The position numbers and the translations under genes were made by a program. From assembly GCF_003086295.3 (NCBI RefSeq), contig NC_092045.1:22914890-22978889 (forward strand): a stretch of DNA of 64,000 nucleotides. The letters run 5' to 3'. Shown piece by piece: positions 1-64,000 of the stretch. The notes below the pieces were generated by a model, which made no database searches, was not told where the DNA came from, and saw only the letters and a program-made list of their open reading frames with translations. The stretch is from Arachis hypogaea (taxonomy: Eukaryota; Streptophyta; Magnoliopsida; Fabales; Fabaceae). Numbering within the stretch: the first letter of the stretch is position 1; each line of letters opens with the position of its first letter.

Positions 1-202
1 GTGCCAGAAACTCAGTAGGTTCTTCCTGTGGAAGACCGGAATACTGGCAATTTTGCTGCACTATGATAATGAGTTGAGGATTTAGTTCAAAGCTGCTTGC
101 TTTGATGGGAGGTGTACAGATGCTACTCCCATATGCAGCTGTAATGGGGTTAGCATATGACCCCAGAGTCCTTTTGGACTGATTAATCCCACTTAAGTCC
201 AT
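1..202 (-). CDS. Partial gag N-terminus of element D
   Basis: This is the first 67 codons of a gag-pol polyprotein, open from the ATG at 202 to the left window edge. It begins MDLSGINQSKRTLGSYANP and continues into the gag region seen complete in A (ATG at 50144) and B (ATG at 52934). The structural gag protein packages element RNA in cytoplasmic particles. No stop or frameshift is visible here, but intactness of the rest is unknown. The ATG is chosen because it is the first AUG of the conserved frame and is shared by all three copies. Confidence 0.85.
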   Translation of the reverse strand, partial: MDLSGINQSKRTLGSYANPITAAYGSSICTPPIKASSFELNPQLIIIVQQNCQYSGLPQEEPTEFLA

Positions 203-744
203 GATGGACAAAAGGGAAATGATGATGATTGCAAAGAGATAAATTTTGTTTTTGTTGTTTTTTTTTGAATAAACGAAAAACTAAAATAAAACAAAGGAAA
301 ATTAAAATAAAAATTCGAAAATAAAAAAGAAAATAAGATCTAAGTAAATTGAAAACTGAATCAATTAGTTAATCAAAAAGATTTTGAAAACAGCAATTAA
401 AAAGATATGATTGAAAAATTTTTATGAAAAAGATTTGATTTTGAAAAGAGGAAAGAGAAAAACACAAAAAGACACCAAACTTAAAATTTTAGAAAATCAA
501 ACACACAGTTTTCGAAAATTTTTAAGGGAAAAACACAAAGAGGACACCAAACTTAGAATTTTTGTAAATCAAAAAGGGACTAAAAACATGCAAAAATCGA
601 AAATCAAAAGAAAAACAAAAGCATGCAATTGACACCAAACTTAGAATATGGAACTAGACTCAACTAAAAGACTCTAAACCAACAAAAATAAAACAGTCCT
701 AATCTAAGCAACAAGATAAGCCGTCAGTTGTCCAAACTCAACAA
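203..744 (-). other. Element D leader (5' UTR)
   Basis: AT-rich leader between the PBS and gag with no ORF on the element strand. Read on the minus strand it contains three copies of TAAGTTTGGTGTC (plus-strand GACACCAAACTTA near 470, 541 and 631). The same motif abuts the 3' LTR in this family, where the polypurine tract should be. Confidence 0.7.
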
Positions 745-762
745 TCCCCGGCAACGGCGCCA
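745..762 (-). other. Primer-binding site of element D (tRNA-Asp type)
   Basis: The minus strand reads TGGCGCCGTTGCCGGGGA, complementary to the 3' end of plant tRNA-Asp, six bases inside the LTR. This primer type is established for Athila-lineage elements. Confidence 0.9.
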
Positions 763-768
763 AAAACT

Positions 769-2299
769 TGGTGCACAAAATTGCAATCACACTTTTGCAA
801 TCCCGCACAACTAACCAGCAAGTGTACTGGGTCGTCCAAGTAATACCTTGCGTGAGCAAGGGTCGATCCCACAGAGATTGTCGGCTTGAAGCAAGCTATG
901 GTTATCTTGTAAATCTTAGTCAGGATATCAGAAATTATCAGGATTGATTGTGAAAAGCAAAAGAACATGAAATGATTACTTGTCTTGCAGTAATGGAGAA
1001 TAGGTTGAGGTTTGGAGATGCTCCATCTTCTGAATCTCTGCTTTCCTACTGTCTTCTTCTTCAAACACGCAAGTCTCCTTCCATGGCAAGCTGTATGTAG
1101 GGTTTCACCGTTGTCAATGGCTACCTCCCATCCTCTCAGTGAAAGCGATTGCATATGCTCTGTCACAGCATAGCGGAATTCATCTGTCGGTTCTCAATCA
1201 GGCCGGAATAGAATCCAGTGATTCTTTTGCGTCTGTCACTAACGCCCCGCCTTCAGGAGTTTGAAGCATGTCACAGTCATTCAATCATTGAATCCTACTC
1301 AGAATACCACAGACAAGGTTTAGACCTTCCGGATTCTCTTGAATGCCGCCATCAGTCTAGCTTATACCACGAAGATTCCGGTTAAAGAATCCAAGAGATA
1401 ACTACTTAATCTAAGGTAGAACGGAGGTGGTTGTCAGTCACACGTTCATGATTGAGAATGATGATGATTGTCACAGATCATCACATTCATCCGGATTAAG
1501 AACAAGTATTATCTTAGAATGGAAGCAAGCATGATTGAATGAGAAACAGTAGTAATTGCATTAATCCATCAAGACACAGCAGAGCTCCTCACCCCCAACC
1601 ATGGGGTTTAGAGACTCATGCTGTGGAAAGTACACAAAGAAAAGTGTAAAAATGTCATGAGGTCATAAGGTACAGATACAATGTCCAAAGATCCTATTAA
1701 TAGTAAACTAGTAGCCTAGGGTATACAGAAATGAGTAAATGACGTAAAAATCCACTTCTGGGTCCACTTGGTGTGTGCTTGGGCTGAGCAATGAAGCTTT
1801 TATGTGTAGAGACGTTTTCTGGAGTTAAACGCCAGTTCTCCGGCCAGTTTGGGCGTTTAACTCCAAGTTTTATGCCAGTTCCGGCGTTTAACGCTGGAAT
1901 TTCTGAGGGAGACTTTGAGCGCCGGTTTGGGCCATCAAATCTTGGGCAAAGTATGGACTATCATATATTGCTGGAAAGCCCAGGATGTCTACTTTCCAAC
2001 GCCGTTGAGAGCGCGCCAATTGGGCTTCTGTAGCTCCAGAAAATCCACTTCGAGTGCAGGGAGGTCAGAATCCAACAGCATCTACAGTCCTTTTTGGTCT
2101 CGGAATCAGATTTTTGCTCAGGACCCTCAATTTCAGCCAGAAAATACCTGAAATCACAGAAAAACACACAAACTCATAGTAAAGTCCAGAAAAGTGAATT
2201 TTAGCTAAAAACTAATGAAAATATACTAAAAACTAACTAGATCACACTAAAAACATACTAAAAACAATGCCAAAAAGTATACAAATTATCCGCTCATCA
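769..2299 (-). repeat. 5' LTR of element D
   Basis: On the element strand it begins TGATGAGCGG and ends TGCACCA, with TG...CA ends and about 1.53 kb, the same limits and length as the LTRs of A and B. It carries the family's GGCGTTTAAC palindromes around 1815-1890. Confidence 0.92.
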
Positions 2300-2746
2300 G
2301 CAGTTGATTTATTCTTTAATGGAAAGAATATGACTGTTCATAAAAATTTATAACGTTTGGGTCCCCAATTCTAATCATCACAACAACAAACATTTTGACT
2401 CCATCTGGCTTGGTGATTCAAGAATTAAAAATTCCAAATTAAATTAAAGATTTTATGGCTATGGCTGGAGGTACATAAATTACTGATTTTTATAAAATAT
2501 CTAACATGGGGTCCCCATTACTCGTGGCGGAGATGGGCGAATTATAGTGGGGCCTGTTGCCATCCCTATAGGACAGTAGAAAAGGTTAGTGAAGAAATAA
2601 TATGCATAGGCACTAGCTTAGCTAGTTCCATTCTAGCCTTATCAAGTAAAACAGCTGTATACCTTTATTGAGTTAGGCACAATCTATTCTATTTGCAAAA
2701 TAATCAACTTCTAATTATTGAAGATAGTTTAATTTTCCCAAATCCT
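2300..2746. other. AT-rich stretch with nothing recognised
   Basis: Flanking DNA to the right of element D. I see no ORF, LTR end or RNA gene. It may belong to the same decayed copia element as the next feature. Confidence 0.4.
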
Positions 2747-3190
2747 TTAATGGAAGATTTTAGTTAAATTTCTAATTAACATGTCAATTTCTTTAGAATT
2801 ATTACCAGAAATAACAATATTATCTACATAAACAAGCTTATAATAAGTAATAGTAGAAGAAGATTTCTTAACAAATATTACAATATCTGAAGTAGTGTTG
2901 TAGAAACCAAATTCTTTTAGCGTGAGTGCCATTATTGTATACCCAAGACCAAGGAGCCTACTTGAGGCCATATATTATAATTTATATACAAGATGAATTA
3001 GATTGGATATAACATGGTCGTTTGCATATACACCTTGTCATAGAGTTTTCCATTTATAAACTCTTTTATCAAAATCAAATTATCTCATCAGTCATCTTTG
3101 TATAAAAACAATAATAATGATAACCCAAATGGTAGTAGGATGAATTATTGGACTATATATCTCCTCAAAATCCACACGTTCAACTTGATG
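2747..3190 (-). pseudogene. Decayed Ty1/copia reverse transcriptase fragment
   Basis: The minus strand contains a broken reading frame that follows the order of plant copia RT. Near 3190-3140 it has a VDFEEIYSPI segment, corresponding to the usual VDYxETFSPV. This is followed by a PTT-WVI stretch, stops, and a K-L-Y-D-K-V-Y segment. The clearest part is an open frame at 2747-2971 with an FGF-SD-F pattern and YVDNIVISGNN, corresponding to the catalytic YVDDIVITGNN box. The second catalytic Asp of YVDD is replaced by Asn, so this RT would be dead even without the stops. It is a relic much older than the gypsy elements around it. No LTRs of this element could be assigned. Confidence 0.75.
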
Positions 3191-4130
3191 AAAGAAACTA
3201 TATAAGAAAACACTAAACATAGTGAGCCCTAAATCAAGAAAAGAGGAACTACATATAAAAAATTGAAAGTTAAATAGATCTCATTCAAGGCATTATGAAA
3301 ACAAGGTTAGCAACCAAATTGAACAGTAAAGGTTAACTTTGTTCTTGAGATTGTATTTAAAGCAAAAGAGAAACTACAAATGGTTTCTTGAGTTGTTATA
3401 CCAAAATTTGAAGAATCACAAAGTATATTGCTGCAATTTTATCTCAGACTAACAAAAATTTAAATATAAAAAGACAATTTTAACTTGTTTAAATAATTTT
3501 TGGAATGTATTAACTATTTTAAAGTCTTTATTATCTAGTTTTGAGCTGTTTATGCTTTTTCGAGTGTACTTTTGTCGATTTTTTTTGACTAAATTGAATC
3601 AGATTAAATTGAACTTACAATTTGAGGAATAAATTGAATACTTTGTACATTCTGCCTTTGACATAATGATCTGTACACACTTTTTATGAAACCATCTTTT
3701 ACATTATATCGCAACAAATCCAAAATTTGTCATAAGAGAAATCACCACAGTTCTGACAAAGGACATAAATATAACTATTTATGTGTCTCTTATCATCTTA
3801 AATTTTTGGAAAAAAGTAATTTTATGACATGGTATCAGAATTTCTATGATAAAAAAGTCTAGAATTTGATCCTTGTTAAATCCCAAAAAAAAAAGAATTC
3901 ATCATAAGACAAATTAAAAAAAGGGAAACAAAGGCTATGCAAAATTGAAACAAATCCAAAAGAAGGTCTTATTTAAGGAAATATGTTATAAATATAACCA
4001 TTTTTATACTTCGTTCTATAAACATAAAATTTTGAGAAGAAATAATTTTGTGACAACTGATAGTGAGAATTATGGTCGGTCTAGAATTTCTCTTATAGAA
4101 AAGAATTATTTCGTTGTAAGCATAGCTCCA
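3191..4130. other. AT-rich relic DNA with a possible degraded LTR/primer-site boundary
   Basis: No convincing gene. At 3832-3841 the plus strand reads TGGTATCAGA directly after ATGACA, which looks like an LTR end plus an initiator-Met-type primer site. The upstream stretch 3760-3850 (AAATATAAC...AATTTTATGACA) has a diverged copy at about 3990-4070 (AAATATAACC...AATTTTGTGACA). This could be a decayed pair of terminal repeats, but identity is low and no matching left end was found. Confidence 0.3.
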
Positions 4131-4824
4131 AACCAACTAATAACTCTCACATCAAATTTTAATGTGTTGGTTATCACAAGTACAAACCCTAATGAAAATT
4201 AACCGAAGTATTGAAACCTCGAGTAGTCTCACAAGGAATTGCAATGAAGTGATCAATTATTGCTATGAAGAACAAGGGGGTTTGATTTTCAATTGACAAT
4301 AAAATATAGTAACAAGAAAGTAAATGACAAAAATTAATAAAAGAAAGGAAAAGAACTATTGGCTAGACATAAGTAATTGAGATCACCATCTTTGTCTATA
4401 AACCATATATTGATAATTATGAGGGACCAACCCATTAAGTCTACTTCTATGCTTGATGTAAGTATAATGTCTACCTCAAAGCATTAAGTACGTCAAATAG
4501 GCTTGATCAACATCAATCCATAAGTCCTAACCTAGCTACTAATTGGCTTAGTAGTAGGCTAGAGTCAATGGTTATCAAATTGACCACTAAGGGTTCTCAA
4601 ATCACCAATTCAATGAGACCCAATAACTCAAGGTCACTCAATTCCCTAAGCCTAGGCCAAGAGTAAAGAAAACTATTCAAAAACTAGTGGAATCATTTTA
4701 TCAGACACTTAGAGTGCAAGAAAAGTAAACATCACCAAATGCAATAATTAATGTTACCCACAACTAACATAAGCAATAAATCAACAATAACAATGAAGAG
4801 AAACATAAAAAGGCATGGAAACAT
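4131..4824 (-). repeat. Degenerate LTR fragment related to the LTR of element G
   Basis: The stretch TCACAAGTACAAACCC then AACCGAAGTATT-AAACCTCG near 4176-4220 parallels 15098-15140 in the LTR of G. Later parts keep the same order: a 'cctaagcctaggccaagag' block near 4646 corresponds to the 'tctaggccaagagg' block near 15521, and AACACTTGGA becomes GACACTTAGA. It is a heavily diverged relative of that LTR. Element K is inserted into it at 4825. Confidence 0.6.
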
Positions 4825-6511
4825 TGGTACACGAAATCGTAAGCTCACACTTTTCTCACAACTCTGCGCAGCTGACCAGCAAGTGCACTGGGTCGTCCAA
4901 GTAATACCTTACGTGAGTAAGGGTCGATCCTACGGAGATTGTCGGCTTGAAGCAAGATATGGTCCTCTTGTAAATCTCAGTCAGGCGTATTCAAATGGTT
5001 ATGAGGTTTTGATAATTAAAAGAGAAATGAAACATAAAATAGGATAGAGATACTTATGCAATTCATTGATGGAAATTTCAGATAAGCGTATGGAGATGCT
5101 TTGTTCCCTCTGAGCCTCTGCTTTCCTATTGTCCTCATCCAATCATGCGTACTCCCTTCCATGGCAAGCTGTATGTTGGTGGATCACCGTTGTCAATGGC
5201 TACCATCCGTCCTCTCAGTGAAAACATATCCGCTACGGTTTCTCGCATGGCTAATCAGCTGTCGGTTCTCGATCGTGTCAGAATAAGATCCATTGATCCT
5301 TTTGCACACTGTCACTGCGCCCAACAGTCACGAGTTTGAAACTCGTCATAGACATCCCATCCCAGATCCTACTCGGAATACCACAGACAAGGTTTAGACT
5401 TTTCGGATCTCAAAAATGCTGCCAAGTGATTCTAGCTTATACCACGAAGACTCTGATCTCACGGAATAGAAGGCTCTGTTGTCAGGAGAGGCAACCGTGC
5501 ATCATGAACCAGGTGGCCAAGAGATACACACTCAAGCTCTTGCAGATAGAACGGGGGTGGTTGTCAGGCACGCGTTCATAAGGGAGGATGATGATGAGTG
5601 TCACAGATAATCACATCCATCAAGTTGAAGTACGAGTGAATATCTTAGAATAAGAATAAGCGTGAATTGAATAGAAAAATAATAGTACTTTGCATTAATT
5701 CATGAGGAAGAACAGAGCTCCACACCTTAATCTATGAGGGGTAAAAACTCCACCGTTGAAAATACAAAAGTGATGAAGGTCCAGGCATGGCCGAATGGCC
5801 AGCCCCCAAAACGTGATCAAGAGATCAAAAGTGATCCAAAGATAGTCTCAAAAATAATCTAAAGATATGAATACAATAGTAAAAAGTTCTATTTATACTA
5901 AACTAGTAAACTAGGTTTACAGAAAATGAGTAACTAAGTGTAGATAGTGCAGAAATCCACTTCCGGGGACCACTTGGTGTTTGTTTGGGCTGAGCATTGA
6001 AACTTTCACGTGCATAGGCTCTTCTTGGAGTTTAAACGCCAGTTTTGGTGCCAGTTAGTGCGTTTAACTCCAGCTTTGGTGCTAGTTCTGGCGTTTTACG
6101 CCAGAAAAGGGTCTCTGATGGGTGTTTAGACGCCAGTTTAGGCCATCAAATCTCAGGAAAAGTATGAACTATTATACATTTCTGGAAAGACCAAGATGTC
6201 TACTTTCCAATGCAATTGAGAGCGCACCAATTGGGCTTCTGTAGCTCCAGAAAATCCACTTCGAGTGTGGGGAGGTCAGAATCCAACAACATCTTTAGTC
6301 CTTTCTCAGCCTCTGAATCAAATTTTTGCTCAGGTCCCTCAATTTCAGTCAGAAAATACCTGAAATCACAGAAAAATACACAAACTCATAGTAAAGTCCA
6401 GAAATGTGATTTTTGCATAAAAACTAATAAAAATATACTAAAAAGTAACTAAAACATATGAAAAACTATGTAAAAATAATGCCAAAAAGCGTATAAATTA
6501 TCCGCTCATCA
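4825..6511 (-). repeat. 3' LTR of element K
   Basis: 1687 bp, TG...CA ends on the element strand (TGATGAGCGG...TGTACCA). Its U5 end (4825-4980) contains the sequence GTGGGATCGACCC-like block shared with A and B. It holds palindrome copies near 6036-6140 (GTTTAAACGCCAG, GCGTTTTACGCC). The intact site CTCTTGTAAATCTCAGTC near 4967-4984 is the position at which the other LTR of K is interrupted. Confidence 0.92.
5890..5897 (-). promoter_or_regulatory. Probable TATA box of the K LTR
   Basis: Minus strand reads TATAAATA in the context TTTAGTATAAATAGAAC, about two thirds of the way from the U5 end. The corresponding site in A and B is the weaker TATTAATAGG. Confidence 0.55.
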
Positions 6512-7807
6512 CAATACCAAACTTAAATTGTTGCTTGTCCCCAAGCAACTAAAAACAAAATAGGATAAAAAGAAGAGAATATACAATAAATCTCAAAATA
6601 TCAATGAAACTTAGTCCCAATTAGATGAGCAGGGTTAGTAGCTTTTTGCTTCTGAACAGTTTTGGCATCTCACTTTATCCTTTGAAGTTCAGAATGATTA
6701 GCATCCATTAGGAACTCAGAATTTAGATAGTGTTATTGATTCTCCTAGTTCAGTATGTTGATTCTTGAACACAGCTACTTTATGAGTCTTGGCTGTGACC
6801 CTAAGCATCTTGTTTTCCAGTATTACCACCGGATACATAAATGCCTTAGACACATAACTGGGTGAACCTTTTCAGATTGTGACTTAGCTTTGCTAGAGTC
6901 CCCAGTTAGAGGTGTCCAGAGTTCTTAAGCACACTCTTTTGCTTTGGATCACGACTTTAACCACTCAGTCTCAAGCTTTTCACTTGGACCTTCATGACAC
7001 AAGCACATGGTTAGGGACAACTTGATTTAGCCGCTTAGGCCAGGGTTTTATTCCTTTGGGCCCTCCTATCCATTAATGCTCAAAGCCTTGGATCCTTTTT
7101 ACCCTTGCCTTTTGGTTTAAAGGGCTATTGGCTTTTTCTGCTTGTTTTTTCTTTTTCTTTTTCTTTCTTTTAATTTTCCCCACTTTTTTTTCGCAAGCTT
7201 TTTATTATTTTTTTCACTGCTTTTTCTTGCTTCAAGAATTAATTTTATGATTTTTCAGATTATCAATAACATTTCTCTTTTTTCATTATCCTTTCAAGAG
7301 CCAACAATTTTAACATTCATAAACTTCACTATCAAAAAATATGCAATGTTCAAGCATTCATTCAGAAAATAAAAAGTATTGCCACCACATCAAAATAATT
7401 AAACTAATTTCAAGATAAAATATAAAATTCATGTACTTCTTGTTCTTTTGTAATTAGGAACATTTTTCATTTAAGAAAGGTGAAGGATTCATGGAACATT
7501 CATAGCTTCAAGGCATAGACACTAGACACTAATGATCATGTAATAAAGACACAAACATAGACAAATATAAAGCATAAAAATCGAAAAACAGAAAAATAAG
7601 AACAAGAAAATTAAAGAACGGGTCCACCTTAATAATGGTGGCTAGTTCTTCCTCTTGAAGATCTTATGGAGTGCTTAAGCTCTTCAATGTCTCTTCCTTG
7701 CCTTTATTGCTCCTCCCTCATGGCTCTTTGGACTTCTCTAATTTCAGGATGATGGAATGCTCTTGGTGCTCCATATTGGAACTCAAATCTCCTAGAGAAG
7801 TGTTGAG
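6512..7807 (-). other. K 3' untranslated region with PPT-like end
   Basis: Immediately inside the 3' LTR the element strand reads TTTAAGTTTGGTATTG, the polypurine-tract position, preceded by GCTTGGGGACAAGCAA, which can fold as a hairpin. A T/C-rich low-complexity stretch lies near 7140-7230. The same order occurs in A (42355-43391) and B (59927-60874). Confidence 0.65.
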
Positions 7808-8766
7808 TCATTCCCAATAGTTGTGTGGAGGAAAATACATCCCTTGAGGTATCCCAGGGATTTCTTGATGAGAGACTTCCTCATGCGTTTGTTGAGGTCC
7901 ATGAGTGGGCTCTCTTGTTTGCTCCATCCTCTTTTTAGTGATGGGCTTGTCTTCTTCAATGAGGATGTCTTTCTCTATAACAATTCTAGCTAAACTGCAT
8001 AGGTGACAAATGAAATGAGAGAAGGCTAACCTTGCTATAGTGGAAGGTTTGTCAGCAACCTTGTATAGTTCTAGAGGTATGATCTCATGAACTTCCACTT
8101 TCTCTCCAATCATGATGCTATGGATCATGATAGCCCGATCAACAGTTACTTCAGATCGGTTGCTAGTAGGAATGATGGAGTGTTGGATGAACTCCAACCA
8201 TCCTCTAGCCATAGGCTTAAGGTCAGGCCTTCTTAGTTGAACCAGCTTGCCTTTGGAGTCTCTCTTCCATTGAGCTCCTTTTACACATATGTCCATGAGG
8301 ACTTGGTCTAACCTTTGATCAAAGTTGACCCTTCTAATGTAGGGGCGTGCATCTCCTTGCATCATTGACAAGTTGAATGCCAACCTTACATTTTCCGGAC
8401 TGAAATCTAAGTATTTTCCCTGAACCATTGTGAGCCAATTATTTGGGTTCGGGTTCATACTTTGATCATAGTTCTTGGTGATCCATGCATTAGAATAGAA
8501 CTATTGAACCATTAAGATTCCGACTTGTTGAACGGGATTGGTGAGAGCTTCCCATCCTCTTCTCCTAATCTCATGTCGGATCTCCAGATATTCGCTCCTT
8601 TTGAGCTTGAAGGGGACCTTAGGGATCACCTTCTTCTTGGCCACAACTTCATTGAAGTGGTCTTGATGGACCTTTGAGATGAACCTCTCCATCTCCCATG
8701 ACTCAGAGGTGGAAGCAATTGCCTTCCCTTTGCTCTTCCTTGAGGTTTTTCGGCCTTAGGTGCCAT
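7808..8766 (-). pseudogene. ORF2 of K: putative plant transposon protein, broken
   Basis: This is the same protein family as ORF2 of A and B, about 40-50% alike by eye. Shared blocks are IPKVPFKLKRSEYLEI, RRGWEALTNP, RVNFDQRLDQVLMDIC, LKPMARGWLEFIQHSI, PTSNRSEVTVDRAIMIH and KPITKKRMEQ. The family corresponds to what I know as the putative plant transposon protein domain (Pfam PF20167, from memory), of unknown biochemical role. The likely ATG is at 8766 (MAPKA). A frameshift lies between it and the frame visible from 8692, and an in-frame stop lies at 8501-8503. The frame then continues to 7808. A proline/glutamine-rich tail replaces the coiled coil seen in B. Confidence 0.8.
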
Positions 8767-8956
8767 TAATGGTTATGAAAAATTAAAAAGCAAGGCTTTT
8801 TCCACACAAAACTTAAGAGGTTTGTTCGTCCTCGAGCAAGAGAAGAAAGAAGAGAGTAGAAGAAGAAGAAAAGTGGGAGATGGAGGCTTGAGAGGATTCG
8901 GCCAAGGGGGGTTTTGAGTGTATGTGATGTGTGAAAATGAAGGAGTAAGGAGGGGT

Positions 8957-8964
8957 ATTTATAG
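8957..8964 (-). promoter_or_regulatory. Possible internal TATA box upstream of K ORF2
   Basis: Minus strand TATAAATA (context CCCTATAAATACCCC), about 190 bases before the ORF2 ATG at 8766 and followed by a long CT-rich untranslated stretch. A and B have TATAAAT/TATAAATA at about 150 bases upstream of their ORF2. Confidence 0.5.
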
Positions 8965-9239
8965 GGTAAGAGAGGGAGTTGGTTCGTGTGAGAAAGGGTG
9001 GGTTTGGGAGGGAAATTGTTTGAATTTGAGTGGGTGGGTTGTATGATGGGTTTTTGGGAATTAGGGTATAGATGTGAGTTGTGAAGGGAATATAGAGAAG
9101 AGGGTAAGACTTGATAGGTGAGTGGTGTTTTGGGTAGAGTGTTATGGAGAAGTGTGAAGAGGAGAGAGAGTAAGGTGGGGTAGGTGGGGATCCTGTGGGG
9201 TCCACAGATCCTAAGGTGTCAAGGATTTTTCATCCCTGC

Positions 9240-9560
9240 ACCTTTCTGGCGTTAAATGCCCTCTATGTGCCATTCCTGGCATTTAAACGCCAGGCTGATG
9301 TCCTTTTCTGGTGTTTAAACGCCAGTCTACTGTCCTTTTCTAGCGTTTAAACGCCCAGTCTGCTGCCAGACTGGTGTTTAAACGCCCATTTTTATACCTT
9401 TATTGGCGTTTAAACGCCAGTTTGCCTACTAGTTCTGGCGTTTAAATGCCAGACTGCTGCCCATTTCTGGCGTTTAAACGCCCAGAATGGTGCCCGGCTG
9501 CGCGTTAAATGCCCATTTTGGTATCCTTACTGGCGTTTAAACGCCAGTAAGCTCTTCCTC
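9240..9560 (-). repeat. GGCGTTTAAACGCC palindrome array of element K
   Basis: About ten copies of a motif built on CTGGCGTTTAAACGCCAG, spaced roughly 30-35 bases apart and joined by short CTG/CCC-rich linkers. The 14-base core GGCGTTTAAACGCC is a perfect palindrome. Several copies have single changes (GGTGTTTAAACG, GGCATTTAAACG). Same position in the element as the arrays in A and B. Confidence 0.9.
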
Positions 9561-9710
9561 CAGGGTGTGCTATTTTTGATGCTATTTTTTATTTTGCTTT
9601 AATTTTTGCAGTTATTTTTTTTGTGACTCCACATGATCATCATCCTAAAGAAAACATAAAATAATAATAAAAAATAAAATGAAAGAGTAAATAATATAGA
9701 TAAATAAAAT

Positions 9711-9735
9711 TGGGTTGCCTCCCAATAAGCGCTTC
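9711..9735 (-). other. Conserved TGGGAGGCAACCCA hairpin motif, K copy
   Basis: Minus strand reads GCGCTTATTGGGAGGCAACCCA, with TGGG/CCCA able to pair around AGGCAA. It lies about 180 bases after the gag-protease stop. Copies in A, B and G lie 30-40 bases after the stop of the upstream ORF. Confidence 0.7.
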
Positions 9736-9911
9736 TTTAATGTCAATAGCTTGACAGGAAGCTCTTACAGAGCTTCACAGGTGCTCAAAGCATGATTATG
9801 GCCTCCTAACACCAAACTTAGAGTTTGAATGTGGGGGCTTTGCTTGACTCTGCATGGAAAGAATTGAATGAAGCTTTTCATGCTTTTTTCCCATTTTACA
9901 GAAGAAGATCC

Positions 9912-11887
9912 TTATGCCTTAAACGCAAGGTAGTCCTCATTCACTTGAAGGACTAGCTCTCCTCTGTCCACATCAATCACAGCCTTTGCTGTGGCTAGGA
10001 AGGGTCTTCCAAGGATGATGGATTCATCCTCATCCTTCTCAGGGTCTAGGATTATGAAATCAGCAGGGATGTAAAGGTCTTCAACCTTTACCAAGACATC
10101 CTCTACAAGTCCATAAGCCTATTTCTTTGATTTGTTTTCCATTTCTAGTGAGATTCTTGAAGCTTGTACCTCAAAGATCCCTAGTTTCTCCATTATAGAG
10201 AGTGGCATGAGGTTGACACTTGATCCTAGGTCACATAGAGCCTTTTCAAAGGTCATGGTGCCAATGGTGTAAGGTATCAAGAACCTTCCGAGATCCTCTT
10301 TCTTTTGAGGTAACTTCAGCTGAACTAATGCACTTAGTTCATTGATGAACAATGGAGGTTCATCCTCCCAAGTCTCATTGCCAAATAATTTGGCATTCAG
10401 CTTCATGATTGATCCTAGATATTGAGTAACTTGCTCTTCAGTAACATTTTCGTCCTCTTCAGAGGAAGAATATTCGTCAGAGCTCATGAATAGTAGTAGT
10501 AAGTTCAGTAGAATCTCTATGGTCTCTAGATGAGCCTTAGATTCCTGTGGTTCCTCAATAGGGGACTCCTTATAGTCCAATGGACGTCCCATGAGGTCTT
10601 CCTTACTGTTAATCACGTCCTCCTCCTCTTCTATAGGTTCGGCCATTTTGGTTGTATTAATGGCCTTGCACTCTCTTTTTGGATTCTCTTCTATATTTCT
10701 TGGGAGAGTACTAGGAGGAGTTTCAGTAATTCTTTTACTCAACTAACCCACTTGTGCCTCCAAATTTCTTATGGAGGACCGTGCCTCAGTCATGAAACTA
10801 AGGGTGGTCTTAGATAGATCAGAGACTATGTTTGTTAAGCTAGAGAGGCTCTGCTCAGAATTCTCTGTCTGTTGCTGGGAAGATGATGGGAAAGGCTTGC
10901 TATTGCCAAACCTATTTCTCCCACCGTTATTGTTATTGAAGCCTTGTTGAGGCTTCTGTTGATCCTTCCATGAGAAATTTGGGTGATTTCTCCATGAAGA
11001 ATTATAGGTGTTTCCATAGGATTCTCCCATGTAATTCACCTCTTCCATTGCAGGATTCTCAGGGTCATAAGCTTTTCCTTCAGAGGAGGCATCTTTAGCT
11101 TACAATCCAATCAGACTCTGTGAAATCATATTGACTTGCTGAGTCAATATTTTGTTCTGGACCAATATGGCATTCAGAGTATCAATCTCAAGAACTCCTT
11201 TCTTTTGAGTCACCCTATTATTCACAGTATTTCTCTCAGAAGTGTACATAAACTGGTTATTTGCAACCATTTCAATGAGTTCTTGGGCTTCTGCAGGCGT
11301 TTTCAGATGAAGAGATCCACCAGCAGAGTTTACCAATGACATCTTGGATAACTCAGATAGACCATCATAGAATTTACATATGATGCTCCATTCTGGAAAC
11401 ATGTCAGAAGGACACCTTTTGGTTAATTACTTGTATCTTTTGCAAGCTTCATAGAGGGATTCACCTTCCTTCTATCTAAAGGTTTGGACATCCACTCTGA
11501 GCTTACTCATCTTTTGAGGTGGAAAGAATTTGGTCAAGAAAGCATTAACCAGCTTGTCCCAAGAGTTCAGGCTTTCTCTAGGTTGTGAATCCAACTATGT
11601 CCTAGCTTTGTCTCTCACAGCAAAGGGGAAAAGCATAAGTTAGTAGACCTCGGGATCAACCCCATTGGTCTTAATAGTATCACAGATCTGCAAGAATTCA
11701 GATAAGAACTGCTGAGGATCTTCTGATGGAAATCCATGAAACTTGCAGTTCTGCTGCATTAGAGAAACTAATTGAAGCTTAAGCTCAAAGTTGTTTGCTC
11801 CAATGGCAGGAATTGAGATGCTTCTTCCATAGAAGTTGGAAGTTGGTGCAGCATAGTCACCAAGCATCTACCTTGCATTGTTGTTAT
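9912..11887 (-). pseudogene. gag-protease of element K, without RT or integrase
   Basis: On the minus strand, gag starts upstream in the inverted segment (ATG at 39254 there). Here it continues as an Asn-rich stretch followed by MLGDYAAPTSNFYGRS and NCKFHGFPSEDPQQFLSEF, equivalent to the gag of A and B. Pieces at 11402-11100, 11048-10743 and 10742-10119 follow, separated by in-frame stops. The aspartic-protease-like part has ALCDLGSSVNLMPLSIM (active site D-L-G-S, as in the D-L-G-A-S of Athila) and IILGRPFLATAKAVIDVDRG. The frame ends at 9912 soon after this block, exactly where A and B continue into RT. A clean end after protease fits a non-autonomous element that kept gag for packaging. Multiple stops make this copy inactive. 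Confidence 0.82.
11883..11887. other. Half of an ATAAC target-site duplication in K gag
   Basis: GTTAT on the plus strand (ATAAC on the gag strand) at the junction with F. The matching ATAAC is at 39408-39412, next to the TRIM and not next to the other end of F. Confidence 0.75.
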
Positions 11888-14800
11888 TGTAACACCCTAC
11901 CATACAGAGTCTTATGCTTAAGTCATAATTCAGAGATGGCAAGGTATTACGACCTCTAAAATAAAAAATTTAGTACGAATAGTATTGTAAAAAAAATTGA
12001 TTATAACTAGGAGCCATTTTAAGAAAAAAGGGCAAAACAAAATTCGTAACTCGAAAGCGCAACACTTCAATCGATAATGTAACGAACAAGGATAAAGCAA
12101 CGCGAGATTATATATACACAAAAGAGTGTCAAAAAATGGGAATATCAAAACTCAAAATCCGGTTGCTAAGATAACCGGTCCGAGCATAGCAACATATATA
12201 TATACAAGTAAATAAAATAAGGAAACCCCAAGGAAACCCAAAGGGACACAAAGACAGAGAACCTATTCTCCAATATCTCCTATAAGAGGAGTCATCACAA
12301 TTTGTATTATTCAATGGAGATAAAAAGTATCTAAGAGAAATCATAAAATCAAAATAGGGTCTCAAGAACAAAGGATCTTCGCTAAACCAGAAGTCTCCAG
12401 CATGCTTCAGCGAGAAGCCTCACGTCCTGCATCTGAAAACCACAAAATCCGCATGGGTGAGAACTAGAGGTTCCCAGCATGGTAACAGTTCCCATATATA
12501 TAACATGTAATAATAGAGGAAAGCCGAAGGCAATCCTAGAAATTCCTCCAGATAAAATTAAAGCTTATAAACAAGCTAAACCATAAGTGGCAACTAACTA
12601 AAGATCCTTCAGTCTAACTAATACTTCCCTTTCCAATTCCTTCAGACCTCCTAACCACCAGCAGGAGTATAATATGGCAAACATAGTTATTTCAGACAAG
12701 AGATATACAAGTAGGAACAGATAAGGCACTTAGACTGATAGCAAGTAATATGCAGTCAAGTAGGCAATCTCAAATAATTCACATAGTATACATATGATGA
12801 ATGCCTGTCCCTAATGGCTGATGATATCATCTGTCAGTTATAGAGCCAACCCGACAAGTCATGGTAGCTAACCATTGGACTGTCCCTCTGTCGTGTCTCC
12901 CCAACTCGAGTTATACTCAATATAAACTTGATCATAATCATGATCCATATCCATCACCTTCACTGGTGAATATTTATGAGGGTGAGCTCATCCGGGGCTT
13001 TCACAGTGTCCGGCCACCTTGACGACATAGGGTCAAAAGAGCTTCGAGTCTCAACCTGGAACACATGGTGGCTAGCCACTGTTTACTCCCAGGGAAACTC
13101 TTATCTCCGATAGTGGAAGTGCAAACATTCACAATTCATTCAACAGCATATATGAATTTATTCTTAGCCACATTCATGGCTCCGCCGTAACACGGTAATA
13201 ATCTAGCCATCCGACTCATGGTTAAATCCACAACCAGCCAATTCATTAACAATTACGGCCCTTCGGCCTATGGCATAACAAGCACTTCCACCGCCATCCT
13301 CCACTTCTCACATAATCATCTTTGATCCTCATTGATCATTCATTTTTCCCTTGCTTCAATCGCAAGTTACCACATCCCCTAGTTCCTTTTCTCATTGCTA
13401 AGCATATCATAATGATTTAAGACACAAGTGGTGAGATCGGAGGCTTAGAAGTGTAAAATTTGGCTTTTAAAACTCAAAAATCAACTTTGGGATAAAAACA
13501 GGGCCACGCGTACGCGTGGATGGCCACAAAGCTCATCGACGCATATGCGTCATACACGCGGATGCGTGGATTGAAAAACAGCCAAACGATGCATATGCGT
13601 CAGCCACGCGTACGCGTGGGTGCATTTGCGCCTCAGGCACAAAACTGGCACAACTCTGGGACAACTCTCGGGAAAATGGCTGGAGATTTGGTGCAATGCA
13701 TCAACGCGCTCGCGCACACCACGCGCAAGAGTGGATGGTGCCTTCTTGAAGAACGACGTGTACGAGCCAAGTGCGCCTACGCGCGGAGGATCATTCTACT
13801 TAAAATTTTCTAAGTTAAAAGCTGCAGAATTCACAGATTCAACCCCCAATCTTTCGACAGACATAACTTTCTCATTTTAAATCATTTTCTGCCCGTTCTT
13901 CCAACAGCATGGACATCCCAGATCAAATTTCATTTCTAAACAAGTTTGGTACAAAACGGGGATCTGTAGTCCAAGTTATGTCCCGTCAAAGTATGCCCAA
14001 AAACCATGTTTTCATACAAAACCAGAAGGTGCCATTTTCAAAACAAGCCAATTTTAGCTCTTTTCAAAATCAACCAAAACATGCCAATTTCAACCCTTTT
14101 TGAAATCAATCAAAATGTACCAAAATCAACATCAAGCCTCCTCAACTCACACATCAACACTTCACCACAATCCACAAAACATCATTCCACCATTTTAACA
14201 CTTCTCAATTAAATGGCTAAGAGACAAACACATAAACATGTCATACATACTTTCTCATCCCAATTTCCAATAATACCATTTCCAATTAACCATCATTACA
14301 CATACTCAATATCATACTCACCATCAACATGGTGTCACCCACAATTCAACCTCAATTACTCATCAAGCATATATCACAACATGCATAATTCTCATACATC
14401 ATACCATCAAGGCATCAATAATCATCATCACATATATGACCACATCATATATCTCAACCATTCAACAACATCAACAATTCAATGCCTATCTTAGGGCCTC
14501 TAGCCTAAGTATTTCCCACCACATTACATATTAGATACGAGAAACCGAGACCATACCTTAGCCGATTTTCCAAGCTCAACCGGAGCACTTCCAAACCATT
14601 TTTTCTCAAGCTCTCAAGGTCTCAACACCTCCAAGAATAGATTTTTGCATACAAGACCCTCTTCAAGCAATTCAAAGTCTCAATCAAGCTCAAATATTCA
14701 CATATACACAACCTAAGCCACAATCATCATACCTAAACACAACATCTCAATACCCAAACATCATAGAACAACAAATTACACTAGGGTTGAGAATCTTACC

Positions 14801-14987
14801 ACACCCAAGGTCCAAAGAGACAAGATTAATCTTCCCCTTCAAGAGAGTTGGGTCCTAAAACATCAAAGAGCCCAAAATCTCAATATTTTGTCCATAAAAC
14901 TCGAAAAGAAGGGCTGGAATTTCGAAGAGCAAAATGTGGCTTACCTCAAAATTGATTGTATGGGTTTTGTAGAGCCTTTCATGGTGA

Positions 14988-14992
14988 ACGCG
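14988..14992. other. TSD of element G (left copy)
   Basis: ACGCG, repeated at 25471-25475. Removing G and one copy restores the sequence expected from the other LTR of F (AACGCGTGG at 37215). Confidence 0.93.
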
Positions 14993-16491
14993 TGACGATT
15001 GGATTTTTTGACGGTTTAGAATTTCACTAATGAAATCTCGTTGTAAAGTATAGTTTCTAAACCAAACAATAATCCTTTCATACAAAAATTTGTTTGTCAC
15101 AAGTACAAACCCCTAAAATTAATAACCGAAGTATTTAAACCTCGGGTCGTTCTCCCTAGGATTTACAATAAAGTGTCTTGTTATTGATTGTGAGTTATTT
15201 TGGGGTTTTTTAGATTATAGACAAGAATTATAAATGGCAAGGGAAATAACCTAACAACTAACAAAGCTCTTGGCAAGATATGAGAACTAGAAGTCCTATG
15301 CTAGTTATCCTCCTCAATTGTGATGGCAAATTGTCCATTGCTCCCACTTAGTCAACCTCTAACCATGGAGGAAAGTCAAGTGGATGAATCAATTTGATTC
15401 CTCAAGTCCTAATCAACTCCTAAAGGAAAGACTAGCTTTAGAGGTATTCAAATCAATTAGCAACTTCTAATTATCAATCAACAAAGGAATTAGATAACTC
15501 AAGAGTCACTAATTACTCTATCTAGGCCAAGAGGAACAAAACCTACACTAAAATCCAACCAAGCATTTCATCAAACACTTGGAAGGTACAAAAGAAAAGC
15601 AAAGCAATTTGACAACAAGAAGAGAATCTAACAACAATTATTGAAAGAAGTTAACAACAACAATCAAAAGAAACACAATTATTATGAATTACCTTGAATT
15701 GAATTGAAAGAAAGTAGAAGGAACAATACTAGATCTACAACAAAATATAAGAACAACATAAAAGAGATTACACCAAAAGAGTAGGAGAAGGATGAATGTA
15801 ACTACAAGAATTGAGAAGATAGAAGTAGAAGAAGATGAATCTAAATCTAGATCTAAGAACTAAACCTAATCCTAATCCTAATTCTAGAGAGAGGTGAGAG
15901 ATTCTCTCTCTAGAAACTACTCCTAAAACTAACTATCCATCTAATTATCTAAAAATTAAACTATGGGTGTGAATGTGTGTGAATGTATATCAATCCCCTT
16001 CAATCCTTGGCTCTTATATGCATTTTGGCGCCAAAGTTGGTTGCTGAAAACCTTCCAAAATCGCCAGGCACGTGTTACATTAATGAGGTCATGTGCCATC
16101 ATCGGCGCGTGCGCGCACGGTACGCGTGCGCGTCCTTGATCTGTTCCGCAATGTGCGCGCGAGCGCCTTGTGCGCGTACGCGTGCTTGGCCTGGATCAGT
16201 TCTTTGGCTTTTTGTGCTTCTCTCCACTTGCATGCTTCCTTCTTTGCTTCCTTTGATCCATGCCTAGCCTATTTCAATCCTGTAATTACTAGCAAACACA
16301 TCAAGGCATCTTATGGAATCAAAGAGAAATTAGAATTCATCAAAATAAGGATTGAAAAGCATGTTTTTACACTTAAGCACGAATACGGGAGAGATAACAA
16401 AACCATGCTAATTCATAGGCTAAATGTGACAAAAGGTTATCAAGACACTCTAAATTTAGTACAAAACAAACCGTCAAATTGGGGTTTGTCA
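14993..16491 (-). repeat. 3' LTR of element G
   Basis: TG...CA ends on both strands (TGACGATTGG...GGTTTGTCA as written). It contains a CG-rich patch near 16104-16190 with GCGTGCGCGCACGG and GTGCGCGTACGCG, the same motif type as its internal array. Confidence 0.95.
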
Positions 16492-16504
16492 ACTCCCCAC
16501 ACTT
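16492..16504 (-). other. Polypurine tract of element G
   Basis: Minus strand AAGTGTGGGGAGT directly before the 3' LTR; classic plus-strand primer position. Near copies occur at 18271-18283 and 22538-22549. Confidence 0.85.
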
Positions 16505-18305
16505 AAACCTTAGCATGTCCTCATGCTAAAATAAGAAGGAACTAAGGGTTATGACATTTATTGAATGCAATCTAGACTATATGAGTCCTACCTAAATGCA
16601 ACTACCTAAAGTAAATGCAAATGCTTAATTCAAACATATCAAATTGCCAAGAGAGCATGTGTAAGCACAAGGGCTAGGCAATAGGAATTAAGTCCAAACC
16701 ACAATTGTATTGAATTGTCAAAAAGAATTTAAACTTGCAAGAATATAGATAATATGGGTGAACACATGTGATTGAACTTTTGAACCCTCACCGGATATGT
16801 GTATCCGCTCTATTCACTCAAGTGTTTAAGGGTCAATTCACTCAATTCTCTTCTAATCAAGCTTTCCAAAATTTGATTTCCTTCTAACAATCAACATTTA
16901 TTCAATGCATGCATACATTCATCATGAGGTCTTTCATTTAGGTTGTAATGGGGTTAGGGTCAAGGTAGGATCATTTATGGTTAAGTGGACTAGGATTTGA
17001 ATCTTTGATTAGCATAGACTTTCCCACCTAACTATATAATGACCTATACAAATGGAAGCTATTCTAACTACCCATTCTTCACTTTTCTTACATATTCATG
17101 CATTTCCTATTTGATTCATAACACCTATGCATTGATTCCTTTTTATTGACTTCGCTTTGGGGCAATTTGTCCCCTCTTTATTATTTTTCTTTCTTTTTTC
17201 CATATACAAAATTTTTTTTTCTTTCCTTTTCTTTTTCTTGTATTTTTCTCATTTTCACTTTTATTTCTCTTTTTTTTCTTTTCATTTCTTTTTCTTTTTT
17301 CAAACTATATACAAGAGCATCAATGCATAAGGTCTATTAATTTAATCAATACATGAGTATGTACCCAATTCCTAAACATGAAAGTGTACTACCCTTTTAT
17401 CCCATCCAATGTTCCCAAGCCTCACCAACTTTGAATAATAAACACTCTCACTAGCCTAGGCTAATCAAAGATCCAAACAAGGACTTTTATTGGTTTTCCG
17501 CCTTGGGCTTGTAATGTGCTAAATTGAGAATAAGTTGGTTAAGCATAGGCTCAAAATTGGCTAACAATGGAGAATAAAAGGTTGGCTATTTGGGTAAGTG
17601 GCTACTGAAATAATGGCCTCAATCATATAAATGCATAAATACAAGAAATAAATGGACATAGAGAATCAAGCAAATCAAGGATTACAATCATAGAAAGAGA
17701 GCAATTTCACACAAGAATGGAAAATAAGTGGCTATAAAATGTAACCACATCAATAGGCTCAAGTCTCACAAGCTTGTGTTCTTAGTTCAATACATGCTTC
17801 ACAAAGTATGAAATTCAAGCAGGTTCCATTAAAAATTTTCTTTCAATCAATTGGGTTCAATGCCTTATATTTAGACTCCTTGGAAAATTTCGATGTTTGA
17901 CTAAGCATTGTTGTGATTGAAAAATTCAAAAATTTTCTTAGTTCACCCTTTCCTTTTCCACTTAAAACCAATTTCTTATGCAAAAAAGGGTGACTAAATA
18001 TTTGCAATCCAAAGTATGATTTCTAATCACAACTACAAACTAAAAGACAAAGATAAGCAAAATGTATAAAGAAGAATCCAACTAAAAGTACGAAATCTAT
18101 CATCCAAAACATCTAAAAATATCCAAAAGCATCAAAATATCTAAAATCCAAAATAAGCAATAAAAGTGTCTAAATCAAACTAGAGATGCATCAAAATATA
18201 TACAAAATGTGCAAAGTAAGATAACTAGGCCGAAAAAGTTCACCGGTTCCCAAATAATGCTACCGGTGCCCTCCCCACACTTAAAATCAAGCATCGTCCT
18301 TGATG
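16505..18305 (-). other. G 3' untranslated region
   Basis: No credible ORF. There is a T/C-rich low-complexity tract at about 17180-17320, and a PPT-like copy CTCCCCACACTTA at 18271-18283 just after the ORF2 stop. Confidence 0.6.
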
Positions 18306-19640
18306 CTAAACCGGAGGATCAGTGGGAGGTACAACGATAGGCTCAGGCTCTGGCTGTGGGACCGGCTCCTCCTGAGTCTCTGGTGGCACTGTAGTGTCAG
18401 GGGTATCCTGCTGAACCGGCGCCTCCGCAGCCTCCTCCTGATGATCCGGCTCATCGGAGGCCGGAGAGTCGGGAAGTGGAGGTAGCTCAGCACCCAAGGA
18501 AATCAGTGCCTGGTCCATCCGATCTAAACGGCGTCTGACATGGCGTCGCTTGCGCTCTAAGAATCGGAAAAGACGTTGGACCAGGAGATAAGTAGGCTCA
18601 GGGGCTGCTGGTGGATCAGTGGATGATGAAGGTGCTGCGGCTGTAGAGGATGATGGGGCAGCTGTAGGGGCTGATGGTGAAGGTGTCCCCATGACAGCTC
18701 TAGCCCGAGAATGGCGTCTAGCAAGTGGTCTCTCATGCACCCACCCACCCCAGGGAATAGTAACCTCCCTGTCATCATCATCAGGGGGCGGTGGTCGCAC
18801 ATCATCATCCAACCATGGGACCTCAGCTAGGGCTGCCATACTCGTGACCAATGTAGGAAATGGAAGTAGGCCACGAATATGCGCCCGCCACATACACTGC
18901 CGGATAAGTCTAGGGAAAGAGACCTCCTTCCCCTCCATAACACACCCAATCAGTAGAAGCATCTCCATAGGAATCTCAGAGAAGTGGGTGGTGGGAAGGA
19001 CATAGCAAGCAAAGATCATCTGCCAAGTCTTGGCCTCCCTAGTCAGATGAGTAAACAACATCCCTTTCGGCTTGGTATTGTTGGCATCCATAACCCATGT
19101 GGCTTCTGGTAACCCAATGACAGTCCTGAGTGCCTCATAATCGAAGGTCATGCTGTGTATGGCTAACTCAGCCTGCTGGTGGGCACACAACTCATCAGGG
19201 ACATGCCGGCACTGTAACGCCTCCTCAATAGCAGTCTCAGTAATCATAATCTCCCTACCCCTCACCTGAACCGAATCCAATGTGGGATGGAAGAAGTTGC
19301 AGTAAAATTTCTTCACCCAAGAGACATTGATATCCCCCAAGTCCCGGTCAACAAAGTGAATACCCAACTCAAGGATCTGACCAGTAATAGACCGTCTCAC
19401 ATCAGTCGGGAGGAGCAACTTTTTCTCAATGTTTAGCTTTGTAGTTCGATATTTAGAAAACCGGAGCTCACAGTAGAGATTAGGGAATTTGTCAGGATTG
19501 GTAGAAGGTAACTGCTGATTTTCCTTGTCCATATCATTTAATGGATTCTTGGCATAATTCTTGTAGATGGAAGGAATGGAGGGGGTAGAGTGTTTTCTTT
19601 TCTTGGAGGTAGTGGCTATGGCTTTGCCTTTGTCCGACAT
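18306..19640 (-). CDS. ORF2 of G: putative plant transposon protein
   Basis: An intact 444-codon frame from the ATG at 19640 (MSDKGKAIATTSKKRKHSTP). An upstream in-frame start at 19772 exists, but the segment before MSDKGK is hydrophobic and looks untranslated. The N-terminus has a basic KKRK stretch that could be a nuclear signal. The central region follows the same fold order as ORF2 of A, B and K: L-LPTDVRRSITGQIL, WVKKFYCNFFHPTL, VRGREIMITETAIEEAL and EIPMEMLLLIGCVMEGKEV (compare MIHCIMLGKEVEV in A). The C-terminus is Pro/Ser/Ala-rich with a basic helical piece (RFLERKRRHVRRRLDRM). Function is unknown; family membership rests on the motif order. It is one of the few unbroken ORFs in the window. 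Confidence 0.75.
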   Translation of the reverse strand: MSDKGKAIATTSKKRKHSTPSIPSIYKNYAKNPLNDMDKENQQLPSTNPDKFPNLYCELRFSKYRTTKLNIEKKLLLPTDVRRSITGQILELGIHFVDRDLGDINVSWVKKFYCNFFHPTLDSVQVRGREIMITETAIEEALQCRHVPDELCAHQQAELAIHSMTFDYEALRTVIGLPEATWVMDANNTKPKGMLFTHLTREAKTWQMIFACYVLPTTHFSEIPMEMLLLIGCVMEGKEVSFPRLIRQCMWRAHIRGLLPFPTLVTSMAALAEVPWLDDDVRPPPPDDDDREVTIPWGGWVHERPLARRHSRARAVMGTPSPSAPTAAPSSSTAAAPSSSTDPPAAPEPTYLLVQRLFRFLERKRRHVRRRLDRMDQALISLGAELPPLPDSPASDEPDHQEEAAEAPVQQDTPDTTVPPETQEEPVPQPEPEPIVVPPTDPPV

Positions 19641-20819
19641 CCTGAAAAATATGATAGGATATATAAGACATTTAGCATATAGCAAAGAGGGCATGTTCAG
19701 GATACAATTAACAAAAACAATCATGATGTTGCAATGAATATGCAAAAGTGAACCAATAAACCAAGAAAGCAAGCTTCGTTAAAATCGACAACTCTTATTC
19801 AAAATGCAAGAATATCATCATAATTTTGAAAGAATTGTTAAAGGGTAAGCGGAAGTTAGATGGTTAAAAGAAATTAATGAGGTTAGAAAAATGGATTAGT
19901 GATATGATGATATTCATGCATAATGAAAAGAAAAGTTGTGGCTCATGTTCACAATGATTGTGCAAATCCGGAAATCAAAAAGGAAAACGGAAATTTGCCC
20001 AAAATTAAAATGAAGACCAAAAGAAACTAATTTCCGTGAAAATCGGGCAGCATTCCGGCTTAAAATTGGACGTTCCCGGATAGCAAATCAGCACAAGAAA
20101 CATAGAGAACAACATCAATTAGGCAAATTGGCAGTGATACAGCATTCAGGCAACATGAAATGCACAAAATCAGTCCAAACATCAGCATACAACATCCAAA
20201 TAGCAGACAACAAATTAAGCACGAACGGAGCACTTATCAGGCCTAGAATCCTCTATCCAGCCCTAGCTACCTAACCGCAATTATTTTTATCTAATCCTAA
20301 CATACAAAATTTTGAATTCAAACTAACTAACATTCAATAGACTAACTAACACACATGAACAATAAAAAAGAAAAACAGAAAAATACAGAAACAGAGCAGG
20401 AACCTGGGAGCAAAGGAACTGAATGTGGAAGAGAAATGGGTAATGGGCCAATAGAAGCAGCAGTTGCGCCGCCGTGGACGGTGGCGGTGAAGACTGCCGG
20501 CGTGGTGGTTCGGCTAGAAAATGAGAAACCGAGGGAGGGGACGGTGATGAGGAAAGTGGAGAACGAGAGAGGAATGAGCAGGAAGGGACGAGCGGTTGTG
20601 GGCCGCCGGCAGTGGCAACGGCGTGGCGGCGGAGGGGTTGGTCACGGCGATGTGGCCGAAAGAAGAAGAAGAGAGGTGAGTGGAGGAGAGGGGGAAGATG
20701 AGGCAAATGGATGATGGTGGATATGGTTGAGGTGGTGAACAGGGCGGCCGCGGTGGTGGTTGACGGCGTAGCAGAGGCGGTTATGGAGGGAGAGAGGAGG
20801 AAGAAGAAGAGGGTTGGGG
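19641..20819 (-). other. G region upstream of ORF2
   Basis: AT-rich to 20340, then a GC-rich block (20450-20800) that opens frames on both strands with low-complexity Arg/Gly or Pro/Ser/Leu translation. I regard those frames as compositional. This block may serve as the ORF2 5' untranslated region or promoter; no clear TATA box was found. Confidence 0.5.
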
Positions 20820-21690
20820 TTAGTGTGCGCGACTGCGCAGTGGGCGTCGCGCATTAGGGTTATCCCTATTTTTAAATCGACGCGAGCGCGCACCTCGCGC
20901 GTCCGCGTCCATTGAGGAAACTTGGGATCTGCGCGTGCGCGTACAATACGCGTGAACGTGGATGAGCACATTAGGAATGGACGCGTGCGCGTACAGTGTG
21001 CGCACGCGTGCATGAGGTTGGGCTAGAGGCATAGAGTTGGCCCAACCCAGGCCTAACTCTCTGGAGAATGGCCTGGAAGTCGCGCAATCAGATCGGCGCG
21101 CACGCGGCACGTACGCGTCCGCGCGCAGTGAGAAAATTTGGAGGTCCACGCGTGAGCGTGCAGTGCGCTCTAGCGTGCATGGCATAATAAGTACGGGCGC
21201 GTGCGCGTACAGTGCGCGCACGCATACGTTAGATTGGGCCTGAGGCTTAGAGTGGGCTTGAGGCACGCCCAACTCTCGGGTCCGTGGCCTAGATTGGTGG
21301 CAGCAGCCATAGACGCGCGCGCGGCAAGTGCGCGTCCGCGTGTATTGACGAATGGTGAAGTGGCGCGTTAGCGTGATGTGTGCGCTCGCGCAGATCGAGT
21401 TGGGCCTGGGGCTTAAAGCTAGCCCAGAATTGGCTCAACTCTCTGGGGTTTGGCTCAATCAATTGCAGCAGCAAATCGGTGCAGACGCGGCATGTACGCG
21501 CCCGCGTGAGTATCCATGTTCTTAAAAATGGCGCGCACGCACGTTGTGCGTGTCCGCGTGGGTCGAGTTGGGCTCAAGGCATAATGGTTGCCCACGGGAG
21601 GCCCAACTCTCGGGAATGTGGCTCGTGGTGCATCCACATAGGGACGCGTGCACGTACATGGTGCGCTCGCGTCCATCCCCCCTTTTTTTT
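20820..21690 (-). repeat. CG-rich tandem array of element G
   Basis: At least four diverged units, starting near 21014, 21233, 21399 and 21569 (period about 166-219). Each has a GTTGGGCCTGAGGC-like core and a CCCAACTCTCGGG block, followed by runs of GCGCGTGCGCGTAC/GCGCACGCG. CpG density is far above the neighbours. It occupies the same place, between ORF1/pol and ORF2, as the palindrome arrays of A, B and K. Confidence 0.85.
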
Positions 21691-21956
21691 CCTATTTATT
21701 TTTTTTTCTTTTTCTTTTTATCAGAAAACACATTGCTGGATGCTCCCTTTAGTGTTCACAACTCTTATTCACTCAACCATCATACAATTCACAAAAATGC
21801 AATTTTGATATTATTCATCTACTATTAAACACAACATGCATATGACTAAGCTAACAATTAAATTGTACAAACAAATTTGTATGAAACATCTACCTACAAT
21901 GGTAACTCAAATCACTTATTAAGAAAATTTAAAAGATTGGAAAGAGTTTACCATGG
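21691..21956. other. G spacer between array and hairpin motif
   Basis: T/C-rich run at 21678-21725, then AT-rich sequence with no ORF or clear motif. Confidence 0.5.
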
Positions 21957-21985
21957 TGGGGTGTCTCCCACCTAGCACTTTTAGT
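21957..21985 (-). other. Conserved hairpin motif, G copy
   Basis: Minus strand reads AAGTGCTAGGTGGGAGACACCCCA, a variant of the TGGGAGGCAACCCA motif of A, B and K, 38 bases after the ORF1 stop at 22023. Confidence 0.65.
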
Positions 21986-22022
21986 TTAAGTCCTTAAGTT
22001 GGACATTTTGAGATGCTTGTTG

Positions 22023-23843
22023 TTATGGTGGCTTATGTTTGTATTCATCCTTGAATCTCCAAGGATCTTTGCTCCTCAATTGGTTGACAGAATTTCCAAC
22101 CATTTTTATTAGGCTTGGGCAGAGTTTTACCCAAAATACGAGTCCCCATATTTGGTCTTCACATAGCGAACCGGGATCCCATATCTTATTTTCGCATCCA
22201 TCCGTTAGTTGAGTTCCATGATTTTGTCGGATGGGTGGTTGACATGAATGTGATTGACGCAGAGAATTCTCTTTACTCCACCAATACTTCTTTCTAGATC
22301 CATACAAGGTAATCCTTGTCCCAACATCATCCCTATACCTTGAGGCCTTGACCTTAATAAGCTTAACACTTACTTTCCAACCACTACACAACTCATTCTT
22401 ACTTTTAAGTCCACAAAGAGTTCTAAGTTGACCATCATTTTCAATCAAACCATATTCAAGTGAGAAATTAAAGCTTAGGGATAGAGATTTTACCCACTTA
22501 AATGTTGTGTTGGATGGTGACTTGGGAAGGGAGGTTTCCCCACACTTAGACGATGCAAGGTCTACCTCTTTGTGCTCCTCTTTGGTTGTTTCCACCTCTT
22601 CACAAGCTTCTTCGATTTCAACCTTTTTCCTTTTGTTACGTGGCTTGGTGTTGTCTTCAAGAGCTTCATCTTGTTTAATGGGAGGTGATTCAACTTTGGA
22701 TAGGAATTCATTGATGAATGAGTTCATCTCTTGATCAACCTCTTCGTATTCTTCAATTTCGATATACACCATGCCAACTTTTCCCTCTTGGTAGTTCTCT
22801 TTCTCATTGCTCACCAAGGGTATGGGAGGTTGTGCACACTCTTCTATAATTTCAACTCCATGTCCAATGGGAGAGGATTCCATTGTAGAGAGAAATTCAT
22901 CCATGATTGAATCCATCTCTTGATAAGCTTCTTCCAAGTCTTCAACTATGACATGCCTTGGAGGTTGCGCACCCTCCTCAACATCAATATCAAGCTTCTT
23001 GGGAAAGTGCTCCATGATGCTACATTCCCATGGACTTTCAACATCTCCTAAATCTTCAACCACTTCTTCCTTTTCTTCAATGATCATAGGCTTCTCCAAT
23101 TGTTCTAACACAAAATTCAACTCCTCCGTTTCCACCGGGTTTTCCAATCTCTCCTTCATACTTTGCTCTTCTTTTGACCTTTCACATGTGGTCACGGAGG
23201 TACCTTGAGTCTTCAAACATTGGTGGGTTAAAGTATGCACCACCTTGGTCAAATTGGTCACAAACTCAAGTGTATCCCGCTTCATGGCTTCTTGTCCTTG
23301 GAGTAACAAAGTGAGAGGATCGTCTATTGGGGCTTGGGGTGAATAGGAAGGTTCATTATTTTGGAGAGAGGGTTCATAGTAGGAAGGTGGTTCTTCTTGG
23401 TAAGGGTATAGAGATGGTGTGCATTGAGGTGGTTCTTGGGAGTAATCTTGATATGGTTGTGGTGATTCTAGAGGTTCTTGCTCAAAATGGTCATAAAAAT
23501 ATGGTATGGATGATTGATCATATGATGGATATGGATCATAGGAAGGTGCTTGGTATGGAAAGGCTTGTGAGAATGGTTGAGGTTCATGTTGAGGATGAGA
23601 TTCATAGGCATATGATGGTGGTTGTTGAGTGCCACAAGAGGAGTCATCATAGCCATTAAATTGACATGCATTAGGATGGGAATTATACCTATAAGTATCT
23701 GGAGGTTGTTGCCAATAGGAGTGATCAATTCCTTGAGGCTCCTCCCATCTTGGAGTGTTCCATCCTTGGTACATGTTAGCATTGAAGTTCACATTCCCTA
23801 CAACACAATTAGAGCCAAACTCAAAGCCAAGGTGAGAATTCAT
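22023..23843 (-). CDS. ORF1 of G: large acidic gag-position protein
   Basis: An open frame of 606 codons from the ATG at 23843 (MNSHLGFEFGSN; a start nine codons upstream also exists). It holds the gag position, first ORF after the PBS. The N-terminal third is rich in Tyr, Gln, Pro and Ser (MYQGWNTPRWEEPQGIDHSYW, then many PPSY/PYQ repeats). The middle is strongly acidic and contains an internal duplication, EEAYQEMDSIMDEFLSTMES against EEVDQEMNSFINEFLSKVES. The C-terminal third holds a TFKWVKSLSLSF...TLCGLKSKNEL block of unknown role. No zinc knuckle and no protease DTG/DSG/DLG motif. I cannot show homology to a known gag; a packaging protein is inference from position. No stops or frameshifts, consistent with the near-identical LTRs. 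Confidence 0.7.
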   Translation of the reverse strand: MNSHLGFEFGSNCVVGNVNFNANMYQGWNTPRWEEPQGIDHSYWQQPPDTYRYNSHPNACQFNGYDDSSCGTQQPPSYAYESHPQHEPQPFSQAFPYQAPSYDPYPSYDQSSIPYFYDHFEQEPLESPQPYQDYSQEPPQCTPSLYPYQEEPPSYYEPSLQNNEPSYSPQAPIDDPLTLLLQGQEAMKRDTLEFVTNLTKVVHTLTHQCLKTQGTSVTTCERSKEEQSMKERLENPVETEELNFVLEQLEKPMIIEEKEEVVEDLGDVESPWECSIMEHFPKKLDIDVEEGAQPPRHVIVEDLEEAYQEMDSIMDEFLSTMESSPIGHGVEIIEECAQPPIPLVSNEKENYQEGKVGMVYIEIEEYEEVDQEMNSFINEFLSKVESPPIKQDEALEDNTKPRNKRKKVEIEEACEEVETTKEEHKEVDLASSKCGETSLPKSPSNTTFKWVKSLSLSFNFSLEYGLIENDGQLRTLCGLKSKNELCSGWKVSVKLIKVKASRYRDDVGTRITLYGSRKKYWWSKENSLRQSHSCQPPIRQNHGTQLTDGCENKIWDPGSLCEDQIWGLVFWVKLCPSLIKMVGNSVNQLRSKDPWRFKDEYKHKPP

Positions 23844-23950
23844 AATGGAAAAGCAAAATAAAACTAACAAAAACTAGAGAATAAAGCAAAAGCAAGATAT
23901 TCACACTATTCACATATATACAACAACCAATAACATAACACCATTGCAAA

Positions 23951-23968
23951 TCCTCGGCAACAGCGCCA
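23951..23968 (-). other. Primer-binding site of element G
   Basis: Minus strand TGGCGCTGTTGCCGAGGA, three bases inside the 5' LTR. It is a two-mismatch variant of the tRNA-Asp site in D and B. Confidence 0.8.
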
Positions 23969-23971
23969 TTT

Positions 23972-25470
23972 TGACGATTGGATTTTTTGACGGTTTAGAA
24001 TTTCACTAATGAAATCTCGTTGTAAAGTATAGTTTCTAAACCAAACAATAATCCTTTCATACAAAAATTTGTTTGTCACAAGTACAAACCCCTAAAATTA
24101 ATAACCGAAGTATTTAAACCTCGGGTCGTTCTCCCTAGGATTTACAATAAAGTGTCTTGTTATTGATTGTGAGTTATTTTGGGGTTTTTGAGATTATAGA
24201 CAAGAATTATAAATGGCAAGGGAAATAACCTAACAACTAACAAAGCTCTTGGCAAGATATGAGAACTAGAAGTCCTATCCTAGTTATCCTCCTCAATTGT
24301 GATGGCAAATTGTCCATTGCTCCCACTTAGTCAACCTCTAACCATGGAGGAAAGTCAAGTGGATGAATCAATTTGATTCCTCAAGTCCTAATCAACTCCT
24401 AAAGGAAAGACTAGCTTTAGAGGTATTCAAATCAATTAGCAACTTCTAATTATCAATCAACAAAGGAATTAGATAACTCAAGAGTCACTAATTACTCTAT
24501 CTAGGCCAAGAGGAACAAAACCTACACTAAAATCCAACCAAGCATTTCATCAAACACTTGGAAGGTACAAAAGAAAAGCAAAGCAATTTGACAACAAGAA
24601 GAGAATCTAACAACAATTATTGAAAGAAGTTAACAACAACAATCAAAAGAAACACAATTATTATGAATTACCTTGAATTGAATTGAAAGAAAGTAGAAGG
24701 AACAATACTAGATCTACAACAAAATATAAGAACAACATAAAAGAGATTACACCAAAAGAGTAGGAGAAGGATGAATGTAACTACAAGAATTGAGAAGATA
24801 GAAGTAGAAGAAGATGAATCTAAATCTAGATCTAAGAACTAAACCTAATCCTAATCCTAATTCTAGAGAGAAGTGAGAGCTTCTCTCTCTAGAAACTACT
24901 CCTAAAACTAACTATCCATCTAATTATCTAAAAATTAAACTATGGGTGTGAATGTGTGTGAATGTATATCAATCCCCTTCAATCCTTGGCTCTTATATGC
25001 ATTTTGGCGCCAAAGTTGGTTGCTGAAAACCTTCCAAAATCACCAGGCACGTGTTACATTAATGAGGTCATGTGCCATCATCGGCGCGTGCGCGCACGGT
25101 ACGCGTGCGCGTCCTTGATCTGTTCCGCAATGTGCGCGCGAGCGCCTTGTGCGCGTACGCGTGCTTGGCCTGGATCAGTTCTTTGGCTTTTTGTGCTTCT
25201 CTCCACTTGCATGCTTCCTTCCTTGCTTCCTTTGATCCATGCCTAGCCTATTTCAATCCTGTAATTACTAGCAAACACATCAAGGCATCTTATGGAATCA
25301 AAGAGAAATTAGAATTCATCAAAATAAGGATTGAAAAGCATGTTTTTACACTTAAGCACGAATACGGGAGAGATAACAAAACCATGCTAATTCATAGGCT
25401 AAATGTGACAAAAGGTTATCAAGACACTCTAAATTTAGTACAAAACAAACCGTCAAATTGGGGTTTGTCA
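23972..25470 (-). repeat. 5' LTR of element G
   Basis: 1499 bp, same length as the 3' LTR at 14993-16491 and differing at about seven positions (for example AAATCGCC against AAATCACC, TTCTTTGC against TTCCTTGC). Followed by the TSD ACGCG at 25471-25475. Confidence 0.95.
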
Positions 25471-25854
25471 ACGCGTGGTTGTAAACGGTGCGGCAATCGA
25501 AGCTCTAGATCAAAAGTTATGGTGCTTTGAAGATCAAATGAGAGAAATAACTTGAGAGAGTGTTCTTCCCTCCATGGCCTCCATTTCAGCGTGTTTAGTG
25601 TCTCAAATGAGGAGAGAGAGTGTGCTGAAAACTAGGGTTTTGGTTTAGTTTAGTTGGGCCAAGGGTCCACTTTGGGTCCGGTTGGCCCGGTTTGGCCTGT
25701 TCGGTCCAATCTTGGTCTGATTCCTATAAATTTGGAACCAAAATTCTTGTCTCAATCTCCTCTATCATATTAAGCCATAAAAATCACATTTTTGGTTTTC
25801 TAGAATAAATTCTCATTTATGGGTTAATTAGCCATTAATTAATCGGGTTTTACA

Positions 25855-25875
25855 TTCTACCCACCTAATTGGAAA
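25855..25875 (-). other. Polypurine tract region of element F
   Basis: Minus strand AATTAGGTGGGTAGAA directly before the 3' LTR start TGTAAAACCCG. Confidence 0.7.
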
Positions 25876-25896
25876 ATTTGCCCACAAAATTCAAAT

Positions 25897-26320
25897 TCAA
25901 TTACCTGAGAATAAGTGCGGATAATTCGTTCGCATCTCTGATTCAAGTTTCCAAGTGTGTTCCTCAACACCACCTCGACTTCATGCCACTTTGACTAATG
26001 AAACCTCTTTTCCACGCAACGATTTGATACTTGTATCGTCAATTCTGACTGGAGCCACTGGAAGCGTCAAATCTTCTCTTAACTGAATCGATTCAGGTTC
26101 TAACACATGGCTAGCATCAGGAGTGTACTTCCGAAGCTACAAAATGTGAAATACGTTGTGCAGGTTCGAAAGATGAGGTGGTAGGGCCATCCGATACGCC
26201 TCCGATCCGACCCTCTCCAGGATTTGAAATGGACCAATATATCGAGGATTCAACTTCTTCGCTTTAATTGCCCTACCTACTCCTGTGGTCGGAGTAACCT
26301 TAAGGAAAAAATGATCTCCT
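25897..26320 (-). pseudogene. F integrase C-terminus and chromodomain, broken
   Basis: The minus strand encodes a chain typical of the end of Tekay/Del pol. A KAKKLNPRYIGPFQI-type block lies near 26270-26220. It is followed by YRMALPPHLSNLHN-like sequence and then the chromodomain core LRGKEVSLVKVA, a stop, SRGGVEEHTWKLESEMR and YPHLFS before the terminator at 25897-25899. Chromodomains target integration to marked chromatin in this clade. At least one in-frame stop lies inside the chromodomain, between VKVA and SRGG. This domain places F in the chromoviruses, unlike A, B, D, G and K. Confidence 0.8.
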
Positions 26321-26322
26321 TC

Positions 26323-27194
26323 TTAAAATTCCAAGGGTTTCCGCCTTTGATCGGCGTAACTCTTCTGACGACTCTGCGCCGTAAGCATCCTATCTCGGAT
26401 TTTCTTAACTTGTTCAGTTGTCTCAGCTATCATTTCCGGCCCCAGCAAGCCTTTCTCTCCAGCTTCATACCAGCACAGCGGAGATTGACATTTCCTCCCA
26501 TACAAGGCCTCATACAGAGCCATTCTGATGCTCGCATGGTAACTATTATTATATGCAAACTCCACTAACGGCAAATACCGATCCCAACTCGCCGGTTGGT
26601 CCAAAACACAAGCTCTCAACATATCCTCTAGTGTTTAGATCGTCCTCTCAGATTGACCATCTGTTTGAGGATGGTAAGCTGTACTCAAGCTTAATCGGGT
26701 TCCAAAAGCTTTCTGAAATGCACCCCAAAACCTCGAAGTGAAACAAGGATCTCTGTCAGAGATTATAGTAGCAGGTACACCATGAAGTCTCACAATCTCC
26801 TTTATGTATAACCGTACTAGCTCCTCAAGGGTGTAAGTCATCCGAATGGGTAAAAGTGAGCTGATTTCGTCAGTCGGTCCACAATCACCCAGATAGCATC
26901 AAAACCAACCCTTATCCTTGGCAATCCCGACACAAAGTCCATTGCAATGCTTTCCCACTTCCATTGCGGAACCTCAAAAGGTTGCAACATCCTGGAAGGT
27001 CTTTGATGTTCAATCTTTACCTTTTGACAAGTTAAGCACTTTGAATCATATTCCACCACATCATTCTTCATACCTGGCCACCAAAACATCGCCTTTAAAT
27101 CATGGTACATCTTAGTACTTCCTGTGTGAATGGAGAATCCGCTTTTGTGTGCCTCCTTTAAGATATCTTGCCTCAAAGTGCTAACATCCGGCAC
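26323..27194 (-). pseudogene. F integrase core, broken
   Basis: Pieces 27194-26838, 26841-26635 and 26622-26323 on the minus strand cover the integrase. The zinc-binding part has HKSGFSIHTGSTKMYHDL and CLTCQKVK (HHCC pattern). The catalytic core has MDFVSGLPR (first Asp), [14 protein letters not shown] (second Asp) and [14 protein letters not shown] (Glu). The first two pieces overlap by a frameshift near 26840 and a stop follows SERTI near 26635. Integrase joins element DNA ends to the chromosome; this copy cannot make it. Confidence 0.88.
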
Positions 27195-27281
27195 AATGAT
27201 CCTACCCTTGAATCTTCATAACCCATCTTTTTCTTCTGACACTCTCCACTATTTCCCTTGCTCAATGGCCAGTAACACCTT

Positions 27282-28640
27282 TCATAACGCTTCATCATTT
27301 TCATGAGCCTTTAGGAGTTCGGACTTAAAGTCACTTGAGATTTCTAATCGGCCCAAACACAGAGTTCCAGATACTTCTTGAGCACCAATTTTCAGACTCT
27401 CGAATTCTTCGATCAACTTCTCTTCTTGAAGCATCATCCAAGCCGCATACAACGACTTCCAACTTAACGCATCTGCCACTACATTCGCCCTTCCCGGATG
27501 GTAATTCAACTCAAAGTCATAGTCCTTCAATAATTCCATCTACCTCCTCTGCCTCATATTAAGCTCTTTCTGATCAAAGAGATATTTCAAGCTCTTGTGA
27601 TCAGAGAAGACTTGGAACTTAACCCCATAAAGATAATGCCTCCACACCTTCAAGGCAAACACAACCGCAGCGAGTTCCAAATCGTGCGTAGGGTAACTAA
27701 CTTCATGAGGTCTCAACTATCGTGAGGCATACGCCACCACATTATGATGCTGCATCAGCACGCACCCTAGACCCTTTAATGAGGCATCACAGTACACCTC
27801 AAATGGTTCGTTCGGCTCAGGTAACACCAACACAGGTGCAGTGGTCAACTTTTTCTTCAATGCCTGAAAGCTCTCCTCGCACTCAGGAATCCAAACAAAC
27901 GGAGTGTCTTTGTGGGTTAACTTTGTCAACAGTAAAGCTAATTGCGAAAAGCCTTTGATGAACCTTCGGTAATAGCCAGCTAAGCCCAGAAAACTCCTTA
28001 TCTCCATTACTGTGGTTGGTTGCTTCCATTCCATCACCACCTCCACCTTAGATGGATCAACTGCTATCCCCTGCTTACTCACTACATGCCCCAAAAACTT
28101 TACCTCCTCCTTCCAAAATTCACATTTGCACAGTTTTGCATAGAGTTTCTTCTCCTTTAGAATCTGCAACACGATTCTCAAGTGTTTCGCATGCTCTTAT
28201 TCAGTTTTGGAATAAATTAGTATGTCGTCAATGAAGACAACAACAAATTTATCCAAAAACGGATGAAAAACTCTATTCATGTAATCCATAAACAATGCAG
28301 GAGCGTTCGTCAACCCAAAAGACATTACAGTATACTCGTAATGACCATAACGAGTCCTAAAAGCGGTCTTAGGGATATCCTCATCCCTCACTCTTATCTG
28401 GTGATAACCAGATCACAAGTCGATCTTGGAGAAAACCCAGCTCCTTGTAACTGATCCATGAGATCATCAATTCTCGGCAACGGGTACTTATTCTTTATCG
28501 TGACCTTGTTCAGCTACCTGTAATCCACACAGAGCCGCATACTCCCATCTTTCTTCTTTACCAGTAGCACTGGCGCACCCCACGGTGAAACACTTGGTCA
28601 GATAAAATTCTTACCCAACAGATCCTCTAACTGAGATTTT
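27282..28640 (-). pseudogene. F reverse transcriptase and RNase H, broken
   Basis: RT blocks are [37 protein letters not shown] and the catalytic [15 protein letters not shown] (28391-28197). The thumb and linker contain [20 protein letters not shown] and [16 protein letters not shown]. RNase H begins [17 protein letters not shown] and continues to the HPGRANVVADALS block (27539-27282). In-frame stops follow YSKTE and VAYASR, and the MDEL region at 27540 starts a new piece. F[I/V]DDIL and the S-F-G-L-TNAP box fit chromovirus RT and differ from the FMDDFSVYG of A and B. Confidence 0.9.
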
Positions 28641-28647
28641 AGCTCGG

Positions 28648-29241
28648 TCATTTCCAGTGGTGACATCCTATAAGGAGCATTCGAGATTGGTCCAGCCCCA
28701 GGCACCAATTCAATAGCAAACTCAACCTCTCAGGTGGAAATTCATCAATGTCATCAGGAAACACTTCCGGAAACTCACACACTACCGAAATCTGATCCAA
28801 CCTTTTATCATCACCCGAAACACCCGCGGTTAACAATAGGATACCCTGACATTCAATTCTGGAACAGTTCACCATCATCGAATTTAAGTAATAATTATTC
28901 ACCACGACCGGCCCTTCTGTATCTTTCGGTATAAAGTATACCGACTTTGTAGAACAATCAAGCAGGACATGGTTCTCAGATAACCAGTCCAATCCCAAGA
29001 TAAGATCAAGACCGATCATCGGTAAGCAGATTAAATTATGGACAAAATCACGCTGCTTGAACCTAAACGAAACTATTGGGCATCCTAACCTAGTTACCAT
29101 GTCTTTATGGGTAGCATTATACACTTTTAGGTCATAACCTAAGGTTACGATCTTCAATCCTAACTCATGGGCTTTCTCAAATGCAATGAATGAATGCGAT
29201 GCTCCCGAATCAAATAAAGCATTTAAAGTTTGACCAGCCAT
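28648..29241 (-). pseudogene. F aspartic protease
   Basis: MAGQTLNALFDSGASHSFI carries the D-S-G-A-S active site, and DLILGLDWLSENHVLLDC is the usual second block. The frame then enters the RT linker ([16 protein letters not shown]) before shifting out of frame near 28730, where the C-terminal 25 residues no longer match the family. The protease would cleave the gag-pol precursor. Confidence 0.88.
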
Positions 29242-29253
29242 TTCACAGTTACC

Positions 29254-30336
29254 TCAAATGAGTGTCTCGAATCCCTCGGCACCTATAGCTGAGGTGGTGA
29301 ACACCCGACCAGTCTGTTGTGCTTTCCCAGCACCTTGTTTCTGCTTCTTCGGACAGTTTACGGCCTTATGTCCCGCCTTTCCATAATTGTAGCACAATCC
29401 CCATCCGGCCTTGCACGAGGCTCCCGGATGGTGGCTCCTACACCAAGCACAAGCTTGCTCATTCTGTGGATACTTCCCAACCCTTTTCCCTTGGGAGTTA
29501 TTGTTGTTGGGCTTCCTGAAAGAGCATCCCCTATTGAGAGGCAGACCTCTAGGTGCAAAGCTCTTCCCTCGGTTCTGTGGGAATGATCCTTTGTGACTCT
29601 CTCTCTCAGCAGCTGCCTTCTTCATGCACTATTCAGTAACTCTACACTTGTTCACCAACTCGGAGAAAGTTCTGATCTCCATTGGTCCTATTGAGCTGAA
29701 GATATCACTCCGGAGTCCTCCCTCATACTTAACGCACTTCCACTCCTTATAGTCTCCCAGAGTCCCCTGGCACATACGGGAGAACCTGAACAACTCCTCA
29801 AACTTGTCAGTATACTCAGATACAGACATAGTACCCTGCTTCAGCTGCAGTAACTCAAGTTCCTTAGCCATTTTAGCAGAAGTCGAAAAGTATTTCTTAT
29901 AGAACTCCTCCCGGAAGGCGATATAGCCATCCCCCTGCTGCAGAAGACGTCGGATACCTTGCCACCAATGCGACGCTTCACTAGTGACAAAATAAGTAGC
30001 AAACTCAACACGCTGTCCTTCCGGCACCACTTGCACTTGTAGTGCTTGCTCCATAGCCTAAAACCATGTATCGGCTTCAGTCGGGCTAGTAGTTCCCTTG
30101 AACTTAGGTGGATTAACCTTCAAGAAGTTTGCCAGTGTCATCGAGCCCTAAGCTCCGCCTCCGTCATTGCCATGCTTGTTCATTTGTTGCCCAAGAGCCG
30201 CAGCAGTGGCCTGCATAGCAGCAGCCATGTTCTCCAACACCGTCATAAAGTTTACCGGGTCATTAGGGTTAATCTCCGGTGCACGAGCATTAGTACGACC
30301 TCTCCCACGGCCTCTACCGCATCCACGAGGCGCCAT
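29254..30336 (-). pseudogene. F gag, broken, with a damaged zinc knuckle
   Basis: The probable start is MAPRGCGRGRGRGR at 30336. The pieces are 30336-30148, the core 30054-29629 (EASHWWQGIRRLLQ, TMSVSEYTDKFEELFRFS) and the nucleocapsid part 29625-29254. Stops separate the pieces at 30148 and 29629. The zinc knuckle reads CYNYGKAGHKAVNC, with Tyr where the second Cys should be (C-X2-C-X4-H-X4-C), so metal binding would be lost. An upstream C-AWC-RSHHPGASC block is also present. Gag would form the particle and bind RNA. Confidence 0.88.
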
Positions 30337-30538
30337 CTGGTCCCTATACACACCAAACAATCGATATTAAGTTGATCAGTCTCAATATCGGAAGTCTAGT
30401 GCTTCAAAGTCCCAAATGCATGCTCATGAACGTTTATGCCAATTATATCAAGCAGATATACTAATGGCACATAACACACATACAGAGAATGCACAGAAGC
30501 ATAGTCAGTCCGTCCCTCAGGCTCTACAGGAATGAACT

Positions 30539-30550
30539 ACTCTGATACCA
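30539..30550 (-). other. Primer-binding site of element F (tRNA-iMet type)
   Basis: Minus strand TGGTATCAGAGTAG begins three bases after the 5' LTR end; the initiator-Met primer is usual for Tekay/Del elements. Confidence 0.9.
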
Positions 30551-30553
30551 TAA

Positions 30554-33500
30554 TGTAACACCCTACCATACAGAGTCTTATGCTTAAGTAATAATTCAGA
30601 GATGGCAAGGTATTACAACCTCTAAAATAAAAAATTTAGTACGAATAGTATTGTAAAAAAAATTGATTATAACTAGGAGCCTTTTTAAGAAAAAGGGGTA
30701 AAACAATATTCGTAAGTCGAAAGCTTAATACTTCAATCGATAACGTAACGAACAAGGATAAACCAACGCGAGATTATATATACACAAAAGAGTGTCAAAA
30801 ATGGAAATATCAAAACTCAAAATCCGGTTGCGAAGATAACCAGTCCGAGCATAGCAATATATATATACAAGTAAATAAAATAAGGAAACCCCAAAGAAAC
30901 CCAAAGGGACACAAAGACAGAGAACCTATTCTCCAAAATCTCCTATAAGAGGAGTCATCACAATTTGTATTATTCAATGGAGATAAAAAGTATCTAAGAG
31001 AAATCATAAAATCAAAACAGGGTCTCGAGAATAAAGGATCTTCGTTAAACCAGAAGTCTCCAGCATGCTTCAGCGAGAAGCCTCACATCCTGCATCTGAA
31101 AACCACAAAATCCGCATGGGTGAGAACCAGAGGTTCACAGCATGGTAACACTTCTCACATATATAACATGTAATAATAGAGGAAAGCCGAAGGCAATCCT
31201 AGAACTTCTTCCAGATAAAATTAAAGCTTATAAACAAGCTAAACCATAAGTGGCAACTGGCTAAAGATCCTTCAGTCTAACTAATACTTCCATTTCCAAT
31301 TCCTTCAGACCTCCCAACCACTAGCAGGAGTATAATATAGCAAACACAGTTATTTCAGGCAAGAGATATACAAGTAGGAACAGATAAGGCACCTAGATAG
31401 ATAACAAGTAATATGCAGTCAAGTAGGCAATCTCAAACAATTCACAGAGTATGCATATGATGAATGCCTGTCCCTAATGGCTAATGATATCATCTATCAG
31501 TTATAGAGCCAACCCGACAAGTCCTGGTAGCTAACCATTGGACTGTCCCTCTATCGTGTCTCCCCAACTCGAGTTATACTCAATATAAACTTGATCATAA
31601 TCATGATCCATATCCATCACCCTCACTGGTGAATATTTATGGGGGTGAGCTCATCTGGGGCTTTCACAGTGCCTGGCCACTCTGACGACATAGGGTCAAA
31701 AGAGCTTCGAGTCTCAACCTGGAGCAGGTGGTGGTTAGCCAGTGCTTCCTCCCAGGGAAACTCTTATCTCCGATAGTTGAAGTGCAAACATTCACAATTC
31801 ATTCAATATTATATATGCATTTATTCTGAGCCATATTCATGGTTCCGCCGTAACACGGTAATAATCTAGCCATCCGACTCACGGTTAAATCTATAACCAG
31901 CCAATTCATTAAGAATTATGGCCCTTCGGCCCATGGCATAACAAGAACTTTCACCGCCATCCTCCGCATCTCACATAATCATCTTTGATCCTCATTGATC
32001 ATTCATTTTTCCCTTGCTTCAATCGCAAGTTACCACATCCCCTAGCTCCTTTTCTCATTTCTAGGCATATCATAATGATTTAAGACATAAGTGGTGAGAT
32101 CGGAGGCTTAGAAGTGTAAAATTTGGCTTTTAAAAATCAAAAATCAACTTTTGGATAAAAACAGGGCCACGCGTACGCGTACTCCAAGCGCACACGTGGA
32201 TGGCCACAAAGCTCATCGACGTGTATGCGTCATACACGCGGACGCGTGGATTGAAAAACAGCCAAAAGACGCGTACGCGTGGGTGCATTTGCCCCCCAGG
32301 CACAAAATTGGCACAACTCTGGCACAACTCTCGGAAAAATGGATGGGCATTTGGTGCAGCGCATCGACGCGCTTGCACACACCACGCGCACGCGTGGATG
32401 GTGCCTTCTTGAAGAATGACGCGTATGCGCCAAGTACGCCTACGCGCGGAGGGTCATTCTGCCAAAAATTTTCAAAGTTAAAAGCTGCAGAATTCACAGA
32501 TTCAACCCTAAATCTTCCGACGGACATAACTTTCTCATTTTAAATCGTTTTCTGCCCATTCTTCTAACAGCATGGACATCCCAGATCCAATTTCATTTCT
32601 AAACAAGTTTGGTACAAAACGGGGATTTGTAGTCCAAGTTATGTCCCGTCAAAGTATGCCCAAAAACTATGTTTTCATACAAAACCACAAGTTGCCATTT
32701 TCAAAACAAATCATTTTCAACTCTTTTCAAAATCAACCAAAACATACCAATTTCAACCCTTTTTGAAATCAATCTGTAAGACATAGAAAATTTTAGAAGA
32801 TTTTATTAAGAGCTAATTTAGATTTATTTATCATTAAGTATTTTAATCTTTGAAATTATTTTATTAAAGATAACTAAAACAAATTTTGATTAATTAAGTT
32901 TAAAGTAATTTAAGGTTTTATCTGATTTTATAATTACCGAATTATTTTCTATATTTAAATTAAAAAGTTTAGCAAATGAAAAATAATAAAAATTTTATAT
33001 GATTTTGGTTTAAATAATTGAGATTTCAGAATTTAATACAAATAATTTTATAAATAAAAAAATTAATTATATTACCTTATAATTTCAATTAGAATATTTG
33101 ATTTCAAATCAATTAATATTTTAATTTAATAAATAATATTGTAGAGTAATTTTAGAGATTCAGTTAGATTCTAGATTAACCTAAAATTCTCAATTTCATA
33201 CACACAAAACATTAATTTTACCCTAAATTAAATCCTAACCTCACAACCACTCACTATCCACCGCCCCCAAGACCTATACACCCACATACAGAAAAAATGA
33301 AGAAAGGGAAGAGAGAAGTGGGAAGAACCGAGTGGGGAGGTGGAAAGGGAGAGCACAGAGAGCAGAAGGAGGATAGAGAGAGGGGACGTGCTACTGCCGT
33401 CGTCCAATCGCCGCGCCACAGCCGCTATTTATGCGCCGTCATCGGTGACAAAGGGAGAGACAAAGTTCATGATGTAGGATGAGAAGAGAAGCCATCGTCG

Positions 33501-36500
33501 CGCATTGATTCTGGTTTTGCTGCGCCATCTCGCCGTCGAAGTCACAACCACCATCGCCGCCGAAGCCGCGCGTTTGTCCCTGGTCGCGCCGCCGCTGTCG
33601 AAGCCACTCCTACCACCGTTGCTACTAGGGTTTCGTACATCACCACTGCCATCGCCGCCGGTATGGTCGAAGCCACCGTTGCTGGTTTGGTCGGAGCCGT
33701 CGTCGTTGGTGAGAGAGAAAGGCTAGCCAGTTCTGCTTCTGGTTTCTAAAATCTGACAAGAACTCCACTGCAACTGCTGGAGTTGCTATTGCTGTTGCTC
33801 TGGCTCCATTTTAAACCTTTAAATCGCTACTGTTTTGGTAAGCCCTACCTTGTTTCTGATTCTTCCTTGTTCTACCAATTTGTTTTTATCTTAAAGCATG
33901 TTGTTGAAACTATTTGTATTGAATAAAGTGCTTATAGTAAGTTACATTGTCGTTGCTGCCACGGTCGCCTGTGAATCTTACACCGCCATCAAAGTTGAAG
34001 ATAGCACCAACCTTCTTCTTCTGGTTTTGATTTTCCTATTCTAGAACCTGTAAGCTTTAATCATTACTCTGCTTCCATTTTGTTTCTTAGTCTTTTTCTG
34101 TTCTGAGTAAAGAAAACCTATGTTTCTATTTAACACTGTTGCTCTACTTTCCCTGTTTGCTGATGGAATTATCATAGGTGATAGTATTAACGGTACTAAC
34201 GAGCTATTAGAGTTGCTGCCGCTGCTGAAATTAACAAAGATGGGATCATTGCGTTTAAATTCGACAGATTCGACTAATTGAGGTAGGGGCGCTTTTCCTT
34301 AAACTTGTTTTACTTTCCAAAGTTGTTATAAATCGATATTAATGCGTGAAATACATTCTTTGTGGTTTCTAAGTCTTATGAATTGAATTAAGTTGTTTTG
34401 GAAGAATGAGATTATTAGTTTGATTGATAGATTGATCGATTAAGAAAGTTGGGTATTTTGACTAGATGATTGATGTTGTTAAAGTGGTGTTCCTTGAATT
34501 ATTGGAAGAGATTTATTATTGGCATTTAGTTTAATTTTGGAAACGATTTGATTTTAGAAAAGATTTAGTATTAAAATTTGATTTGATATCGAACCCGATT
34601 TGATATCGAAATTTGATTTTAAAACAAATTTGGAAAGGACTTGATATTTGAAAACGGTTTGTTTATTGAGAATAATTTACTATTTTGGAAATGGTTCGAA
34701 TAGAGTTTGAGGAACAGTTTGGTTTGAAATTGTTTGAGAAAACCAAGAGTTCTTAATTATTGATTGATGCTGTTGATTGAGGTTGATCTAGATTGCGATT
34801 TATAGGATTGGTTGATTGGATTCTGGATTTTGCAATTTTCTTGGGTTGAGTGTGGTGGTTGTGAAAATTGTTATTGGAAGTGATTTGAATGATTAACAGG
34901 TGTTTGGTTTGGTTTGGTTGGGACCCGAAATGGGTGGCAGTGTCTGAGTTTTTAGAGAAGATGCTGCCGAAATTTTATAGAATTGGGAGTTTTATTTGAA
35001 GTAATTAATTAAAAAGATTTGTTTTTAAACATTATATGTTTTAAGATTACTTTATTTATCAAAGAAAGAATTATTTTTTGAATTGGAATTGTTAATGGAT
35101 GGTATGGAAAGAAGGATGATGAGGATTGATGAGGATTTTCTTTGAAATATGGTTTTTGAATGAATTTGGGAATGAGATTTGGATTGATGAATGATTATAT
35201 ATGATGTTGAGAATGTTGAGATATGATCTTTGAATTATTCATATGGCTTAGAAATTTGAAATATCTGAGATACGAGGTTCCTTGGATTAAGTGTCGTGGC
35301 TTGCCACCACGTGTACCAGGTTGAAAACTCGATACTCTGTTGACCCTACGACGTAAGTGTGACCGGGCACTATATAAATTCCAGGGAATGTTACCCCCAT
35401 TGAGCAATATTGATTATTTGAGAAAAAGCTATGCATAGACTCTTGGGGATGCACGTCGGGGGACAGTCTAAGGACAATTCAGACTTGTCGGGTTGGCTGG
35501 ATAACCGACAGATGTGCCTCGTCAGCCATAGGACAGGCATGCATCATATGCCTTTGTATGCTTTGTTTGGGTTTGAACTTGTTTAGGTTTGCCTAATTGC
35601 TAAACTGCTCTTAACTGCTACTTGATCTATTTGCTGTAACTGCTACCTACTTGTGCTTTCCTTGTCTGTCTTGCCTGTGTTTGTCCTGGCGTGCTACAGT
35701 TGAGAATGAACTTTGATGCTGAATTAATGATTGTGTTGTTTGATTGCGTGGTTGGTTTCTGATTGAGATTTTCTTTTAAGAAAGGAAAGGTTTCAGATTT
35801 CTGAAAGATTAAACATTGTTTCTTTGAAAAGGTTTTGAACGTTTACCTATTGGTTTTTAAAAGATTCATAAGGCAATGATAATTACTGGACTTGAAAACA
35901 GTTTTCTTATTAAATATCTTCTTATGACAACTTTGATACTCCATGGTGAGACCGTGTGGTTAGGTTCTCACCCCCTACAGCTTTACCTTTTCATGAACCG
36001 GATGAAGAAGCATTAAGAAGAGTTATACTACGTTTGGTTTATATGTTGTTGTATTAATTAGTTTATTTTCTTCCCTCGACTTTGTTATTACAAATTTGTA
36101 TGAGGGATAGGAATTGTATGTTTTATATGTATATTATATTATGAGTTATTATGTAAGGAGTCTTGTATATGAACCTATGTTTGTTTGTATTTTTCTTAAA
36201 ATAAGGTATTAATTCCCGGTTTTCAAAGAAATCAGCGATACAATGTCGAGTCACAGGCTCCTATTTTAGTATTTAGTATGTAAAGTAGTCGTAATACTTC
36301 TTGCTATCAGAGTAGCGCAGCCGGAAGCGTGACTTCTGATAGTGAGGGTGTTAACATCAAGCCTCCTCAACTCACACATCAACACTTCACCACGCACAAT
36401 CCACAAAACATCATCCCACCATTTTAACACTTCTCAATCAAATGGCTAAGAGACAAACACATAAACATGTCATACATACTTTCTCATCCCAATTTCCAAT

Positions 36501-37597
36501 AATACCATTTCCAATTAACCATCATTACACATACTCAATATCATACTCACCATCAACATGGTGTCACCCACAATTCAACCTCAATTACTCATCAAGCATA
36601 TATCACAACATGCATAATTCTCATACATCATACCATTAAGGCATCAATAATCATCATCACATATATGACCACATCATAGATCTCATCATTCAATAACATC
36701 AACAATTCAATGCCTAACTTAGGTCCTCTAGCCTAAATATTTCCCACCACATTACATATTAGATACGAGAAATCGAGACCATACCTTAGCCAATTTTCCA
36801 AGCTCAACCGGAGCACTTCCAAACAACTTTTCCTTAAGCTCTCAAGGTCTCAAAAACTCCAAGAACAGATTTTTGCATACAAAACCCTCTTTAAGCTTTT
36901 CAAAATCTCAATCAAGCTCAAATATTCACATATACACAACCTAAGCCACAATCATCATACCTATACACAACATCTCAATACCCAAACATCATAGAATAAC
37001 AAATTACACTAGGGTTGAAAATCTTACCACACCCAAGGTCCAAGGAAACAAGATTAATCTTCTCTTTCAAGAGAGTTGTGTCCTAAAACATCAAAGAGCC
37101 CAAAATCTCAATATTTTGTCCATAAAACTCGAAAACAAGCGCTGGAATTTCGAAGAGAAAAACGTGGCTTATCTCAAGATTGATTGTATGGGTTTTGTAG
37201 AGCTCTTCACAGTGAACGCGTGGCCACAAACGGTGCGACAATCGGAGCTCTAGATCAAAAGTTATGGTAGTTTGAAGATCAAATGAGAGAAAGAACTTGA
37301 GAGAGTGTTCTTCCCTCCATGGCCTCTATTTCAGCGTGTTTAGTGTCTCAAATGAGGAGAGAGAGTGCTAAAAACTAGGGTTTTGGTTTAGTTTAGTTGG
37401 GCCAAGGGCCCACTTTGGGTCCGGTTAGCCCGGTTTGGCCCGTTCGGTCCAATCTTGGTCCGATTTCTATAAAATTGGTACCGAAATTCTCGTCTCAATC
37501 TCCTCTATCATAATAAGCCATAAAAATCAAATTTTTAGCTTTCTAGAATAAATTCTCATTTATGGGTTAATTAGCCATTAATTAACCGGGTTTTACA
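30554..37597 (-). repeat. 5' LTR of element F (split by H)
   Basis: LTR parts are 30554-32774 and about 36354-37597, about 3.47 kb without H. Compared with the left LTR it has many substitutions and small indels, for example around 32165-32290 against 13503-13625. Confidence 0.88.
32775..36353 (+). mobile_element. Element H: solo LTR of a Tekay-like element
   Basis: The insertion interrupts the right LTR of F after GAAATCAATC. It starts TGTAAGACATAG and ends GATAGTGAGGGTGTTA, matching the LTR ends of this clade. It shares with the F LTR the order of blocks such as GACTTGTCGGGTTGGCTGGATAAC-like (near 35480; here plus strand) and the GGTTCTCACCC block (35960). No internal region or second LTR is present. 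A TATA-like CACTATATAAATTCC lies near 35368. ORFs at 33297-33726 are GC-rich and compositional. The exact right end (36353 to 36356) is uncertain, and no 5-bp TSD is found. Confidence 0.75.
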
Positions 37598-37748
37598 ATT
37601 TACAAGAGGACCACAGCTTGCTTCAAGCCCACAATCTCCGTGGGATCGACCCTTACTCACATAAGGTATTACTTGGACGACCCAGTGCACTTGCTGGTCA
37701 GCTGCGCAGAGTTGTGAGAAAAGTGTGAGCTCACGATTTCGTGTACCA
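37598..37748 (+). repeat. U5 end of the K 5' LTR (151-bp fragment)
   Basis: ATTTACAAGAGGACC to TTCGTGTACCA; matches the reverse complement of 4825-4975. Its first five bases, ATTTA, are one half of a TAAAT target duplication whose partner is at 62825-62829. Confidence 0.88.
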
Positions 37749-37754
37749 AGTTTT

Positions 37755-37772
37755 TGGCGTCGTTGCCGGGAA
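37755..37772 (+). other. Primer-binding site of element K
   Basis: TGGCGTCGTTGCCGGGAA, a tRNA-Asp-type site with small changes from TGGCGCCGTTGCCGGGGA, six bases after the LTR end. Confidence 0.85.
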
Positions 37773-39253
37773 TTGTTTGAGTTTGGACAACTGATGGTTC
37801 ATCTTGTTGCTTAGATGAGGTAATTTTCTTCTTGTTCTATTTTCAAAAATTTTTCAAAAATCTTTCAAAAATTTTTTTTCTAATTTTCTCAAAATAACAA
37901 AAAATTTCTAATAAAATCATAAAATCAAAAATTTTTTATTTCTTGCTTGAGTCTGGAGTCAAAATTTAAGTTTGGTGTCAATTACATGTTTTTATTTTTC
38001 TAGCATTTTTTCGAAAACTCATGCATATGTTCTTCTTGATATTCAAGTTGTTCTTGATGATTGTCTTTGTTTGATCTTGTGATTTTCTTGTTTTGAGCCT
38101 TTTCTTGTTTTTCATATGCATTTTTAATTTGTGAGTGTCTAAGCATTAAAAATTTCTAAGTTTGGTGTCTTGCATGTGTTTCCTTTCTTAAAAATTTTTC
38201 AAAAATAGGTTCTTGATGTTCACCATGATCTTCAAAGTGTTCTTGGTGTTTATCTTGACATTCAAAGTGTTCTTGCATGTTTTCTTTGTGTTGATCTTAA
38301 TTTTTCATGTCTTGAGTCAATTTGTTAGTTTTCTCTTTCCTCATTAAAATTCAAAAAAATAAAAAAAGATCTTTTTCTTATTTCACTTATAAAATTTCGA
38401 AATTTTGGGTTGACTTACTCAAAATTTTTTAAAACTTAGTTCTTTCTTGTTAGTTAAGTCAAATTTCAATTTAAAAATTCTATCTTTTCAAATCTTTTTC
38501 AAAAATCAAATCTTTTTCATTTTTCTTCTTAATATTTTCGAAAATTTTAAAATTGATTTTCAAAATCTTTTTCTTATTTTCATTTCATATTTTCGATTAC
38601 TTTACTAACAATTAATGTTTTGATTCAAAAATTTCAAGTTTGTTACTTTCTTGTTAAGAAATGTTCAATCTTTGAATTCTAGAATCATATCTTTTAGTTT
38701 CTTGTTAGTCAAGTCATCAACTTCAATTTTCAAAATGAAATCTTTTTAAATTTCTTTTTCAAATATTTTTCAAAAAAATTTCAATCATATCTTTTTCAAA
38801 ACTTAATTTCAAAATCTTTTTCTAACTTCTTATCTTTTCAAATTTTATTTCAAATCTTTTTCAATTAACTACTTTTCTCTCTCTAATTTTCGAAAACCAC
38901 TAACAACTTTTTCAAAAACCTTTTTAATTAACTAATTATTTTAAACTCTAATTTTATTTTATTTTTCTCCTAATTTTTGAATTCTAACTAATATTTAAAA
39001 TAAAAACAAAAATATTTTTCCTTTTCCTTTTATTTAATATTCGAATTCCCTCTCTCTCATCTCTTTCTATTTATTTATTTATTTACTAGCACTTCTCTCC
39101 TTCTTAAAAAAATTCGAACCCTCTCTCCCTCTATGTGTTTGAATTCTCTTTATTTTCTCTCTATCTCATTCTTCTCTTCTTCTACTCACATAAAGGAATC
39201 TCTATACTGTGACATAGAGGATTCCTCTTCTTTTCTGTTCTCTTCTTTTTCAC
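37773..39253 (+). other. K leader (5' UTR)
   Basis: About 1.5 kb, very T-rich, with no ORF. It has two copies of TAAGTTTGGTGTC (37967-37979, 38157-38169), the family's PPT-like motif. A CT-rich stretch precedes the gag ATG. Confidence 0.7.
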
Positions 39254-39412
39254 ATGAGCATGAACAAGGATAAGGATATTCTTGTTGAAGCCGATCCTGA
39301 ACCTGAAAGGACTCTGAAGAGGAAGCTAAGAGAAGCTAAAGCACAACTCTCTGGAGAGGACCTGACAGAAATTTTCGAAAAAAAAGAAGACATGGCAGCC
39401 GAAAATAATAAC
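39254..39412 (+). pseudogene. Start of K gag, truncated by the TRIM
   Basis: ATG at 39254 begins MSMNKDKDILVEADPEPERT and runs to MAAENNN, where the frame is cut at 39412 by the TRIM. The downstream gag is at 11887-9912 on the other strand. The Glu/Pro/Arg-rich head differs from the shorter MDLSG start of A and B. A true start at one of the two close Met codons (39254 or 39260) cannot be decided. Confidence 0.7.
39408..39412. other. Second half of the ATAAC target duplication
   Basis: ATAAC immediately before the TRIM end TGTAATAGCC. It pairs with 11883-11887 beside F. Confidence 0.75.
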
Positions 39413-39426
39413 TGTAATAGCCCAGA

Positions 39427-39431
39427 CCACC
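39427..39431. other. TSD of element B (left copy)
   Basis: CCACC, repeated at 62398-62402. The intact site CAGACCACCCGCTAGCA occurs in the sister TRIM LTR at 62639-62655. Confidence 0.95.
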
Positions 39432-40822
39432 TGATGAGCGGATAATTTATACGCTTTTTGGCATTGTTTTTAGTATGTTTTTAGTATGATTTAGTTAGTT
39501 TTTAGTATATTTTTATTAGTTTTTAGTTAAAATTCACTTTTCTGGACTTTACTATGAGTTTGTGTGTTTTTCTGTGATTTCAGGTATTTTCTGGCTGAAA
39601 TTGAGGGTTCTGAGCAAAAATCTGATTCAGAGACTGAAAAGGACTGCAGATGCTGTTGGATTCTGACCTCCCTGCACTCGAAGTGGATTTTCTGGAGCTA
39701 CAGAAGCCCAATTGGCGCGCTCTCAACGGCGTTGGAAAGTAGACATTCTGGGCTTTCCAGCAATATATGATAGTCCATACTTTGCTCAAGATTTGATGGC
39801 CCAAACCGGCGTGACAAATCAGCCTCAGAAATTCCAGCGTTTAACGCTGGAACTGGCATAAAACTTGGAGTTAAACGCCCAAACTGGCATAAAAGCTGGC
39901 GTTTAACTCCAGAAAAGGTCTCTACACGAAAATGCTTCATTGCTCAGCCCAAGCACACACCAAGTGGACCCAGAAGTGGATTTTTACGTCATTTACTCAT
40001 TTTTGTATACCCTTAGGTTACTAGTTTACTATTAATAGGATCTTTTGACATTGTATCTGTACCTCATGACACTTTACACGTTTTCTTTGTGTATCTTCCA
40101 TGGCATGAGTCTCTAAACCCCATGGTTGGGGGTGAGGAGCTCTGCTGTGTCTTGATGGATTAATGCAATTACTACTGTTTCTCATTCAATCATGCTTGCT
40201 TCCATTCTAAGATAATACTTGTTCTTAACCCGGATGAATGTGATGATCCGTGACAATCATCATCATTCTCAACTATGAACGTGTGCCTGACAACCACCTC
40301 CGTTCTACCTTAGATTAAGTAGTTATCTCTTGGATTCTTTAACCAGAATCTTCGTGGTATAAGCTAGAACTGATGGCGGCATTCAAGAGAATCCGGAAGG
40401 TCTAAACCTTGTCTGTGGTATTCTGAGTAGGATTCAATGATTGGATGACTGTGACGTGCTTCAAACTCCTAGCAGGCGGGGCGTTAGTGACAGACGCAAA
40501 AGAATCATTGGATTCTATTCTGGCCTGACCGAGAACCGACAGATGATTAGCCATGTTGTGACAGAGCATAGGAACATTTTCATTGAGAGGATGGGAGGTA
40601 GCCATTAACAACGGTGAAACCCTACATACAGCTTGCCATGGAAGGAGCCTTGCGTGTTTGATGAAGAAGACAGTAGGAAAGCAGAGATTCAGAGGATGGA
40701 GCATCTCCAAAACCTCAACCTATTCTCCATTACTGCAAAACAAGTACTTATTTCATGTTCTTTTGCTTTTCGCAATCAATCCTGATAATTTCTGATATCC
40801 TGACTAAGATTTACAAGATAAC
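39432..40822 (+). repeat. 5' LTR of element B, first part
   Basis: Starts TGATGAGCGG. Continues at 52252 after element A and one copy of ATAAC. A TATA-like TACTATTAATAGG lies near 40030. Copies of GCGTTTAACGC lie near 39838-39905. Confidence 0.95.
40818..40822. other. TSD of element A (left copy)
   Basis: ATAAC, repeated at 52247-52251. Joining the flanks gives AAGATAACCATAGC, the uninterrupted sequence at 62257-62270 of the other LTR. Confidence 0.96.
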
Positions 40823-42354
40823 TGGTGCACGAAATTGCAATCACACTTTTGCAATCCCGCACAACTAACCAGCAAGTGTACTGGGTCGTCCAAGTAATAC
40901 CTTGCGTGAGCAAGGGTCGATCCCACAGAGATTGTCGGCTTGAAGCAAGCTATGGTTATCTTGTAAATCTTAGTCAGGATATCAGAAATTATCAGGATTG
41001 ATTGTGAAAAGCAAATGAACATGAAATGATTACTTGTTTTGTAGTAATGGAGAATAGGTTGAGGTTTGGAGATGCTCCATCTTCTGAATCTCTGCCTTCC
41101 TACTGTCTTCTTCTTCAAACACGCAAGTCTCCTTCCATGGCAAGCTGTATGTAGGGTTTCACCGTTGTCAATGGCTACCTCCCATCCTCACAGTGAAAGC
41201 GATTGCATATGCTCTGTCACAGCATAGCGGAATTCATCTGTCGGTTCTCAATCAGGCCGGAATAGAATCCAGTGATTCTTTTACGTCTGTCACTAACGCC
41301 CCGCCTTCAGGAGTTTGAAGCTCGTCACAGTCATTCAATCATTGGATCCTACTCAGAATACCACAGACAAGGTTTAGACCTTCCGGATCCTCTTGAATGC
41401 CGCCATCAATTCTAGCTTATACCACGAAGATTCCGGTTAAAGAACCCAAGAGATAACTACTTAATCTAAGGTAGAACGGAGGTGGTTGTCAGGTACACGT
41501 TCATAGTTGAGAATGATGATGATTGTCACGGATCATCACATTCATCCGGGTTAAGAACAAGTATTATCTTAGAATGGAAGCAAGCATGATTGAATGAGAA
41601 ACAGTAGTAATTGCATTAATCCATCAAGACACAGCAGAGCTCCTCACCCCCAACCATGGGGTTTAGAGACTCATGCCGTGGAAAGTACACAAAAAAGGGT
41701 GTAAAGTATCATGAGGTCATAAGGTATAGATACAATGTCAAAAGATCCTATTAATAGTAAACTAGTAGCCTAGGGTGTACAGAAATGAGTAAATGACGTA
41801 AAAATCCACTTCTGGGTCCACTTGGTGTGTGCTTGGGCTGAGCAATGAAGCATTTTCGTGTAGAGACCTTTTCTGGAGTTAAACGCCAGCTTTCAAGCCA
41901 GTTTGGGCGTTTAACTCCAAGTTTTATGCCAGTTCCGGCGTTTAACGCTGGAAATTCTGAGGCTGATTTGCCACGCCGGTTTGGGCCATCAAATCTTGGG
42001 CAAAGTATGGACTATCATATATTTCTGGAAAGCCCAGGATGTCTACTTTCCAATGCCATTGAGAGCGCGCCAATTGGGCTTTTGTAGCTCCAGAAAATCC
42101 GCTTCGAGTGCAGGGAGATCAGAATCCAACAGCATCTGCAGTCCTTTTTTTGTCTCGGAATCAGATTTTTGCTCAGGACCCTCAATTTCAGCCAGAAAAT
42201 ACCTGAAATCACAGAAAAACACACAAACTCATAGTAAAGTCCAGAAAAGTGAATTTTAGCTAAAAACTAACAAAAATGTACCAAAAACTAACTAGATTAT
42301 ACTAAAAACATACTGAAAACAATGCCAAAAAGCATACAAATTATCCGCTCATCA
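40823..42354 (-). repeat. 3' LTR of element A
   Basis: 1532 bp; TG...CA on the element strand (TGATGAGCGG...GTGCACCA). Confidence 0.96.
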
Positions 42355-43391
42355 CAACACCAAACTTAAATTGTTGCTTGTCCCCAAGCAACTGAAAATC
42401 AAAATAGGATAAAAAGAAGAGAATATACTATAGACTCCAAAATATCAAGGAAACATAGTTCCAATTAGATGAGCGGGACTAGTAGCTTTTTGCCTCCGAA
42501 CAGTTTTGGCATCTCACTCTATCCTTTGAGGTTCAGAATGATTGGCATCTATAAGAACTCAGACCTCAGATAGTGTTATTGATTCTCTTGGTTGAGCATA
42601 ATGATTCTTGAACATAGCTAGTGTATGAGTCTTGGCTGTGGCCCAAAGCACTCTGTCTTCCAGTATTACCACCGGATACATTCATGCCACAGACACATAA
42701 TTGGGTGAACCTTTTCAGATTGTGACTCAGCTTTGCTAAAGTCCCCAATTAGAGGTGTCCAAGGTTCTTAAGCACACTCTTGTTGCCTTGGATCACAACT
42801 TTATTTCTTTCTTTTTCTTTTTCTTTTCTTCTTCTCTTTTCTTTTTTTTTCGAATTTTTTTTTTTGTATCCACTGCTTTTTCTTGCTTCAAGAATCAGTC
42901 TAATGATTTTAGATCCTCAATAACAGTTCTCTTTTTCCTCATTCTTTCAAGAGCCAACAATTTTAACATTCTCAAAACAACAAATTCAAGAGACATATGC
43001 ACTGTTCAAGCATTCATTCAGAAAACAAAAAGTATTGTCACCACATCAAACTAATTCAACTAGTTTCAAGGATAAATTTTGAAATCCTGTACTTCTTGTT
43101 CTTTTGTGATTAAAGCATTTTTCATTTAAGAGAGGTGATGGATTCATAGGACATTCATATCTTTAAGGCATAAAATTTCAATTTTATTAATTATGAATTA
43201 AAACAAGACTCAAAAATAGATATAAAATGAGACTAGAAAAAAACGAAAAATAAAAACAAAACAAAGAAAAAAAACGCAAACATAGGCTCCTAATGATAGA
43301 GGTTTTCACAGAGTTAGGACTCAACAACCTTGATTTTGAGAAGTGGATGCTCCCTCAACTTGAGATGAGAGCTTTTGGCGTTTCTTGGAGT
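42355..43391 (-). other. A 3' untranslated region
   Basis: Next to the LTR the element strand reads TTTAAGTTTGGTGTTG (PPT position), preceded by the GGGGACAAGCAA hairpin. A T/C-rich low-complexity stretch lies at 42805-42870. No credible ORF. Confidence 0.7.
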
Positions 43392-44246
43392 TCACGCCCC
43401 TTGTCCTTCCATTGACTTCTTGGTGATTGGATGTTCAATAGGTATGAATTCATCTGCTCCCATCTTCACTCCAGCCTCTTTACAGAGCAAGGAGATCAGG
43501 CTTGGATAAGCCAATTTGGTTACAGTGGAATTCTTATTTGCAATTGTGTAGATCTCACAAGCAATCACATGATGAACCTCCACTTCTTTTCCAAGCATAA
43601 TGCAATGAATCATCACTGCCCTCTTGATGGTGACCTCAGAACGGTTGCTAGTGGGCAATATGGAACGCCCAATAAAGTCTAGCCACCCTCTTGCAATTGG
43701 CTTGAGGTCTCCCCTCTTGAGTTGGTTTGGGACACCCTTTGAATTGGTTATCCACTTAGTCCCAGGGAGGCATATGTCCTCTAGAACTTGATCCAACCCT
43801 TTATCTACTCTCACCATCCTCCTATTGAAGGAGTCAGGATCATCTTGCAGTTGAGGTAGTTTGAAGATTTCTCTTATTTTGTCCAGATGGAAGTACATAA
43901 CTTTCCCTCTGACCATGGTTCTGTAGGTATGGTAAGCAGTTCCAGTCATTCTCTGCTTATCTGTTAGCCACAGATTAGAGTAGAATTCCTGAACCATGTT
44001 CCTTCCAACCTTTATTTCAGGATTGGTCAGGACTTCCCATCCTCTGTTTCGAATTTGCTCTTGGATCTCCGGATATTCATCTTTTTTCAGATCAAATTTA
44101 ACTTCCGGGATCACTGACCTCAGACCCATTATTTTGTGATAATGGTCTTCATGTTCTTTGGTTAAGAACTTCTCTTGATTCCAAAGATTCTTTGGATTAG
44201 TCTCTTTCTTTCCTCTTGAGTTGGTTTGTTTTCCCTTAGGAGCCAT
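43392..44246 (-). CDS. ORF2 of A: putative plant transposon protein, C-terminus deleted
   Basis: The start is MAPKGKQTNSRGKKETNP at 44246; upstream in-frame codons to 44291 are in the presumed leader. The basic N-terminus is followed by the family blocks IPEVKFDLKKDEYPEI, NRGWEVLTNP, MVRGKVMYFHLDKIREIF, DKGLDQVLEDICLPGTKW, LKPIARGWLDFIGRSI, LPTSNRSEVTIKRAVMIH and EHPITKKSMEG. In B the protein continues about 85 residues beyond MEGQ into a coiled coil. In A a deletion of roughly 190 bases joins GGACAA to the downstream AGGGGCGTG and ends the frame at MEGQGA. The middle domain is open, but the multimerisation tail is gone. The role in the element's life cycle is unknown. Confidence 0.85.
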   Translation of the reverse strand: MAPKGKQTNSRGKKETNPKNLWNQEKFLTKEHEDHYHKIMGLRSVIPEVKFDLKKDEYPEIQEQIRNRGWEVLTNPEIKVGRNMVQEFYSNLWLTDKQRMTGTAYHTYRTMVRGKVMYFHLDKIREIFKLPQLQDDPDSFNRRMVRVDKGLDQVLEDICLPGTKWITNSKGVPNQLKRGDLKPIARGWLDFIGRSILPTSNRSEVTIKRAVMIHCIMLGKEVEVHHVIACEIYTIANKNSTVTKLAYPSLISLLCKEAGVKMGADEFIPIEHPITKKSMEGQGA

Positions 44247-44398
44247 GATCTTGATGAATCTTGGCTTAGTGATCACGGAAAAGCACACCAAACTTAGAGG
44301 TTTTGCTTGTCCTCAAGCAAAAAGAGAAGAAAGAAGAGAAGAGAGAGAGAGGAAGAGGAAATTCGAATGGTGTGGTGGAAAGAGGAAGCCAAACACGA

Positions 44399-44405
44399 AT
44401 TTATA
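44399..44405 (-). promoter_or_regulatory. Possible internal TATA box upstream of A ORF2
   Basis: Minus strand CCTTATAAATTCG, about 153 bases upstream of the ATG at 44246, with a CT-rich stretch in between. Confidence 0.5.
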
Positions 44406-44659
44406 AGGTGAGGGGGAGAGTTTTTTTTTTCGAAAGAAAAAGAGAGATTTGAAAGGAGATTTGAGAAGATATGGAAAGAAATTGAGAAAAGGGTGAGTTT
44501 TTGAAGAAGATTTGGGATTAATTTGAAATAGATTTGAAGAATGGTTTTGATTTGTGAAGATTTGAAAGTGAATGATGAAAGGTTGAAGTGCATTTATGTA
44601 GAAGAGTATGGGTAAAAAGAGGAAAGTTTGAAAAAAATTGAGTTGAAAACAAAAATGTG

Positions 44660-44975
44660 GTCCCCCCACCTTTCTGGCGTTAAACGCCCAGAATGGCACC
44701 CATTCTGGCGTTTAACGCCCAATTGCTACCCCTTTTGGGCGTTTAACGCCCAGCCAGGTGCCCTGGCTGGCGTTAAACGCCAGAAAGCCTTTATCACTGG
44801 GCGTTTTTCAAAGCGCCCAGGATGCTGCACACCTGGCGTTAAACGCCCAGAATGGTGCCCATTCTGGCGTTTAACGCCCAAAATGGCACCATTCCTGGCG
44901 TTAAACGCCCAGAATGGTACCCATTCTGGCGTTTAACGCCCAAAATGCCCCTTACTGGCGTTTTTTCGCCAGTAA
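44660..44975 (-). repeat. GGCGTTTAACGCC palindrome array of element A
   Basis: About ten copies, alternating GGCGTTAAACGCC and GGCGTTTAACGCC, linked by CAGAATGG-ACCATTCTG spacers which are themselves inverted repeats. One copy is altered (GGGCGTTTTTCAAAGCGCCC) and the last is GGCGTTTTTTCGCC. Frames through it are repeat-derived. Confidence 0.93.
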
Positions 44976-45078
44976 GCTCATTTTCTCTGCTTTTTGAGCT
45001 GAATCCTTCTGTAACTCTGTGAATTCCTTCATTTTTGATATTTGCCTCTGTAAGAACTAATCATATAACCTCCTAATG

Positions 45079-45105
45079 ACTGGGTTGCCTCCCAGCAAGC
45101 GCTTC
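45079..45105 (-). other. Conserved TGGGAGGCAACCCA hairpin motif, A copy
   Basis: Minus strand GAAGCGCTTGCTGGGAGGCA then ACCCAGT, about 32 bases after the pol stop at 45138. Confidence 0.75.
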
Positions 45106-45137
45106 TTTACTGTCTTTAGCTGGACTTTCACTGAGAA

Positions 45138-48100
45138 TCACTCAAGTCTCAGTTTTGAGCATTCTTGCTCAAAGTTACCTTCAAGATAATGCTTGATTCT
45201 CTGTCCATTAACAATGAACTTTTTGTCAGAATCAATATCCTGAAGCTCAACATATCCATATGGTGACACTCCTGTAATCACATACGGACCCCTCCACCGG
45301 GATTTGAGTTTTCCTGGAAACAGTCTGAGCCTAGAGTTGAAGAGCAGGACTTTTTGTCCTGGCTCAAAGACTCTGGTTGACAACTTCTTGTCATGCCATT
45401 TCTTTGCCTTTTCCTTATAAATTTTTGCATTTTCAAAGGCATTGAGTCTGAACTCCTCTATCTCATTTAGCTGGAGCAGTCTTTTTTCACCAGCTAACTG
45501 TGCATCCATGTTTAGGAATCTGGTTGCCCAGTAGGCTTTATGTTCCAGTTCCACAGGCAAATGACAGGCCTTCCCATACACCAGTTGGTATGGAGAGGTT
45601 CCTATAAGAGTCTTGAATGCTGTTCTGTATGCCCACAGAGCATCATCCAAGCTCTTTGCCCAATCCTTTCTTCGGGCTATCACAGTCCGTTCCAGGATTC
45701 TCTTTAGCTCTCTGTTAGAGACTTCAGCTTGCCCATTTGTCTGTGGATGATACGGATTTGCCACTTTGTGGCTAATTCCATATCTTACCATAGCAGAGTA
45801 TAGCTGTTTATTGCAGAAATGAGTTCCCCCGTCACTGATTAGCACTCTGGGAATGCCAAACCTGCTGAAAATGTTTTTCTGGAGGAATTTCAGTACGGTC
45901 TTTGTATCATTAGTGGGTGTAGCAATTGCTTCTACCCACTTAGATACATAGTCCACTGCCACCAGAATGTAAGTGTTTGAGTATGACGGTGGGAATGGCC
46001 CCATGAAGTCAATTCCCCATACATCAAACAATTATATCTCTAATATCCCTTGTTGAGGCATGGCATATCCATGAGGCAGGTTACCAGCTCTTTGGCAACT
46101 GTCACAGTTACGCACAAACTCTCGGGAGTCTTTATAGAGAGTAGGCCAGTAGAAGCCACATTGGAGGACTTTAGTGGCTGTTCGCTCACTTCCAAAATGT
46201 CCTCCATACTGTGATCCATGGCAGTGCCATAGGATCCTTTGTGCTTCTTCTCTGGGTACACACCTGTGGATCACTCCGTCAGCACATCTCTTAAAGAGAT
46301 ATGGTTCATCCCAGAGGTAGTACTTGGCATCTGAAATTAATTTCTTTCTCTGCACGTAGCTGTACTCTTTGGGAATGAACCTCACAGCTTTAAAATTTGC
46401 AATATCTGCAAACCATGGAGCTTCCTGAATGGCAAATAGTTGCTCATCTGGGAAAGTCTCAGAAATCTCAGTAGAAGGGAGGGACGCCCCAGCTACTGGT
46501 TCTATTCGGGACAGATGATCAGCTACTTGGTTCTCTGTCCCTTTTCTGTCTCTTATTTCTATATCAAACTCTTGCAGAAGCAACACCCATCTGATGAGCC
46601 TGGGTTTTGAATCCTGCTTTGTGAGTAGATACTTAAGAGCAGCATGGTCAGTGTACACAACCACTTTGGATCCCACTAGATAGGATCTAAACTTGTCAAT
46701 GGCATAGACCATTGCAAGTAACTCTTTTTCTGTGGTTGTGTAGTTCTTCCGTGCGTCATTTAGAACACGGCTGGCATAGTAAATGACGTGCAGAAGCTTG
46801 TTATGCCTCTGTCCCAATACTGCACCAATGGCATGGTCACTGGCATCACACATTAGTTCAAATGGCAATGTCCAATCTGATGCAGAGATGACTGGTGCTG
46901 TGACCAGCTTAGCTTTCAGGGTCTCAAACGCCTGCAGACACTGTGTGTCAAACACAAATGGTGTGTCAGCAGCTAACAGGTTACTCAGAGGTTTTGCAAT
47001 TTTTGAAAAATCCTTTATAAACCTTCTGTAGAACCCTGCATACCCCAGAAAGCTTCTGATTGCCTTAACATTGGCAGGTGGTGGTAATTTTTCAATTACC
47101 TCTACCTTTGCCTTATCCACCTCTATTCCCTTGTTTGAAATTTTGTGCCCAAGAACAATTCCTTCAGTCACCATAAAGTGACATTTCTCCCAGTTTAAAA
47201 CCAGGTTAGTCTCTTGGCATCTTTTCAAGACAAGTGCTAGGTGATTAAGACAGGAGTTAAAAGAGTCTCCATATACTGAAAAGTCATCCATGAAGACTTC
47301 CAGAAATTTCTCTACCATATCTGAGAAGATAGAGAGCATGCACCTCTGAAAGGTTGCAGGTGCATTGCACAGACCAAAAGGCATCCTCCTATAGGCAAAC
47401 ACGCCAGAAGGGCAAGTGAATGCTGTTTTCTCTTGGTCCTGAGGATCTACTGCAATTTGGTTATAGCCTGAATAGCCATCCAAAAAGCAGTAATAATCAT
47501 GGCCAGCTAGTCTTTCTAGCATTTGGTCTATGAATGGTAAAGGAAAATGATCCTTTCTGGTGGCTGTATTGAGCCTTCTGTAGTCAATACACATGCGCCA
47601 CCCTATGACTGTCCTTGTAGGAACCAGTTCATTTTTTTCATTATGAACCACTGTCATGCCTCCCTTTTTGGGAACAACTTGGACAGGGCTCACCCAGGGG
47701 CTATCAGAAATAGGATAAATAATCCCAGCCTCTAGTAATTTAGTGACCTCTTTTTGCACCACCTCCTTCATGGCAGGATTTAGCCTCCTCTGTGGTTGGA
47801 CCACTGGTTTGGCATTATCCTCCAATAGGATCTTGTGCATGCATCTAGCTGGGCTAATGCCCTTAAGATCACTTATGGACCACCCAAGAGCTGTCTTGTG
47901 TGTCTTTAGCACTTGAATCAGTGCTTCCTCTTCCTGTGAATTTAAAGCAGAGCTTATAATCACTGGAAATGTGTCACCCTTTCCCAGAAATGCATATTTC
48001 AGGGATGGTGGTAGTGGTTTGAGTTCAGGCTTGGGAGGCTTATCCTCCTCCTGAGGAATTTTCGAAAATTCCTTTGCCTCCTCTAGTTCATCTTGATCAG

Positions 48101-50144
48101 GTTGAGCATCTTTGAAGATGTCCTCAAGCTCTGATTCTAGGCTTTCAGCCATATTGATCTCTTCTACCAAGGAGTCAATAATGTCAGCGCCCATGCAGTC
48201 ATTTGGTGTGTCTGGATGCTGCATAGCTTTTACAGCATTCAACTTGAACTCATCCTCATTGACTCTTAGGGTTACTTCCCCTTTGTGTACATCAATGAGA
48301 GTTCGTCCAGTTGCTAGGAAAGGTCTTCCTAGAATGAGAGTTGCACTCTTGTGCTCCTCCATTTCCAGCACTACAAAGTCAGTGGGAAAGGCGAATGGCC
48401 CAACCTTGACAATCATGTCCTCAATTATGCCTGATGGGTATTTAATGGAGCCATCAGCAAGTTGGAGGCATATCCGGGTTGGTTTGACTTCTCCAGTCAA
48501 CCCAAGCTTTCTGATAGTGGATGCAGGTATTAGATTGATGCTTGCTCCAAGATCACATAGGGCTGTCTTGGTGCAGGCACCTTCTAATGTGCATGGTATC
48601 ATAAAGCTCCCTGGATCTTGAAGCTTTTCTGGTAAGCTCTTTAATATGACTGCACTGCATTCTTCAGTGAGAAACACTTTTTCAGTTTCTCTCCAATCCT
48701 TCTTATGACTTAAGATTTCTTTCATGAATTTAGCATAAGAAGGTATTTGCTCAAGTGCCTCTGCAAACGGAATCTTTATTTCAAGAGTCCTTAGATAGTC
48801 TGCAAAGCGGGCAAATTGCTTATCCTGCTCTGCTTGGCGGAGTTTTTGAGGATAAGGCATCTTGGCTTTATATTCTTCAACCTTAGATGCTGCAGGTTTA
48901 TTCCTTACAGAAGTGGTTGAAAAAGCCTTGTTAGAGGGATTACTGTCAGCACTCTCAGGTGTCTGATTCTCCCTAGGCGTCTGAACGCCAGGATTGGGAG
49001 GAAATTGGGCGTTTAACGCCAACTTTTCCCCCTTTTCTGGCGTTTGAACACCAGAACTGGGCAAGGAATGGGCGTTTAACGCCAGCTTTCCTTCCCTTTC
49101 TGGCGTTTGAACGCCAACGACATTCCTCTCTGGGCTCTTACTGTCCTCAGAGGGATTTTGAACAGTAGTTTGGTTGTCCTCTGTCAATTGTTCCTTGTTT
49201 GGCTTTTTACTTTTTTGAGCAGTGTTATTCAGGGTCTTCCCACTCCTCAATTGAACTGCTTGACATTCCTCTGTTATCTGTTTAGATATTTGCTGTTTTG
49301 CTTGATTCAACTGCAGTTCTATGCTCTTGTTAGCAACTTTAGTTTCATAGAGCATCTCTTTAAAGTCAGCTAACTGTTCTGTCATCAGGAGCAATTGTTG
49401 ATTAAGCTCAGTTATCTGTTCTTGAGGACTAGGGTCAGTGACTACTGCCATGACTTCCTCTTTTGGAGAGAACTCATTGCTAGAGTACAAATATTGGTTT
49501 CTAACAACAGTGTCTATAAGCTCTTGAGCTTCTTCAATTGTCTTCCTCATGTGTATAGATCCACCAGCTGAGTGGTCTAAAGACATCTGAGCTTTTTCTG
49601 TAAGCCCATTGTAGAAAATGTCTAACTGTACCCACTCTGAAAACATTTCAGAGGGACATTTCCTTAGCATACCTCTATACCTCTCCCAGGCATTATAAAG
49701 GGATTCATTATCCTCTTGTTTAAAGCCTTGGATGTCCAGTCTTAACTGTGTCATCCTTTTTGGAGGGTAAAAATGATTCAGGAATTTGTCTGATAACTGT
49801 TTCCATGTCTTTATGCTTGCTGTAGGTTGGTTATTCAACCACCTTTTAGCTTGATCTTTTACAGCAAATGGAAACAGTAATAGTCTGTAGACATTCTGAT
49901 CTACCTCTTTATCATGTACTGTGTCAGCAATTTGTAAAAACTGTGCCAGAAACTCAGTAGGTTCTTCCTGTGGAAGACCGGAATACTGGCAATTTTGCTG
50001 CACTATGATAATGAGTTGAGGATTTAGTTCAAAGCTGCTTGCTTTGATGGGAGGTGTACAGATGCTACTCCCATATGCAGCTGTAATGGGGTTAGCATAT
50101 GACCCAAGAGTCCTTTTGGACTGATTAATCCCACTTAAGTCCAT
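45138..50144 (-). pseudogene. gag-PR-RT-RNase H-IN polyprotein of A, one in-frame stop
   Basis: A single frame of about 1,668 codons from the ATG at 50144 to 45138 is interrupted only by TAA at 46032-46034. B has Glu at that point. Gag occupies roughly residues 1-400 and has no zinc knuckle. The linker encodes the palindromes as GVQTPE and LALNAQ. Protease is at about 525-620 (ALCDLGASINLIP, LILGRPFLATGRTLID). RT runs from about 800 ([16 protein letters not shown] near 883, [27 protein letters not shown] near 950). RNase H has [12 protein letters not shown] near 1098 and [10 protein letters not shown] near 1160. Integrase starts near 1298 ([14 protein letters not shown]). After the stop come [22 protein letters not shown] and [16 protein letters not shown]. 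Readthrough or recent loss are both possible; mutation is simplest. Confidence 0.92.
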
Positions 50145-50692
50145 AATGGACAAAAGGGAAATGATAATGATTGCAAGGATATAAATTTTGTGTTTTTTTT
50201 TTTTTTGAATTTACGAAAAAAAAGAATAAAACAAAATAAAATTAAAATAAAAAATTCGAAAATCAAAAAAGAAAATAAGATCAAAGCAAATTGAGAACTG
50301 AATCGATTAGTTAATTAAAAAGATTTTGAAAATAACAATTAGAAAGATATGATTGAAAAAAAAATTTTATGAAAAAGATTTGATTTTTGAAAAGAGGAAA
50401 GAGAAAAACACAAAAAGACACCAAACTTAAAATTTTAGAAAATCAAACACTAATTTTTCGAAAATTTTTAAGGGAAAAACACAAAGAGGACACCAAACTT
50501 AGAATTTTTATGAATCAAAAAGGGACTAAGAACATGCAAAAATCGAAAATCAAAAGAAAAACAAAAGCATGCAATTGACACCAAACTTAGAATATGAAAC
50601 TAGACTCAACTAAAAGACTCTAAACCAACAAAAATAAAAAAAAATCCTAATCTAAGCAACAAGACAAGCCGTCAGTTGTCCAAACTCAACAA
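50145..50692 (-). other. A leader (5' UTR)
   Basis: AT-rich, with three TAAGTTTGGTGTC motifs on the element strand (plus-strand positions near 50417, 50488, 50577). No ORF. Confidence 0.7.
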
Positions 50693-50710
50693 TCCTCGGC
50701 AACGGCGCCA
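50693..50710 (-). other. Primer-binding site of element A
   Basis: Minus strand TGGCGCCGTTGCCGAGGA; one base differs from the site in B and D (GGGGA). Confidence 0.9.
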
Positions 50711-50716
50711 AAAACT

Positions 50717-52246
50717 TGGTGCACGAAATTGCAATCACACTTTTGCAATCCCGCACAACTAACCAGCAAGTGTACTGGGTCGTCCAAGTAATACCTTGCG
50801 TGAGCAAGGGTCGATCCCACAGAGATTGTCGGCTTGAAGCAAGCTATGGTTATCTTGTAAATCTTAGTCAGGATATCAGAAATTATCAGGATTGATTGTG
50901 AAAAGCAAATGAACATGAAATGATTACTTGTTTTGTAGTAATGGAGAATAGGTTGAGGTTTGGAGATGCTCCATCTTCTGAATCTCTGCCTTCCTACTGT
51001 CTTCTTCTTCAAACACGCAAGTCTCCTTCCATGGCAAGCTGTATGTAGGGTTTCACCGTTGTCAATGGCTACCTCCCATCCTCTCAGTGAAAGCGATTGC
51101 ATATGCTCTGTCACAGCATAGCGGAATTCATCTGTCGGTTCTCAATCAGGCCGGAATAGAATCCAGTGATTCTTTTGCGTCTGTCACTAACGCCCCGCCT
51201 TCAGGAGTTTGAAGCTCGTCACAGTCATTCAATCATTGGATCCTACTCAGAATACCACAGACAAGGTTTAGACCTTCCGGATCCTCTTGAATGCCGCCAT
51301 CAATTCTAGCTTATACCACGAAGATTCCGGTTAAAGAACCCAAGAGATAACTACTTAATCTAAGGTAGAACGGAGGTGGTTGTCAGGCACACGTTCATAG
51401 TTGAGAATGATGATGATTGTCACGGATCATCACATTCATCCGGGTTAAGAACAAGTATTATCTTAGAATGGAAGCAAGCATGATTGAATGAGAAACAGTA
51501 GTAATTGCATTAATCCATCAAGACACAGCAGAGCTCCTCACCCCCAACCATGGGTTTAGAGACTCATGCCATGGAAAGTACACAAAAAAGGGTGTAAAGT
51601 ATCATGAGGTCATAAGGTATAGATACAATGTCAAAAGATCCTATTAATAGTAAACTAGTAGCCTAGGGTGTACAGAAATGAGTAAATGACGTAAAAATCC
51701 ACTTCTGGGTCCACTTGGTGTGTGCTTGGGCTGAGCAATGAAGCATTTTCGTGTAGAGACCTTTTCTGGAGTTAAACGCCAGCTTTCATGCCAGTTTGGG
51801 CGTTTAACTCCAAGTTTTATGCCAGTTCCGGCGTTTAACGCTGGAAATTCTGAGGCTGATTTGCCACGCCGGTTTGGGCCATCAAATCTTGGGCAAAGTA
51901 TGGACTATCATATATTGCTGGAAAGCCCAGGATGTCTACTTTCCAATGCCGTTGAGAGCGCGCCAATCGGGCTTCTGTAGCTCCAGAAAATCCGCTTCGA
52001 GTGTAGGGAGGTCAGAATCCAACAGCATCTGCAGTCCTTTTTTGTCTCGGAATCAGATTTTTGCTCAGGACCCTCAATTTCAGCCAGAAAATACCTGAAA
52101 TCACAGAAAAACACACAAACTCATAGTAAAGTCCAGAAAAGTGAATTTTAGCTAAAAACTAACAAAAATGTACTAAAAACTAACTTGATTATACTAAAAA
52201 CATACTGAAAACAATGCCAAAAAGCATACAAATTATCCGCTCATCA
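50717..52246 (-). repeat. 5' LTR of element A
   Basis: 1530 bp. About fifteen differences from 40823-42354 by eye, including a one-base indel in CATGGGGTTT. Confidence 0.96.
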
Positions 52247-52383
52247 ATAACCATAGCTTGCTTCAAGCCGACAATCTCCGTGGGATCGACCCTTGCTCAC
52301 GCAAGGTATTACTTGGACGACCCAGTGCACTTGCTGGTTAGTTGTGCGGAGTTGCAAAAGTGTGATTGCAATTTCGTGCACCA
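52247..52383 (+). repeat. 5' LTR of element B, last part
   Basis: The TSD ATAAC, then CCATAGCTTGCTTCAAGCCG to TTCGTGCACCA; continues the LTR broken at 40822. Confidence 0.96.
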
Positions 52384-52389
52384 AGTTTT

Positions 52390-52407
52390 TGGCGCCGTTG
52401 CCGGGGA
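52390..52407 (+). other. Primer-binding site of element B (tRNA-Asp type)
   Basis: TGGCGCCGTTGCCGGGGA, six bases after the LTR end. Confidence 0.93.
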
Positions 52408-52933
52408 TTGTTCGAGTTTGGACAACTGACGGCTTATCTTGTTGCTTAGATTAGGACTATTTTGTTTTTGTTGGTTTAGAGTCTTTTAGTTGAGTCTAGT
52501 TTCATATTTTAAGTTTGGTGTCAATTGCATGCTTTTGTTTTTCTTTTAATTTTCGAATTTGCATGTTCTTAGTCCCTTTTTGATTCATAAAAATTCTAAG
52601 TTTGGTGTCCTCTTTGTGTTTTTCCTTAAAAATTTTCGAAAATTAGTGTTTGATTTTCTAAAAATTATAAGTTTGGTGTCATTTTGTTGTTTTTCTCTTT
52701 CCTCTTTTCAAAAATCAAATCTTTTTCATAAAAATTTTTCAATCATATCTTTTTAATTGCTCTTTTCAAAATCTTTTTAATTAACTAATTGATTCAGTTC
52801 TCAATTTGCTTTGATTTTATTTTCTTTCTGATTTTCGAATTTTTATCTTAATTTCCTTTTATTTTATTTTATTTTTTTCGTTTAATTCAAAAAAAAAATT
52901 TATAAAAATAAATATATCTATTTGCAATCCATT
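52408..52933 (+). other. B leader (5' UTR)
   Basis: T-rich. Three copies of TAAGTTTGGTGTC at 52510-52522, 52597-52609 and 52668-52680 match the sequence at the PPT position (60861-60874). Confidence 0.75.
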
Positions 52934-55900
52934 ATGGATCTAAGTGGGATTGATCAGTCCAGAAGGACTCTGGGGTCATATGCTAACCCCATTACAGCTG
53001 CATATGGGAGTAGCATCTGTACACCTCCCATTAAAGCAAGCAGCTTTGAGCTAAATCCTCAACTCATTATCATAGTGCAGCAAAATTGCCAGTATTCCGG
53101 TCTTCCACAGGAAGAACCTACTGAGTTTCTGGCACAGTTTTTACAAATTGCTGACACAGTACATGATAAAGAGGTGGATCAGGATGTCTACAGATTACTA
53201 CTGTTTCCATTTGCTGTAAAAGATCAAGCTAAAAGGTGGTTGAATAACCAACCTACAGCAAGCATAAAGACATGGAAACAGTTATCAGACAAATTCCTGA
53301 ATCACTTTTACCCTCCAAAAAGGATGACACAGCTAAGGCTAGACATCCAAGGCTTTAAACAAGAGGATAACGAATCCCTTTATAATGCCTGGGAGAGGTA
53401 TAGAGGTATGCTAAGAAAATGCCCCTCTGAAATGTTTTCAGAGTGGGTACAGTTAGACATCTTCTACTATGGGCTTACAGAAAAAGCTCAGATGTCTTTA
53501 GACCACTCAGCGGGTGGATCTATACACATGAGGAAGACAATTGAAGAAGCTCAAGAGCTTATAGACACTGTTGCTAGAAATCAATATTTGTACTCTAGCA
53601 ATGAGTTCTCTCCAAAAGAGGAGGTCATGACAATAGTCACTGACACTAATCCTCAAGAACAGATAATTGAGCTTAATCAACAATTGCTCCTGATGACAGA
53701 ACAGTTAGCAGACTTTAAAGAGATGCTCCATGAAACTAAAGTTGCTAACAAGAGCATAGAACTGCAGTTGAATCAAGCAAAACAGCAAATATCTAAACAG
53801 ATAATAGAGGAATGTCAAGCAGTTCAATTGAGGAGTGGGAAGACCCTGAATAACATTGCTCAAAAGAGTAAAAAGCCAAACAAGGAACAATTGACAGAGG
53901 ACAACCAAACCACTGTTCAAAATCCCTCTGAGGACAGTAAGAGCCCAGAGAGGAATGTTATTGGCGTTCAAACGCCAGAAAGGGAAGGAAAGCTGGCGTT
54001 AAATGCCCATTCCTTGCCCAGTTCTGGCGTTCAAACGCCAGAAAAGGGGGAAAAGTTGGCGTTAAACGCCCAATTTCCACCCAATCCTGGCGTTCAGACG
54101 CCTAGGGGGATCAGACACCTGAGAGTGCTGACAGTAATCCCTCTAACAAGGCTTCTTCAACCACTTCTGTAAGGAATAAACCTGCAGCATCTAAGGTTGA
54201 AGAATATAAAGCCAAGATGCCTTATCCTCAAAAACTCCGCCAAGCGGAACAGGATAAGCAATTTGCCCGCTTTGCAGACTATCTAAGGACTCTTGAAATA
54301 AAGATTCCGTTTGCAGAGGCACTTGAGCAAATACCTTCTTATGCTAAGTTCATGAAAGAAATCTTAAGTCATAAGAAGGATTGGAGAGAAACTGAAAAAG
54401 TGTTTCTCACTGAAGAATGCAGTGCAGTCATTCTAAAAAGCTTACCAGAAAAGCTTCAAGATCCAGGAAGCTTTATGATACCATGCACATTAGAAGGTGC
54501 TTGCACCAAGACAGCCCTGTGTGATCTTGGAGTAAGCATCAATCTAATACCTGCATCCACTATCAGAAAGCTTGGGTTGACTGGAGAAGTCAAACCAACC
54601 CGGATATGCCTCCAACTTGCTGATGGCTCCATTAAATATCCATCAGGCATAATAGAGGATATGATTGTCAAGGTTGGGCCATTCGCCTTTCCAACTGACT
54701 TTGTGGTGCTGGAAATGGAGGAGCACAAAAGTGCAACTCTCATTCTAGGAAGACCTTTCCTAGCAACTGGACGAACTCTCATTGATGTACAGAGAGGGGA
54801 AGTAACCCTGAGAATCAATGAGGATGAGTTCAAGTTGAATGCTGTGAAAGCTATGCAGCATTCAAACACACCAAATGACTGCATGGGCGCTGACATTATT
54901 GACTCTCTGGTAGAAGAGATCAATATGACTGAAAGCCTAGAATCAGAGCTTGAGGACATCTTCAAAGATGCTCAACCTGATCAAGAAGAATCAGTGGAAA
55001 CAAAGGAATTTTCGAAAATTCCTCAGGAGGGGGATAAGCCTCCCAAACCTGAACTCAAACCACTACCACCATCCCTGAAATATGCATTTCTGGGAGGGGG
55101 TGAAACTTTTCCAGTGATTATAAGCTCTGCCTTAAATTCACAGGAAGAGGAAGCACTAATTCAAGTGCTAAGGACACACAAGACAGCTCTTGGGTGGTCC
55201 ATAAGTGATCTTAAGGGCATTAGCCCAGCTAGATGCATGCACAAAATCCTGTTGGAGGATAATGCCAAACCAGTGGTCCAACCACAGAGGAGGCTAAATC
55301 CAGCCATGAAGGAGGTGGTGCAAAAAGAGGTCACTAAATTACTAGAGGCTGGGATTATTATCCTATTTCTGATAGCCCCTGGGTGAGCCCTGTCCAAGTT
55401 GTCCCCAAAAAGGGAGGCATGACAGTGGTTCATAATGAAAAAAATGAACTGGTTCCTACAAGAACAGTCACAGGGTGGCGTATGTGTATTGACTACAGAA
55501 GGCTCAATACAGCCACCAGAAAGGATCATTTTCCTTTACCATTCATAGACCAAATGCTAGAAAGACTAGCTGGTCATGATTATTACTGCTTTTTGGATGG
55601 CTATTCAGGCTACAACCAAATTGCAGTAGACCCTCAGGACCAAGAGAAAACGGCATTTACTTGCTCTTCTGGCGTGTTTGCCTACAGAAGGATGCCTTTT
55701 GGTCTGTGCAATGCACCTGCAACCTTTCAGAGGTGCATGCTCTCTATCTTCTCAGATATGGTAGAGAAATTTCTGGAAGTCTTCATGGATGACTTCTCAG
55801 TATACAGAGACTCATTCAGCTCCTGTCTTAACCACTTAGCACTTGTCCTGAAAAGGTGCCAAGAGACTAACCTGGTTTTAAACTGGGAGAAATGTCACTT

Positions 55901-57938
55901 TATGGTGACTGAAGGAATTGTCCTTGGGCACAAGATTTTAAGCAGGGGAATAGAGGTGGATAAGGCAAAGGTAGAGGTAATTGAAAAATTACCACCACCT
56001 GCCAATGTTAAGGCAATCAGAAGCTTTCTGGGGCATGCAGGATTCTACAGAAGGTTTATAAAGGATTTTTCGAAAATTGCAAAACCTCTGAGTAACCTGT
56101 TAGCTGCTGACACACCATTTGTGTTTGACACACAGTGTCTGCTGGCATTTGAGACCCTGAAAGCTAAGCTGGTCACAGCACCAGTCATCTCTGCACCAGA
56201 TTGGACATTGCCATTTGAATTAATGTGTGATGCCAGTGACCATGCCATTGGTGCAGTGTTGGGACAGAGGCATAACAAGCTTCTACACGTCATTTATTAT
56301 GCTAGTCGTGTTCTAAATGACGCACAGAAGAACTACACAACCACAGAAAAAGAGTTACTTGCAAAGGTTTATGCCATTGACAAGTTTAGATCATATCTAG
56401 TGGGATCCAAAGTGGTTGTGTACACTGACCATGCTGCTCTTAAATACTTACTCACAAAGCAGGATTCAAAACCCAGGCTTATCAGATGGGTGTTGCTTCT
56501 GCAAGAGTTTGATATAGAAATAAGAGACAGAAAAGGGACAGAGAACTAAGTAGCTGACCATCTGTCCCGGATAAAACCAGTAGCTGGGGCGTCCCTCCCT
56601 TCTACTGAGATCTCTGAGACTTTCCCAGATGAGCAACTCTTTGCCATTCAGGAAGCTCCATGGTTTGCAGATATTGCAAATTATAAAGCTGTGAGGTTCA
56701 TACCCAAGGAGTACAGCAGCGTGCAAAGAAAGAAATTAATTTCAGATGCTAAGTACTACCTCTGGGATGAACCATATCTCTTTAAGAGATGTGCTGACGG
56801 AGTGATCCGCAGATGTGTACCCAGAGAAGAAGCACAAAGGATCCTATGGCATTGCCATGGATCACAATATGGAGGACATTTTGGAAGTGAGCGAACAGCC
56901 ACTAAAGTCCTCCAATGTGGCTTCTACTGGCCTACTCTCTATAAAGATTCCCGAGAGTTTGTGCGTAACTGTGACAGTTGCCAAAGAGCTGGTAACTTGC
57001 CTCACGGATATGCCATGCCTCAACAAGGGATATTAGAGATAGAGTTGTTTGATGTATGGGGCATTGACTTCATGGGGCCATTCCCACCATCATACTCAAA
57101 CACTTATATTCTGGTGGCAGTGGACTATGTATCCAAGTGGGTAGAAGCAATTGCTACACCCACTAATGATACCAAGACCGTGCTAAAATTCCTCCAGAAA
57201 CACATCTTCAGCAGGTTTGGTGTTCCCAGAGTACTAATCAGTGACGGGGGCACCCATTTCTGCAATAGACAGCTATACTCTGCTATGGTTAGATATGGAA
57301 TTAGCCACAAAGTGGCAACTCCGTATCATCCACAGACAAATGGGCAGGCTGAGGTCTCTAACAGAGAGCTAAAAAGAATCTTGGAACGGACTGTGATGGC
57401 CCGAAGAAAGGATTGGGCAAAGAGCTTGGATGATGCTCTGTGGGCATACAGAACAGCATTCAAGACTCCTATAGGAACCTCCCCATACCAACTGGTGTAT
57501 GGGAAGGCCTGTCATTTACCTGTGGAACTGGAACATAAAGCCTACTGGGCAACCAGATTCCTAAATATGGATGCACAGTTAGCTGGTGAAAAAAGATTGC
57601 TCCAGCTAAATGAGCTAGAGGAGTTCAGACTCAATGCCTTTGAAAATGCAAAAATTTATAAGGAAAAGGCAAAGAAATGGCATGACAAGAAGTTGTCAAC
57701 CAGAGTCTTTGAGCCAGGACAAAAAGTTCTGCTCTTCAACTCTAGGCTCAGACTGTTTCCAGGAAAACTCAAATCCCGGTGGAGGGGTCCGTATGTGATT
57801 ACAGGAGTATCACCATATGAATATGTTGAGCTTCAGGATATGGATTCTAACAAAAAGTTCATTGTTAATGGACAGAGAATCAAGCATTATCTTGAAGGCA
57901 ATTTTGAGCAGGAATGCTCAAAACTGAGACTTGAGTGA
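52934..57938 (+). pseudogene. gag-PR-RT-RNase H-IN polyprotein of B, broken at three points
   Basis: ATG at 52934 (MDLSGIDQSRRTLGSYANP). Gag runs to the palindrome-coded linker (GVQTPEREGKLALNAH, about 53960-54100). A one-base loss near 54113 shifts the frame and ends it at 54172. Protease (ALCDLGVSINLIP, with Ala to Val beside the active-site DLG) and the RT start are in 54217-55386. A second one-base loss near 55355 shifts the frame back. RT ([22 protein letters not shown]), RNase H ([22 protein letters not shown]) and integrase lie in 55383-57938, with a CAA to TAA stop at 56547-56549. Integrase keeps [30 protein letters not shown] and [10 protein letters not shown]. The enzymes would copy and integrate the element; this copy cannot make them as one chain. 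Confidence 0.93.
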
Positions 57939-57970
57939 TTCTCAGTAAAGGTCCAGCTAAAGACAATAAA

Positions 57971-57997
57971 GAAGCGCTTGCTGGGAGGCAACCCAGT
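57971..57997 (+). other. Conserved TGGGAGGCAACCCA hairpin motif, B copy
   Basis: GAAGCGCTTGCTGGGAGGCA then ACCCAGT, 33 bases after the pol stop. TGGG and CCCA can pair. Confidence 0.75.
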
Positions 57998-58079
57998 CAT
58001 TAGGAGATTGTATGAATTGTTCTTACAGAGGCAAGTATCAAAAATGAAGGAATTCACAGAGTTACAGAAGGATTCAGCT

Positions 58080-58410
58080 CAAAAAGCAGAGAAAAAGAGC
58101 TTACTGGCGAAAAAACGCTAGTAAGGGGCATTTTGGGCGTCAAACGCCAGAATGGGTACCATTCTGGGCGTTTAACGCCAGGAATGGTGCCATTTTGGGC
58201 GTTAAACGCCAGAATGGGCACCATTCTGGGCGTTTAACGCCAGGTGTGCAGCATCCTGGGCGTTCAGAAAAACGCCCAGTGATAAAGGATTTCTGGCGTT
58301 TAACGCCAGCCAGGGCACCTGGCTGGGCGTTAAACGCCCAAAAGGGGCACCAAATGGGCGTTAAACGCCAGAATGGGTGCCATTCTGGGCGTTTAACACC
58401 AGAAAGGTGG
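58080..58410 (+). repeat. GGCGTTTAACGCC palindrome array of element B
   Basis: About ten motif copies including GGGCGTTTAACGCCAG, GGGCGTTAAACGCC and the altered GGGCGTTCAGAAAAACGCCC, separated by CATTCTGG/CCAGAATGG spacers. It is colinear with the array in A. Confidence 0.93.
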
Positions 58411-58661
58411 GGGGACCACAATTTTGTTTTCAAATCAAATTTTTTCAAACTTTCCTTTTCTTACCCATATTTTTCTGCAAAAATACATTTCAATCTCTCA
58501 TCATTCACTTTCAAATTTTCAAATATCTAAAATCACTCTTCAAATCTCTCAAATCATTCCCAAATTTTGTTCAAAAAATCACCCTTTATTCAATTTCTTT
58601 CCATATCTTCTCAAATCTCCTTTCAAATTTCTCTTTTTTTCGAAAACTCCCCTCCCCACCT

Positions 58662-58669
58662 TATAAATA
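58662..58669 (+). promoter_or_regulatory. Possible internal TATA box upstream of B ORF2
   Basis: TATAAATA in CACCTTATAAATACACG, about 150 bases before the ORF2 ATG. It is followed by a CT-rich leader and TTGCTTGAGGACAAGCAA, then TAAGTTTGGTGT at 58764-58775. Confidence 0.55.
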
Positions 58670-58813
58670 CACGTTTGGATCCCTCTTTCCACCACACCAT
58701 TCGAATTTCCTCTTCCTCTCTCTCTCTTCTTTCTTTTCTTTTGCTTGAGGACAAGCAAACCTCTAAGTTTGGTGTGCTTTTCCGTGATCACTAAGCCAAG
58801 ATTCATCAAGATC

Positions 58814-59926
58814 ATGGCTCCTAAGGGAAAACAAACCAATTTAAGAGGAAAGAAAGAGAATAATCCAAAGAATCTTTGGAATCAAGAGAAGTTCTTAACC
58901 AAAGAACATGAAGACCATTATCACAAAATAATGGGTCTGAGGTCAGTGATCCCGGAAGTTAAATTTGATCTGAAAGAAGATGAATATCCGGGGATCCAAG
59001 AGCAAATTTGAAACAGAGGATGGGAAGTTCTAACCAATCTTGAAATAAAGGTTGGAAGGAACATGGTTCAGGAATTCTACTCAAATATGTGGCTAACAGA
59101 TAAGCAGAGAATGACTGGAACTGCTTACCATACCTACAGAACCATGGTCAGAGGGAAAGTTATGTACTTCCATCTGGACAAAATAAGAGAAATCTTCAAA
59201 CTACCTCAACTGCAAGATGATCCTGATTCCTTCAATAGGAGGATGGTGAGAGCAGATAAAGGGTTGGATCAAGTTCTAGAGGACATATGCCTCCCTGGAA
59301 CTAAGTGGATAACCAATTCAAAGGGTGTCCCAAACCAACTCAAGAGGGGAGACCTCAAACCAATTGCAAGAGGTTGGCTAGACTTTATTGGGCGTTCCAT
59401 ATTGCCCACTAGCAACTGTTCTGAGGTCACCATCAAGAGAGCAGTGATGATTCATTGCATTATGCTTGGAAAAGAAGTGGAGGTTCATCATGTGATTGCT
59501 TGTGAGATCTACACAATTGCAAATAAGAATTCCACTGAAGCCAAATTGGCTTACCCAAGCTTGATCTCCTTGCTCTGTAAAGAGGCTGGGGTGAAGATGG
59601 GAGTAGATGAGTTCATACCCATTGAACACCCAATCACCAAGAAGTCAATGGAAGGACAAATGCAAGACAACTCTATCAAGAGGAGGGCGCAGGAATTCCT
59701 CCCTGAATTCCCAAGAATTGACTACTGGACCAGCCTAGAAGCATCTATCACCAAGTTGCAAGAGACTATGGAGCAACTGAAGGAAGAACAGCAGAATCAG
59801 AACTGCATGCTCTGCAAATTGCTGAAGGAACAAGAGAAGCAGGGGCGTGAACTCCAAGAGTTGAAACGCCAAAAGCTCTCCTCTCAAGCTGAGGGAGCAT
59901 CCACTTCTCAAAATCAAGGTTGTTGA
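58814..59926 (+). pseudogene. ORF2 of B: putative plant transposon protein, one stop
   Basis: The start is MAPKGKQTNLRGKKENNP at 58814. The frame is open to 59926 (about 370 codons) except for a TGA at 59009-59011, where A has Arg (CGA). Blocks match A throughout. B retains the C-terminal part: EFLPEFPRIDYWTSLEAS, then a predicted coiled coil (KLQETMEQLKEEQQNQN, LLKEQEKQGRELQELKRQK) and a Ser/Gln-rich end. The coiled coil suggests self-association. Family: putative plant transposon protein domain (PF20167 from memory), biochemical function unknown. The gene sits downstream of pol with its own TATA-like site, so it may be made from a separate transcript. Confidence 0.85.
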
Positions 59927-60874
59927 GTCCTAACTCTGTGAAAACCTCTATCATTAGGAGCCTATGTTTTTGCGTTTTTTTTTCTCTTTTGTTTTGTTCT
60001 CTATTTTTATTTTTTAGTCTCATCTCATATCTATCTTTGAGTCTTGTTCTTAATTCATAATTAATAAAATTGAAATTTTATGCCTTAAAGCTATGAATGT
60101 CCTATGAATCCATCACCTCTCTTAAATGAAAAATGCTTTAATCACAAAAGAACAAGAAGTACAGGATTTCGAAATTTATCCTTGAAACTAGTTGAATTAG
60201 TTTGATGTGGTGACAATACTTTTTGTTTTCTGAATGAATGCTTGAACAGTGCATATGTCTTTTGAACTTGTTGTTTAGAGAATGTTAAAATTGTTGGCTC
60301 TTGAAAGAATGAGGAAAAAAGAGAACTGTTATTGAGGATCTAAAAATCATTAGATTGATTCTTGAAGCAAGAAAAAGTAGTGGATACAAAAAAAAAGAGA
60401 GAAAAGAAAAAGAAAAAGAAAGAAATAAAGTTATGATCCAAGGCAACAAGAGTGTGCTTAAGAACCCTGGACACCTCTAATTGGGGACTTTAGCAAAGCT
60501 GAGTCACAATCTGAAAAGGTTCACCCAATTATGTGTCTGTGGCATGTATGTATCCGGTGGTAATACTGGAAGACAGAGTGCTTTGGGCCACTGCCAAGAC
60601 TCATACACTAGCTATGTTCAAGAATCATTATACTCAACTAAGAGAATCAATAACACTATCTGAGTTCTGAGTTCTTATAGATGCCAATCATTCTGAACTT
60701 CAAGGGATAGAGTGAGGTGCCAAAACTGTTCGGAGGCAAAAAGCTACTAGTCCTGCTCATCTAATTGGAGCTATATTTCCTTGATATTTTGGAGTCTATA
60801 GTATATTCTCTTCTTTTTATCCTATTTTGATTTTCAGTTGCTTGGGGACAAGCAACAATTTAAGTTTGGTGTTG
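59927..60874 (+). other. B 3' untranslated region and PPT
   Basis: No credible ORF. A purine-rich run (GAGAAAAGAAAAAGAAAAAG) lies near 60400. It ends TTGCTTGGGGACAAGCAA, a perfect stem, then TAAGTTTGGTGTTG (60861-60874) touching the LTR. Confidence 0.7.
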
Positions 60875-62397
60875 TGATGAGCGGATAATTTATACGCTTT
60901 TTGGCATTGTTTTTAGTATGTTTTTAGTATGATTTAGTTAGTTTTTAGTATATTTTTATTAGTTTTTAGTTAAAATTCACTTTTCTGGACTTTACTATGA
61001 TTTTGTGTGTTTTTCTGTGATTTCAGGTATTTTCTGGCTGAAATTGAGGGTTCTGAGCAAAAATCTGATTCAGAGACTGAAAAGGACTGCAGATGCTGTT
61101 GGATTCTGACCTCCCTGCACTCGAAGTGGATTTTCTGGAGCTACAGAAGACCAATTGGCGCGCTCTCAACGGCGTTGGAAAGTAGACATTCTGGGCTTTC
61201 CAGCAATATATGATAGTCCATACTTTGCTCAAGATTTGATGGCCCAAACCGGCGTGACAAATCAGCCTCAGAAATTCCAGCGTTTAACGCTGGAACTGGC
61301 ATAAAACTTGGAGTTAAACGCCCAAACTGGCATAAAAGCTGGCGTTTAACTCCAGAAAAGGTCTCTACACGAAAATGCTTCATTGCTCAGCCCAAGCACA
61401 CACCAAGTGGACCCAGAAGTGGATTTTTACGTCATTTACTCATTTTTGTATACCCTTAGGTTACTAGTTTACTATTAATAGGATCTTTTGACATTGTATC
61501 TGTACCTCATGACACTTTACACGTTTTCTTTGTGTATCTTCCACGGCATGAGTCTCTAAACCCCATGGTTGGGGGTGAGGAGCTCTGCTGTGTCTTGATG
61601 GATTAATGCAATTACTACTGTTTCTCATTCAATCATGCTTGCTTCCATTCTAAGATAATACTTGTTCTTAACCCGGATGAATGTGATGATCCGTGACAAT
61701 CATCATCATTCTCAACTATGAACGTGTGCCTAACAACCACCTCCGTTCTACCTTAGATTAAGTAGTTATCTCTTGGATTCTTTAACCAGAATCTTCGTGG
61801 TATAAGCTAGAACTGATGGCGGCATTCAAGAGAATCCGGAAGGTCTAAACCTTGTCTGTGGTATTCTGAGTAGGATTCAATGATTGGATGACTGTGACGT
61901 GCTTCAAACTCCTAGCAGGCGGGGCGTTAGTGACAGACGCAAAAGAATCATTGGATTCTATTCCGGCCTGACCGAGAACCGACAGATGATTAGCCATGTT
62001 GTGACAGAGCATAGGAACATTTTCACTGAGAGGATGGGAGGTAGCCATTGACAACGGTGAAACCCTACATACAGCTTGCCATGGAAGGAGCCTTGCGTGT
62101 TTGATGAAGAAGATAGTAGAAAAGCAGAGATTCAGAGGATGGAGCATCTCCAAAACCTCAACCTATTCTCCATTACTGCAAAACAAGTACTTATTTCATG
62201 TTCTTTTGCTTTTCGCAATCAATCCTGATAATTTCTGATATCCTGACTAAGATTTACAAGATAACCATAGCTTGCTTCAAGCCGACAATCTCCGTGGGAT
62301 CGACCCTTGCTCACGCAAGGTATTACTTGGACGACCCAGTGCACTTGCTGGTTAGTTGTGCGGAGTTGCAAAAGTGTGATTGCAATTTCGTGCACCA
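60875..62397 (+). repeat. 3' LTR of element B
   Basis: 1523 bp, TG...CA, uninterrupted; supplies the reference for the empty site of A near 62257-62270. Confidence 0.96.
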
Positions 62398-62559
62398 CCA
62401 CCCGCTAGCAGGATATTGTCTGCTTTGGCACACAAGGCCTCACAATTTTGTCTTTGACGATAGGGATGATAGCCGAAGCCCCCCACACTCACTCGGAGAG
62501 GTATCCACACCCTTATAAGGCATGCTTTGTTCCCCTCTCCAACCGATGTGGGACTTACA
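62398..62559 (-). repeat. TRIM 3' LTR, right part
   Basis: Continues 39413-39431 after B. It lacks about 26 bases (the TCAAAACGCG...CTAGG block) present in the other TRIM LTR. Ends GGGACTTACA. Confidence 0.85.
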
Positions 62560-62560
62560 A

Positions 62561-62576
62561 TCCACCCCCCTAAGGG
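62561..62576 (-). other. TRIM polypurine tract
   Basis: Minus strand CCCTTAGGGGGGTGGA just before the 3' LTR start TGTAAGTCCC. Confidence 0.75.
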
Positions 62577-62614
62577 AGCCCAGCGCCCTCGCTGGCACAT
62601 CGATTCGGGCTCTA

Positions 62615-62626
62615 GCTCTGATACCA
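62615..62626 (-). other. TRIM primer-binding site (tRNA-iMet)
   Basis: Minus strand TGGTATCAGAGC, two bases after the 5' LTR end CTGTTACA. Confidence 0.9.
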
Positions 62627-62628
62627 TC

Positions 62629-62824
62629 TGTAACAGCCCAGACCACCCGCTAGCACGATATTGTCCGCTTTAGCACACAAGGCCTCACGGTTTTGTCTTT
62701 GATGATAGGGATGATAGCCGAAGCCCCCCACACTCACTCGTCAAAACGCGCCATGCTAGGGAGAGGTATCCACACCCTTATAAGGCATGCTTCGTTCCCC
62801 TCTCTAACCGATGTGGGCTTTACA
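62629..62824 (-). repeat. TRIM 5' LTR
   Basis: 196 bp, TGTAACAGCC to GGGCTTTACA. It contains the uninterrupted B target site, and a truncated copy follows at 62961-63138. Confidence 0.88.
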
Positions 62825-63274
62825 TAAATCTTAGTCAGGCAGATTCAACTGGTTTTGAGGTTTTGATAATTAAAAGAGAAATAAAACATAAAATAGGATA
62901 GAGATACTTATGAAATTCATTGGTGAGAATTTTAGATAAGCTTATGGAGATGCTTTGTTCCCGCTAGCACGATATTGTCCGCTTTGGCACACAAGGCATC
63001 ACGGTTTTGTCTTTGACGATAGGGATGATAGCCGAAGCCCCCCACACTCACTCGTCAAAACGCGTCATGCTAGGGAGAGGTATCCACACCCTTATAAGGC
63101 ATGCTTCGTTCCCCTCTCCAATCGATGTGGGCTTTACATAAATCTCAGTCAGGCGGATTCAATTGGTTATGAGGTTTTGATAATTAAAAGAGAAATAAAA
63201 CATAAAATACGATATAGATACTTATGCAATTCATTGGTGAGAATTTTAGATAAGCTTATGGAGATGCTTTGTTC
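62647..63274. repeat. 314-bp tandem duplication of TRIM LTR plus K LTR sequence
   Basis: Units 62647-62960 and 62961-63274. Each holds CCGCTAGCACGATATTGTCC... to the TRIM end, then TAAATCT-AGTCAGGC... to GGAGATGCTTTGTTC. The second unit's TRIM copy lacks the first 17-18 bases (TGTAACAGCCCAGACCA). The units differ at several positions, so the event is not brand new. Confidence 0.88.
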
Positions 63275-64000
63275 CCTCTGAGCCTCTGCTTTCCTATTGT
63301 CCTCATCCAATCATGCGTACTCCCTTCCATGGCAAGCTGTATATTGGTGGATTACCGTTGTCAATGGCTACCATCCGTCCTCTCAGTGAAAACATATCTG
63401 CTACGGTTTCCCGCATGGATAATCAGCTGTCGGTTCTCGATCGTGTCGGAATAAGATCTATTGATCCTTTTGCACACTGTCACTGCGCCCAACAGTCACG
63501 AGTTTGAAGCTCGTCACATTCATCCCATCCAAGATCCTACTCGGAATACCGTAGACTAGGTTTAGACTTTCCGGATCTCAAGAATGCCGCCAAGTGATTC
63601 TAGCTTATACCACGAAGACTCTGATCTCACGGAATGGAAGGCTCTGTTGTTAGGAGAGGCAACCATGCATCATGAGCATTGAAGCTTTCACGTGCATAGT
63701 CTCTTCTTGGAGTTTAAACGCCAGTTTTGGTGCCAGTTTAGGCGTTTAACTCCAGCTTTGGTGCCAGTTCTGGCGTTTTATGCCAGAAAAGGGTCTCTGG
63801 TGGGCGTTTAGACGCCAGTTTGGGCCATCAAATCTCGAAAAAAGTATGTACTATTATACATTGCTAGAAAGCCCAAGATGTCTACTTTTCAATGCAATTG
63901 AGAGCGCACCAATTGAGCTTCTGTAGCTCCAGAAAATCCACTTCGAGTGCAGGGAGGTTAGAATCCAACAGCATCTTCAGTCCTTTCTCAGCCTCTGAAT
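62825..64000 (-). repeat. K 5' LTR, U3/R part, running off the right edge
   Basis: Matches 4971-6306 in the 3' LTR of K. It starts with TAAAT (62825-62829), the partner of ATTTA at 37598. The first 136 bases are duplicated (see the tandem duplication). Near 63678 a deletion joins GCATCATGA to GCATTGAAG, removing the equivalent of about 5502-5992. Palindrome copies lie near 63710-63815. Confidence 0.85.

Follow-up and report, generated by a model that had tools for sequence, protein, structure and literature searches.

A flipped retrotransposon segment with target-site duplications shared crosswise between a gypsy element and a TRIM in Arachis hypogaea

Organization of the locus

The window, by which we mean the whole stretch of 64,000 nucleotides analysed here (Arachis hypogaea, RefSeq assembly GCF_003086295.3, contig NC_092045.1, forward-strand positions 22,914,890 to 22,978,889), is a nest of LTR retrotransposons (Table 1). 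An older retrotransposon, the host element, reads on the minus strand and holds two further elements, F and a TRIM, one on either side of a piece of the host element itself, K, so that the order between 11887 and 62825 is F, K, TRIM. K, with its primer binding site (PBS) at 37755 (one mismatch), reads on the plus strand, opposite to the rest of the host element. The host gag has 66 relatives, the closest with 83% identity, and the named ones come from Arachis hypogaea (34), A. ipaensis (4), A. stenosperma (1) and Saponaria (1). About 483 bp of the host 3' LTR (5508-5990) are missing from the host 5' LTR. A minus-strand ORF with a PF20167 domain (Transposase_32, putative plant transposon protein) is found at 7808-8500, presumably within the host element, and another one with the same domain at 18306-19778, within E1.

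Table 1. Positions of the elements, their parts and the duplications in the window.
Feature	Position	Strand	Basis
Host element 3' LTR, as far as matched	4819-6318	-	Window self-comparison
Host element gag continuation, left of F (stretch examined)	10900-11887	-	
Duplication A, one half, GTTAT, at F left (U5) end	11883-11887	+	
F, old Ty3/gypsy LTR retrotransposon	11888-37597	-	LTR pair, ends, Pfam domains
F 3' LTR, contains E1	11888-25854	-	
E1, young LTR element in F 3' LTR; duplication ACGCG, left copy 14988-14992	14993-25470	-	
F internal region	25855-30553	-	
F integrase core, piece	26635-26898	-	Pfam; rve match below curated cut-off
F integrase, zinc-binding	26838-27215	-	Pfam
F RT/RNase H	27717-28196	-	Pfam; RVT_1 match below curated cut-off
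F protease (RVP_2), aspartic protease	28648-29253	-	Pfam
F gag	29629-30057	-	Pfam
F 5' LTR, contains E2; PBS-like TTATGGTATCAGAG at inner edge	30554-37597	-	
E2, 3578-bp insertion in F 5' LTR	32775-36352	.	
K, inverted 1815-bp piece of host element (LTR end, PBS, leader, gag start)	37598-39412	+	
Duplication B, one half (inverted), ATTTA, at F right (U3) end	37598-37602	+	
Duplication A, other half (inverted), ATAAC, at TRIM left (U5) end	39408-39412	+	
TRIM	39413-62824	-	LTR pair and PBS
TRIM 3' LTR, in two parts	39413-39431 + 62403-62559	-	
E3, young LTR element in TRIM 3' LTR; duplication CCACC	39432-62397	+	
E4, young LTR element in E3 5' LTR; duplication ATAAC	40823-52246	-	
TRIM PBS TGGTATCAGAGC	62615-62626	-	
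TRIM 5' LTR, 196 bp	62629-62824	-	
Tandem duplication, 314 bp, over the TRIM right end/host LTR junction	62646-63273 (62646-62959, 62960-63273)	.	
Duplication B, other half, TAAAT, at TRIM right (U3) end	62825-62829	+	
Remaining part of host element 5' LTR, continues beyond the window	62825-64000	-	

Element F measures ~11.65 kb after removal of the nested E1 and E2. Pfam matches were obtained for five of the eight pieces of its internal region that were scanned; the succession of gag, protease, RT, RNase H and integrase, in that order and between LTRs, is that of a Ty3/gypsy element, although the reading frames are broken and the RVT_1 and rve matches stay below their cut-offs. NCBIfam, run on five F pieces, returned a single match, to an IS481 transposase model, far below cut-off. 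The insertion E2 has no duplication and replaces 16 bp that are present in the other F LTR (14112-14127); a Pfam scan of four of its five ORFs of at least 80 amino acids gave one weak match, under the cut-off.

The TRIM is 441 bp long once E3, E4 and one copy of the E3 duplication are set aside. It thus shows the features of its class, namely a length below 1 kb, an LTR pair, a PBS and a target-site duplication (TSD) of 4-6 bp, the latter readable only crosswise; its size suggests that it has no coding capacity. The 314-bp tandem copies over its right end differ at 13 sites (7/135 + 6/179), so the insertion of the TRIM predates the tandem duplication. The latter is therefore old, and it may be linked to the rearrangement described below. 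E4, with a duplication copy at 40818-40822, lies 4 bases past the ATTTA of the E3 LTR that corresponds to site B of the host LTR (4971-4975, see below). The E4 and site-B insertions are independent and occupy nearly the same LTR position; E4 and duplication A also have the 5-mer ATAAC in common.

Junctions and target-site duplications

At the left end of F, GTTAT is followed by TGTAACACCC, and at its right end GGGTTTTACA is followed by ATTTA. In the case of the TRIM, ATAAC precedes TGTAATAGCCC on the left and TAAAT follows GGGCTTTACA on the right. The 5-mers agree crosswise only: the two flanks of F mismatch each other and so do those of the TRIM, but the left flanks of the two elements are reverse complements of one another, and the right flanks are too. 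When four window positions were drawn at random 2,000,000 times, such a double crosswise match arose in 5 draws. All four element termini are complete and without filler, with 5 bp duplicated at each of the two sites, A in the host gag and B in the host LTR. As a control, the other complete nested LTR elements (E1, E3 and E4) have ordinary matching duplications in 3/3 cases. In wheat, a TSD with two mismatches or fewer is lacking in 12-20% of full-length candidates, and in 36% in the case of Cereba (complements of 80-88% and 64% given in a section of PMC9744471). Mismatched TSDs alone are not rare; it is their reciprocal agreement that makes this locus conspicuous.

Site B is documented independently by the 3' LTR of the host element, which contains it uninterrupted (TAAAT, 4971-4975). 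If a single TAAAT is kept and the LTR end of K is attached directly to the LTR on the far side of the TRIM, the restored sequence aligns over 286/286 bases to 4819-5105 with 93.4% identity and one single-base gap, located far from the join. In contrast, the unrestored sequences flanking the TRIM align to this LTR over 135 of the 286 bases only. At site A, with one ATAAC retained, the gag of K (...MAAENNN) is in one frame with the gag portion to the left of F (NNAR.MLGDY...), a frame that five extra bases would break, and the gag match left of F (frame f0) starts at the first residue after the join. Eight of the host-gag relatives were aligned: six span site A and are continuous there, and two start downstream. 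The run of Asn residues at this site varies by a few residues among the relatives, and site A is thus defined through the 5-mer and the frame and is not proven to the single base.

The earlier note on this DNA had proposed that K is flipped, with TSDs swapped between F and the TRIM, and that every breakpoint coincides with an element terminus. The former is borne out by the reading of the four junctions, the site B alignment and the frame at site A, and the latter by the four exact termini.

Two other orders of events were considered and rejected: an inversion preceding both insertions, since both 5-mers occur twice and flank element ends, and an insertion of F within an older TRIM, as no remnant of the TRIM is found beside F.

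Relatedness and ages of F and the TRIM

The terminal bases of the 5' LTRs of F and the TRIM agree at 9/10 positions at each end, and in respect to the TRIM 3' LTR the termini of F agree at 8/10. The two elements share the PBS TGGTATCAGAG, which we take to be of the tRNA-Met type; those of K, E1, E3 and E4 are of the TGGCGC type. Both elements lie on the minus strand, as judged by the positions of their PBS. The similarity of the starts is not very specific, given that F and the unrelated E1 have 8/10 start bases in common; at the ends they agree at only 2/10. Beyond the termini, no alignable similarity was found between the F LTR and the TRIM (the best match is 13 bases, E 4.3). To call F and the TRIM unrelated, as the earlier note does, is accordingly too strong, as they have terminal bases and PBS in common. 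These shared features, together with the common orientation, make one integration complex for both elements more plausible, and one integrase could have served both.

In respect to age, the K2P divergence between the LTRs is 0.0605±0.0044 for F (199 differences over 3445 comparable sites) and 0.067±0.021 for the TRIM. For the host LTR it is 0.067±0.009 (862 sites) and, at the K end, 0.053±0.019 (156 sites). Neither the TRIM nor the host differs from F (Fisher p 0.74 and 0.65, respectively), and the ages of the three are equal within error; the TRIM LTR is short, which makes this weak support for simultaneity. The first tandem copy and the 3' LTR differ by 0.095±0.028 in a short comparison of 135 sites. 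For the 314-bp tandem duplication, a younger age than that of F is not significant (p 0.31), which likewise limits the weight of the agreement in age.

Possible histories of the inversion

One integration event, in which two cDNAs exchanged partners, is in our judgement the best explanation of the locus, and we hold it to be about evenly poised between right and wrong; the simultaneity, the common integrase and the mispairing are all what we infer from the end product. One integrase, possibly that of a single particle, would have acted on the cDNAs of both F and the TRIM. The U5 ends (the left ends of both elements) would have been paired at site A, and the U3 ends (the right ends of both) at site B, 1.8 kb away. 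Each pair would then have performed the ordinary 5-bp staggered joining, with GTTAT and TAAAT doubled by gap filling. Since each cDNA would connect A with B, the segment between the sites would become inverted and each element would be left with one half of each duplication. The exact termini, the two 5-bp duplications, the lossless site B, the intact and non-chimeric elements and their same orientation are all in line with such an event. What counts against it is that integrases do not usually act on a U3-U3 pair, and that it is drawn from a single case. In a representative concerted-integration assay, described in a portion of PMC11054761, free viral-end oligonucleotides serve as donor. By our own reasoning from this assay, an integrase can pair the ends of separate molecules. 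Intasomes of foamy virus favour DNA breaks and gaps, according to a section of PMC10624929, and we merely suggest that this preference might attract a further integration to the site of a recent one.

In the main rival, which we regard as a real possibility, if somewhat less than probable, F and the TRIM would have entered sites A and B, respectively, by ordinary insertions, and K would have been flipped exactly, either later or during gap repair. For the flip, K would have been excised and put back in the opposite orientation, with end joining or template switching acting at TTACA/TGTAA. This course of events ends in the same sequence, the flipped K taking one copy of each duplication with it, and that identity stands against the crossed integration; as the end products are the same, sequence alone cannot decide between them. 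The facing ends of F and the TRIM do have the 5-bp inverted repeat TTACA/TGTAA, and a local rearrangement is known from the vicinity of the TRIM, where the 314-bp tandem duplication (13/314 differences) spans the other junction. However, in the present sequence the last 3 kb of F, which include part of E2, form 1168 inverted 5-mer pairs with the TRIM, and 9 such pairs link the final 100 bases of F to the initial 100 of the TRIM; with so many pairs, TTACA/TGTAA has no special claim unless the ends themselves are special. Moreover, both breakpoints of a flip must hit the element termini exactly, without loss of bases, while HIV ends joined by the host are often truncated and accompanied by large duplications or deletions, as stated in a portion of PMC5041404. 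The proposal of the earlier note that the ends of two cDNAs joined the wrong partner sites predicts the order and the duplications, and it provides the best explanation, but it is not proven, because insertion plus flip gives the same sequence.

An assembly error, in which the 1.8-kb piece between two repeats would have been put in the wrong way round, is improbable. The region is a nest of repeats, in which assemblers can fail, but the window contains no N, and misassembly would have had to produce two junctions at exact termini with complementary 5-bp duplications, a match that only 5/2,000,000 random quadruples reach. Each of the nested E1, E3 and E4 is bounded by a duplication of its own, though E2 in F is not. 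Homologous recombination of the kind known from Drosophila Galileo and einkorn RLG_Cereba, in which the partners are inverted copies from a single family, is in our view very improbable at this locus. It is the known explanation of exchanged duplications at inversions (passages of PMC2775673), non-allelic homologous recombination usually leaves elements with non-identical TSDs (excerpts of PMC8225341), and LTR elements are capable of it, since einkorn Cereba copies in opposite orientation gave rise to an inversion (a section of PMC10447253). Nevertheless, it needs elements of the same family, oppositely oriented before and chimeric after the event, at both breakpoints, and F and the TRIM are different, both on the minus strand and each with its own LTR pair. 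Comparison of the window with itself (matches of at least 150 bp) detected no F sequence of that length at the TRIM site, or the reverse. That ordinary recombination between inverted copies does not fit, as was also noticed earlier, agrees with the own LTR pairs, the same strand and the non-chimeric state of both elements.

Comparison with known systems

In the 2z3 inversion of D. buzzatii, ectopic recombination between oppositely oriented Galileo copies led to exchanged TSDs and chimeric elements, as described in parts of PMC2775673. The present locus resembles it in having an inverted segment, an element at each breakpoint and swapped TSD halves. Unlike Galileo, where the elements are of the same family, oppositely oriented and both chimeric, F and the TRIM are different LTR elements in the same orientation, and neither is chimeric. 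The alternative (reversed-ends) transposition of Ac/Ds, in the account given by a section of PMC8225341, likewise brings the ends of two elements into one joining reaction, with an inversion and exact termini as the outcome. There, however, chromosomal DNA transposons are cut and one new matching TSD results, whereas crossed integration at our locus would involve two new cDNAs, two sites and two TSDs. Alternative transposition of Class II elements as such does not describe the locus, where F and the TRIM are LTR elements with a PBS and two TSDs are present.

Aberrant integration of HIV and ASLV, as far as covered in the consulted portion of PMC5041404, is similar in that rearrangement of the flanking DNA is linked to integration, inversion being less frequent. 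One viral end is then joined by the host, is often truncated, and the duplications are usually much larger than the 5-bp repeat; here, four complete termini and 5-bp duplications are found. In size (below 1 kb), LTRs, short duplication and lack of coding capacity (here suggested by the size), the TRIM is like the elements described in sections of PMC4717578, in which no relative encoding a retrotransposase was found for 278 of 289 TRIM subfamilies. Unlike in those subfamilies, one TRIM insertion appears here to be bound physically to a gypsy element whose ends are similar. In the open-licence literature consulted, which includes few subscription papers, no report was found of TSDs exchanged between LTR elements of two different kinds, nor of the mispairing of such elements that crossed integration requires; this does not prove absence.

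Implications

Exchanged TSDs at inversions are already known for recombination within one family; here they occur at two different, non-chimeric LTR elements. We tentatively describe the locus, with slightly less confidence than would tip the scales, as an LTR-retrotransposon counterpart of alternative transposition, in which the cDNA ends of a gypsy element and of a TRIM, paired by one integrase complex, were joined crosswise to two sites separated by 1.8 kb, with inversion of the DNA between them. If crossed integration did take place, a Class I analogue of alternative transposition, reached by another route, would exist, and the integration of retrotransposons could itself invert chromosomal DNA in one step, which an Ac/Ds paper (PMC8225341, in the section consulted) reserves for cut-and-paste elements. 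F or a close relative would then have supplied the integrase for this TRIM, and swapped duplications between unlike LTR elements would be a fossil of integrase sharing that can be searched for. The observation would then bear on the question of which autonomous elements move TRIMs and, if confirmed, would be useful as a physical trace of an integration shared by a TRIM and a gypsy element.
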